Origin: Actinomycetota bacterium
GTDB lineage: Bacteria; Actinomycetota; CALGFH01
Assembly (NCBI GenBank): GCA_036280995.1
Contig: DASUPQ010000952.1
Span: 1-40,146 of the forward strand
Direction: 5' to 3'
Length of the DNA: 40,146 nucleotides
Each line of letters opens with the position of its first letter. Within the stretch, counting starts at the first letter, position 1. This document shows positions 1-40,146 of this stretch, piece after piece. The position numbers were made by a program, and so were the translations under genes. The notes below the pieces were generated by a model. That model did no database searches. It had not been told where the DNA came from and worked only from the letters and a program-made list of their open reading frames with translations.

Positions 1-410
1 TGGCCGCCTGCCGCTCTGCCCGTTGTGATAAGACCTACGCGAAGAGCGCCTTGTGGACTGAGTTCCCCCGGCGAGGCAGCCGAGCAGGCCAGGGCGCTCT
101 AGCAGCAGTTGGCGGTGGCTGGCTCGCCGTGAGGATGTGCGTGTCGGTTCAGGAGCCGGCGGTTCATCCGGGTCTGGGACTGGCGGCCCCGCCAAGCGCC
201 TGCTGGGCGCCGGGGTGGCCGCCGTCAACCTCGGGCGGCCGGTGGCCTTCGCAGACCTCGATGCGGTAGCGGCGGCCGTTCGGCGCTCGCCAGGAACCGC
301 GCCAGGCTACCGGTTCGGGGGCAGTAGATCGGGCCTTCCTCGCCGATGGTGGCGTTGGACTCAGTGGAGAAGCCTTCGTAGGGGCGGAGGTGCAACCCTG
401 GGCCCGGTGG
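1..410. other. no convincing gene; possible decayed reading frame
   Basis: I see no intact gene here. On the minus strand, roughly 226-400, two adjoining frames read like coding sequence: one contains PYEGFSTESNATIGEEGP followed by YCPRTG, and the next contains NGRRYRIEVCEGH. This would fit one frameshifted gene fragment lying downstream of the operon that ends at 411, but I cannot assign a family and chance is not excluded. Confidence 0.25.
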
Positions 411-1172
411 TCACTGGAGCGCGACCAGGATCGGGATCAGGCCGGTCCCGGTGCCGAGCGGCTGCAAAGCCTTGCCGAGGGTCGCGCCGAACGCCCTCGA
501 CGGGTCGGTCGCCTTCATGGCGTGCCCGATGGTGGCCGACGTCGTGAGAAGGTCGCCGACGTCGATGGGCCCGTAGCCGGCGTCGACGTGGCAGTAGACC
601 TTGCCGGACAGGGCCACCGGTGTCCGGCGTCGTCCGTGGCGGCTGTCCATGACGATGCCCGAGCGGAGGCTGCCGGCGCCGGAGACCACGCCGGCGACCC
701 GGCGGTCGTACGTCTCGGTGCAGGGGCGGACCCGGCCTCCCTCGCCGATCGTCATCACCGATCCAGGGTCGATCCCGTCGGGTCCGTCGGCGTCGAAGTC
801 CTCGGCGCAGTCGGCTCCGGCCAGCCTGATGTCGCCCGACCCGCCGTCGAGGTGGATCTTCACCTTTCCGTCCGCTCCCCAGATGCGCAGGTCCGCCTCG
901 GGGCCCGGTACGCCACCGCTGGGGCCCAGGTCGAGCAGGGCGTGCTGGGCCTCGAACTTGAACACCGTGACGCCGGCCGCGTTGGTGGCGATGATCAGCT
1001 GGCGCCCGCCGTCCAGGTGAATCTTGGACGCTCCGTCGTCCCCCCGGACGCGGAGATCCCCCTCGTTGCCCTGGGCGCCGAGGTCGAGCACGGCCGCCTG
1101 GGAATCGAACTTGAACACCTGCCGGCCCTGGCCGTCGACGATGGTCACCTGGCCGGAGAACTGCTCTGACAT
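411..1172 (-). CDS. beta-repeat protein of unknown function, last gene of metalloprotease operon
   Basis: This encodes 253 residues from an ATG at 1172; the open frame continues upstream, but there it only shadows the metalloprotease gene. Two related repeats are visible at about residues 19-56 and 70-111. Each has a VFKF start, an LDLG turn, a D/E-D-LR segment, and a KIHLDGG end, which suggests a repetitive beta structure. The C-terminal 140 residues (beginning GDIRLAGADCAEDF) form a second, denser domain with YDRRVAGVVSG, GKVYCHVDAGYGPIDVGDLL and a hydrophobic LIPILVALQ end. From memory this resembles the C-terminal part of phage-tail-fibre-like or surface proteins that carry a self-cleaving or chaperone-type end domain, but I cannot name the family. 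There is no signal peptide or membrane segment. It lies 56 bp downstream of the metalloprotease gene on the same strand, so co-transcription is likely. Confidence 0.75.
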   Translation of the reverse strand: MSEQFSGQVTIVDGQGRQVFKFDSQAAVLDLGAQGNEGDLRVRGDDGASKIHLDGGRQLIIATNAAGVTVFKFEAQHALLDLGPSGGVPGPEADLRIWGADGKVKIHLDGGSGDIRLAGADCAEDFDADGPDGIDPGSVMTIGEGGRVRPCTETYDRRVAGVVSGAGSLRSGIVMDSRHGRRRTPVALSGKVYCHVDAGYGPIDVGDLLTTSATIGHAMKATDPSRAFGATLGKALQPLGTGTGLIPILVALQ

Positions 1173-1228
1173 CTCTGCCTCCTCGTCTCGGCCCCCGTTG
1201 TGCCGAAGGATGGACGCCGCCGCGACCG

Positions 1229-1876
1229 TCAGATGCCCACGACGGCCGAGCCGAGGTTGTCGGCGAACCGCCTCACCAGCCGGGCAGGGATCGTTCCCCC
1301 GAGGACGTCCATGATCGTTCCGGTGCTCACCGGGTTCCGGTCCGGGCACTCGGGATTGACGTACTCGTCCGCGTTCCCGAGCATGTGCCCGAACTCGTGG
1401 GCGGCGACGTCCCCGCCGTCTGTGGTGTGCCAGGTCGTCATGTTCGTCTGGCCAGGGCCCCTGCGGACCCGCACCGTGTGGTGCTCGCCGCTGGTGACCC
1501 AGAGGACCTCGAAGGCCAGCGGGCAGGTGAGCTCGCCCTGGCGGCCGCATCCGTGCCGGTCGTTCCAGCTGCTCTCGATCCCGTCCCGCCAGGTACTCCG
1601 CAGTGTGTTCATCTCGGCGGTGGAGATGCCGGCGTCGGGGACCAGGCGGATGCGGACCCGGATGTGGGTCCAGGTCTGCTCGAAGGCCGCGGTCCATCCG
1701 TAGATGCACTCGCTCCGCTCGATGGAGTGCTGCTTGCGGGCCAGGGACTCCAGCCTGGTCCGGAGCGAGACCGAGCTCGGGATGGGAGGCCCGGGGAAGA
1801 TGTCGTCCTTCACCGAGTAGGCGCCGGCCACCCCGCCGTACTTCCGGGCGACGCCCTCGAGGCTGAGGTCCCTCAC
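1229..1876 (-). CDS. putative zinc metalloprotease (HEFGH, metzincin-like)
   Basis: This encodes 215 residues from a GTG at 1876. HEFGHMLGNADEY at residues 160-172 supplies the HExxH zinc ligands H160 and H164 and the general base E161. The following G-N-x-D-E probably gives the third ligand (D170 or E171). TGTIMDV around residue 189 looks like the Met-turn that supports the zinc site in metzincins. There are four cysteines in the middle (C57, C110, C118, C177), and no signal peptide or membrane segment, so export by a classical route is not supported. The GTG overlaps the upstream gene's stop (GTGA), which implies translational coupling. The short length suggests a bare catalytic domain. The substrate is unknown; the neighbouring beta-repeat protein is a possible partner. 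Confidence 0.8.
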   Translation of the reverse strand: MRDLSLEGVARKYGGVAGAYSVKDDIFPGPPIPSSVSLRTRLESLARKQHSIERSECIYGWTAAFEQTWTHIRVRIRLVPDAGISTAEMNTLRSTWRDGIESSWNDRHGCGRQGELTCPLAFEVLWVTSGEHHTVRVRRGPGQTNMTTWHTTDGGDVAAHEFGHMLGNADEYVNPECPDRNPVSTGTIMDVLGGTIPARLVRRFADNLGSAVVGI

Positions 1877-2337
1877 CGCCCTCGCCCCCCCTCGCCCCGG
1901 GCGCGTCCCACCATCTGGCGCAGGGGCCGGTTCGCCACCATGGCGCTCCGGGCGATGCGGGCATCCTGCCCGTGGCGCTGCTCCTCGTCGGCGAGGAAGT
2001 ACATCGTCGCCTCGTTCCCGCGGAGGCCGATCTTGACCCAGCCGACGGTCGAGTCGGGAAGGAAGCGTGCCTCGGCCCGGGTCACCATGCTGTCGAGCGA
2101 CGACGCCACCTCCTGGAGCAGCTGACGTGTCTCGGAGGGATCGAGCCGCACGGCCGGTTCGCCGGGCGCCTCCAGGCTGCCGTCGCCGGCTAGCTTCAGG
2201 TTCTCGCCGCCGCCGCCCGCCATGCCGGGAATGCCACCCAACACCCCGTAGACCACCGTGACGTCCCCGGTCAGCTCGTCTCGGGCGAGCAGGTCACGGA
2301 ACTCGCTGATGAGCTGGGCCTCGGATCCTTCAGTCAT
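1873..2337 (-). CDS. hypothetical protein, first gene of metalloprotease operon
   Basis: This encodes 154 residues from an ATG at 2337, the only start that leaves the upstream region free. The N-terminal 30 residues look alpha-helical (SEAQLISEFRDLLARDEL). A Gly-rich stretch (GVLGGIPGMAGGGGENLKL) follows, then a beta-rich core (TVGWVKIGLRGNEATMYFLAD) and a basic tail ending ARGEGGRGR. I recognise no family and see no signal peptide or membrane helix. The stop overlaps the metalloprotease start by four bases, so the two products are probably made together. It could be an inhibitor, chaperone or targeting partner of the protease, but only the gene arrangement suggests that. Confidence 0.7.
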   Translation of the reverse strand: MTEGSEAQLISEFRDLLARDELTGDVTVVYGVLGGIPGMAGGGGENLKLAGDGSLEAPGEPAVRLDPSETRQLLQEVASSLDSMVTRAEARFLPDSTVGWVKIGLRGNEATMYFLADEEQRHGQDARIARSAMVANRPLRQMVGRARGEGGRGR

Positions 2338-2458
2338 TGGCGCACCTACTTTCCCGGACTTACCGTCGTCGTAGTGCGCGGATCGCTACCCTGTGGGGTA
2401 TTGAGCACGCCCGGCCCAACCGTGGTCAAGGGGAAGCTTCGAGCGGCGACACCCCAGG

Positions 2459-2640
2459 CTGGAGCTGCCCCGCGGCCCCAACAAGGAGCCGGCCAGCATC
2501 ATCGCCGCCCAGCTCCGCCATGCCGGCGGCGGCGCCCTCGCCCAGCGGGTCTACATCCACCAGCTCTCCCAGACCGCATCCCGGGTGGCCGGGCTGATCG
2601 AGGGCGTGTTCGGCCCGGCAGCGCGGGATGGGCGGGCGGT
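2459..2640 (+). pseudogene. tyrosine recombinase (integrase) C-terminal remnant, copy 1
   Basis: A short plus-strand frame reads PASIIAAQLRHAGGG, then ALAQRVYIHQL, then VAGLIEGVF. The L-R-H-A followed 10-12 residues later by Y-x-H fits the second conserved His and the catalytic Tyr (codon 2552-2554) at the C-terminus of tyrosine recombinases. The rest of the enzyme is absent to the left. The fragment points directly at the tRNA-Tyr-derived repeat at 2730-2777, as an integrase does beside its attachment site. A homologous fragment lies beside the real tRNA gene at 10079-10260. Confidence 0.6.
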
Positions 2641-2729
2641 GTCGGCGGCGCGTCGGGTGGAGGGAAACCGGAGCGTCGAACCCGGCCTGATCGGACGGCC
2701 AGTAGCGGCAGTTTCGCGCTCAGAGGGGT

Positions 2730-2777
2730 TGTGGCAGGGACAGGATTCGAACCTGTGTAGGCAATGCCGGCGATTTT
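2730..2777 (-). repeat. attachment-site copy: duplicated 3' half of tRNA-Tyr
   Basis: These 48 bp are identical to 10331-10378, which spans the discriminator base, T arm, variable arm and 3' side of the anticodon stem of tRNA-Tyr. Identity stops within the anticodon region: the next base here is g where the real gene has a, and the rest diverges. A duplicated 3' tRNA half is the classic footprint of site-specific integration. The copies are 7,601 bp apart and in the same orientation. Confidence 0.85.
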
Positions 2778-2849
2778 GCAGGTCGCACCGCCGTCACCCC
2801 GCCGGTCCCGTCCCATCCCTACCTGTTCTCGACAATAGCTTGTGACGTG

Positions 2850-3267
2850 CATAAGCAGCCTGTCGACAATCTCCGCCGTGCCTCGGCGTCCCTGCTTGTT
2901 CCACCCCGTCCCGCGCGGCCCAGCGTCGGGCGGAGGGAAGGCGGAGGGAAATCTCCGTCGACGCCTGATCGAGCTCCGTACCGACGAGGGCAGCGGGCTG
3001 GCCCATGAATCACTCTCCCCCGCCCACATGGGACGCCCATCGGGCGGTCCGAACCTCCACCATCACGCTTGGGCCGACTGCCGCAGCACGCCGGTTCGTT
3101 TCTTGACCCGCTTGTGGTGCTGTCGGTGGCACGCGGATGCAACGCGCCCGCCGCAGGCTGGTCGACGGCCGCCCGCACGACCCGGTTGGGAATCAGTCGT
3201 GCTGATCGTCGTGATGGGGTGGGTGTTGGTGATCGCGGGAACCCTCACGGGGCTCATCGGCCGGCTG
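2850..3267. other. gene-poor stretch inside the island
   Basis: I see no supported gene. One plus-strand frame has a hydrophobic run near 3198-3290 (VLIVVMGWVLVIAGTLTGL) that could be one membrane helix of a decayed gene. It has no recognisable flanks and no clear start with a ribosome site. Confidence 0.4.
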
Positions 3268-3546
3268 TCAGCAGCCTGGCTGGCCGTAGTTCCCACAGCA
3301 GCCGGATCGGCTGCGGAGCTTCCTCCAGTTGTTCGCCAGCGCGAGCCGGGTCCTGGTGGGAAATGGCGCGTCGTAGGCGCTGAAGTTGGTGAAGAAGGCC
3401 TTTCCGGTTGACCGTGCCATGGTGATCGCGACCTTTCTCAACTGGGGGTCGACGCCGCGGGTGTTGTCGGCGGCATGGACCAGCGTGTTCCTGAGCAGCC
3501 CGGTTGCCGGCTGCCACCAAGACGGTACCCGTTCGCAGGATCGCAT
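3268..3546 (-). CDS. small conserved-looking protein with Cys-rich C-terminus
   Basis: This encodes 92 residues if it starts at the ATG at 3546; the frame is open to 3708, but the extra N-terminus looks random. The C-terminal 80 residues look truly coding: TGLLRNTLVHAADNTRG, DPQLRKVAITMARSTGKAFF, RLALANNWRKLRS, ending CCGNYGQPGC followed directly by the stop. The paired cysteines plus a last Cys suggest a metal or redox site. I have an impression of seeing similar tails in actinobacterial hypothetical proteins, but I cannot name the family. It lies alone in a transposon-littered stretch. It could be intact or the C-terminal part of a longer decayed gene. Confidence 0.5.
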   Translation of the reverse strand: MRSCERVPSWWQPATGLLRNTLVHAADNTRGVDPQLRKVAITMARSTGKAFFTNFSAYDAPFPTRTRLALANNWRKLRSRSGCCGNYGQPGC

Positions 3547-4190
3547 GGCCCCTACAGAACGTGTCGCCGGAAGCGGGCTGCGCCTGCTACGCCACTGCGG
3601 CGTCACGTGGCAGACTCCCCGGACCGCGAGACCGCGAGGTCGCTCACCGCGTTTGGTGGCGTCGAGCCGTCCAGGCCGTGACTGGTCGGGGTGCTGACAC
3701 CGTGGCACCCCGGGCAGTGCCGGATGGACGGCCTACAACGATAGGGCCATCCGCCCCTACCGGTCGGTGTTGTCGGGGTGCTTCTTGAAGCCGGATGAGG
3801 TTGTGAGCGATGGGGGGCCGCGGAGATGTGGCGGTCATCTGTGGAAGAGCGGCTATTGTTCGCCGGTGCCCGTCTGCTAGTCGCCTGCGTCGACGAGATC
3901 ACCACCTGCAGACGGCAGGACGTATGAGTGCGCAAAGAGGTCACATACACCGATCCTGGCCGCTCCGCTGGTTCGCTTGTGCGAGCGGCACCCGCGCCGC
4001 CGCAATGGATCGAACCCAGTCACCAGGTCCGTAGCCCACCCAGCACCCCTCCCCCACCTGTCCTTGCCACCCGTGGTGTCTCCGTCGGTCCCGCAGTCGA
4101 CGACAAACCGCGCACAGACGATCCGGGTTGCGCCAGCAGCCGGGCGGCTCCGGTGGCGGAGCGGGATGCCTTGCTTCCTGGGGGACCGCC
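3547..4190. other. gene-poor stretch inside the island
   Basis: Only short, overlapping, low-quality frames occur on both strands. The base composition looks less GC-rich than in the flanking operons. I see no recognisable domain, no tRNA and no clear repeat. It is probably decayed mobile DNA between the small protein at 3268-3546 and the transposase remnants that start at 4191. Confidence 0.4.
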
Positions 4191-4356
4191 TTAGCAGATG
4201 ACGTGGATCAGGCCGATCAGGGCGCCCTTGGCCTGATTCCAGACCGGGATCATCTCGGGTGTCGGCAGCAACTCCACCTGGCAGCGACGGCGCTTGAAGA
4301 GGGCAGCCGCCTCCGCTCACCTTGCAGAACATCAAGTAGAGCAGTCGTAGGGTCAT
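4191..4356 (-). pseudogene. transposase/integrase remnant (N-terminal scrap and an unrelated tail)
   Basis: The frame from the ATG at 4356 begins MTLRLLYLMFCKV, the typical opening of a widespread actinobacterial integrase-core transposase, but diverges after about 14 codons. A second frame then reads LFKRRRCQ followed by PTPEMIPVWNQAKGALIGL and ends at a TAA at 4191-4193. The LFKRRR start recalls IS6-family transposases, with less certainty. Neither frame holds a catalytic domain, so I read this as a junction of two deleted transposase genes. Confidence 0.45.
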
Positions 4357-4394
4357 GCAGCGATCATCGCGCGGCCCGGTGGCGTCTCCACGAA

Positions 4395-4604
4395 CTGGCA
4401 AGTTAGCGCCACAACCGACTTCCTGGCACCCACAGGTGCCCCGCTCAGCCTTCTACGCTTGGGCCTCCAGGCGCGAGCTGAGGCGTCACCGGCCGCGCGT
4501 GAGGGCCAGGTTGGTTGCCGATCCAAGCGATCCACGCCCACTCCCGCGGCGTCTACGGCGCACCACCCGTCACCGCCGAGCTCGGATCGGTGTCGGCTGG
4601 GTAA
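4395..4604 (+). pseudogene. IS3-family OrfB transposase fragment, frameshifted
   Basis: One plus-strand frame reads VPRSAFYAWASRRELRRHR, matching the helix-turn-helix entry of IS3 OrfB transposases (usually V-x-R-S-x-Y-Y-A-W). Around 4521 the reading must shift to continue with IQAIHAHSRGVYGAPPV, matching the conserved I-x-x-I-H-x-x-S-x-x-x-Y-G-x-P segment. It then stops at the TAA at 4602-4604. The DDE domain is missing, so this is a dead fragment. I see no terminal inverted repeats. Confidence 0.7.
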
Positions 4605-4676
4605 CGGTCGGCTTGCCCAGTGCCCCAGAGCCACGCTTGTCAGACCGCCTGCCAAGTGCTCACCGCCGAGTGCCCG

Positions 4677-6077
4677 CTACCAGCGGGTGTAGAAGAGGAC
4701 CTCGATGGCCACCGCCTGGGCGAGTAGGAGACCCGCGACCAGGGGCAGGCTGACGCGCCAGCGCAGCAGCTGGCGCACGGCCACCACCACTGCGAACGGG
4801 ACCAGGAACTGCCACATCCGCTCGACCTCGCCGCGGGTGTGGCCCCAGCAGGCGGCGGTGAGCAGGCTGGCCAGCGTGGCCGCCTCGAACGACCCCCAGG
4901 CCCGCTCCCGCGCGGCGTCGCGGAGCCGTACGACCAGGGCGGCGGCTAGCGGGAAGCCAAGGATGGCGGCGAACGCCACCAAGTCGGCGAAGGCCCACAC
5001 CCACCAGATGCGCTGCTGGGTGCCCGGCGCGGTGCTCCAGAAGCGCTGTACCGCCGGGACGGCTGCGACCACGTCGTAGCCGGTGGCGGACCACAGCGCC
5101 CCGGCCAGCCCGAGCACCACGGCCGTGGTGGCGGCCGCCCAGCGCAGCACCCAGCCCCAGCCGTCGGCGGCCCGGACGGCCAGGGCGCGCACGGCCAGGA
5201 ACGGCAGCACCAGGGCGGCCGCGAAGGTCAGCATCGAGGCCAGCCACAGCAGCACCCCGCCGGCCACCGTCCACCACCAGGAGCGGCGCCGCAGCCCCCG
5301 GTCGGCGGCCAGGGCGCCGCCGGCGAGCACCGGCGCCCACATCGCGTCGGCCGAGGTGGCCACGTACAGCACGGTGACCGGGGCCAGGGCCCAGCAGGCG
5401 ACCGCCCAGCGCTCCCCCACCTCGCCCAGCTCGTCGCGGGCCAGGCCGGCTACCACCAGCAGACCGAGGCAGCCGGCGACGACGGTGGCCAGCGCGGCCC
5501 CGTCTAGGCCGGGCCAGACCCGGTCGACCAGCACGTAGAACACGGTCGCGAAGGGCGGGTGCACGGCGGCGTAGTCGGGCAACGAGGATAGCCGGGCCGG
5601 GAACTCGCCGAGGAAGGTCGGGATCGGGCCCACCTGGTCGACCGCGTCCGGGTATTCGCCGATGAAGGCCAGCGGCGCCGCCCAGGCCGCCGGCCCGCCG
5701 GCCAGCGCGGCCACGGCCAGGGTGAGCACTAGGACGGCGGCCATCGAGCCGGCCAGCCGCAGTGCCCGCGGCGGCCCGCTCACCAGGGCGAGCCTGACCA
5801 GGCCGGCGGCGGCCAGCAGGGCCAGTGGCAGGGCGACCACGGTGGCCGGGCCGTCCAGCCCTGGCGACCAGAACAGGTAGGAGGGCCAGCTGTAGTACCA
5901 GGGCCAGCTCGGCACCGAGAACGGCACCCGGCCAAAGCCGCGCATGCTGAAGGTGCCGAGCACGCCGACGGTCACCAGGCAGGCCGCGGCGACGGCGGTG
6001 GCCGGCAGCAGCGGGCCGCGGGCGGCGCGTCGCGCCTGTCCGGCCGGGGCGGGAGGGCGGGTGTCGGACGGCTTCAC
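4677..6077 (-). CDS. polytopic membrane protein, probable GT-C glycosyltransferase
   Basis: This encodes 466 residues from a GTG at 6077. About 11-12 hydrophobic segments alternate with short loops. After the first helices, a long extracytoplasmic loop carries FIGEYPDAVDQVGPIP and DYAAVHPPFATVFY. Acidic residues in the first big loop and an H-P-P motif are usual for GT-C enzymes that use polyprenyl-phosphate sugars. GHTRGEVERMWQFLVPF near the C-terminus is the late conserved block of such mannosyltransferase-like proteins. The likely role is adding a sugar to a glycan, lipid or protein outside the membrane; donor and acceptor are unknown. The start overlaps the stop of a 24-codon ORF (GTGA), so translation may be coupled to it. 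It is the third full-length gene of a minus-strand glycosylation set. Confidence 0.75.
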   Translation of the reverse strand: MKPSDTRPPAPAGQARRAARGPLLPATAVAAACLVTVGVLGTFSMRGFGRVPFSVPSWPWYYSWPSYLFWSPGLDGPATVVALPLALLAAAGLVRLALVSGPPRALRLAGSMAAVLVLTLAVAALAGGPAAWAAPLAFIGEYPDAVDQVGPIPTFLGEFPARLSSLPDYAAVHPPFATVFYVLVDRVWPGLDGAALATVVAGCLGLLVVAGLARDELGEVGERWAVACWALAPVTVLYVATSADAMWAPVLAGGALAADRGLRRRSWWWTVAGGVLLWLASMLTFAAALVLPFLAVRALAVRAADGWGWVLRWAAATTAVVLGLAGALWSATGYDVVAAVPAVQRFWSTAPGTQQRIWWVWAFADLVAFAAILGFPLAAALVVRLRDAARERAWGSFEAATLASLLTAACWGHTRGEVERMWQFLVPFAVVVAVRQLLRWRVSLPLVAGLLLAQAVAIEVLFYTRW

Positions 6078-6148
6078 GATGCCAGTCGGACAGCTTCGGC
6101 GAGAGTGGCCGCTTCGTTGGGGACAGGTAGGAGCACAGACGGCTTCAC
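6074..6148 (-). CDS. 24-residue GT2-like ORF coupled to the GT-C gene
   Basis: The GTG at 6148 has a strong ribosome site (AAAGGAG at 6156-6162, 7 bases upstream). The peptide begins MKPSVLLPVPNEAATLAEAV, very like the N-terminus of family 2 glycosyltransferases (normally V-P-V-Y-N-E), and ends at a TGA that overlaps the next gene's GTG. The first 11 bases of both ORFs are identical (GTGAAGCCGTC). It is either the truncated start of a lost GT2 gene or a leader peptide now driving translation of the membrane protein. Confidence 0.5.
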   Translation of the reverse strand: MKPSVLLPVPNEAATLAEAVRLAS

Positions 6149-6155
6149 GAGGTCG

Positions 6156-6162
6156 CTCCTTT
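6156..6162 (-). promoter_or_regulatory. ribosome binding site of the 24-codon ORF
   Basis: AAAGGAG on the minus strand lies 7 bases before the GTG at 6148. The downstream GT-C gene has no comparable site of its own before 6077, so this is probably the main ribosome entry for both. Confidence 0.6.
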
Positions 6163-6403
6163 GAGCCGCTCGACCAGACAAACGCAAGACGTTAGCAGAC
6201 AGGGCCAAGAGGACCACTGCTTCATCGCTATCCAAAGAGGCGCGACTGCCGAGGGCAGGCGGCAACTGCTGCCTTCACGGTCTGGATGGCGTGGGCAGGC
6301 CGTTGCTCGCACAACCTACGCCCGAGCCGGCTTTGCGGTGGCCGCGCCGGTCGGCGAGGCGGCTACTCTTCAGAAAGGCGAACGGCGACCGGGTCATGGC
6401 CCG

Positions 6404-8077
6404 TCAGGTCCGTGCCGGGGCCGGCATGTGGACCACCGGGTCACGCCACAAATAGACCCCGTCGACCGGGGTAGGCGGCCGGCCCAGCAGGTCGGTCAGG
6501 AAGCACAGCATGGTCGCTTGGTGCTCCATCGGGCCGACGATGATCGTGTCCACGCCCCAACCGGCCAGGTTGGCTGCCAGCGCCCGGCGCCTGCCCCCGA
6601 CCAGCCGCGGCGCCGGCTGGCCCCGCTGGATCGCCCCGAACGCCCTGGTGGCCGAGTTGGGGTTGGAGTCGAAACGGGGCCGCCCATCGGGAGTTGGTCC
6701 GATAACGTAGCCGCCGGGCATGCGGAACCACATGCCGGCCTCGGCTTGCCAGGTCATCGCCTTGGCGGCCCGGCGGTTGGCGAAGGGCAGAACCAGGGCC
6801 ACACCCCCTTCCGGCAGCCGGCGCACGGCGCCGGTGGCGAAGAACGGTGGCGTGTCGGCCTTGCTGGCCGGGACCGGCCCGGCGGGCAGCAGGGGGGCCA
6901 GGGCCGCCACGGCCACAGCGACCGCGGCCAGCCGCCGCCAGCCGCCGCCCTTCCAGACCGCGTCCAGGAACACGGCGAGCAGCAGCCCGGCGAACAGCGC
7001 CGTGTACATCGCCAACCGGCTCGGGATCAGGCTGGCGATCACCGGCAGTTGGTGGAACGGCGCCCAGGGCAGTCCGATCGTGGTCGCCCGCCCGCCCACA
7101 TGGAGATATGGGCCCATGGAGAAGACCGCCGCAAGCAGGACCATCACCGCCCCGACCCGCACCACTGGTCGGCGCCACCACCGGACGACCAGCGCGACCA
7201 GCACAAGCAGGAGCGGCACGCCCAGATAGGCGGCGTTGCCGCCGGCGAACTGGCGGACCTGTTCGGCGCTGCGCTGGGAGGAGAGGAGCTGAGGGGAGCC
7301 GGGGGTCACGTAGCCAAGCAGGTCGTTGGAGTAGTTGGTCTTGGTGATGTCGCCCTCGATGCGCTGCGGGCCGGCGAACTGGACTGAGAGCGGCTTGGCG
7401 GCGATCGCGCCGCCGACCACCGCGGCCAGCGCGAAGGCGAGCAGCGCGTGTACCACCCGGCGCCACTCCAAGCTCGCCCTCGGGTTGGTCGCCACGAGCA
7501 CCAGCAAGAGCAGCACCCCGAACAGAACGGTCGCGGCCAGCAGCTCCTCGCCGATGAGGAGCTGGCAGCCGGCCATCAGCCCGAGGAGCGGCCCGACCAG
7601 CCAGGGCGGGCGGCGCTGGCGGACCAGGATCTCGTCAACCGCGAGCAGCATCAATGGGACCAGGAAGGCGAACGAGATGTGCGGGTGGTTGCTCTGGCCC
7701 AGCATCACCGGGGAAAACCCGAAGACCAAACCGCCGACGGCCGCGGCCAGGTGCCCAGAAACGTAGCGCCGGATCGCCAGGTAGGCTGCCCAGGCCGAGA
7801 GCCCGTTGGCCAGCACGAGCACCACGTTGAAGGTCAGCACCGGCCCCCACCGCGACGTCAGCGGCGAGAGCAGGTACCCGAGCAGCGGCAGCGAGGCGTT
7901 CCACATCAGGTTGACGCCGCCCGGGATGTTCAGGTGGTCGCTGAAGAGGAGCTGGCGGCCGTGGTTGACGGCGAAGGGGATCCAGCGCAGGAACCAGATG
8001 ATGATGGCCGCGTCGCCGTCGGCGCCCCCCACCGTGGTTGTGGTCGGTGACGACCAGGCCGGAGCGTACCGCAGCAT
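6404..8077 (-). CDS. large polytopic membrane protein, GT-C-like
   Basis: This encodes 557 residues from the first ordinary start in frame (ATG at 8077). Many hydrophobic helices follow GADGDAAIIIWFLRWIPFAV and DHLNIPGGVNLMWN, an early loop with acidic residues and an N-P-G-G-V pattern seen in actinobacterial GT-C or YfhO-like membrane proteins. A soluble C-terminal part of about 140 residues follows the last helix (GGVALVLPFANRR, GWGVDTIIVGP). The frame stays open and hydrophobic upstream of the ATG (WPPPLFLLAFLGLA) with no ATG, GTG or TTG. The true start may be a CTG near 8131, or the first helix may come from a frameshifted start. It lies between the GT2-methyltransferase gene and the second GT-C gene and probably works with them in glycan synthesis. 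Confidence 0.65.
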   Translation of the reverse strand: MLRYAPAWSSPTTTTVGGADGDAAIIIWFLRWIPFAVNHGRQLLFSDHLNIPGGVNLMWNASLPLLGYLLSPLTSRWGPVLTFNVVLVLANGLSAWAAYLAIRRYVSGHLAAAVGGLVFGFSPVMLGQSNHPHISFAFLVPLMLLAVDEILVRQRRPPWLVGPLLGLMAGCQLLIGEELLAATVLFGVLLLLVLVATNPRASLEWRRVVHALLAFALAAVVGGAIAAKPLSVQFAGPQRIEGDITKTNYSNDLLGYVTPGSPQLLSSQRSAEQVRQFAGGNAAYLGVPLLLVLVALVVRWWRRPVVRVGAVMVLLAAVFSMGPYLHVGGRATTIGLPWAPFHQLPVIASLIPSRLAMYTALFAGLLLAVFLDAVWKGGGWRRLAAVAVAVAALAPLLPAGPVPASKADTPPFFATGAVRRLPEGGVALVLPFANRRAAKAMTWQAEAGMWFRMPGGYVIGPTPDGRPRFDSNPNSATRAFGAIQRGQPAPRLVGGRRRALAANLAGWGVDTIIVGPMEHQATMLCFLTDLLGRPPTPVDGVYLWRDPVVHMPAPART

Positions 8078-8211
8078 CGCCAGCCCGAGGAAGGCCAGCA
8101 GAAACAGCGGCGGCGGCCACGCGGTGCGCAGTCGGTTGAGAAGGGTCGGAGAGGTTCGAGATGTCGGTGCGTGCGCCGACGCGGTGGCTTCCTGGGCGAC
8201 CTTTGCTGGGT

Positions 8212-9675
8212 CTATTGTTCCGGCACCCTTGCAACGCAGATCACCGACTGGCCGAAGGGGGGGTCAAATCGCCGCTCGGAGACGCGGACCAGCGGCACGA
8301 TGACCCGGTCGTACAGCTTGACCAGCGTGGGCGTTGGCCGGCCCCTGCCACCCATTCGCACCGCCGCCCACCACGCCAACCCGCCTAGCAGGTTCACGGG
8401 CTTGAGCATCGTCACTTGGAGCCCTGCAGCCTCGACGGCTTGGCGGAGCATCTCAGGGGTATAGCGACGAACATGGCCGACGGCACGGTCGAACTCGCCG
8501 TACAGCGACGGATAGCCTGGCACGAGCAGGACCACGTTGCCGCCTGCGGCCACTGTCGAACCCATGGCTTTCAGGGCACGCACGTCCTCCTCAAGGTGTT
8601 CGAGAACGTTGATGGCGACGACCGAGTCCACCGGCGGATCGACCTTCACCTCCCCGAGGAGGTCGAGAGCTCGCACCTCGACCTCGGGCCGGCTGCTGAG
8701 CCGAGCGCGGAGCGACCACAGGCAGAAGGGATCGCTGTCGGTCACCACCAGCCGCTTTCGCCCGGTCAGCTGAGCCGTGAAGTCCCCAAGACCGGCGCCA
8801 ACCTCAAGCACCGAATCGCCGAGGTGGGGCTCGATCAAGCCGAAAAGGTAGCGGCGGTAGCGGACTGCCTCGCTGAGGTCCTCCAGACCGAGGGTATGGA
8901 TCGTGCCCCTACTGCCTTCGGCCGCGTCGAGTGCTCCAGCGGCGTCGGGGGCCAGCGGCGACAACGGCCCGACCGCTTTGGGCGCAGACCGGAACCGATA
9001 GCGGAGCACTGCGCCCGCGGCCCGCAAGCCGTCGCTGAAGTGGAGCTGCTTGCCTTGGCTGTAGGTGCGGGCCCGGTAGGAGATCGGCACCTCGTAAATG
9101 ACCAAGCCCTTGCGCCAGAAATGCGCGGTGAGTTCCATCTCGACGGTAAAGGTCTTCGCTGTTAGCGTGAGCCCTTCCAACGCTTTGCGGGTGAAGACTT
9201 TGTAGCCGGTATACACATCCGACAGATAGCGGTTGAACAGCACATTGACGGTCACATTCAGCAGACGGTTAGCCATCCGGTGTGTGTAGGACAGCCCCGC
9301 AGCGCTGCCCTTGAAGCGCGAGCCGTAGACGACCTCGAACTCCCCGTCGAGGATCGGCTGGATGAGCGCAGGCAGCTCGGCCGGGTCGTACTCAAGGTCG
9401 GCGTCCTGGATGCAAAGGATGTCGCCGGTGGCCGCCTCCAGCCCGGTCCTGACCGCCGCTCCCTTGCCCTGGTTACGCTCGTGCACGATCAGCTGGATGT
9501 CGTCGCGGGGTGGCGGGTTGAGCAGGTAGCGGCCGACGTCGGTCGAACCGTCGTCGACGAAGATCAGCTCGGTCTCCACACCCAAGGCCGCGAAGTCCAC
9601 GGCGAGCAGGCGCTGGATCACCGTCGGGAGGGCACGCAGCTCGTTGTGGAACGGTACGACGACCGACAACCTCAC
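8212..9675 (-). CDS. glycosyltransferase family 2 - SAM methyltransferase fusion
   Basis: This encodes 487 residues from a GTG at 9675. Residues 1-230 form a Dpm1-like GT2 domain: SVVVPFHNE at the start, the nucleotide-binding FVDDGSTD with D41-D42, GKGAAVRTG, and DADLEYDP at 91-98 as the metal-binding DxD. Such domains usually pass a sugar from a nucleotide donor to a polyprenyl phosphate. No C-terminal membrane helices follow. After a linker, residues 270-487 form a class I methyltransferase with motif I VLEVGAGLGDF (289-299), acidic VVTDSD (310-315) and VVAINVLEHL. The pair could make and methylate a lipid-linked sugar, or act separately on one product. It is the first gene of the glycosylation set; its acceptor is unknown. 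Confidence 0.85.
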   Translation of the reverse strand: MRLSVVVPFHNELRALPTVIQRLLAVDFAALGVETELIFVDDGSTDVGRYLLNPPPRDDIQLIVHERNQGKGAAVRTGLEAATGDILCIQDADLEYDPAELPALIQPILDGEFEVVYGSRFKGSAAGLSYTHRMANRLLNVTVNVLFNRYLSDVYTGYKVFTRKALEGLTLTAKTFTVEMELTAHFWRKGLVIYEVPISYRARTYSQGKQLHFSDGLRAAGAVLRYRFRSAPKAVGPLSPLAPDAAGALDAAEGSRGTIHTLGLEDLSEAVRYRRYLFGLIEPHLGDSVLEVGAGLGDFTAQLTGRKRLVVTDSDPFCLWSLRARLSSRPEVEVRALDLLGEVKVDPPVDSVVAINVLEHLEEDVRALKAMGSTVAAGGNVVLLVPGYPSLYGEFDRAVGHVRRYTPEMLRQAVEAAGLQVTMLKPVNLLGGLAWWAAVRMGGRGRPTPTLVKLYDRVIVPLVRVSERRFDPPFGQSVICVARVPEQ

Positions 9676-10078
9676 CCCACGAGCCTTTCCCCGTATAATG
9701 GCAAAATCGGGCGTAGGATATCACTTGCGCAGAGCAGGCTCTGGCCGCATCAGGCCAACCGCTATCCTGCTCGACAATGAACGGCTCTTCCGGCGCGACC
9801 GCCGCGGCGATCGACGCCGCGCCGTCCCGACGCGCCGAGCTGGCCGACGGCGAGCATCCGAGCAGCGCCCTGGCCCGGTGGAGACTGAACGTGGTCGCCC
9901 ATCTTGCTGGCCGAGGATGGCCTGACCGCGCACGCACTGCGCGGCATCGTGACCGGCCTGTGCTACGGCGAGCGGTCGCGCACGTGGCATCTGTGGCTAG
10001 ACGGCCGGACGTCCTCGCAACTCGGCGGCATCAATCGCCCGCCGCCGCACCTCCTCGCGGGGGACCTCGACCCATGGC
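9676..10078. other. promoter region of the glycosylation set and decayed DNA
   Basis: This 403-bp stretch holds no intact gene. Just upstream of the GTG at 9675 is an AT-richer patch (about 9690-9720, with TTGCCATTATAC on the minus strand) that could hold the promoter of the glycosylation set. Beyond it, plus-strand frames continue toward the integrase remnant at 10079 and may be older recombinase sequence. None matches a domain I know. Confidence 0.35.
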
Positions 10079-10260
10079 AGCCAACAAACTACCGGCCAGC
10101 ATCATCGCGCCCAACTGCGCCACGCCGACGGCGGCGCGCTCGCCCAACGGGTGTACATCCACCAGCTGCCCCAGACCGCGCCCCGCTTGGCTGGGGTGAT
10201 CGAAGCAGTGTTCGCCCCGAAGCGCATGCTGGGCGGGCGGTATCGGCTGGGCGTCGGGCG
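10079..10260 (+). pseudogene. tyrosine recombinase (integrase) C-terminal remnant, copy 2
   Basis: This is homologous to 2459-2640 at the DNA level but with one base lost after PASIIA (gcgccc here, gccgccc in copy 1). The protein therefore shifts frame before QLRHADGGALAQRVYIHQLPQ. The catalytic Tyr codon would be 10154-10156. VIEAVFAPK follows, then the similarity fades some 70 bases before the tRNA-Tyr repeat at 10331. The frameshift and missing N-terminal domains make it inactive. Confidence 0.6.
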
Positions 10261-10330
10261 GAGGGAAGCCAGCCTTCGAGCCCGACTTGACTGGGCGGCC
10301 CGCAACCGTATTGCTGCTGGTCAGGGGCTA

Positions 10331-10378
10331 TGTGGCAGGGACAGGATTCGAACCTGTGTAGGCAATGCCGGCGATTTT
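10331..10378 (-). repeat. attachment-site copy within tRNA-Tyr
   Basis: This is the 48-bp partner of 2730-2777. It covers the 3' half of the functional tRNA-Tyr plus two flanking bases. The tRNA 3' end points left, so an element integrated here would occupy the sequence to the left, as observed. Confidence 0.85.
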
Positions 10379-10414
10379 ACAGACCGCTCCCTTTGGCCGC
10401 TCGGGCACCCTGCC
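10333..10414 (-). tRNA. tRNA-Tyr (GTA anticodon)
   Basis: This is 82 nt with a long variable arm (class II). The acceptor GGCAGGG pairs with CCCTGCC, followed by discriminator A; CCA is not encoded. The D arm contains GAGCGGCCAAAGGGAGC, the anticodon loop reads CTGTAAAA with anticodon GTA, and the T loop is GGTTCGAATCC. All elements needed for charging and decoding of UAU/UAC are intact, although the gene served as an integration site. Confidence 0.95.
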
Positions 10415-10427
10415 GGACCGAGGGCGG

Positions 10428-10457
10428 ATGATACCGGCCCCCGGAGCGTCCCAACAA
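10428..10457 (-). promoter_or_regulatory. probable tRNA-Tyr promoter
   Basis: On the minus strand, TTGTTG (10452-10457) and TATCAT (10428-10433) are separated by 18 bases, and the tRNA 5' end follows 13 bases later. The spacing fits a housekeeping sigma promoter in the short gap between the HATPase-like gene and the tRNA. Confidence 0.5.
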
Positions 10458-10468
10458 CCGGGTGGGGG

Positions 10469-10858
10469 TCAGGCTTCCAGCTCGAACCAGACCACATGGC
10501 CGGGGCGGTCCGGCTCGGGGGAGGAGTCCCAGACGAGGGCCAGGGTGTCGAACAGCTCGAGGCTGCGGCCGGCAACCGAGACCGGGCGGGCGCCGTCGCG
10601 GTCGAGCGGCAGCGGGGCGCCGCCGTCGTGGACCTCGACGTGGAGCACGTGGGGGCGGAAGGCGATGGTCACCTGGAAGGCGCGGACGGTCTCGCAGGCC
10701 TCGCTGTGCAGCAGCGGGTTGGTGATGGCCTCGTCGACCAGGAGCCGGGCCGCCTCGTAGAGCTCGGTGTCGCGCAGCAGGGTGGCGGCCACGAACCGCC
10801 GGGCGTCGGCCACGTCCTCGAAGCCGCCGGTGAACTGCCGCGAGAACCCCACACCCAC
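10469..10858 (-). CDS. HATPase-like (RsbW/anti-sigma type) regulatory protein
   Basis: This encodes 129 residues from a GTG at 10858. The fold order matches the short GHKL ATP-binding proteins of the RsbW/SpoIIAB type: helix AARLLVDEAITNPLLHS at the N-box, strand ALHVEV-like (VLHVEVHDGGAPLPL) at the G1 box, and ELFDTLALVWD near the C-terminal region. The N-box (DEAITNPLLHS) keeps the Asn but lacks the usual N-x-x-x-H-A pattern, and the G2 glycines are poor, so ATP binding may be weak or lost. Such proteins usually bind a sigma factor or anti-anti-sigma protein; no partner gene is adjacent. It is divergent from yajQ across 112 bp. Confidence 0.65.
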   Translation of the reverse strand: MGVGFSRQFTGGFEDVADARRFVAATLLRDTELYEAARLLVDEAITNPLLHSEACETVRAFQVTIAFRPHVLHVEVHDGGAPLPLDRDGARPVSVAGRSLELFDTLALVWDSSPEPDRPGHVVWFELEA

Positions 10859-10970
10859 CTCCCCTGAGCGAACGGAGTGGAACGACTACCCGGGTTTGTC
10901 CCCCATCAACCGCCCTGCGCGACCCGGCTGTCTGCTAGCGTCCCCGAGGATCTCGAGGAAGGAGGATGCC

Positions 10971-11459
10971 GTGGCCGACTCCTCGTTCGACGTCGTCGCC
11001 AAGGTCGACCGTCAGGAGGTCGACAACGCCGTCAACCAGGCAAGGAAGGAGCTGTCGCAGCGCTTCGACTTCAAGAACACCGGCACCTCGCTGGCCTGGG
11101 CGGGTGAGGGGGTGGTGATCGTCTCCAAGACCGACCAGCGGGCCCTGGCCGCTCTCGACGTGTTCAAGGAGAAGCTGGTGAAGCGGTCGGTGTCGCTCAA
11201 GGCGCTGACCTCCTCGGAGCCGCGGCCTGCGGGCGGCGGGACCTACCGGGTGGAGTGCTCGTTCCTCCAGGGCATCCCCGAGGACAAGGCCAAGGCGCTG
11301 GCCAAGACCATCCGCCAGTCCGGGCTCAAGGTGCAGGCCCAGGTCCAGGGCGACCAGCTGCGGGTCACGGGCAAGAGCAAGAACGACCTCCAGCAGGCGA
11401 TCGCCCTGCTCAAGGAGCGCGACGAGGGGCTGCCGCTGCGCTTCACCAACTATCGTTGA
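10971..11459 (+). CDS. yajQ: YajQ family nucleotide-binding protein
   Basis: This encodes 162 residues, the usual family length. The start is the GTG at 10971, placed by AAGGAGG five bases upstream and by the canonical opening ADSSFDVVAKVDRQEVDNAV; the open frame further upstream is not coding. Family hallmarks include RFDFKNT, KRSVSLKAL, KTIRQSGLKVQAQVQGDQLRVTGKSKNDLQQAIALL and the C-terminal LRFTNYR. YajQ proteins bind nucleotides; in Xanthomonas a member is a cyclic-di-GMP effector that acts through a transcription factor. The role in actinobacteria is not established. It is a single-gene unit ahead of the DGPF-ECF42 operon. Confidence 0.95.
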   Translation: MADSSFDVVAKVDRQEVDNAVNQARKELSQRFDFKNTGTSLAWAGEGVVIVSKTDQRALAALDVFKEKLVKRSVSLKALTSSEPRPAGGGTYRVECSFLQGIPEDKAKALAKTIRQSGLKVQAQVQGDQLRVTGKSKNDLQQAIALLKERDEGLPLRFTNYR

Positions 11460-11476
11460 GGGATCTGGCCGGGGGG

Positions 11477-11503
11477 TGTCGATTCCGACGCGGGCCGCTC
11501 GTC
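11477..11503 (+). promoter_or_regulatory. putative ECF42-type promoter
   Basis: TGTCGA at 11477-11482 and CGTC at 11500-11503 are separated by 17 bases and lie 50 bp before the DGPF gene start. I recall published ECF42 target promoters as TGTCGA at -35 and CGA/TC at -10. The match and position predict that the ECF42 sigma factor encoded downstream drives its own operon. Confidence 0.65.
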
Positions 11504-11553
11504 GGTTGCATAGAGGGCGGCGAACCGCGCCGCCCCGGTCCCGGGGAGGGAGC

Positions 11554-11913
11554 ATGCAGTACGCACTGCTGATCTACGCGAGCGAGCAGGAATGGGCCAG
11601 CCAGACCGAGGAGGAGTCCCAGGCCCAGTTCCAGGAGTACATGGCCTTCACCAAGGACATCGTAGACCGCGGCATCTACAAGGGCGGCGAGGCCCTGCAG
11701 CCGACCGCCACCGCGACCACCGTGCAGGTGCGCGACGGCGAGCGGCTAACCACCGACGGGCCGTTCGCCGAGACCAAGGAGCAGCTCGGCGGGTTCTACG
11801 TGGTCGAGGCCAAGGACCTGGACGAGGCGATCGAGATCGCGGCCAGGATCCCCGACGTCCGGCGCGGGTCGATCGAGGTCCGGCCGGTCATGGAGACGGG
11901 CATGCCGTCCTGA
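11554..11913 (+). CDS. DGPF/YCII-domain protein, partner of ECF42 sigma factor
   Basis: This encodes 119 residues from an ATG at 11554 preceded by GGGGAGGG. The start [14 protein letters not shown] and central [31 protein letters not shown] are diagnostic: DGPF is the motif that names the family, and the fold is the ferredoxin-like YCII type. [11 protein letters not shown] closes the domain. DGPF proteins are the conserved genomic partners of ECF42 sigma factors, which lies directly downstream here (16 bp). Their biochemical role is unknown. I would expect co-induction from the TGTCGA promoter upstream. Confidence 0.93.
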
Positions 11914-11929
11914 GGACGAGAATCCGGGG

Positions 11930-13174
11930 GTGAGGGTGGCCGAGGAGACCCGCGCGCTGGTCGAGCGGGTGTTCCGGGAGGAGTCAGGGCAGGCCGTGGC
12001 CACCCTCATCCGCCTCCTCGGCGACTTCGACCTGGCCGAGGAGGCCGTCCAGGAGGCCTTCCTGGTCGCCGTCGAGCGCTGGCCGGGCGGCGGCGTGCCC
12101 GACCGGCCCGGGGCCTGGATCACCACCACCGCCCGTAACAAGGCCATCGACCGGCTCCGCCGCGAGCGCGGCCTGGCCGAGCGCCGGGCCACCCTGGCCC
12201 TGCTCGAGGCCGACCGCGGCCAGGACAGCGAGATGCACACCATTGCCGACGACCGGCTGCGGCTGATCTTCACCTGCTGCCACCCGGCCCTCTCGCCCGA
12301 GGCCCGGGTCGCCCTCACCCTGCGCACCCTCGGGGGCCTCTCGACCCCCGAGATCGCCCGCGCCTTCCTGGTCCCGGAGGCGACCATGGCCCAGCGGCTG
12401 GTCCGGGCCAAGGGCAAGATCCGCGACGCCGCCATCCCCTACCGGGTGCCGCCCGACCACCTGCTGCCGGAGCGGCTCGGGTCGGTGCTGGCCGTGCTCT
12501 ACCTGATCTTCAACGAGGGGTACGCGGCCACCGCCGGCGACGCCCTGGTCCGCCGCGAGCTGTGCGCCGAGGCGCTGCGCCTCGGCCAGGTCCTGGCCGG
12601 GCTGATGCCCGACGAGGGCGAGGCCCTGGGGCTGCTGGCCCTGCTGCTGCTGCACGACGCCCGCCGCGAGGGGCGGGTCGGGCCGGGCGGCGAGCTGGTG
12701 CTGCTGGAGGACCAGGACCGGGCCCGCTGGGACAAGGCCAAGATCCACGAGGGGGTCGGCCTGCTCGACCGGGCGATCCGCCGCGGCCCGCCCGGGCCCT
12801 ACCAGCTCCAGGCCTGCATCGCCGCCCTGCACGCGGTCGCGCCGACGGCCGCGGCCACCGACTGGCGGCGCATCGCCGTCCTCTACGATCAGCTCATGGC
12901 GCTGAACCCCTCGCCGGTGGTCGCCCTCAACCGGGCGGTGGCGGTGGCCATGCGGGACGGCCCGGCGGCCGGCCTGGCCCTGATGGACGACCTGGCCGCG
13001 TCCGGCGACCTGGACGGCTACCACCTCCTCCACGCCGGCCGGGCCGACCTGCTGCGCCGCCTGGGCCGGGCCCCGGAGGCGGCGGCCGCCTACCGCCGGG
13101 CCCTGGAGCTGGCCGCCAACCCGGTCGAGCGGGCCTTCCTCACCCGCCGCCTGGCCGAGCTCGACCCGGCCTGA
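11930..13174 (+). CDS. ECF42-group RNA polymerase sigma factor with long C-terminal extension
   Basis: This encodes 414 residues from a GTG at 11930 (a second GTG at 11936 is possible). Sigma region 2 occupies residues 15-85 ([37 protein letters not shown]). Region 4 is at about 118-170 ([34 protein letters not shown]). The C-terminal 240 residues form the helical TPR-like extension typical of ECF42, with [30 protein letters not shown] and paired A-A-x-x-R-R-A-L-E-L repeats near the end. In this group the extension, not an anti-sigma factor, is reported to control activity. The DGPF gene upstream and the permease gene 4 bp downstream form one operon. Confidence 0.93.
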
Positions 13175-13178
13175 CCCC

Positions 13179-14426
13179 ATGCCCGACCGGCTCGACCGAC
13201 GCCTCGGCCTGGCCGACGCGGTGGTGCTCGGGCTCGGGTCGATGCTGGGGGCGGGGGTGTTCTCGGCCGTCGGGCCGGCGGCGGGAGCGGCCGGGAGCTG
13301 GCTGCTCGCCGGTCTGGTGGTGGCCGGGCTGGTGGCCTACGCGAACGCCACCTCGTCGGCGGCGCTGGCCGCGGTCTACCCGGAGTCGGGCGGGGCCTAC
13401 GTGTACGGCCGGCGGCGGCTGGGGCCGTTCTGGGGGTTCCTGGCCGGATGGGCGTTCCTGGGCGGGAAGCTGGCCAGCTGCGCCGCCATGGCCCTGACCC
13501 TCGGCAGCTACCTGGCGCCGGGGCTGGCCCGGCCGGTGGCCCTGGGCGGGCTGGCCGCGGCCACCGTGGCCAACTACCGCGGGGTGGCCAGGACGGCGGC
13601 CGCGACCCGGGTCGTGGTCGTGCTGGTGCTGGCGGCGCTGGCCGTGGCTGTGGCCGGGATGCTGCTGGGCGGCCAGGCGGCGCCGGCCAACCTGGCCGGG
13701 CCGGGGGGCTGGCCCGGCCCGCACGGGGTGCTCCAGGCGGCCGGGCTGCTGTTCTTCGCCTTCGCCGGCTACGCCAGGATCGCCACCCTCGGCGAGGAGG
13801 TGGCCGACCCGGCCCGCACCATCCCCCGAGCCGTCCCCCTGGCCCTCGGGATCGTCCTGGCCGTCTACCTGGTCGTGGCCACGGCCGCCCTGCTCGCGGT
13901 GGGGCCGGCGGCGCTGGCCGCGGCCGCCGCCCCCCTGGCCGACGCCGTCGCCGCCGGGCGCCTGGCCGAGCTGGCCCCGGTCGTGCGGGCCGGGGCGGCG
14001 GTGGCCTCGTTCGGGGTGCTGCTGTCGCTGCAGGCGGGGCTGAGCCGCACCGGGTTCGCCATGGCCGCCAACCGCGACCTGCCCCACGTCCTGGCCGCCG
14101 TCCATCCCCGCCACCGGGTGCCGCACCGGGCCGAGCTGGCCGTGGCCGCCCTGGTGGCCGCCGCCGTCCTGGCCGTCGACCTGCGCGGCGCCATCGGGTT
14201 CAGCTCGACCCTGGTGCTGGTCTACTACGCCGTGGCCAACGCCGCCGCCTGGACCCTCGGCCCAGGCGAGCGGCGACGGCCGCGCTGGCTGGCCGGGACG
14301 GGGCTGGCCGGCTGCCTGCTGCTGGCGGCCAGCCTGCCCGCGGCGTCCCTGCTGGCCGGCGCGGCCATGCTCGCCGTGGGGACGGTCGTGTGGGCCGTCC
14401 GGCGGGCCCGCGGTCAGCCGTCGTAG
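13179..14426 (+). CDS. APC-superfamily amino acid permease
   Basis: This encodes 415 residues from an ATG at 13179, four bases after the sigma factor stop. The first helix carries the unwound glycine motif of APC transporters (LGLGSMLGAGVFSAVGPAAG). YPESGGAYVYGRRRLGPFWGFLAGW is the typical TM2-TM3 junction, FFAFAGYARIATLGEEVADPARTIPRA is the TM6 to loop region, and AMAANRDLPHVLAAVHPRHRVPHRAEL follows TM8. There are about 11-12 helices, slightly shorter than the 430-500 residue norm. It probably takes up an amino acid or related amine with protons; the substrate is not readable. Being in the ECF42 operon, it may be a target of that sigma factor. The 3' end overlaps htpX (opposite strand) by 13 bp. 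Confidence 0.88.
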   Translation: MPDRLDRRLGLADAVVLGLGSMLGAGVFSAVGPAAGAAGSWLLAGLVVAGLVAYANATSSAALAAVYPESGGAYVYGRRRLGPFWGFLAGWAFLGGKLASCAAMALTLGSYLAPGLARPVALGGLAAATVANYRGVARTAAATRVVVVLVLAALAVAVAGMLLGGQAAPANLAGPGGWPGPHGVLQAAGLLFFAFAGYARIATLGEEVADPARTIPRAVPLALGIVLAVYLVVATAALLAVGPAALAAAAAPLADAVAAGRLAELAPVVRAGAAVASFGVLLSLQAGLSRTGFAMAANRDLPHVLAAVHPRHRVPHRAELAVAALVAAAVLAVDLRGAIGFSSTLVLVYYAVANAAAWTLGPGERRRPRWLAGTGLAGCLLLAASLPAASLLAGAAMLAVGTVVWAVRRARGQPS

Positions 14427-15259
14427 GCCATGCGCTCCAGCCGCTCGACCCGCTCGGCGGTGCCCGGGTGGGTCGAGAAGAGGCGGCCGACGCCGACGCC
14501 GCCCCTGAACGGGTTGGAGATGAACAGGTGGGCGGTGGACGGGTTGGTGGTCGCCGGCGGAGTGCCGCGCGAGTAGGCCTCGATCTTGCGCAGGGCGCTG
14601 GCCAGCGCGCGCGGGTCGTGGGTGAGCCGGGCCCCGGTGGCGTCGGCGCCGAACTCGCGGCTGCGCGAGATCGCCATCTGGATCAGCATGGCCGCGATCG
14701 GGGCCAGGATGACCATGAGCAGCGCGGCGATCGGGTTGCCGCCCTCGTCGTCGTCGCCCATGGGGACGAAGATGGCCAGGTGCGCGACCCAGGTGATGAC
14801 CGCCCCGATGGTGGCGGCCACCGAGGAGATCAGGATGTCGCGGTTCTGGACGTGCGACAGCTCGTGGGCGAGCACGCCCTCCAGCTCGCGTCGGTCGAGG
14901 ATGGGCAGGATGCCCTGGGTGACCGCGACGGCGGCGTGCTGGGGGTTGCGGCCGGTGGCGAAGGCGTTGGGCTGCGGGCTGGGCGAGACGTACAGCCGCG
15001 GCATGGGGATCCCGGCCCTGTCGGCCAGCCCCTTGACGATCTGGTACAGCTCGGGGAACTGGGCCTCGGTGACGGGCACCGCCCGGGCGGCGCGGATGGC
15101 GATCTTGTCCGAGTAGAAGTAGGCGATGCCGTTCATCGCCACGGCGACGATCAGCATGATCGTGATCCAGTTGCCGCCGAGCAGCGAGCCGATGAACAGC
15201 AGCAGGCCGCTCAGGCCGGCCAGCAGCAGCGTGGTCTTGAGGTAGTTCCTGCCGGTCAT
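14414..15259 (-). CDS. htpX: HtpX membrane metalloprotease (M48)
   Basis: This encodes 281 residues from the ATG at 15259, chosen because MTGRNYLKTTLLLAGLSGLLL is the usual HtpX opening and AGGAG lies just upstream; the frame extends to 15316 without coding character. Two N-terminal membrane helices precede LYVSPSPQPNAFATGRNP and the zinc site AHELSHVQNR (HELSH at 132-136). SREFGADATGARL holds the third zinc-ligand Glu. Two more hydrophobic stretches lie between them. HtpX degrades damaged membrane proteins at the cytoplasmic face. It is convergent with the permease and divergent from the ABC exporter genes. Confidence 0.95.
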   Translation of the reverse strand: MTGRNYLKTTLLLAGLSGLLLFIGSLLGGNWITIMLIVAVAMNGIAYFYSDKIAIRAARAVPVTEAQFPELYQIVKGLADRAGIPMPRLYVSPSPQPNAFATGRNPQHAAVAVTQGILPILDRRELEGVLAHELSHVQNRDILISSVAATIGAVITWVAHLAIFVPMGDDDEGGNPIAALLMVILAPIAAMLIQMAISRSREFGADATGARLTHDPRALASALRKIEAYSRGTPPATTNPSTAHLFISNPFRGGVGVGRLFSTHPGTAERVERLERMAYDG

Positions 15260-15600
15260 GCTTCTTGGCTCCTGTGCCTGCAAGGCGCCCGACTGCGGCC
15301 GGGACGAACCGGTCAAGTCGAAGTCTCGCCGCCAAAGGACGTGGCCCGAGCCCCGGCCGCGCAGGCTGCGGCGTGCTGACGGAGCGTCGGAGGGCTACTC
15401 CCCTCGACCTGACATCCCGCAGTGTACGTCGGGCGGATTCAAGGTCGTGTAAGGACCGCCCACCCCTTCCTGGACGGGTCCGGCCTCCACCCGGGGGAGG
15501 ACGGCAAGGTCGTCCCGGGGGGCGACGGCGGCGGCGGGGGTCGCTGGTAAGGTGCGCGCGAGGGAGGACGGCCAGGGGGAGGGGAGCCGGAGGGAGGAAG
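15260..15600. other. divergent intergenic region, htpX / ABC exporter
   Basis: I find no gene in these 341 bp. The minus strand has TTGACC about 50 bases before htpX, but I see no good -10 partner. On the plus strand, TAAGGT near 15546-15551 is a possible actinobacterial -10 for the exporter operon, and a long purine run (GGAGGGAGGAAG) just before 15601 is its ribosome site. I recognise no heat-shock operator (CIRCE or HAIR). Confidence 0.4.
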
Positions 15601-16485
15601 GTGCTCGAGCTGCAGGGGCTGTCCCGCCGCTACGGCGACGTCGTCGCCCTTGAGGACCTGTCGTTCACGGTCCGCGAGGGGCAGATGTTCGGGTTCGTCG
15701 GGCCGAACGGCGCCGGGAAGACCACCACCATGCGGATCGTGCTCGGGGTGCTGCAGGCCGACCGGGGCGAGGTCCGCTGGCGGGGCCGGCCGGTCGACGC
15801 CGAGACCCGCCGCCGCTTCGGCTACATGCCGGAGGAGCGCGGCCTGTACCCCAAGATGCGGGTACGCGACCAGCTGGAGTACTTCGCGCGCCTGCACGGC
15901 CTGTCGGCCGGGGACGCGGCGAACGCGGCCGGCTACTGGATCGAGCGGCTGGGGGTGGCCGAGCGGGCCGGCGACCGGGTGGAGCAGCTGTCGCTCGGCA
16001 ACCAGCAGCGGGTGCAGCTGGCCGCCGCCCTGGTCCACAACCCCGAGGTCCTGGTCCTGGACGAGCCGTTCTCGGGGCTGGACCCGGTCGGGGTCGACGT
16101 GCTGGCCGAGGTGCTGGCCGACCGGGCGAACGACGGCATCCCGGTGATCTTCTCCAGCCACCAGCTGGAGCTGGTCGAGCGGCTGTGCGAGGCGGTCGCG
16201 ATCATCAACCACGGCCGCCTGGTCGCCGCCGGGCCGGTCGAGGAGCTGCGGGCCGGCGGCGGCGAGCGCCGCTGGCAGGTGGAGGTGGCCGACACGGCCG
16301 GCGACTGGGTGGCCGGCCTGGAGGGGGTGACGGTGCTGGAGAAACACAACGGGCGGGTGGTGCTGGCCGTCGACGGCGACGAGCAGCGGGTGCTCGACGC
16401 GGCCAGGGGCGCCGGTCGCGTGACCCTGTTCGGCGCCGTCCAGCCGACCCTGGCCCAGCTCTTCCGGCAGGCGGTACAGGAATGA
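15601..16485 (+). CDS. ABC transporter ATP-binding protein (NatA-like)
   Basis: This encodes 294 residues from a GTG at 15601 directly behind a strong purine-rich ribosome site; the open frame from 15265 is not coding. It has Walker A GPNGAGKTT (34-42), signature LSLGNQQRVQLA in place of LSGGQ, Walker B VLVLDEPFSGLD, and the H-loop SSHQ. YMPEERGLYPKM after the Q-loop region is typical of the NatA group, as is the extra C-terminal domain of about 80 residues. It powers the ABC-2 permease that follows with an ATGA overlap. Confidence 0.93.
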   Translation: MLELQGLSRRYGDVVALEDLSFTVREGQMFGFVGPNGAGKTTTMRIVLGVLQADRGEVRWRGRPVDAETRRRFGYMPEERGLYPKMRVRDQLEYFARLHGLSAGDAANAAGYWIERLGVAERAGDRVEQLSLGNQQRVQLAAALVHNPEVLVLDEPFSGLDPVGVDVLAEVLADRANDGIPVIFSSHQLELVERLCEAVAIINHGRLVAAGPVEELRAGGGERRWQVEVADTAGDWVAGLEGVTVLEKHNGRVVLAVDGDEQRVLDAARGAGRVTLFGAVQPTLAQLFRQAVQE

Positions 16486-17708
16486 GGACGCCACGCACGA
16501 GCACCTACGACGGCATCAAGCTGACGGCCAGGAGAGAGCTGGTCGAGCGGACCAAGCGCGACCGCTCGTTCCTCATCTCCACCCTGATCACCCTGGCCAT
16601 CCTGGTCGCGATCATCTTCGTGCCCAAGTTGTTGGGGTCCGACGACCCGGAAGAGTTCGACGTCGGGCTGGTCGGCGCGGCCTCCCAGCCGCTCGGCCAG
16701 GCGCTCACCGCCCAGGGTGAGGCGGCCGGAGTCCGCATCCGGACGCGGCAGCCGGCCGCCGCGGCCGAGGCCGAGGCGGCCGTGCGCGACGACGGCCTCG
16801 ACCTGGCCGTGATCGACGGGCGCGAGCTGGTGGCCAAGGCCGAGGTCGACGAGCAGCTCAACCTGCTCGTGCAGGCGGCCTCGGGGGCGGTCCGGGCCCA
16901 GCAGACCCTCCAGGCGGCCGGCGTCGAGCCGGGCGAGATCCAGGCCGCCCTGGCCCCTCCCCCGCTGCCCGTGCGCAGCCTGGAGCCGGTCGACGAGGAC
17001 GCCCGCTCCAAGCGGACGATCGCCACCGTGGCCGTGTTCCTCCTCTACGGGCAGCTCATCGGCTACTGCTTCGCCGTCTCGATGGGCGTGGTCGAGGAGA
17101 AGTCGACCCGGGTGGTCGAGGTGCTGCTGGCCACCGTCCGGCCGGTGCAGCTGCTGGCCGGCAAGATCATCGGCATCGGCCTGGTCGGCCTGCTCCAGCT
17201 GGCCGTCATCGGCGCGGTCGGGCTGGCCGTGGCCGTGGCCAGCAACGCCATCACCCTGCCGCCGGACGCGGCCGGGACGATCGGCTCGGTGCTGCTGTGG
17301 TTCCTGCTCGGCTACGCGTTCTACTCGAGCATGTTCGCGGTGGCCGGGGCGATCGTGTCCCGCCAGGAGGAGCTCCAGAACACCGCCGCCCCGCTGAACC
17401 TCCTCATGATCGCGTCGTTCTTCGTCGCCTTCTCGAGCTCGGTGGGCGGCGGGGACTCGACCCTGGCCAAGGTGTCGTCGTTCCTTCCCCCGGTCGCCCC
17501 GCTGGTCATGCCGGTCCGGATCGCCGGCGGGGACGCCGCCCTGTGGGAGATCGGCCTGTCGCTGGCCATCATGCTGGTGTCCACCGTGGCCGTGGTCGTG
17601 CTGGCCGCCCGCCTGTACGAGGGGGCGATCCTGCGCACGGGGGCGCGGGTGAAGCTCCGCGACGCCTGGCGCGGCGCCCGCCGCCAGCCCGCCGCCGGCC
17701 GCGCCTGA
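16482..17708 (+). CDS. ABC-2 type permease (NatB-like)
   Basis: This encodes 408 residues from an ATG at 16482 that overlaps the ATPase stop. One N-terminal helix (FLISTLITLAILVAIIFVPKLL) is followed by an extracytoplasmic domain of about 150 residues, then VEEKSTRVVEVLLATVRPVQLLAGKIIGIGL, the signature cytoplasmic block of NatB/ABC-2 exporters, and five or six more helices. SRQEELQNTAAPLNLLMI is another family landmark. NatAB-type pairs export sodium or small toxic molecules; the substrate here cannot be read. It is convergent with the response regulator gene 9 bp away. Confidence 0.92.
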   Translation: MRTPRTSTYDGIKLTARRELVERTKRDRSFLISTLITLAILVAIIFVPKLLGSDDPEEFDVGLVGAASQPLGQALTAQGEAAGVRIRTRQPAAAAEAEAAVRDDGLDLAVIDGRELVAKAEVDEQLNLLVQAASGAVRAQQTLQAAGVEPGEIQAALAPPPLPVRSLEPVDEDARSKRTIATVAVFLLYGQLIGYCFAVSMGVVEEKSTRVVEVLLATVRPVQLLAGKIIGIGLVGLLQLAVIGAVGLAVAVASNAITLPPDAAGTIGSVLLWFLLGYAFYSSMFAVAGAIVSRQEELQNTAAPLNLLMIASFFVAFSSSVGGGDSTLAKVSSFLPPVAPLVMPVRIAGGDAALWEIGLSLAIMLVSTVAVVVLAARLYEGAILRTGARVKLRDAWRGARRQPAAGRA

Positions 17709-17717
17709 CGGCGGTGC

Positions 17718-18398
17718 TCAGTCCTGGTCGTCGAGCAGGCCGGCGTCGTGGGCCAGCAGGGCGATCTGGACGCGGTTGTTGAGGTCCAGCTTGGTGAGGA
17801 TGCTCGAGACGTGGGTCTTGACGGTGGGGACGCTGAGGTAGAGCACGGCGCCGATCTCGGCGTTGGAGCGGCCCTGGCCGACGGCGACGGCGACCTCGCG
17901 CTCGCGGTCGTTCAGCAGGGCCAGGCGTTCCCGGGCCCGGGTGCGGCGGTCGTGGTCGGCCCCGGCGACCCGGGAGATGAGCCGCCGGGTCACGGCCGGG
18001 GACAGCACCGGCAGGCCCTGGGCGACCCGGCGGACGGCGTCCACGATCTCGGCCGGCGGGGTGTCCTTGAGGACGAACCCGGCCGCGCCGGCGCGCAGGG
18101 CCCGCAGGACGTGCTCGTCGGCGTCGAAGGTGGTCAGGATGATGACCTCCGGCGCGTTGCGGCGGGCCCGCAGGGCCTCGGTGGCGGCCAGGCCGTCCAT
18201 GGCCGGCATCCGGATGTCCATCAGGACCACGTCGGGCCGGTGCCGGTCGACCATGGCCGGGACCTGGGCGCCGTCGCCCGCCTCGCCGACCACGCGCAGG
18301 TCGGGGGCGCCGCCCAGCATCATCATCAGGCCGGCGCGGACCAGCGGGTCGTCGTCGACGACGAGCACGCCGATGGGCTGGGGCCCGGACGCGGTCAT
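17718..18398 (-). CDS. NarL/LuxR-family response regulator
   Basis: This encodes 226 residues from the ATG at 18398, which overlaps the kinase stop (ATGA); an ATG at 18416 is less likely because it lies inside the kinase gene. The receiver has acidic pocket DDD (15-17), phospho-acceptor D61 in VVLMDIRMPAMDG, the TTF switch region and K in GFVLKDTPP. A LuxR-type HTH near residues 160-215 contains LNDREREVAVAVGQGRSNAEIG and VPTVKTHVSSILTKLDLNNR. It should bind DNA once phosphorylated by the adjacent kinase. Targets are unknown; the nuo genes upstream on the same strand or the ABC exporter across the gap are candidates only by position. Confidence 0.94.
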   Translation of the reverse strand: MTASGPQPIGVLVVDDDPLVRAGLMMMLGGAPDLRVVGEAGDGAQVPAMVDRHRPDVVLMDIRMPAMDGLAATEALRARRNAPEVIILTTFDADEHVLRALRAGAAGFVLKDTPPAEIVDAVRRVAQGLPVLSPAVTRRLISRVAGADHDRRTRARERLALLNDREREVAVAVGQGRSNAEIGAVLYLSVPTVKTHVSSILTKLDLNNRVQIALLAHDAGLLDDQD

Positions 18399-19576
18399 GG
18401 TGGCCAGGGTAGCCATGCCGCCAGCCGCCAGCCGCCCCCGCCGGTCGGCCCGTGCTCCAGCCGCCCGTTGGCCAGGGCGACCCGCTCGGCCAGCCCGACC
18501 AGCCCCTGCCCGGCCCCGGGGTCGTCCGCGGGCCCGGGGCCGGGGGCGGGGGCGGGCACCGGCTGGTTGCGGACCTCGACCGTGAGGCCGTTGCCGGGCG
18601 ACCCGGCCAGGTGGACGAGCACCTGGGCGCCGGAGGCGTGCTTGCGGGCGTTGGTCAGGGCCTCCTGCACGACCCGGTAGGCGGTGCGGCCGGCCAGGTC
18701 GGGGACGGCGCCGCAGGTCTCGTCGCGCAGGGCGACCCGCATCCCGGCCCGGCCCGACTCGGCGACGAGCTGGGCGACGTCGGCGAGGGTCGGCTGGGGC
18801 AGCTCGCCGACCGGGGCGCGCAGGACGCCGATGACCTCACGCAGGTCCTGGAGCGCCTGGTGGGCGTTCTCCCGGATCACCGTGGCGGCGCGGGCGACCT
18901 CCTCGGCGGGGGCGTCGGGCCGGAACTCGAGCGCGCCGGCGTGGACGCTCAGCAGCGACAGCCGGTGGCCGAGCACGTCGTGCATCTCCCGGGCGATCTC
19001 GTCCCGGGCGCGCTGCTGGGCCTGCTCGGCCCGCAGCTGCGCCTCGGTCTCGGCCCGGACCGCCCGGTCGCGCAGCGACTCCACGAGCTGGCGCCGGAAG
19101 TGGATGAACAGGCCCCAGCCGACCACGGCTCCCTGGATGATCACGCCGACCAGGAACAGGATCAGGCTCGGGGTCCCGGGCTCGGGCCGGAGCACGGCGT
19201 AGACCAGCGCGGCCAGGACGCTCAGGGCGAAGACGGCCGCCGTGGTCCGCGGCGGCCGGTGGATCGCCACCGTGAACAGCCCGACCACCATGGCCCCGGC
19301 GACGGTCTCCGAGAAGGTCGCCAGGGCGATCAGGAAGAGGGCGAGGCCGACCGGCCAGCGGCGGCGCAGCCACACCGCGGCGCAGCCGACCGCCCCGGCG
19401 GCCACGTCGACGGTGAACAGCCAGCCCGGCCCGGGTGGTGTCGGCGACTCCAGCCACCCACCCACGGCCAGGAGCGCGAAGATCACCGCGAACAGGAACA
19501 GCAGGCTGTCCACGACCCAGTCCCGCGGGCGGCGCCGGGGCGCCGGCCCGGCCAGGGTGATCGCCGGAGCGTCCAT
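18395..19576 (-). CDS. DesK/NarX-type sensor histidine kinase
   Basis: This encodes 393 residues from an ATG at 19576. Five or six membrane helices occupy residues 20-160 with short loops, so the sensor is in or close to the membrane. A coiled-coil linker (165-190) leads to the HisKA_3 dimer domain with phospho-acceptor H199 in REMHDVLGHRLS. The HATPase domain has the N-box in YRVVQEALTNARKHA and GQGLVGLAERVALANG as the G2 region. An insert rich in Pro/Ala/Gly lies between G1 (VEVRNQPV) and G2. It forms a two-component pair with the next gene; the signal is not evident. Confidence 0.94.
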   Translation of the reverse strand: MDAPAITLAGPAPRRRPRDWVVDSLLFLFAVIFALLAVGGWLESPTPPGPGWLFTVDVAAGAVGCAAVWLRRRWPVGLALFLIALATFSETVAGAMVVGLFTVAIHRPPRTTAAVFALSVLAALVYAVLRPEPGTPSLILFLVGVIIQGAVVGWGLFIHFRRQLVESLRDRAVRAETEAQLRAEQAQQRARDEIAREMHDVLGHRLSLLSVHAGALEFRPDAPAEEVARAATVIRENAHQALQDLREVIGVLRAPVGELPQPTLADVAQLVAESGRAGMRVALRDETCGAVPDLAGRTAYRVVQEALTNARKHASGAQVLVHLAGSPGNGLTVEVRNQPVPAPAPGPGPADDPGAGQGLVGLAERVALANGRLEHGPTGGGGWRLAAWLPWPP

Positions 19577-19737
19577 CCTCGCAGCCTACCGGCCCCGGGG
19601 CCGCGACCAGCGGCCACGGGCCGCCGACCATACCGAAGTCGCCGCGTCCGGTACTTCCGTCGGCCGTGGCGTCCCGGGCGGCGACGGCGGTCGGCCCGGA
19701 AGGTCCCGAGGCCGGCCGCCGCGTAGGGCGATGGCGC

Positions 19738-21210
19738 CTACGGACCCGCGAGCAGGGTCGAGACGGGGGCGTACTGGACCAGGAGGTTGGGGAGGACGCC
19801 GAGGACCAGGACGCCGGCCGCGGCCAGGACGACGGCGGCGCCGACGCCGGGAGCGACGGGCTGGAGGGCGGGTTCGGGGGCGCCCTCGGGTGGGCTGCCG
19901 AGCCAGAGGCTGCGGGCGACCCCGGCGTAGTAGAACAAGGCGACCACGGTCATGACGGCCATGAACACGACCAGCAGCTGCAGGGTCAGGGTGTCGCCGT
20001 TGATGGCCGATTTGAAGACCACGAACTTGGCGTACCAGCCGGCGGCCGGGGGGATGCCGGCCAGCGAGAAGAGGAACAGGGTCATGGCCGCCCCGAGGGC
20101 CGGGGCGCGGCGGGCCAGGCCGGCGTAGTCGGCGATCAGGTTGGACGGCTGGCGCTGGCTGACCAGGGTGACGACGGCGAATGCGCCCAGGTTGGTGAAG
20201 GCGTAGATCAGCAGATAGACGAGCACGGCCTGGAAGGCCTCCTCGCGGACCTCGGGGTTGGCCGAGGCGCCGGCCGCGAAGGGGACCAGCATGTAGCCGG
20301 CCTGGGCGACCGAGGAGTAGGCGAGCAGCCGGACCATGTTGGTCTGGGCCAGGGCGATGACGTTGCCGAGCAGCATGGTGAAGGCGGCCAGCACGGCGAA
20401 GGCCGGCGCCCAGTAGCGGGCGTAGGACGGGAAGGCCACGAACGTCACCTGGAGGAGGCCGGCGAACCCGGCCGCCTTGGAGGCGACCGACAGGTAGGCG
20501 GCCACCGGGACCGGGGAGCCCTCGTAGGTGTCGGGGGCCCAGAAGTGGAACGGGGCCGCCGACACCTTGAAGGCGAAGCCGGTGATGACCAGGAACACGC
20601 TCATCACGGCGGCCGGCTCGTCGCCCAGCTGGGCCAGGCGCTCGGCGATGGGGCCGAGCTGGAGCGAGCCGGTGAAGCCGTAGACCAGGCTCATGCCGAA
20701 CAGCATGACCGCGGTCGATAGGACCCCGATGAGCAGGAACTTGAGCGCGCCCTCGTTGCCGCGGGCGTCGCCTTTGCGGAAGCCGGCGGCGATGAAGCCG
20801 GTGGCCGAGACGATCTCGAGCGACAGGAACAGCATGAGGAGATCTCGCGAGGACGGCATCAGCAGCATGCCGACGAAGCTGGACAGGACCAGGAAGTAGA
20901 ACTCGCCCTGGTAGGCGGTGCCGGCGTCGACGTAGCGCTGGCTCATCAGCAGGACCAGCAGCAGCGAGCCCAGGAACAGGCCCTTGAACAGCAGGGCGTA
21001 GTTGTCGACCACGAACGACCCGCCGAAGGTGCTCCGCGTGCCCCCGCCGACCAGGCTGGCCAGGGCGACCCCGGCGGCCACGGTGCCGGCGATGGACAGC
21101 CAGCTGGCGACCACCTTGGCCCGCTCCACGAACAGGTCGACCACCAGCACCAGCAGGGCGGTGCCGGCCAGGACCAGCTCGGGAAGGATGGCGTGGAAGT
21201 CGATGGCCAC
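19738..21210 (-). CDS. nuoN: complex I subunit NuoN (EFG-less set)
   Basis: This encodes 490 residues from a GTG at 21210. It is a 14-helix antiporter-like proton pump subunit of NADH-quinone oxidoreductase-type complexes. FHFWAPDTYEGSPVPVAAYLSVASKAAGF carries the discontinuous helix and key Lys of the family, and LLAYSSVAQAGYML and ALAGIPPAAGWYAKFVVFK are further landmarks. It is the last gene of the A-B-C-D-H-I-J-K-L-M-N set. It is clearly diverged from the other NuoN at 31461-32981 (for example FHFWAPDTYEG here, FHMWTPDVYQG there), so the sets are not a recent duplication. The gap to the kinase gene downstream is 161 bp, with no obvious T-rich terminator. Confidence 0.95.
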   Translation of the reverse strand: MAIDFHAILPELVLAGTALLVLVVDLFVERAKVVASWLSIAGTVAAGVALASLVGGGTRSTFGGSFVVDNYALLFKGLFLGSLLLVLLMSQRYVDAGTAYQGEFYFLVLSSFVGMLLMPSSRDLLMLFLSLEIVSATGFIAAGFRKGDARGNEGALKFLLIGVLSTAVMLFGMSLVYGFTGSLQLGPIAERLAQLGDEPAAVMSVFLVITGFAFKVSAAPFHFWAPDTYEGSPVPVAAYLSVASKAAGFAGLLQVTFVAFPSYARYWAPAFAVLAAFTMLLGNVIALAQTNMVRLLAYSSVAQAGYMLVPFAAGASANPEVREEAFQAVLVYLLIYAFTNLGAFAVVTLVSQRQPSNLIADYAGLARRAPALGAAMTLFLFSLAGIPPAAGWYAKFVVFKSAINGDTLTLQLLVVFMAVMTVVALFYYAGVARSLWLGSPPEGAPEPALQPVAPGVGAAVVLAAAGVLVLGVLPNLLVQYAPVSTLLAGP

Positions 21211-21226
21211 GGTCAGGGTCTCCTCG

Positions 21227-22774
21227 TCATGCGAACAGTTCCGTGAACCAGCCGGTGACCGACGGGTCGGCCAGCCACAGGACCAGGCCGGGGGCGAACC
21301 CGAGGGCCACCGTGAGCACGATCAGGGGCGACCAGGCGGCGATCTCGATGGGGGCGATGTCGCCAAGGGTGCCGCCCTCCCAGCGGTCGGGGACCCGGCC
21401 GAGGTTGATCCGCTGGATCAGCCAGAGGAAGTAGCCGGCGGTCAGCAGCGTCCCCACCAGGCCGACCAGGGCCAGGCTGCGGAACAGCGGCACCGACAGG
21501 CCCGGGGCCGGGTTCCAGGCGGCCAGCAGGGCCAGGATCTCCCCCCAGAAGCCGGCCAGCCCGGGCAGGCCGAGGGAGGCGATGCAGGCCAGGGTGAACA
21601 CCCCGGCCAGCCGGGGCATGAGGGTGGCCATGCCGCCGCCCAGCTCGACGATGTCGCGGGTGTGGTAGCGCTCGTGCATGGAGCCGGCCAGGAAGAACAG
21701 CATCCCGGTGATGACGCCGTGGGCGACCATGCCGAACACGGCGGCGTTGATCCCGGTCGGGGTGAGGGTGGCGATGCCCAGCATGACGAAGCCCATATGG
21801 CCGACCGAGGAGAAGGCGATCAGCCGCTTGACGTCCCGCTGGGCCAGGCAGCACAGGGCGCCGTAGATGATGGCGATCGCACCGAGCACCCCGATCGCCG
21901 GGGCCCAGGTCCGGGCGGCCTCGGGCAGGATCGGCAGGGCGATGCGCACGAACCCGTAGGTGCCCATCTTCAGCAGGATCCCGGCCAGCAGCACCGACCC
22001 GACCGTTGGGGCCTCGGTGTGGGCGTCGGGCAGCCAGGTGTGCAGCGGCCACACCGGCACCTTGACGGCGAAGCCGAGGGCGACGGCGGCGAACACGATC
22101 GTCCCGAAGGTCCCGCCGAAGCGGGCCGCCCCCAGCTCCTGGAGGGCGAGGATGTCGAAGGTGCGGCCGGCGGCCTCGGGGCTGGAGCGGAGCCACAGGG
22201 CCAGGAACCCCAGCAGCATGACCACCGACCCGATGAGGGTGTAGAGGATGAACTTGATCGAGGCGTACTCGCGCCTGGCCCCGCCCCAGACGGCGATCAG
22301 GAAGTACATGGGGATCAGGACCGTCTCCCAGAAGACGAAGAACAGCACCAGGTCGAGGGCGGCGAAGGTGCCGTTCATGCCCGTCTCGAGCAGCAGCAGC
22401 AGGGCCAGGAAGGCCTTGGGGTTGCGCGGCTCGGGCAGGATCCGCCACGAGTAGACGACGCACAGCAGGCTGAGCAGCAGCGACAGCACCAGCAGGGGCA
22501 GGGCGATGCCGTCGACGCCGACGTGGTAGCCGGCCCCGATCGCCGGGATCCAGTCCCGGGACACCTCGAACTGCATGGCCGCCCCCGCCTCGTAGTCGAA
22601 GCGGGCCAGCATGCCCACCCCGACGAGCAGGGCGAGTGCGGAGAAGCTGAGCGCCGCCCCCCGGATCAGGCCGTCCCGCTCCCGGGGGAGCACGGCGACG
22701 GCGACCGCGCCGAGCAGGGGAAGGAACACGGCCAGGGTCAGGGCCGAGTCGTCGAACCAGTCCATGCCGAGCAC
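21227..22774 (-). CDS. nuoM: complex I subunit NuoM (EFG-less set)
   Basis: This encodes 515 residues. It is a membrane antiporter-like subunit with FFVFWETVLIPMYFLI (the essential Glu in helix 5), VPVWPLHTWLPDAHTEAPTVGSVLLAGILLKMGTYG (Lys and helix 7-8 break), and LIAFSSVGHMGFVMLG. The length is normal. It pumps protons in the distal arm. It lies 12 bp downstream of nuoL and 16 bp upstream of nuoN, so translation is tightly packed. Confidence 0.95.
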   Translation of the reverse strand: MLGMDWFDDSALTLAVFLPLLGAVAVAVLPRERDGLIRGAALSFSALALLVGVGMLARFDYEAGAAMQFEVSRDWIPAIGAGYHVGVDGIALPLLVLSLLLSLLCVVYSWRILPEPRNPKAFLALLLLLETGMNGTFAALDLVLFFVFWETVLIPMYFLIAVWGGARREYASIKFILYTLIGSVVMLLGFLALWLRSSPEAAGRTFDILALQELGAARFGGTFGTIVFAAVALGFAVKVPVWPLHTWLPDAHTEAPTVGSVLLAGILLKMGTYGFVRIALPILPEAARTWAPAIGVLGAIAIIYGALCCLAQRDVKRLIAFSSVGHMGFVMLGIATLTPTGINAAVFGMVAHGVITGMLFFLAGSMHERYHTRDIVELGGGMATLMPRLAGVFTLACIASLGLPGLAGFWGEILALLAAWNPAPGLSVPLFRSLALVGLVGTLLTAGYFLWLIQRINLGRVPDRWEGGTLGDIAPIEIAAWSPLIVLTVALGFAPGLVLWLADPSVTGWFTELFA

Positions 22775-22786
22775 GCCTCCTTCCGG

Positions 22787-24682
22787 CTAGCCGCCGATCA
22801 CCTGGGTCACCACCACGGCCAGGCCGATCACGCCGAGGAACAGCGCGGCCGCGTACCACTGGGCCTGCCCGGACTGTACATAGCGGAGGCCACGGGCGAG
22901 CCGTCTCGTCCCCAGCCCCGCCCCGTTGACCACGCCGTCGACCACCCGCTGGTCGAACCAGTAGGTGGCGGGGGCCAGGGCGCCGGCCACCGCCCGGACG
23001 ACGCCCTGCTCGTACAGGTCGTCGAGGAAGTACTTGCGCTGCAGGGTCTTCCACACGACCGGGACCCGCTCCAGGTACTCGTGCTCGGGCAGGCCGCGCC
23101 GGTACAGGAGGGTCCCGAGGGCCAGACCGGCCAGGCCGACCACGGTGGTGGTCACGATCAGGCCGAGGTTGAGGGTCGCCGGCCCGTGGGCGGGCAGGGC
23201 CTCGGTCTGGATCCAGGTGGCGATCGAGTTGTCGCCAAGGCCCACGAACCCGGCCAGGGCGGCCCCGACGGCGAGCACGACCAGCGGGAACAGCATGGCC
23301 GCGTCGGCCTCGTGCGGGCGGCCCTGCCCGCGGTAGGCGGCCCCGAAGGTCAGCCACAGCATCCGGCCCACGTACAGGGCCGTGATGAAGGCGGTGACCA
23401 TGCCGGTGACGAACACGATCTGGGCCACGCCCTGGCTGGTCGCGGCCTCCCCGGCGCCGGCGAAGCCGGCGTTCCAGGCGTCGGTGAGGATCTCGTCCTT
23501 GGACCAGAACCCGGCCAGGGGCGCGATCCCGGTGAGGGCCAGGGCCCCGACCAGGAAGGTCGCGAAGGTGACGGGCATCGCCCTGGCCAGGCCGCCCATC
23601 TCGCTCATGTTGTTGGAGTGGACGGCGTGGATGATCGCGCCGGCGGCCAGGAACAGCAGGGCCTTGAAGAAGGCGTGGGTGAACAGGTGGAAGATCCCGG
23701 CCGAGTACCCGCCGACGCTGAGGGCGGCCATCATGTAGGCCAGCTGGGAGACGGTCGAGTAGGCCAGCACCCGCTTGATGTCGTCCTGGACCAGGGCCAG
23801 CAGGGCCGCGATCAGCATGGTGATGCTGGCCAGGATGCCGATCTCGTTCAGCACCGACCCGGAGGCCTCGAACACCGGGTACATGCGGGCGACCAGGAAC
23901 ACCCCGGCCGCGACCATGGTGGCGGCGTGGATCAGGGCCGACACCGGGGTCGGGCCGGCCATGGCGTCGGGCAGCCAGGTGTGGAGCGGGAACTGGCCCG
24001 ACTTGCCGATGGCCCCGCAGAACAGCAGGGCCGCGCCCAGGGTGACGGTGGCGCTGGAGATCTCGCCCGTCTCGACGCCCTCGATGATCCGCTCGATCTC
24101 GAAGCTGCGGGCCGCCCAGGCGAACACGAAGATGCCGGCCATGAAGCCGAGGTCGCCGACCCTGGTGGTGAGGAACGCCTTGACCGCGGCCCGGGCGTTG
24201 GCCACGTCCTCCCAGTAGTGCCCGATCAGGAAGTACGAGCAGACGCCCATGATCTCCCAGCCGAACAGCATCAGCAGCAGGTTGTCGGCCAGGACGACGA
24301 TCAGCATGCCGGCGGTGAACAGCGACAGGTTGGCGAAGAACAGGGTGTAGCGCTCGTCGCCGCGCATGTAGGAGATCGAGTAGATCTGGACGAACAGCGA
24401 CACGGTGGTGACCACCACCATCATGACCGCGGCCAGGCCGTCGACGGTCATGCCGATGGGCAGGTCGAAGCCGGCCCCGATGGGCGCCCACTCGTAGCTG
24501 ACGTGGTAGGCGTCGGCCCCGCCGATCACCCCGAACAGGATGGCCAGGCTGATCACCCAGCCGATGGCCACGGCGAGGATGCCGATCGCCGCCCCGCCGC
24601 CGGGGAGGCGCTTGCCCAGCAGCAGGAGGACCGCCCAGGCGACCAGGGGCAGGGCGGGCACGAGCCAGGCCAGCTTCTCCAC
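22787..24682 (-). CDS. nuoL: complex I subunit NuoL (EFG-less set)
   Basis: This encodes 631 residues from an ATG at 24682 with the expected N-terminal helix (LAWLVPALPLVAWAVLLLL). The conserved core includes MLFGWEIMGVCSYFLIGHYW, TRVGDLGFMAGIFVFAW, GKSGQFPLHTWLPDAMAGPTPVSALIHAATMVAAGVFLVAR split over helices 7-8, and LAYSTVSQLAYMMAALS. The C-terminal third includes the region that forms the long lateral helix in other NuoL proteins (residues about 510-600, ERVPVVWKTLQRKYFLDDLYEQGVVR). It is the terminal proton-pumping subunit of the membrane arm. Confidence 0.95.
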   Translation of the reverse strand: MEKLAWLVPALPLVAWAVLLLLGKRLPGGGAAIGILAVAIGWVISLAILFGVIGGADAYHVSYEWAPIGAGFDLPIGMTVDGLAAVMMVVVTTVSLFVQIYSISYMRGDERYTLFFANLSLFTAGMLIVVLADNLLLMLFGWEIMGVCSYFLIGHYWEDVANARAAVKAFLTTRVGDLGFMAGIFVFAWAARSFEIERIIEGVETGEISSATVTLGAALLFCGAIGKSGQFPLHTWLPDAMAGPTPVSALIHAATMVAAGVFLVARMYPVFEASGSVLNEIGILASITMLIAALLALVQDDIKRVLAYSTVSQLAYMMAALSVGGYSAGIFHLFTHAFFKALLFLAAGAIIHAVHSNNMSEMGGLARAMPVTFATFLVGALALTGIAPLAGFWSKDEILTDAWNAGFAGAGEAATSQGVAQIVFVTGMVTAFITALYVGRMLWLTFGAAYRGQGRPHEADAAMLFPLVVLAVGAALAGFVGLGDNSIATWIQTEALPAHGPATLNLGLIVTTTVVGLAGLALGTLLYRRGLPEHEYLERVPVVWKTLQRKYFLDDLYEQGVVRAVAGALAPATYWFDQRVVDGVVNGAGLGTRRLARGLRYVQSGQAQWYAAALFLGVIGLAVVVTQVIGG

Positions 24683-24700
24683 CTACGCTCTCCTCTCAGG

Positions 24701-25006
24701 TCACCAGCGCAGCAGGTCGACCTCGTCGATGTTGACCGTCTCCCGGTTGCGGAAGATCAGCAGCACGATGGCCAGGCCGATGCCGACCTCGGCGGCGGCC
24801 ACGGCGATCACGAACAGCGCGAACACCTGGCCGGAGACGAGCTGGTCGCGCAGGTAGGCGTTGAACGCGACCAGGTTGACGTTGACCGCGTTCAGCATCA
24901 GCTCGATGCTCATCAGCACCATCACCGCGTTGCGGCGGGCCAGCACGCCGTACACCCCGGCGCTGAACAGGAAGGCGGCGAACACCAGCGGGTACATCAG
25001 CGGCAT
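24701..25006 (-). CDS. nuoK: complex I subunit NuoK (EFG-less set)
   Basis: This encodes 101 residues, the standard length, with three membrane helices. Both conserved glutamates of the proton path are present: [14 protein letters not shown] in helix 2 and [17 protein letters not shown] in helix 3. The tail [10 protein letters not shown] is usual. Retention of both acids argues that this complex still couples electron flow to proton movement. Confidence 0.95.
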
Positions 25007-25025
25007 TGCTGGCTCTCCTCGGTTG

Positions 25026-25520
25026 TCAGTCGCGGCGGGCGAGGACGATGGCGCCGACCAGGGCGGCCAGCAGCAGGACGCTGACCGCCTCGAAGGGCAG
25101 CACGTAGTTCCGGAACAGCGATTCGCCGAGGGCCTCGGTGGCGGTGGCGGCCTGGTTGGCGATGCGCTTGTCGCCGAAGGCGCCGGCCAGGAAGACCGTG
25201 AACATGATGAACACGGCGGCCCCGACCACGAAGGCGCCGACCCGGGCCCGCAGGGTGTTGTCGAGCACCCGGCGGCCCACGGGGGCCCTGGTCAGCATGA
25301 TGCCGAACAGGATCAGGACCACGATCGCGCCCACGTAGATGATGACCTGCACGAAGGCCACGAACGGGGCGGCCAGGAGCAGGTACACGCCGGCCACGCT
25401 GGCCAGGGCGACGACCAGGTACAGGGCGGCGTGGACGACGTTGCGGCTGGTCACCACCAGCAGCCCGGCCAGGCCGCCGACCACGGCCAGGATCAGGAAC
25501 GCGACCTCCTGCCCGTTCAC
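25026..25520 (-). CDS. nuoJ: complex I subunit NuoJ (EFG-less set)
   Basis: This encodes 164 residues from a GTG at 25520 that overlaps the nuoI stop (GTGA). Five helices are present. [55 protein letters not shown] contains the pi-bulge helix 3 region (YVGAI) that changes shape during turnover. It is shorter at the C-terminus than NuoJ of the other set (180 residues). Confidence 0.95.
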
Positions 25521-26797
25521 TGCTGGCCCCGCTGGGCCGCGCGGAGCTTGCGGGCGTAGGCGGCCTTGGCCTTGGCCCGGGCCGTCCGCTCGGGCTCGCC
25601 GGCCTCGATCAGCCGGTCGTAGGTCTCCTGGTCGACCTCGATCTCCAGGTGCTCGGCGTCGACCTGGGCCACGGCCGCCCCCGGGGCCACGTCCACGGCC
25701 GTCCCCGCCGCCGTCGCCTCCCCCTCGGGCGTCCGAGCCTCCGGGTCGCGCGCATCCGCCGCCGGTTCGGCCGCCTCGGGGGCTCCCGCCGCCGACGGCG
25801 CCGCGGGAGCGGTCTCCGGCGCGGCCACGGCCGCGGCCGGGGTCTCCACCGATCCCGCCTCTTCCACCTCGCTGGGCGGGGGCGGGGCGGCGGCCTCGGC
25901 AGGTGGGGCGGGGGCCGGGGCGGCCCCGGCACCCCCGGCCGCCTGGGCGGCCCGGGCCTCCGCCTTGGCCCGGCGCATGTAGGCCGCCTTGGCCTTGGCC
26001 CTGGCCGTGCGGTCGGGTTCCCCGGCGGCCAGCAGGCGGTCATAGGTGGCCTGGTCGATCCCCGGCTCGACCTCGACGTCGGCCGGGCGGGCAGCGGCCG
26101 GGGCCGCCTCACCGGCCACTCCGGTGGCGGCGGCCGCTCCGGTGGCGGCAGGCGCCCCGGTGGCCGCGGGTGCCCCGGCGGTTGCCGCGGGGGCTTGACC
26201 CGCCCCGGCGGGCGCGGCCGGCGCGGCGGCAGGAGCCGGCTGGGCGGCGGCAGCGGCCTGCTCGGCCGCGGCGGCGGCCTTGGCGGCGACTGCCTCGCGG
26301 GCCTTGCGGGCGGTCTCGACCTCCTTGGGCTCGACCGCGCCCTCCTCGAGGGGGTCGGGCGCCGGCACCGAGTAGGCCCAGGTCCGCAGGGTGTCCATCT
26401 CGTGGGTGAGCTTCTCGATCTGCGACTCGGCGTACTCGAACTCGGGGCTCCAGTGGAGCGCGTCGAACGGGCACACCTCCACGCAGATGCCGCAGTACAT
26501 GCAGAGGGCGAAGTCGATCGCGAACCGGTCGAGGATGTTGCGGGTCCGGGCCCGGCCGCCCTCCTTGGGGGCGACCTGCTCCTTGTGGGAGTCGATGTAG
26601 ATGCACCAGTCCGGGCACTCGCGCGCGCAGAGCATGCACACGGTGCAGTTCTCCTCGATGAGCGCGATCACCCCCCGGCTGCGGGCCGGCAGGTCCGGCT
26701 TGACGTGCGGGTACTGCCGGGTCGCGGCCGGCCTGGTCATCGTCTTGAGGGTGACGCCGAGCCCCTTGAGCAGCCCGACTCCCTTGAGCGCCGGCAT
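25517..26797 (-). CDS. nuoI: complex I subunit NuoI with long repeat-bearing C-terminal tail
   Basis: This encodes 426 residues against the usual 160-220. The start is the ATG at 26797, overlapping the nuoH stop (ATGA); the longer open frame to 27541 only shadows nuoH. The first 145 residues are a normal NuoI with two [4Fe-4S] sites: C51, C54, C57, C61 ([12 protein letters not shown]) and C99, C102, C105, C109 ([12 protein letters not shown]). They carry electrons toward the quinone site. From residue 145 a charged helix leads to an Ala/Pro-rich tail. The tail holds two copies of a motif, [23 protein letters not shown], at residues 248-276 and 389-417; the second copy forms the C-terminus. 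The tail has no cysteines and no membrane segments. It might dock an electron donor or a partner protein, since this set lacks NuoE, F and G, but that is inference. Confidence 0.92.
25547..26056 (-). repeat. duplicated coding motif in the NuoI tail
   Basis: Two in-frame copies encode the same roughly 29-residue basic helix: about 25970-26056 (residues 248-276) and 25547-25633 (389-417). Between them lies Ala/Pro/Glu-rich linker. Copies share TYDRL, AGEP and [11 protein letters not shown] and differ at few positions, which indicates an internal duplication kept under selection. Confidence 0.8.
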
Positions 26798-27789
26798 CAG
26801 ACCCCCACCCCGTAGACCTTGAGGAACCCGACCACCAGGAGCAGGCCCAGCGACACCGGCACCAGCCGGATCCAGGCGAACGACTGGAGCTGGTCCTCGC
26901 GCAGCCGCGGGTAGGTGGAGCGGGCCCAGATGACCACGAACGACAGGGCCAGCACCTTGGCCGCCAGCCACCACGGCCCGTCCAGGAACGGCCCCTTCCA
27001 GCCGCCGAGGAACAGGGTGGCCGCGATGGCCGACTGGGACACGATCCCGGCGTACTCGGTGAGCAGGAAGAACGCGAACCGCAGCCCGGTGTACTCGGTG
27101 AGGTGGCCGAAGACCAGCTCGGAGTCGGCCACCGGCATGTCGAACGGGGGCCGGGTCAGCTCGGCCAGCGCCGCCGTGCCGTAGACGAAGAACCCGACCA
27201 CCAGCGGGCCCACGATGTAGCCCCACCAGCCCTGGCGCTCCACGATCACGGCCAGGTCGGCCGACCCGGCCTGCATGGCCACGGCGGCCGCGGCCAGCAC
27301 CAGCGGCAGCTCGTAGGCGATCAGCTGGGCGGCGGCCCGGATCCCGCCCATCAGCGAGTACTTGTTGGCGCTGGACCAGGCGGCCATCAGCACCCCGATG
27401 ACGCTGACGCTGGACAGGGCCAGGGTGACGAACAGGCCGACGTCGGAGCGGATCGGGACCAGGTCGGGGCCGTAGGGGATGAAGCCGAAGACCAGGATGG
27501 CCGGGATCAGGGCGACCGCGGGGGCCAGGGCGAACACCCACTTGTCGGCCGCCTGCGGGATGATCGACTCCTTCTGGACGAACTTGATCCCGTCGGCCAC
27601 CAGCTGCAGCACCCCGTGGAAGCGGCCGGCCTCCATCGGCCCCAGCCGGGCCTGCATGTGGGCCATGACCTTGTGCTCCATGTACCCGACGACCAGGGGG
27701 AAGGTCAGGAAGATGACCAGGACGGCCAGCACCTTGACCGGCATCAGCACCCAGTAGTTGTCGAGCAGGTCGCGGACGGAGTCGATCAC
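26797..27789 (-). CDS. nuoH: complex I subunit NuoH (EFG-less set)
   Basis: This encodes 330 residues from the GTG at 27789 that overlaps the nuoD stop (GTGA); the open frame up to 28575 is a shadow of nuoD. Eight or nine helices. The anchor of the quinone chamber is recognisable: [31 protein letters not shown] and [28 protein letters not shown]. The usual form of the second block is P-F-D-L-P-E-A-E/D-x-E-L-V-x-G-Y-H-x-E-Y-S, as in NuoH of the other set; here it reads [15 protein letters not shown]. These changes flank the acidic loop near the quinone tunnel. Confidence 0.95.
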
Positions 27790-28973
27790 CGGTCGATGTC
27801 CCCCACGATGAAGAACATCGAGCCCATCACGGCGATCATGTCGGGCAACAGGGTTCCCTTCAGCAGATAGGGCAGCGAGGAGATGTTGTTGAACGACGGC
27901 GTGCGCATCTTGAACCGCCAGGGTGTCTTCTCGCCGTGGGAGACCATGTAGTAGGAGAGCTGGCCCAGCGGCGCCTCGGTGCGCACGTAGGCGTGGCCCT
28001 GGGGCGCCCTGACCACCTTGGGCAGCTTGACGCTGACCGGCCCGGGCGGGATCCGCTCGTTGACCTGCTCGATGATCCGCAGCGACTCGCGGATCCGGCC
28101 GATCAGGGTGGCGTAGCGGTCGTAGCAGTCGCCGTTGCGGCCGGTGGGCACGTCGAACTCGACCTGGTCGTAGAACAGGTAGGGCTCGGTCTTGCGGGAG
28201 TCCTCGGGCACCCCGGCCGCCTGGAGCAGGGCTCCGCTGACCCCGTAGGAGCAGGCCACGTCGGCCGGGAGGACCCCGATGCCCCTGGTCCGGGCGGCGA
28301 AGATCTCGTTGCCCAGGACCAGGTCCTCGTACTCCTTGAGGCGCTCGCGCATCCGCGGGACCAGGTCGCGCGACATCTGGACGGCCCCGCGGGGCAGGTC
28401 CTGCTTGAGACCCCCGACCCGGCAGTAGGTGAGGTGCAGGCGGCCCCCGGTGACCCACTCCATCAGGGCCTGGATCTCCTCCCGCTCCCGGAAGGCGTAG
28501 AACATCGGCGTGATCGCGCCCAGCTCCAGCGGGTAGGAGCCGACGAACATCAGGTGGTTGAGGACCCGGGTCCACTCGGCCATCAGCATCCGGATCCAGG
28601 TCGCCCGCTCGGGCACCTCCAGCTCCATCTGCCGCTCCACGACCAGGGCCACGCCCAGCTCGTTGCAGATCGACGACACCCAGTCGTGCCGGTTGACCAG
28701 GGCGATGATCTGCCGGTAGTCGCGGTACTCGGCCAGCTTCTCGAACGAGCGGTGCATGTAGCCGATCACCGGCTGGGCGTCCTCGATCATCTCGCCGTCG
28801 AGGGTCACCAGCACCCGCAGCACCCCGTGGGTGGCCGGGTGCTGGGGGCCGACGTTCAGGGTCATGTCCTGGGTGTGCAGCTCCCGGTCGGCCTTGTCGC
28901 GCACGATGATGCCGACCCCGGTGCCGTCGGCGGCCTGGAAGGCCACCCCACCCTGCTCGAGCTCAGTGGCCAC
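27786..28973 (-). CDS. nuoD: complex I subunit NuoD (49-kDa type, EFG-less set)
   Basis: This encodes 395 residues from a GTG or similar start at 28973. It forms the quinone-reduction site with Nuo[14 protein letters not shown] near residues 42-54 keeps the His loop that contacts the quinone head group. [20 protein letters not shown] follows where most NuoD have GYLHRGxEKL. Next comes NRHDWVSS, where Thermus and most bacteria have R-M/L-D-Y: the quinone-binding Tyr appears to be Trp98 here. The C-terminus ends [14 protein letters not shown] rather than SLDPVMGDVDR. No nuoD from the other set is in the window for comparison. It starts 1 bp after the nuoC stop region. Confidence 0.94.
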
Positions 28974-28974
28974 G

Positions 28975-29463
28975 CTACTCCCCCGGTTCCTTGGCGCCCG
29001 GCCAGGGCTTGGCCTCCCTGGTCAGCAGGGCGAACTCCTTGCGCAGCGGGTGGCCCTCGAACTCCTCGGGCAGCAGCAGCTTGGCCAGGTTGGGGTGGCC
29101 GTCGAAGCCGACCCCGAACAGCTCGGCCGTCTCCCGCTCGTGCCAGTCGGCCCCGGCCCACAGGTCGCTGACCGTCGGCAGGTGCCCGCCGTCGCGCGGC
29201 ACCACGGCCCGCACCTGGAGGTGGTGGCGGTGGCTGGTCGAGTAGACGTGGAGGACGACGCCGAGCCCTTCCTCCTCCTCGTCCACGCCGCACAGGAAGT
29301 CGAAGAAGTTGCAGGCCAGCTCCGGGTCCCGCCGGGCCCGCTCGGCCACCCGCCGCCAGTCGTCGGGGGCCACGGTGACCGTCAGGGTGCCGTAGGCGAC
29401 CTCCGGCTCGACGGCGTCCCCCAGCTCCGCGACCAGGTGGTCGCGCAGGGCGTCGGCGTCCAC
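28975..29463 (-). CDS. nuoC: complex I subunit NuoC (30-kDa type, EFG-less set)
   Basis: This encodes 162 residues from a GTG at 29463, sharing one base with the nuoB stop. The conserved 30-kDa signature is WHERETAELFGVGFDGHPNLAKLLLPEEFEGHPLRKEF (W-x-E-R-E-x-x-x-L-F-G-x-x-F-x-G-H-P at the C-terminal half). It is a separate gene, not fused to nuoD. It supports the peripheral arm between NuoD, NuoB and NuoI. Confidence 0.94.
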   Translation of the reverse strand: MDADALRDHLVAELGDAVEPEVAYGTLTVTVAPDDWRRVAERARRDPELACNFFDFLCGVDEEEEGLGVVLHVYSTSHRHHLQVRAVVPRDGGHLPTVSDLWAGADWHERETAELFGVGFDGHPNLAKLLLPEEFEGHPLRKEFALLTREAKPWPGAKEPGE

Positions 29464-29984
29464 TAGGCGTCAGCCCCCACGACGATCGGCTCCGGCCGCT
29501 TGGCGCCGTTGGTGTACCGCTGGCGCAGCGACTCCGACCCGATCCGCTTCTGCAGCTCCATGATCCCGTTGAGCAGCGCCTCGGGCCGGGGCGGGCAGCC
29601 GGGCACGTAGACGTCGACCGGGATGATCTGGTCGACCCCCTTGGTGACCGAGTAGGAGTCCCAGTAGGGGCCGCCGCAGTTGGAGCAGGAGCCGAACGAG
29701 ATCACGTACTTGGGCTCGGGCATCTCCTGGTACAGCCGCTGCAGGGCCGGGGCCATCTTGTCCGTCAGGGTGCCCGACACCACCAGCAGGTCGGCCTGGC
29801 GCGGCCCGTGGGCGAACGGGATCACCCCGAGGCGGATGAAGTCGTGGCGGGCCATGGAGGTGGCAATGAACTCGATGGCGCAGCAGGCCAGGCCGAAGTT
29901 GAACACCCACAGCGAGTACTTGCGGCCCCAGTTGAAGACGAACTTGATGGGTTGCGGCAGCTCGACCGAGTCGACTAGGCCCAC
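29463..29984 (-). CDS. nuoB: complex I subunit NuoB (PSST type, EFG-less set)
   Basis: This encodes 173 residues from the GTG at 29984, which overlaps the end of nuoA by 10 bp. Cluster N2 ligands are present: tandem Cys in [10 protein letters not shown], Cys in [15 protein letters not shown], and Cys in [49 protein letters not shown] is the central block. It holds the last iron-sulfur cluster before quinone. Several residues ([26 protein letters not shown]) differ from ordinary NADH-linked NuoB proteins. Confidence 0.95.
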
Positions 29985-30340
29985 CGGAGGACCCCCTTCT
30001 TGAACGCGTACAGGAGGCCGATCGCGAGCACGCCGATGAACACGACCATCTCCCAGAAGGCCGCCACCCCGAGCTTGTCGAAGACCAGCGCCCACGGGAA
30101 CAGGAAGACGCTCTCGACGTCGAAGATGACGAACAGGAAGGCGAACACGTAGTAGCGGATCTGGGTCTGGGACCAGGTGGTGCCCACCGGGTCCATGCCG
30201 CTCTCGTAGGTGGTGAGCTTGCCGGGCGTGGGACGGTTCGGACGAAGCACCCGGTTGGCGCCGAACGCGACCGCCACGAACGCGACCGAGAGCACCAGAA
30301 GGGCGGCGAACGTGCCGTAGGCCTGGAAATACGTGGTCAT
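29975..30340 (-). CDS. nuoA: complex I subunit NuoA (EFG-less set)
   Basis: This encodes 121 residues from the ATG at 30340 ([18 protein letters not shown]); the frame is open to 30388 but not coding. Three membrane helices with the loop [43 protein letters not shown], where Y-E-S-G and F-D-V-E are family hallmarks. It is the first gene of the EFG-less set. No Shine-Dalgarno sequence precedes the ATG, and a possible promoter lies very close, so the mRNA could be nearly leaderless. Confidence 0.95.
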
Positions 30341-30351
30341 AGGTGGCGCAG

Positions 30352-30382
30352 ATTCTAGTCCAGTGGGTGGGGAACCGGCCAA
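30352..30382 (-). promoter_or_regulatory. possible promoter of the nuoA-N (EFG-less) set
   Basis: Minus-strand TTGGCC (30377-30382) and TAGAAT (30352-30357) are 19 bases apart, and the ATG of nuoA begins 11 bases after the TAGAAT. The -10 is good, the spacing long. If used, the transcript would start within a few bases of the ATG. Confidence 0.4.
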
Positions 30383-30390
30383 GCTCACGC

Positions 30391-30433
30391 CGGTGCCCCG
30401 GCGCGCCGACCTTGCGAGGGATGAGGGGCACCG
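30391..30433 (-). terminator. inverted repeat between prenyl synthase and nuoA
   Basis: The perfect 9-bp stem CGGTGCCCC / GGGGCACCG has a 25-base GC-rich loop. It sits after the synthase stop and before the nuoA promoter candidate. No T-run follows, so it may be a weak or factor-assisted terminator, an mRNA-stability element, or a protein site. Confidence 0.4.
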
Positions 30434-30465
30434 CTGGGCATCTCCAATCGGCCAGCCGTTCCTCT

Positions 30466-31458
30466 TCAGACCTGGCGGTCGAGCACCTGGTCGGCCACGG
30501 CCTGCAGGGCCGCGCGAACCGGACCGTTGGGAACGCCCTCCAGGGCGGCGCGGGCGGCGTCGACCTCGGCCTGGGCGGTGCGGCGGGCCTCGGCCAGGGC
30601 GGGGGAGCGGCGCAGCAGGTCGAGGGCGTCGGTGACGGCCCCGTTGTCGTGGTCGCCGTCGAGGACCGCGGTGAGCCGGTCGGCGTCGGGGCCGCCGTCG
30701 CGCAGCAGGTAGAGGATGGGCAGGGTGCGGACCCCGGCCCGGAGGTCGCTGCCTGGAACCTTGCCGGCGACGCCGGGGTCGGCGGTGATGTCGAGCAGGT
30801 CGTCGCCGAGCTGGAACGCCCGCCCGACCCGCTCGCCGAACTCGGTCAAGGCCTCCACCACCCGGGGGTCGGCCCCGGCCAGGTAGCCGCCGAGCCGGCT
30901 GGCGGCCGCGATCAGGGCGCCGGTCTTGTCGGCGAGCACGGCCAGGTAGTGCTCGACCGGGTCGTCGTCGGGGCCGGGGCCGCGGACCTCGCGGATCTGG
31001 CCCTGGGTGAGGCGGGCGATGGCCCGGGCCAGCACCCGGGTCGCCTCGGTGCCGAGGCTGGCCGTGACCTCCGAGGCCCTGGCGAACAGGTAGTCGCCGG
31101 TGAGCACGGCCACCTTGTTGTCGAAGCGGGCGTTGGCCGAGCGCTTGCCCCGGCGCAGCTCGGCCTCGTCCATGACGTCGTCGTGGTAGAGGCTGGACAG
31201 GTGGGTGAGCTCGATGGCCACGGCCGCCCCGACCAGGCGGGGCTCGGCCGGGTCGCCGGTGTGGCCGGCGATCAGGACCAGGGTGGGGCGCAGCCGCTTG
31301 CCGCCGGCGGTGACCAGGTAACTGGCCGCCTCGTGGACGAACGGGTCGGCGGTGGTCACCGCCTCGCCCAGCGCCTCCTCGACCCGGCCGAGCCCGGCCT
31401 TGACGTCGGCCTGGATGCCGGCGAGATCGTCGGTGGCTCCGGATCTGGCCCGCGACAC
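30466..31458 (-). CDS. long-chain polyprenyl diphosphate synthase
   Basis: This encodes 330 residues from a GTG at 31458, two bases after the stop of nuoN; the much longer open frame upstream is a shadow of nuoM and nuoN. It has GGKRLRP (52-58), the first Asp-rich motif HDDVMDE (D93, D94, D97), RRGKRSAN, and the second Asp-rich motif GDDLLDI (D219, D220, D223). Catalysis joins isopentenyl diphosphate units to an allylic primer. The residues before the first Asp motif ([12 protein letters not shown]) lack a bulky aromatic at the near positions, which favours long chains such as heptaprenyl to decaprenyl for menaquinone. Location between two quinone-reducing complexes supports that role. Confidence 0.92.
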
Positions 31459-31460
31459 GC

Positions 31461-32981
31461 CTACCCCAGGATCCTCTCGGCCGACCTCGCCGCCGAGATC
31501 AGCGCCTCGGGGGCCAGGCCGATGGCCACGGTCAGCAGGCCGGCCAGGCCGAGGGCGAGCCCCAGGGCCCGGGTCGGCCCGGGTGACGTCTCGGCCTCGG
31601 CGTCGCCCACCGGCTCCTGCAGGTAGGCGACGACCAGCACCCGCAGGTAGAAGAAGGCGGAGATGACCGAGCTGATCACGGCCACCACCACCAGCCAGGT
31701 CAGGCCGGCCTCGATGCCGGCCAGGAACACGTAGTACTTGGCCCAGAAGCCCGACAGCGGCGGGATCCCGGTGAGGGCCAGCATGAACACGGCCAGCAGC
31801 CCGGCCGCCCACGGGTGCCGGCGGGCCAGCCCGCGGTAGTCCTCCAGCGACGACCGCTCCCGGATCGCCTCGTCGTCGGCCGGTCCGAGCCGTGACACGT
31901 ACTGCACGACCATGAACGCCCCCATCACCATGAAGGCGTAGACCAGCAGGTAGAACATGGACGCCGACACCCCAGCGGGCACGGTGGCGGCCGCGGCCAC
32001 CCCGACCAGCAGGTAGCCGGCGTGGCTGATGGAGGAGTAGGCGAGCATCCGCTTGAGGTCGGTCTGGACCACGGCCAGGCCCGCCCCGACCAGCATGGTG
32101 ACCACGGCGACGGCGGCGATGGCCGGCCGCCAGGTCACCACCAGCCCGCCGAGGGCCCCGGCGAACACCCGCAGGAACACGGCGAAGCCGGCCACCTTGG
32201 TGGCCGCGGCCATGAACGCGGCCACCGGGGTCGGGGTGCCCTGGTAGACGTCGGGTGTCCACATGTGGAACGGCACCGCCGACACCTTGAAGCAGAACCC
32301 GACCGCCAGCAGGCCGACCCCGGCCAGCAGCAGGGTGCCGTCGCCGGTCGGGTCGCCGCTGGCCCGGGCGATGCCGAGCAGGTTGGTGGTGCCGGTGGCC
32401 CCGTAGCAGAGCGCGATCCCGTACAGCAGGAACGCCGAGGAGAACGCCCCCAGCAGGAAGTACTTCATGGCCGCCTCCTGGGCGGCCAGGCGCCGGGTCT
32501 CGCCGGCCAGCACGTACAGGCTGAGGGACAGGATTTCCAGGGCGATGAACACCACCAGCAGGTCGGAGGCGGCGGCCAGCAGGATCATCCCGAGCAGGGC
32601 GAGGATCAGCAGCGGGAACTGCTCGGGCGGGCTGTCGTCCGGCTCCCCCTCCGGGGTGTCGCCCTGGGCGACCATCAGGGTGGCCAGGACGCCCACGGCC
32701 AGCAGGACCACCCGGGCGTAGCGGGTGATGCCGTCCAGGGAGACGGCGCCCTCGAAGGCGACCCGCTCCAGGTCCCAGTTCCAGGCGGTGAGGGCGGCCG
32801 CGACGGCCAGCCCGGCCAGGGTCAGGCCGGCCAGGACGCCGCGCCCGGCCTTCGGCCAGAAGGCCACCACCAGCAGCAGCACCACCCCGGCGACGAGCAG
32901 GGCCAGCTCGGGGGCGATGGCGCGCCAGTCGACCTGCGGCAGGGGCAGCGGCTGGGTGTTGGCTTGGGCCAGCGGGTGCAC
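31461..32981 (-). CDS. nuoN: complex I subunit NuoN (G-containing set)
   Basis: This encodes 506 residues from a GTG at 32981. It is antiporter-like, with FHMWTPDVYQGTPTPVAAFMAAATKVAGF (helix break and Lys), MLAYSSISHAGYLLVGVA and LALTGIPPLSGFWAKYYVFLAG. It follows nuoM by 15 bp and precedes the prenyl synthase by two bases, so the synthase is probably in this operon. Sequence is closer to ordinary actinobacterial NuoN than the copy at 19738-21210. Confidence 0.95.
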   Translation of the reverse strand: MHPLAQANTQPLPLPQVDWRAIAPELALLVAGVVLLLVVAFWPKAGRGVLAGLTLAGLAVAAALTAWNWDLERVAFEGAVSLDGITRYARVVLLAVGVLATLMVAQGDTPEGEPDDSPPEQFPLLILALLGMILLAAASDLLVVFIALEILSLSLYVLAGETRRLAAQEAAMKYFLLGAFSSAFLLYGIALCYGATGTTNLLGIARASGDPTGDGTLLLAGVGLLAVGFCFKVSAVPFHMWTPDVYQGTPTPVAAFMAAATKVAGFAVFLRVFAGALGGLVVTWRPAIAAVAVVTMLVGAGLAVVQTDLKRMLAYSSISHAGYLLVGVAAAATVPAGVSASMFYLLVYAFMVMGAFMVVQYVSRLGPADDEAIRERSSLEDYRGLARRHPWAAGLLAVFMLALTGIPPLSGFWAKYYVFLAGIEAGLTWLVVVAVISSVISAFFYLRVLVVAYLQEPVGDAEAETSPGPTRALGLALGLAGLLTVAIGLAPEALISAARSAERILG

Positions 32982-32996
32982 GTGGCTCCTCCGGGG

Positions 32997-34475
32997 TCAG
33001 GGACTCGGGGCCTGGGTCTGCTCGACGACGCGCTGGGCCGACGGCTCGACCCGTTCGAGCACCGGCCGGGGGAACAGGCCGAGGACGATGATGGCGGCGA
33101 CCAGCGGGGCCAGGATGGCCCATTCCCGGCCGTTCAGGTCGGGCATGGCCCGGTTCTCCTCCCGCTCCAGCGGCCCGTGCCACATCCGCTGGTAGGCCCA
33201 GAGCAGGTAGACGGCGCCCAGGATCACCCCGACGGTGGCCAGCACGGCGTAGACGCGATTCTCCAGGAAGGCCCCGAGCAGGGTGAGGAACTCGCCCACG
33301 AACCCGACCAGGCCGGGCAGGGCGACCGAGCCGAGGGTGATCACCAGCATCACCCCTGCCATGCGGGGCACGGCCTGCTGGAGGCCGCCGAACTCGTCGA
33401 TCCGGCGGGTGCCGCGTCGCTCCTCCAGCATGCCGGTGACGAAGAACAGCCCGCCGATGACCAGCCCGTGGGCGACCATGTAGAACACCCCGCCCTGGAG
33501 CCCCTGGAGGTTGAAGGCGAAGATGCCGAGCACGATGAAGCCCAGGTGGGACACGGACGAGTAGGCGACGAGGGTCTTGAAGTCGCGCTGCATGGTGGCG
33601 ACCAGGGCGCAGTAGAGGATCCCGACCACGGCCAGGATGAGCAGCAGCGGCTGGGCCCAGCGGGCGCCGTCGGGGAACAGCGGCAGGGCGAAGCGGAGGA
33701 ACCCGTACACGCCCAGCTTGGACATGACCCCGGCCAGCAGCACGGTGGTGGTGGTCGGGGCCTCGGTGTAGGCGTCGGGCAGCCAGGTGTGGAACGGCCA
33801 CACCGGGGTCTTGATGGCGAAGGCGGCGAAGAAGGCGGCGAACAGCCAGCGTTGGGTGGCCGGCGACTTGTCGAAGTCGACCAGGGCCTGGTAGTCGAAG
33901 GTCGGGGTGCCGGTCGCCTCCCGGTGCAGCCAGAACAGGGCGATGATGCCGACCAGCATGAGCAGCCCGCCGAGCAGGGTGTAGACGAAGAACTTGACCG
34001 CGGCGTACACCCGCCGCTCGCCCCCGAACGAGCCGATCAGGAAGTAGCCCGGGACCAGCACCGCCTCCCAGAACACGTAGAACAGGAACAGGTCCAGGCT
34101 CACGAACACGCCCAGCATGGCCGTCTCCAGCACCAGCAGCAGGCCCAGGTAGGTGCGCGGCCGGTCGGCCATGCGCCAGGAGCCGGCGATGGCCAGCGGG
34201 GTGAGCACGGCGGTGAGCAGGACCAGGGGCAGGCTGACCCCGTCGACCCCGACCCGGTAGCTGACCCCGAAGGCCGGCACCCACTCGGCGGTCATGCCGA
34301 GCTGGAACCCGGGGTCGCCGGTGCGGAAGCGGGCCGCCAGCACGACCGCCAGGGCGAGCGTGGCCAGGCTGGCCGCCAGCGCCACCAGCCGGGCCGTCTC
34401 CTGCCGGGCCGCCGGGACGAGGGCGACCAGCAGCGCCCCGGCCAGGGGGGCGAACAGGGTTGCGGTCAGCAGCAC
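32997..34475 (-). CDS. nuoM: complex I subunit NuoM (G-containing set)
   Basis: This encodes 492 residues. FYVFWEAVLVPGYFLIGSFGG has the essential Glu, TPVWPFHTWLPDAYTEAPTTTTVLLAGVMSKLGVYG the Lys and helix break, and LVAYSSVSHLGFIVLG a later proton-path segment. The C-terminal 30 residues are soluble and Pro-rich. It lies 25 bp downstream of nuoL. Confidence 0.95.
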   Translation of the reverse strand: MLLTATLFAPLAGALLVALVPAARQETARLVALAASLATLALAVVLAARFRTGDPGFQLGMTAEWVPAFGVSYRVGVDGVSLPLVLLTAVLTPLAIAGSWRMADRPRTYLGLLLVLETAMLGVFVSLDLFLFYVFWEAVLVPGYFLIGSFGGERRVYAAVKFFVYTLLGGLLMLVGIIALFWLHREATGTPTFDYQALVDFDKSPATQRWLFAAFFAAFAIKTPVWPFHTWLPDAYTEAPTTTTVLLAGVMSKLGVYGFLRFALPLFPDGARWAQPLLLILAVVGILYCALVATMQRDFKTLVAYSSVSHLGFIVLGIFAFNLQGLQGGVFYMVAHGLVIGGLFFVTGMLEERRGTRRIDEFGGLQQAVPRMAGVMLVITLGSVALPGLVGFVGEFLTLLGAFLENRVYAVLATVGVILGAVYLLWAYQRMWHGPLEREENRAMPDLNGREWAILAPLVAAIIVLGLFPRPVLERVEPSAQRVVEQTQAPSP

Positions 34476-34500
34476 GGCGGCGGCTCCAGGGACGAGGGGG

Positions 34501-36471
34501 TCATGGCCGGAACACCAGGAAGGCGACGATCAGCACGGCGCCCCCGAGGACGCCGAGGGCGTAGCTGCGGACCAGGCCGGACTGGAGGCGGCGGCCGCTG
34601 CGGGCGGCGTCCCCGACCAGCTCGGCCACGCCGTTGACGGCCCCGTCGATGCCACGCTGGTCGACGTTGCGGGCCAGGAAGGCGGCGAAGGCGCCGCCCA
34701 GGTTGACGGTGAAGAACTCGTAGACCTGGTCGACGTAGAGCCGCTCGGCCAGGGGCCGCCAGGCGCCGGCCCAGCGGCGGCGCAGGGCCAGCCAGTCGAA
34801 CGGCCGGACGTACAGCAGCCAGGCGACGACGGCCCCGACCGCGGCCAGCCCGGTGGCCACCGCCGACAGCCCGGCCGCGGCGGCCAGCGACTCGTGCTCC
34901 TCGGGCGCGCCGAGGACCGGCTCCAGGAACTGCTGGAAGCGGCCGCCCTCGCCGGTGAAGGTGGTGAGGGCGAACCCGGCCACCAGGGCCAGGACGCCGA
35001 GCACGATCAGCGGGATGGTCATGACCGGCGGCGACTCGTGCGGGTGGCGGCCCTCGGGCCAGCGCCGCTCGCCGAAGAAGGTCAGGAACACGTAGCGGGA
35101 CATGTAGAAGGCGGTCAGGCCGGCCGTGAACACCCCGATCGCCCAGGCCAGCAGGCCGAGCCCGCCGTGCTCGAACAGGGCGGCCAGCACCTGGTCCTTG
35201 GAGTAGAAGCCGGAGGTGAACGGCACCCCGACGATGGCCGCCCAGGCGGCCATGGTCGTCCAGAAGGTGATCGGCATGGCCGAGCGCAGCCCGCCGAAGT
35301 GCTTGACGTCGGTGTCGTCGTCGTTGCCGTGCATCACCGACCCGGCCCCGAGGAACAGCTGGGCCTTGAAGAAGGCGTGGGTGACCAGGTGGAGCATGCC
35401 GGCGGCGTAGCCGATCGGCCCCAGGGCGACGCCGATGAACATGTAGCCGAGCTGGGAGACGGTCGAGTAGGCGAGGATCTTCTTGATGTCGTCCTGGCCG
35501 ATGGCGATGAGCGCGGCCAGCAGGGCGGTGCCGGCGCCGACCAGCAGCACCACCGTCTGGGCGGTGCCCGAGGCCTCGAAGATGGAGTGGGTCCTGGCGA
35601 CCAGGAAGACACCGGCCGTGACCATGGTGGCGGCGTGGATGAGAGCCGACACCGGGGTCGGGCCGGCCATGGCGTCGGGCAGCCAGACGTACAGCGGGAA
35701 CTGGGCGCTCTTGCCCGTGCAGGCCAGGAACAGCAGCAGGGCGATGGCCGTGGCCGTGCCCGCGGCCAGGGCGCCGGCCTCGCCGAAGACGACGTCGAAG
35801 TCGAGGCTGCCGGTGGTGGCGAAGACCAGGAACATGGCCAGCAGGAAGCCGACGTCGCCGATGCGGTTGGCCAGGAAGGCCTTCTTGGCCGCGGGCGGCG
35901 CCCACACCTCGCGGGTGTCGTCGGGCTCGCCTTCGACCAGGCGGCCGCGCGGGTTGACGACCAGCAGCCGCCGGTTGAACCAGAACCCGACCAGCAGGTA
36001 GGAGCAGAGCCCGACCCCCTCCCAGCCGAGGAACATGACCAGGAAGTTCTGGGCCAGGACGAGCACCAGCATCGAGGCCACGAACAGGTTGAGCCAGGAG
36101 AAGAAGGTCTCGCGCCGCTCGTCGTGGGCCATGTAGCCGATCGAGTACAGGTGGATGAGGCTGGAGACGCCGGTCACGACCAGGGCCATGACGGCCGACA
36201 GGGGATCCCAGCGGAGGTCGAAGGCGACCCGCAGGTCGCCGGAGACGAACCACTCGTAGCCCCGCAGGATCTGGGTGCGCTCCTCCCCGGGATGCGACAG
36301 CAGCTCGAAGAAGGCGGCCACGGCGACGGCGAAGGCGGCGGCGACGGCCAGGGTGGCGATCCAGCCGGCCAGGGCGCGCAGGCGCTGGCCGAAGAGCACG
36401 TTGACCGCGAACCCGGCCAGGGGCAGGACCGGGAGCAGCCAGATCAGTCGGGTCGCGCCGGTTGCGTTCAG
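34501..36471 (-). CDS. nuoL: complex I subunit NuoL (G-containing set), probable CTG start
   Basis: This encodes 656 residues if translation begins at the CTG at 36471. The first ordinary start in frame is a GTG at 36399, but that would remove LIWLLPVLPLAGFAVNVLFG, which is the normal conserved first helix of NuoL. Upstream of the CTG there is no in-frame ATG, GTG or TTG near nuoK, and AAGGGG lies about 8 bases before the CTG, four bases after the nuoK stop region begins. The core has FLGWEGVGLCSYLLVGFW, NRIGDVGFLLAMFL, GKSAQFPLYVWLPDAMAGPTPVSALIHAATMVTAGVFLVAR and LAYSTVSQLGYMFIG. A hydrophilic insert (RRLLVVNPRGRLVEGEPDDTREVWAPPAAKKAF) sits after helix 5. It is the terminal proton-pumping subunit. 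Confidence 0.92.
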   Translation of the reverse strand: MNATGATRLIWLLPVLPLAGFAVNVLFGQRLRALAGWIATLAVAAAFAVAVAAFFELLSHPGEERTQILRGYEWFVSGDLRVAFDLRWDPLSAVMALVVTGVSSLIHLYSIGYMAHDERRETFFSWLNLFVASMLVLVLAQNFLVMFLGWEGVGLCSYLLVGFWFNRRLLVVNPRGRLVEGEPDDTREVWAPPAAKKAFLANRIGDVGFLLAMFLVFATTGSLDFDVVFGEAGALAAGTATAIALLLFLACTGKSAQFPLYVWLPDAMAGPTPVSALIHAATMVTAGVFLVARTHSIFEASGTAQTVVLLVGAGTALLAALIAIGQDDIKKILAYSTVSQLGYMFIGVALGPIGYAAGMLHLVTHAFFKAQLFLGAGSVMHGNDDDTDVKHFGGLRSAMPITFWTTMAAWAAIVGVPFTSGFYSKDQVLAALFEHGGLGLLAWAIGVFTAGLTAFYMSRYVFLTFFGERRWPEGRHPHESPPVMTIPLIVLGVLALVAGFALTTFTGEGGRFQQFLEPVLGAPEEHESLAAAAGLSAVATGLAAVGAVVAWLLYVRPFDWLALRRRWAGAWRPLAERLYVDQVYEFFTVNLGGAFAAFLARNVDQRGIDGAVNGVAELVGDAARSGRRLQSGLVRSYALGVLGGAVLIVAFLVFRP

Positions 36472-36475
36472 GAGG

Positions 36476-36781
36476 TCACCCCTTGAGCAGGTTGACGTCG
36501 TCGACCGAGATCGACGAGCGCTTGCGGAAGATGGCGACGAGGATGCCGAGGCCGACCACGACCTCGGCGGCGGCCACGGCCATGACGAAGAAGGCCAGCA
36601 CCTGGCCGTCGAGGGCGCCGTTGGTCTTGGCGAAGGTGATGAACGACAGGTTGACCGCGTTCAGCATCAGCTCGATGCACATGAACACGACGATGGCGTT
36701 GCGCCGGATCAGCACCCCGACCACGCCGATGCCGAACAGGACGGCCGACAGCAGGAGGTAGGCGCCGGGTCCGACCCTCAT
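36476..36781 (-). CDS. nuoK: complex I subunit NuoK (G-containing set)
   Basis: This encodes 101 residues from an ATG at 36781 that overlaps the nuoJ stop (ATGA). Three helices with both proton-path glutamates: [15 protein letters not shown] and [19 protein letters not shown]. Ends VDDVNLLKG. Confidence 0.95.
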
Positions 36782-37320
36782 GGCTGCTGCCGCTTCCCGA
36801 GGACGAGGGCGCCGACGGCGGCCACCACCAGCAGCACCCCGGCCGTCTCGAAGGCGAAGGTGTAGCGGGTGAACAGGATCCGGCCCACCGCCTGGACGTT
36901 GCCGCCCTCGTTGGCCGCGGCCAGGCTGGCCGGGGCGGCGTCGAACACCCCGGCGAACAGGGCGCCGACGATCGTGACCAGCAACCCAAGGGTGAGCAGC
37001 ACGGCCGCCGGGCGCTGGCCCCTCATCTGTTCCTTCACCACCACCTCGTTGCCGATGCCGAGCAGCATCAGCACGAACAGGAACAGGACCATGATCGCCC
37101 CGGCGTACACGATCACCTGCACGGCGGCCACGAACTGGGCCTCCAGCAGCACGTAGAACCCGGCCAGGCAGAAGAAGTTGACCACCAGCAGCAGGGCCGA
37201 GTAGACGGCGTTGCGGGTCAGGACCATGCCAAGGGCGGTGGCCACGGCCAGGGGGGCGAGCACGACGAAGACGATCAGCTCGGCCTGCTCGGATGCGGTG
37301 GCGGCCAGCACCGGCGTCAC
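36778..37320 (-). CDS. nuoJ: complex I subunit NuoJ (G-containing set)
   Basis: This encodes 180 residues from a GTG at 37320. Five helices. [56 protein letters not shown] is the conserved region with the flexible helix 3 ([10 protein letters not shown]). It follows nuoI after a 43-bp gap, the widest in this set, and overlaps nuoK. Confidence 0.95.
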
Positions 37321-37363
37321 TTGGGCACCACCTTTTCGATCGGGGGTGCGAGCGGCAACGGGA

Positions 37364-37966
37364 TCACCTGGGGACCGTCCTGTCGGGGGGGAGCTCGCGG
37401 TCGGCCTGGCGGGTCTCCTGCTCGCGCAGCAGCGCCCAGACCGGCTCGACCGACTCCTGGGAGACGGACGCCTGGGGGCCGTAGCGGGCGATCGTCGGCG
37501 GCCCGTCCTCGGCGTCGACGTGGGGCGGGGCCTTGGCCCCGGAAGGCACGGCGGCCAGCAGGTCGGGCTTGTCGTAGACCAGCCCCTGGCGGGTCGGCGA
37601 GGACAGCTCGTACTCGTTGGTCATGGTCAGGGCGCGGGTCGGGCAGGCCTCGATGCAGAGGCCGCAGAAGATGCAGCGGTTGTAGTTGATCTGGTAGATG
37701 GCCGCGTACCGCTCCCCGACCGAGTAGCGGGCCTCCGGGGTGTTGTCGGCCCCCTGGACGTAGATGGCGTCGGCCGGGCAGGCGTAGGCGCACAGCTCGC
37801 AGCCGATGCAGCGCTCCAGGCCGTCCGGGTAGCGGTTGAGCTGGTGGCGGCCGTGGAACCGGGGCGAGGTCGGCTTCTTCTCCTCCGGATACTGCACGGT
37901 GTTGCGCTTGCGGAACATGCTCCGGAAGGTGACCGACAGCCCCTTCAGGATCTCGCTGGGCATCAT
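37364..37966 (-). CDS. nuoI: complex I subunit NuoI (G-containing set)
   Basis: This encodes 200 residues from the ATG at 37966, overlapping the nuoH stop; the open frame beyond is a shadow of nuoH. Two [4Fe-4S] motifs: [16 protein letters not shown] and [31 protein letters not shown] and [17 protein letters not shown] are normal actinobacterial NuoI segments. It has an ordinary tail of about 60 residues and none of the repeats seen in the other NuoI. Confidence 0.95.
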
Positions 37967-39111
37967 GGGGTCGAACCTCCGGGGGCGGTGCGGTCCGCCT
38001 TCCCCTTGTCCGAGGAGGGCAGCAGGAACGAGAGCAGCAGCAGGGCGAGCAGGACGCCGATGGCGCCGAGCAGCACCGGGCGGGGCAGGTTGATGTCGAC
38101 CACCAGGACCACGGCGGTGACCGCGACCCAGGCCAGGGCGACCGGGATCAGCACCTTCCAGCCGAAGTCCATCAGCCGGTCGAAGCGCAGCCGGGGCAGG
38201 GTCGCCCGCAGCCAGATGAACAGGAAGATGAACAGGAAGACCTTGGCCACGAACCACAGGATCGGCCAGAGCCAGGGCAGGAAGTCGGGCGCCGGGCCGT
38301 CCGGGCCGCCGAGGAAGGCGGTGGCGGCGACGGCCGACACGGTGATGATGTTCAGATACTCGGCCAGGAAGAACAGGGCGAACTTCACCCCCGAGTACTC
38401 GGTGTGGTAGCCGCCGACCAGCTCCGACTCGGCCTCGGGGAGGTCGAAGGGGGCCCGGTTGGTCTCGGCGATGCCCGCCAGCAGGAACACCAGGAACAGC
38501 GGGAACTGGAAGATGATGTACCAGCGGGGGATGAAGCCGAGCAGCGGGTCGCCCGCCTGGGCGGCGACGATCCCGGCCGCCGACAGGGTGCCGGCGGTCA
38601 TGAACACCCCGACCAGCGACAGCCCCTGGGCGATCTCGTAGCTGATCATCTGGGCCGAGGAGCGGACCGCGCCCAGCAGCGGGTAGTTCGACCCCGAGGC
38701 CCAGCCGGCGAGCACGATCCCGTACACCTGCAGGCTGCCCATGGCCAGCACGAACAGCAGCCCCACGTTGAGGTCGGTGAGCTGGGCCCGCTGGCTGCCG
38801 AAGCCGAACCCGAACGGGATCACCGAGAAGGCCAGGAAGGCCGGGACCATCATGATCACCGGGGCCAGGCCGTAGAGGATCTTGTCGGCGTTGCTCGGCC
38901 GCACGTCCTCCTTGAAGAACAGCTTGATGCCGTCGGCCAGGGACTGGAGGACGCCGAAGGGCCCGACCCGGTTGGGGCCGACCCGGGTCTGCATGAAGGC
39001 GACAATCCGCCGCTCGATCCAGATGGTCACCAGCACCGTCACCATCAGGGCGGCGAAGACGCCGACGACCTTGACGACCAGGATGAACAGGTCCCAGACG
39101 GTCCCGCTCAT
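37963..39111 (-). CDS. nuoH: complex I subunit NuoH (G-containing set)
   Basis: This encodes 382 residues from the ATG at 39111 that overlaps the nuoG stop. [31 protein letters not shown] and [34 protein letters not shown] are the canonical quinone-chamber segments. A short charged tail ([14 protein letters not shown]) extends past the last helix. It contrasts with the altered NuoH of the EFG-less set. Confidence 0.95.
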
Positions 39112-40146
39112 GCGGCCGCCTCCTCGACCGCGGCGACCTTGACCCGCAGGACGGGGGCGGGGCCGAGCAGGGCCGCCACGGCCAGGTCGGGCTGGTTGGC
39201 CGGGACGAAGGCGCAGCCGGGAGCGACCGTCGCGGCCACCCGGACGGGCAGGCGGACCGTGCGCTCCTCGCCGAAGTCGATCTCGGCGGTGGCCCCGTCG
39301 GCCAGGCCGAGCCGGCCGGCGTCGTCGGGGTGCAGCTCCACGAACGCGCCCGGCGTCTCGCGGTTCAGGTCGGCCGCCCGGGCCAGCATCGAGGCCGCGT
39401 CCAGCAGCAGCGGGTAGCTGACCAGGTCGAGACCGTCGTCGTCGCGCTCCTCGGGGGTTGTGGACAACGGGTCGCCCCCTGTCCCACCAGCGGCTGCCCT
39501 CCCGGTAGGGGCCCCATCCACCGGTGGGTGGGGTGCCGGCGCGGCCGCCATCCCCGCGGGTCGCTTGCGGAAGCGCTCGGTCTCGGCGGCGGCGAGGCCG
39601 GGGCCGGCGAACCCGAGGTCGACGCCGAGGCGGGCCGCGAGCTGGGCGGCCAGGTCCCAGATCTCCTGGGCGGCCCCGCCGACCGGGACGGCCCGGTGGG
39701 TGGCCTGGACCCGGCCCTCCCAGTCGGTGAAGGTGCCCTCGGTCTCGGCGTGGACGACCCCGGGCAGGAGCACGTCGACCTGGCTGGTCGTCTCGTTGAC
39801 CTCGTGGTCGACGGCGATCACGAACGCCCGCTCCAGGGCCTGGGTGGCCAGCTCGCGGGGGCCGTGGTCGCGGATCAGGTCGACCCCGGCCAGGACCAGC
39901 ACCCCGAGCTCGCCGGCGGCCGCCGCGGCCACCATGGCCGGGCCGTCCAGCCCGGGCCCGTCGGGCAGCTCCGCCCCCCAGGCCTCGGCCAGCTCGCCCC
40001 CGGGCCCGGCGTCGCCGACCGGCCGCCCGCCGGGCAGCAGCCCGGGCCGGGCGCCGACATCCAGCGCCCCCCGGTCCCCGGCCCGCCGCGGCACCCAGGC
40101 GAACCGCCCGCCGAGCGCCGACGCCAGCCGGGCCGCGGCGGCCAGC
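39108..40146 (-). CDS. nuoG: complex I subunit NuoG, C-terminal part (runs off window)
   Basis: The last 346 or so residues are present; the 5' end, including the ferredoxin-like and Fe-S domains, lies beyond the right edge. Visible are molybdopterin-oxidoreductase-type core segments typical of Nuo[54 protein letters not shown] and [18 protein letters not shown] Pro/Gly/Ala-rich linker (residues around [10 protein letters not shown] to TTPEERDDD) is followed by a formate-dehydrogenase-type C-terminal beta domain ([32 protein letters not shown]). The ending overlaps nuoH by four bases. Its presence implies NADH-linked function for this set. Confidence 0.92.

What the first reader, a model, noticed from the sequence alone, without database searches (positions are those of the whole stretch)
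2730..10414. Tandem accretion at tRNA-Tyr: duplicated 3' half with an integrase remnant beside each copy
The 3' half of tRNA-Tyr is duplicated exactly for 48 bp, 7,601 bp apart and in the same orientation. Each copy is preceded by a homologous tyrosine-recombinase C-terminus; the second carries a one-base deletion. Integration into tRNA 3' halves is well known. Two decayed, related integrase ends in series imply two successive integrations, with the glycosylation genes as cargo of the inner element and the metalloprotease operon in the outer one.
Basis: partly seen in the sequence, partly recalled or inferred. Interest (0 to 1): 0.6.

Follow-up and report, generated by a model that had tools for sequence, protein, structure and literature searches.

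The report
Decayed tandem islands at tRNA-Tyr
Two related mobile DNA islands inserted one after the other into the end of the same tRNA-Tyr gene of an uncultured actinobacterium, leaving an intact tRNA, a second copy of its 3' half, two broken integrase ends and the integrase's likely binding sites; this is a clear example of a well-known process in a poorly sampled lineage.

Summary
The 3' half of tRNA-Tyr (48 bp, exact) occurs twice, 7,601 bp apart. Each copy follows a homologous 250-bp stretch encoding the last ~45 residues of a tyrosine recombinase; the second copy is frameshifted. Only 10332-10414 is a real tRNA; the other copy is a displaced fragment, which ARAGORN miscalls as tRNA-Cys.

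Best reading: two related islands inserted in series at tRNA-Tyr. Island A, between the copies, carries three glycosylation-type genes. Island B lies beyond 2730; its far end is off the contig.

New evidence: (i) a ~165-bp arm beyond the displaced fragment is conserved next to tRNA-Tyr halves on two contigs of a related genome; (ii) the 15-mer GTCGGGYGGAGSGAA occurs only five times in three related genomes (~16.5 Mb), always beside these halves, like an arm-type integrase site; (iii) within each genome the tRNA half and its best copy share the host's own variants; (iv) both relatives' tRNA contigs end at the tRNA 3' end.

Tandem islands at tRNA genes are well documented: a new member of a known kind. 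Not shown: an empty site, B's far end, and B's ownership of the metalloprotease genes. Both integrase remnants start at the same base, unexplained.

The parts
10332..10414 (-). intact tRNA-Tyr (GTA), the target gene; its 3' half (10331-10378) is supplied by the island
   Evidence: ARAGORN, Rfam RF00005 E 2e-9; flank 10331-13162 is syntenic at 90% with G001
2730..2777 (-). displaced 3' half of tRNA-Tyr, junction between islands A and B; identity stops inside the anticodon loop
   Evidence: 48/48 identity to 10331-10378; no Rfam tRNA match
10081..10330 (+). island A, integrase side: frameshifted C-terminus of a tyrosine recombinase plus P-arm DNA
2478..2729 (+). island B, integrase side: C-terminus of a tyrosine recombinase (open frame, N-terminal part and HxLRH box missing) plus P-arm DNA
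2778..2955 (+). other arm (P') of island A, conserved beside tRNA-Tyr halves on G002 contigs C27 and C269
   Evidence: 75-82% identity
2652..2666 (+). arm-type integrase-site candidate, 78 bp before the tRNA half
   Evidence: GTCGGGTGGAGGGAA
2925..2951 (+). arm-type integrase-site candidate, double copy (GTCGGGCGGAGGGAA-GGCGGAGGGAAA), 148 bp after the tRNA half
10253..10267 (+). arm-type integrase-site candidate, 78 bp before the tRNA half
   Evidence: GTCGGGCGGAGGGAA
8212..9675 (-). island A cargo: GT2 polyprenyl-phosphate-sugar-type glycosyltransferase fused to a methyltransferase
   Evidence: PF00535 E 7e-28, PF13489 E 2e-9; AglJ-like below cut-off
6404..8077 (-). island A cargo: multi-pass membrane protein, probably a GT-C-type glycosyltransferase (inferred)
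   Evidence: 8 TM-like segments; no family over cut-off; paralogues at 71-73%
4677..6077 (-). island A cargo: multi-pass membrane protein, probably a GT-C-type glycosyltransferase (inferred)
   Evidence: 9 TM-like segments; no family hit; paralogues at 70-71%
1229..1876 (-). possible island B cargo: HEXXH (HEFGH) metalloprotease-like protein; membership of B not shown
   Evidence: M6-domain NCBIfam E 2e-5, below cut-off; motif read

Best explanation
Two related integrative islands entered the 3' half of the single tRNA-Tyr gene found here, one after the other, by tyrosine-recombinase site-specific recombination. Each circular island carried attP = [integrase 3' end, ~110 bp, tRNA-Tyr 3' half, ~180-bp arm] with repeated arm-type integrase sites on both sides of the core. 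Recombination in the anticodon loop rebuilds a working tRNA from the host 5' half and the island's 3' half, and pushes a spare 3' half to the far end. Reading leftward from the tRNA gives: tRNA-Tyr, island A (integrase end, three glycosylation-type genes, P' arm), displaced tRNA half, island B (integrase end, then DNA with a metalloprotease-like gene and the contig end). Both integrases have since decayed to their C-termini, so the islands can no longer move by themselves. Shown: the repeat, the tRNA, the recombinase identity, the conserved arm and the site-specific 15-mer. Inferred: the two events, the crossover point, the role of the 15-mer and loss of mobility.
For: Exact 48-bp tRNA half inside an 80%-identical block. 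The halves are identical while the flanks are 196/248 identical, P about 1e-5 under equal divergence; the displaced half is not a functional tRNA, so selection on tRNA function cannot have kept it identical. The fragments are tyrosine-recombinase C-termini. Homologous integrases elsewhere in the phylum have the same geometry, gene end ~100 bp from a convergent tRNA 3' end (L122, L129, L132, L135 at tRNA-Arg; L130 at tRNA-Phe); here the gap is 110 and 112 bp. The ~165-bp arm beyond the displaced half is conserved on G002 contigs C27 and C269, both beside tRNA-Tyr halves. The 15-mer GTCGGGYGGAGSGAA occurs 5 times in ~16.5 Mb of three genomes, all at these halves, with constant spacing (78 bp before; 148, 148, ~142 bp after, the last counting a one-mismatch copy). 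In G002 the tRNA and contig C27 share 51 exact bases including two bases that differ from G000. In G001 and G002 the tRNA-Tyr contigs stop within 4 bp of the tRNA 3' end. Mycobacteriophages Dori and Mask carry a tRNA-Tyr-like 3' half 40 bp after their integrase gene.
Against: No empty or singly occupied site was seen, because relatives' contigs stop at the tRNA. The far end of island B and a third tRNA half were not found. Both integrase remnants begin at the same position (2478/10081), which two independent truncations do not predict. The genome is a 959-contig assembly, and a mis-join at a 48-bp repeat cannot be excluded without reads.
Confidence: 0.85

Rival explanations
1. Islands A and B (and those of G002) were already non-autonomous when they inserted: they shared a ~480-bp attP cassette with an integrase truncated at the same base and were moved by an integrase acting in trans.
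For: Both window remnants start at the same point (2478/10081), with no HxLRH box or other integrase sequence upstream (no PF00589 hit in this contig). The C27 copy appears to start near the same point, and the arm homology ends just after the arm repeat in the G002 copies.
Against: Differences between the two remnants are concentrated at third codon positions (5, 3, 13; P 0.007), as if the protein was still under selection while they diverged; this bias is absent after the C-terminus. C27 is too decayed to fix its start. No complete trans-acting integrase of this subfamily was found in the genome.
Confidence: 0.15
2. A single island, with a later segmental duplication of its integrase end and tRNA half.
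For: One 310-bp block is duplicated in direct orientation.
Against: The flanks differ by 20% while the tRNA half is identical, so the copies did not diverge uniformly from one duplication. The displaced copy has its own P' arm, which is absent at the tRNA and conserved in another genus.
Confidence: 0.06
3. Assembly artefact: unrelated contigs joined at the 48-bp repeat.
For: Fragmented assembly (959 contigs); relatives' contigs break at this repeat.
Against: Any permutation of joins at the repeat still needs two integrase-plus-tRNA-half units and one P' arm in this genome; the same unit exists independently in G002.
Confidence: 0.05

Closest known systems
Tandem tRNA-borne genomic islands (Islander arrays; PMC4383910)
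   Same: intact tRNA plus displaced 3' fragment(s) with an integrase gene for each; the paper's table counts 125 tandems of two or more
   Different: both integrase genes are decayed and the outer end is missing
Actinomycete integrative and conjugative elements in tandem, e.g. Fean5518/Fean5534 at tRNA-Lys in Frankia (PMC3218068)
   Same: actinobacterial, tRNA 3' end, two closely related integrases in series
   Different: no replication or transfer genes were recognised between the halves here; the target is tRNA-Tyr
Cis-mobilizable elements formed by tandem accretion (PMC5704250; Dehalococcoides ssrA islands, PMC3146451)
   Same: att-flanked islands without working integrase stacked at one RNA gene
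   Different: mobility in cis is not tested; Dehalococcoides uses a serine recombinase at ssrA
Mycobacteriophage attP sites with paired arm-type repeats (PMC3203893); phages Dori and Mask with a tRNA-Tyr-like attP
   Same: short repeats on both sides of a core; int gene end next to the core in Dori and Mask
   Different: no phage structural gene was recognised in the island; the integrase C-terminus of Dori is only distantly similar

Membership tests
tRNA-targeted integrative genomic island | intact tRNA at one end and a displaced fragment of it at the other, same orientation | tested here: met
tRNA-targeted integrative genomic island | integrase gene beside the att site | tested here: met
   met only as a decayed C-terminal remnant
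tRNA-targeted integrative genomic island | sporadic: relatives with an empty or differently filled site | tested here: inconclusive
   cargo orthologues at genus-level identity absent from G001 and G002, but both contigs stop at the tRNA
tandem island array | each member has its own tRNA fragment and integrase | tested here: inconclusive
   two integrase remnants and two tRNA halves are present, but the third fragment expected at B's far end was not found
actinomycete integrative and conjugative element | replication initiator and FtsK-like transfer genes | tested here: inconclusive
   the larger ORFs between the halves match neither; small ORFs in 2956-4660 were not scanned, and B is incomplete
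cis-mobilizable element | no integration or transfer genes but functional att sites that recombine when an integrase is supplied | not testable with these tools
   needs an excision assay

The most novel reading that the evidence does not exclude
This family carries a group of non-autonomous islands that share a ~480-bp attP cassette (truncated integrase end, tRNA-Tyr half, two sets of arm sites), swap cargo around it, and are moved by an integrase encoded elsewhere.
Probability: 0.15. Interest if true: 0.45.

Novelty: new member of a known kind. Interest (0 to 1): 0.25.

Why it matters
It documents stacked islands at tRNA-Tyr in a poorly sampled actinobacterial lineage. It gives a usable marker (tRNA half plus the GTCGGGYGGAGSGAA arm repeat) for finding related islands, and shows glycosylation-type genes as island cargo. 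It does not change how island integration is understood.

Tried and rejected
ARAGORN's tRNA-Cys at 2731-2812 was rejected as a real tRNA. Direct Pfam and PHROGs scans of the short fragments gave nothing, and a first generic integrase profile failed to score them. Searches of plasmids, phages, viral contigs and 85,000 genomes with the fragment or the tRNA half found only the family genome G001, the phage attP of Dori and Mask, and weak chance matches. G000:C833, sharing a gene with the G002 contig C269, has no att remnant. G000:C745 is a chance match with no tRNA. The SNF2-helicase flank of C269 is absent from G000 and G001, so it could not locate the original downstream flank.

Full report
What is there. 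The window is contig C952 of a 6.07-Mb, 959-contig actinobacterial genome. The genome set held here has one genome of the same genus (G001, CALGFH01) and one of the same family (G002); the next nearest are only of the same phylum. tRNA-Tyr lies at 10332-10414 on the minus strand, near yajQ (gene named from its translation; no family search was run on it), and is the only tRNA that Rfam accepts in 2400-10500. Its 3' half, 48 bp, is repeated exactly at 2730-2777.

The repeat is part of a larger homologous block, 2478-2789 and 10081-10390, 80% identical. The plus-strand part before each tRNA half encodes '...PASIIAAQLRHAGGGALAQRVYIHQLSQTASRVAGLIEGVFG' and a frameshifted relative. A profile of 27 independent integrase C-termini puts these two frames first and second of 743. 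The C-terminus of a PF00589 integrase on G002 contig C322 finds exactly these two places in the window genome. Several of its homologues sit with their 3' ends about 100 bp from a convergent tRNA 3' end, as both remnants do here (110 and 112 bp).

Attachment-site anatomy. Beyond the displaced half, 2778-2955 is conserved at 75-82% on G002 contigs C27 and C269, in both cases directly beside a tRNA-Tyr half; on C27 a decayed integrase end lies on the other side. The 15-mer GTCGGGYGGAGSGAA occurs five times in the three genomes, all at these sites. It lies 78 bp before the tRNA half at both window copies and about 142-148 bp after it in the window, C269 and (with one mismatch) C27. Short repeats on both sides of a core are what arm-type integrase sites look like in mycobacteriophages (PMC3203893). 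That role is inferred here.

How it arose. Integration into a tRNA gene leaves a rebuilt tRNA and a displaced fragment at the two island ends (PMC4383910). Identity between the halves ends inside the anticodon loop, so the crossover was probably there. The halves are identical although the flanking DNA differs by 20% (P about 1e-5), and within each genome they share the host's variants: in G002 the tRNA and C27 share 51 exact bases. This argues for separate insertions of two related islands after the genera split, and against one old segmental duplication. An integrase end outside the displaced half means that a second island, B, adjoins island A. Whether A or B came first cannot be told.

Cargo. 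Between the halves are a GT2 glycosyltransferase-methyltransferase fusion and two multi-pass membrane proteins. Each has 70-75% relatives on other contigs of this genome and G001, but no copy at the ~90% expected of an orthologue in G001. The metalloprotease-like genes at 411-2337 lie on B's side and have no substantial DNA match in G001 or G002. The contig starts at base 1, so their membership of B is open.

Limits. In both relatives the tRNA-Tyr contig stops within 4 bp of the tRNA end. That fits a repeat there, but gives no empty site. Both integrase remnants begin at the same base (2478/10081), unexplained by independent decay; a shared truncated cassette would explain it, but third-position bias between the remnants (13 of 21 changes, P 0.007) suggests that they diverged while still coding.

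Comparison. Tandem islands are known: Islander lists 125 tandems of two or more, Frankia and Streptomyces avermitilis have tandem elements at tRNA-Lys and tRNA-Arg (PMC3218068), and accretion with decayed elements is described in PMC5704250 and PMC3146451. This is a new member of that kind.

Noticed in passing
2731-2812: ARAGORN reports a tRNA-Cys (GCA) that is really a tRNA-Tyr fragment plus island DNA; it would be a false tRNA in automatic annotation.
   Followed up: yes
L066 (G000:C408) 1181-2865 and L157 (G001:C414) 4387-6064: Paralogues of the membrane protein at 6404-8077 sit close to a tRNA-Gly (CCC) gene in both genomes, possibly another island site.
   Followed up: no
window 20284-25096 and 32004-36854: Two long blocks are 65-73% alike in direct orientation, suggesting a duplicated gene cluster.
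   Followed up: no
L043 (G002:C269) 3084-3576: The P' arm runs into a mycothiol-maleylpyruvate-isomerase-like gene that looks truncated at its start compared with G000:C833.
   Followed up: partly
2956-4660: About 1.7 kb beside the P' arm was not assigned a gene; apart from short matches it has no relatives in the family genomes and looks decayed.
   Followed up: partly
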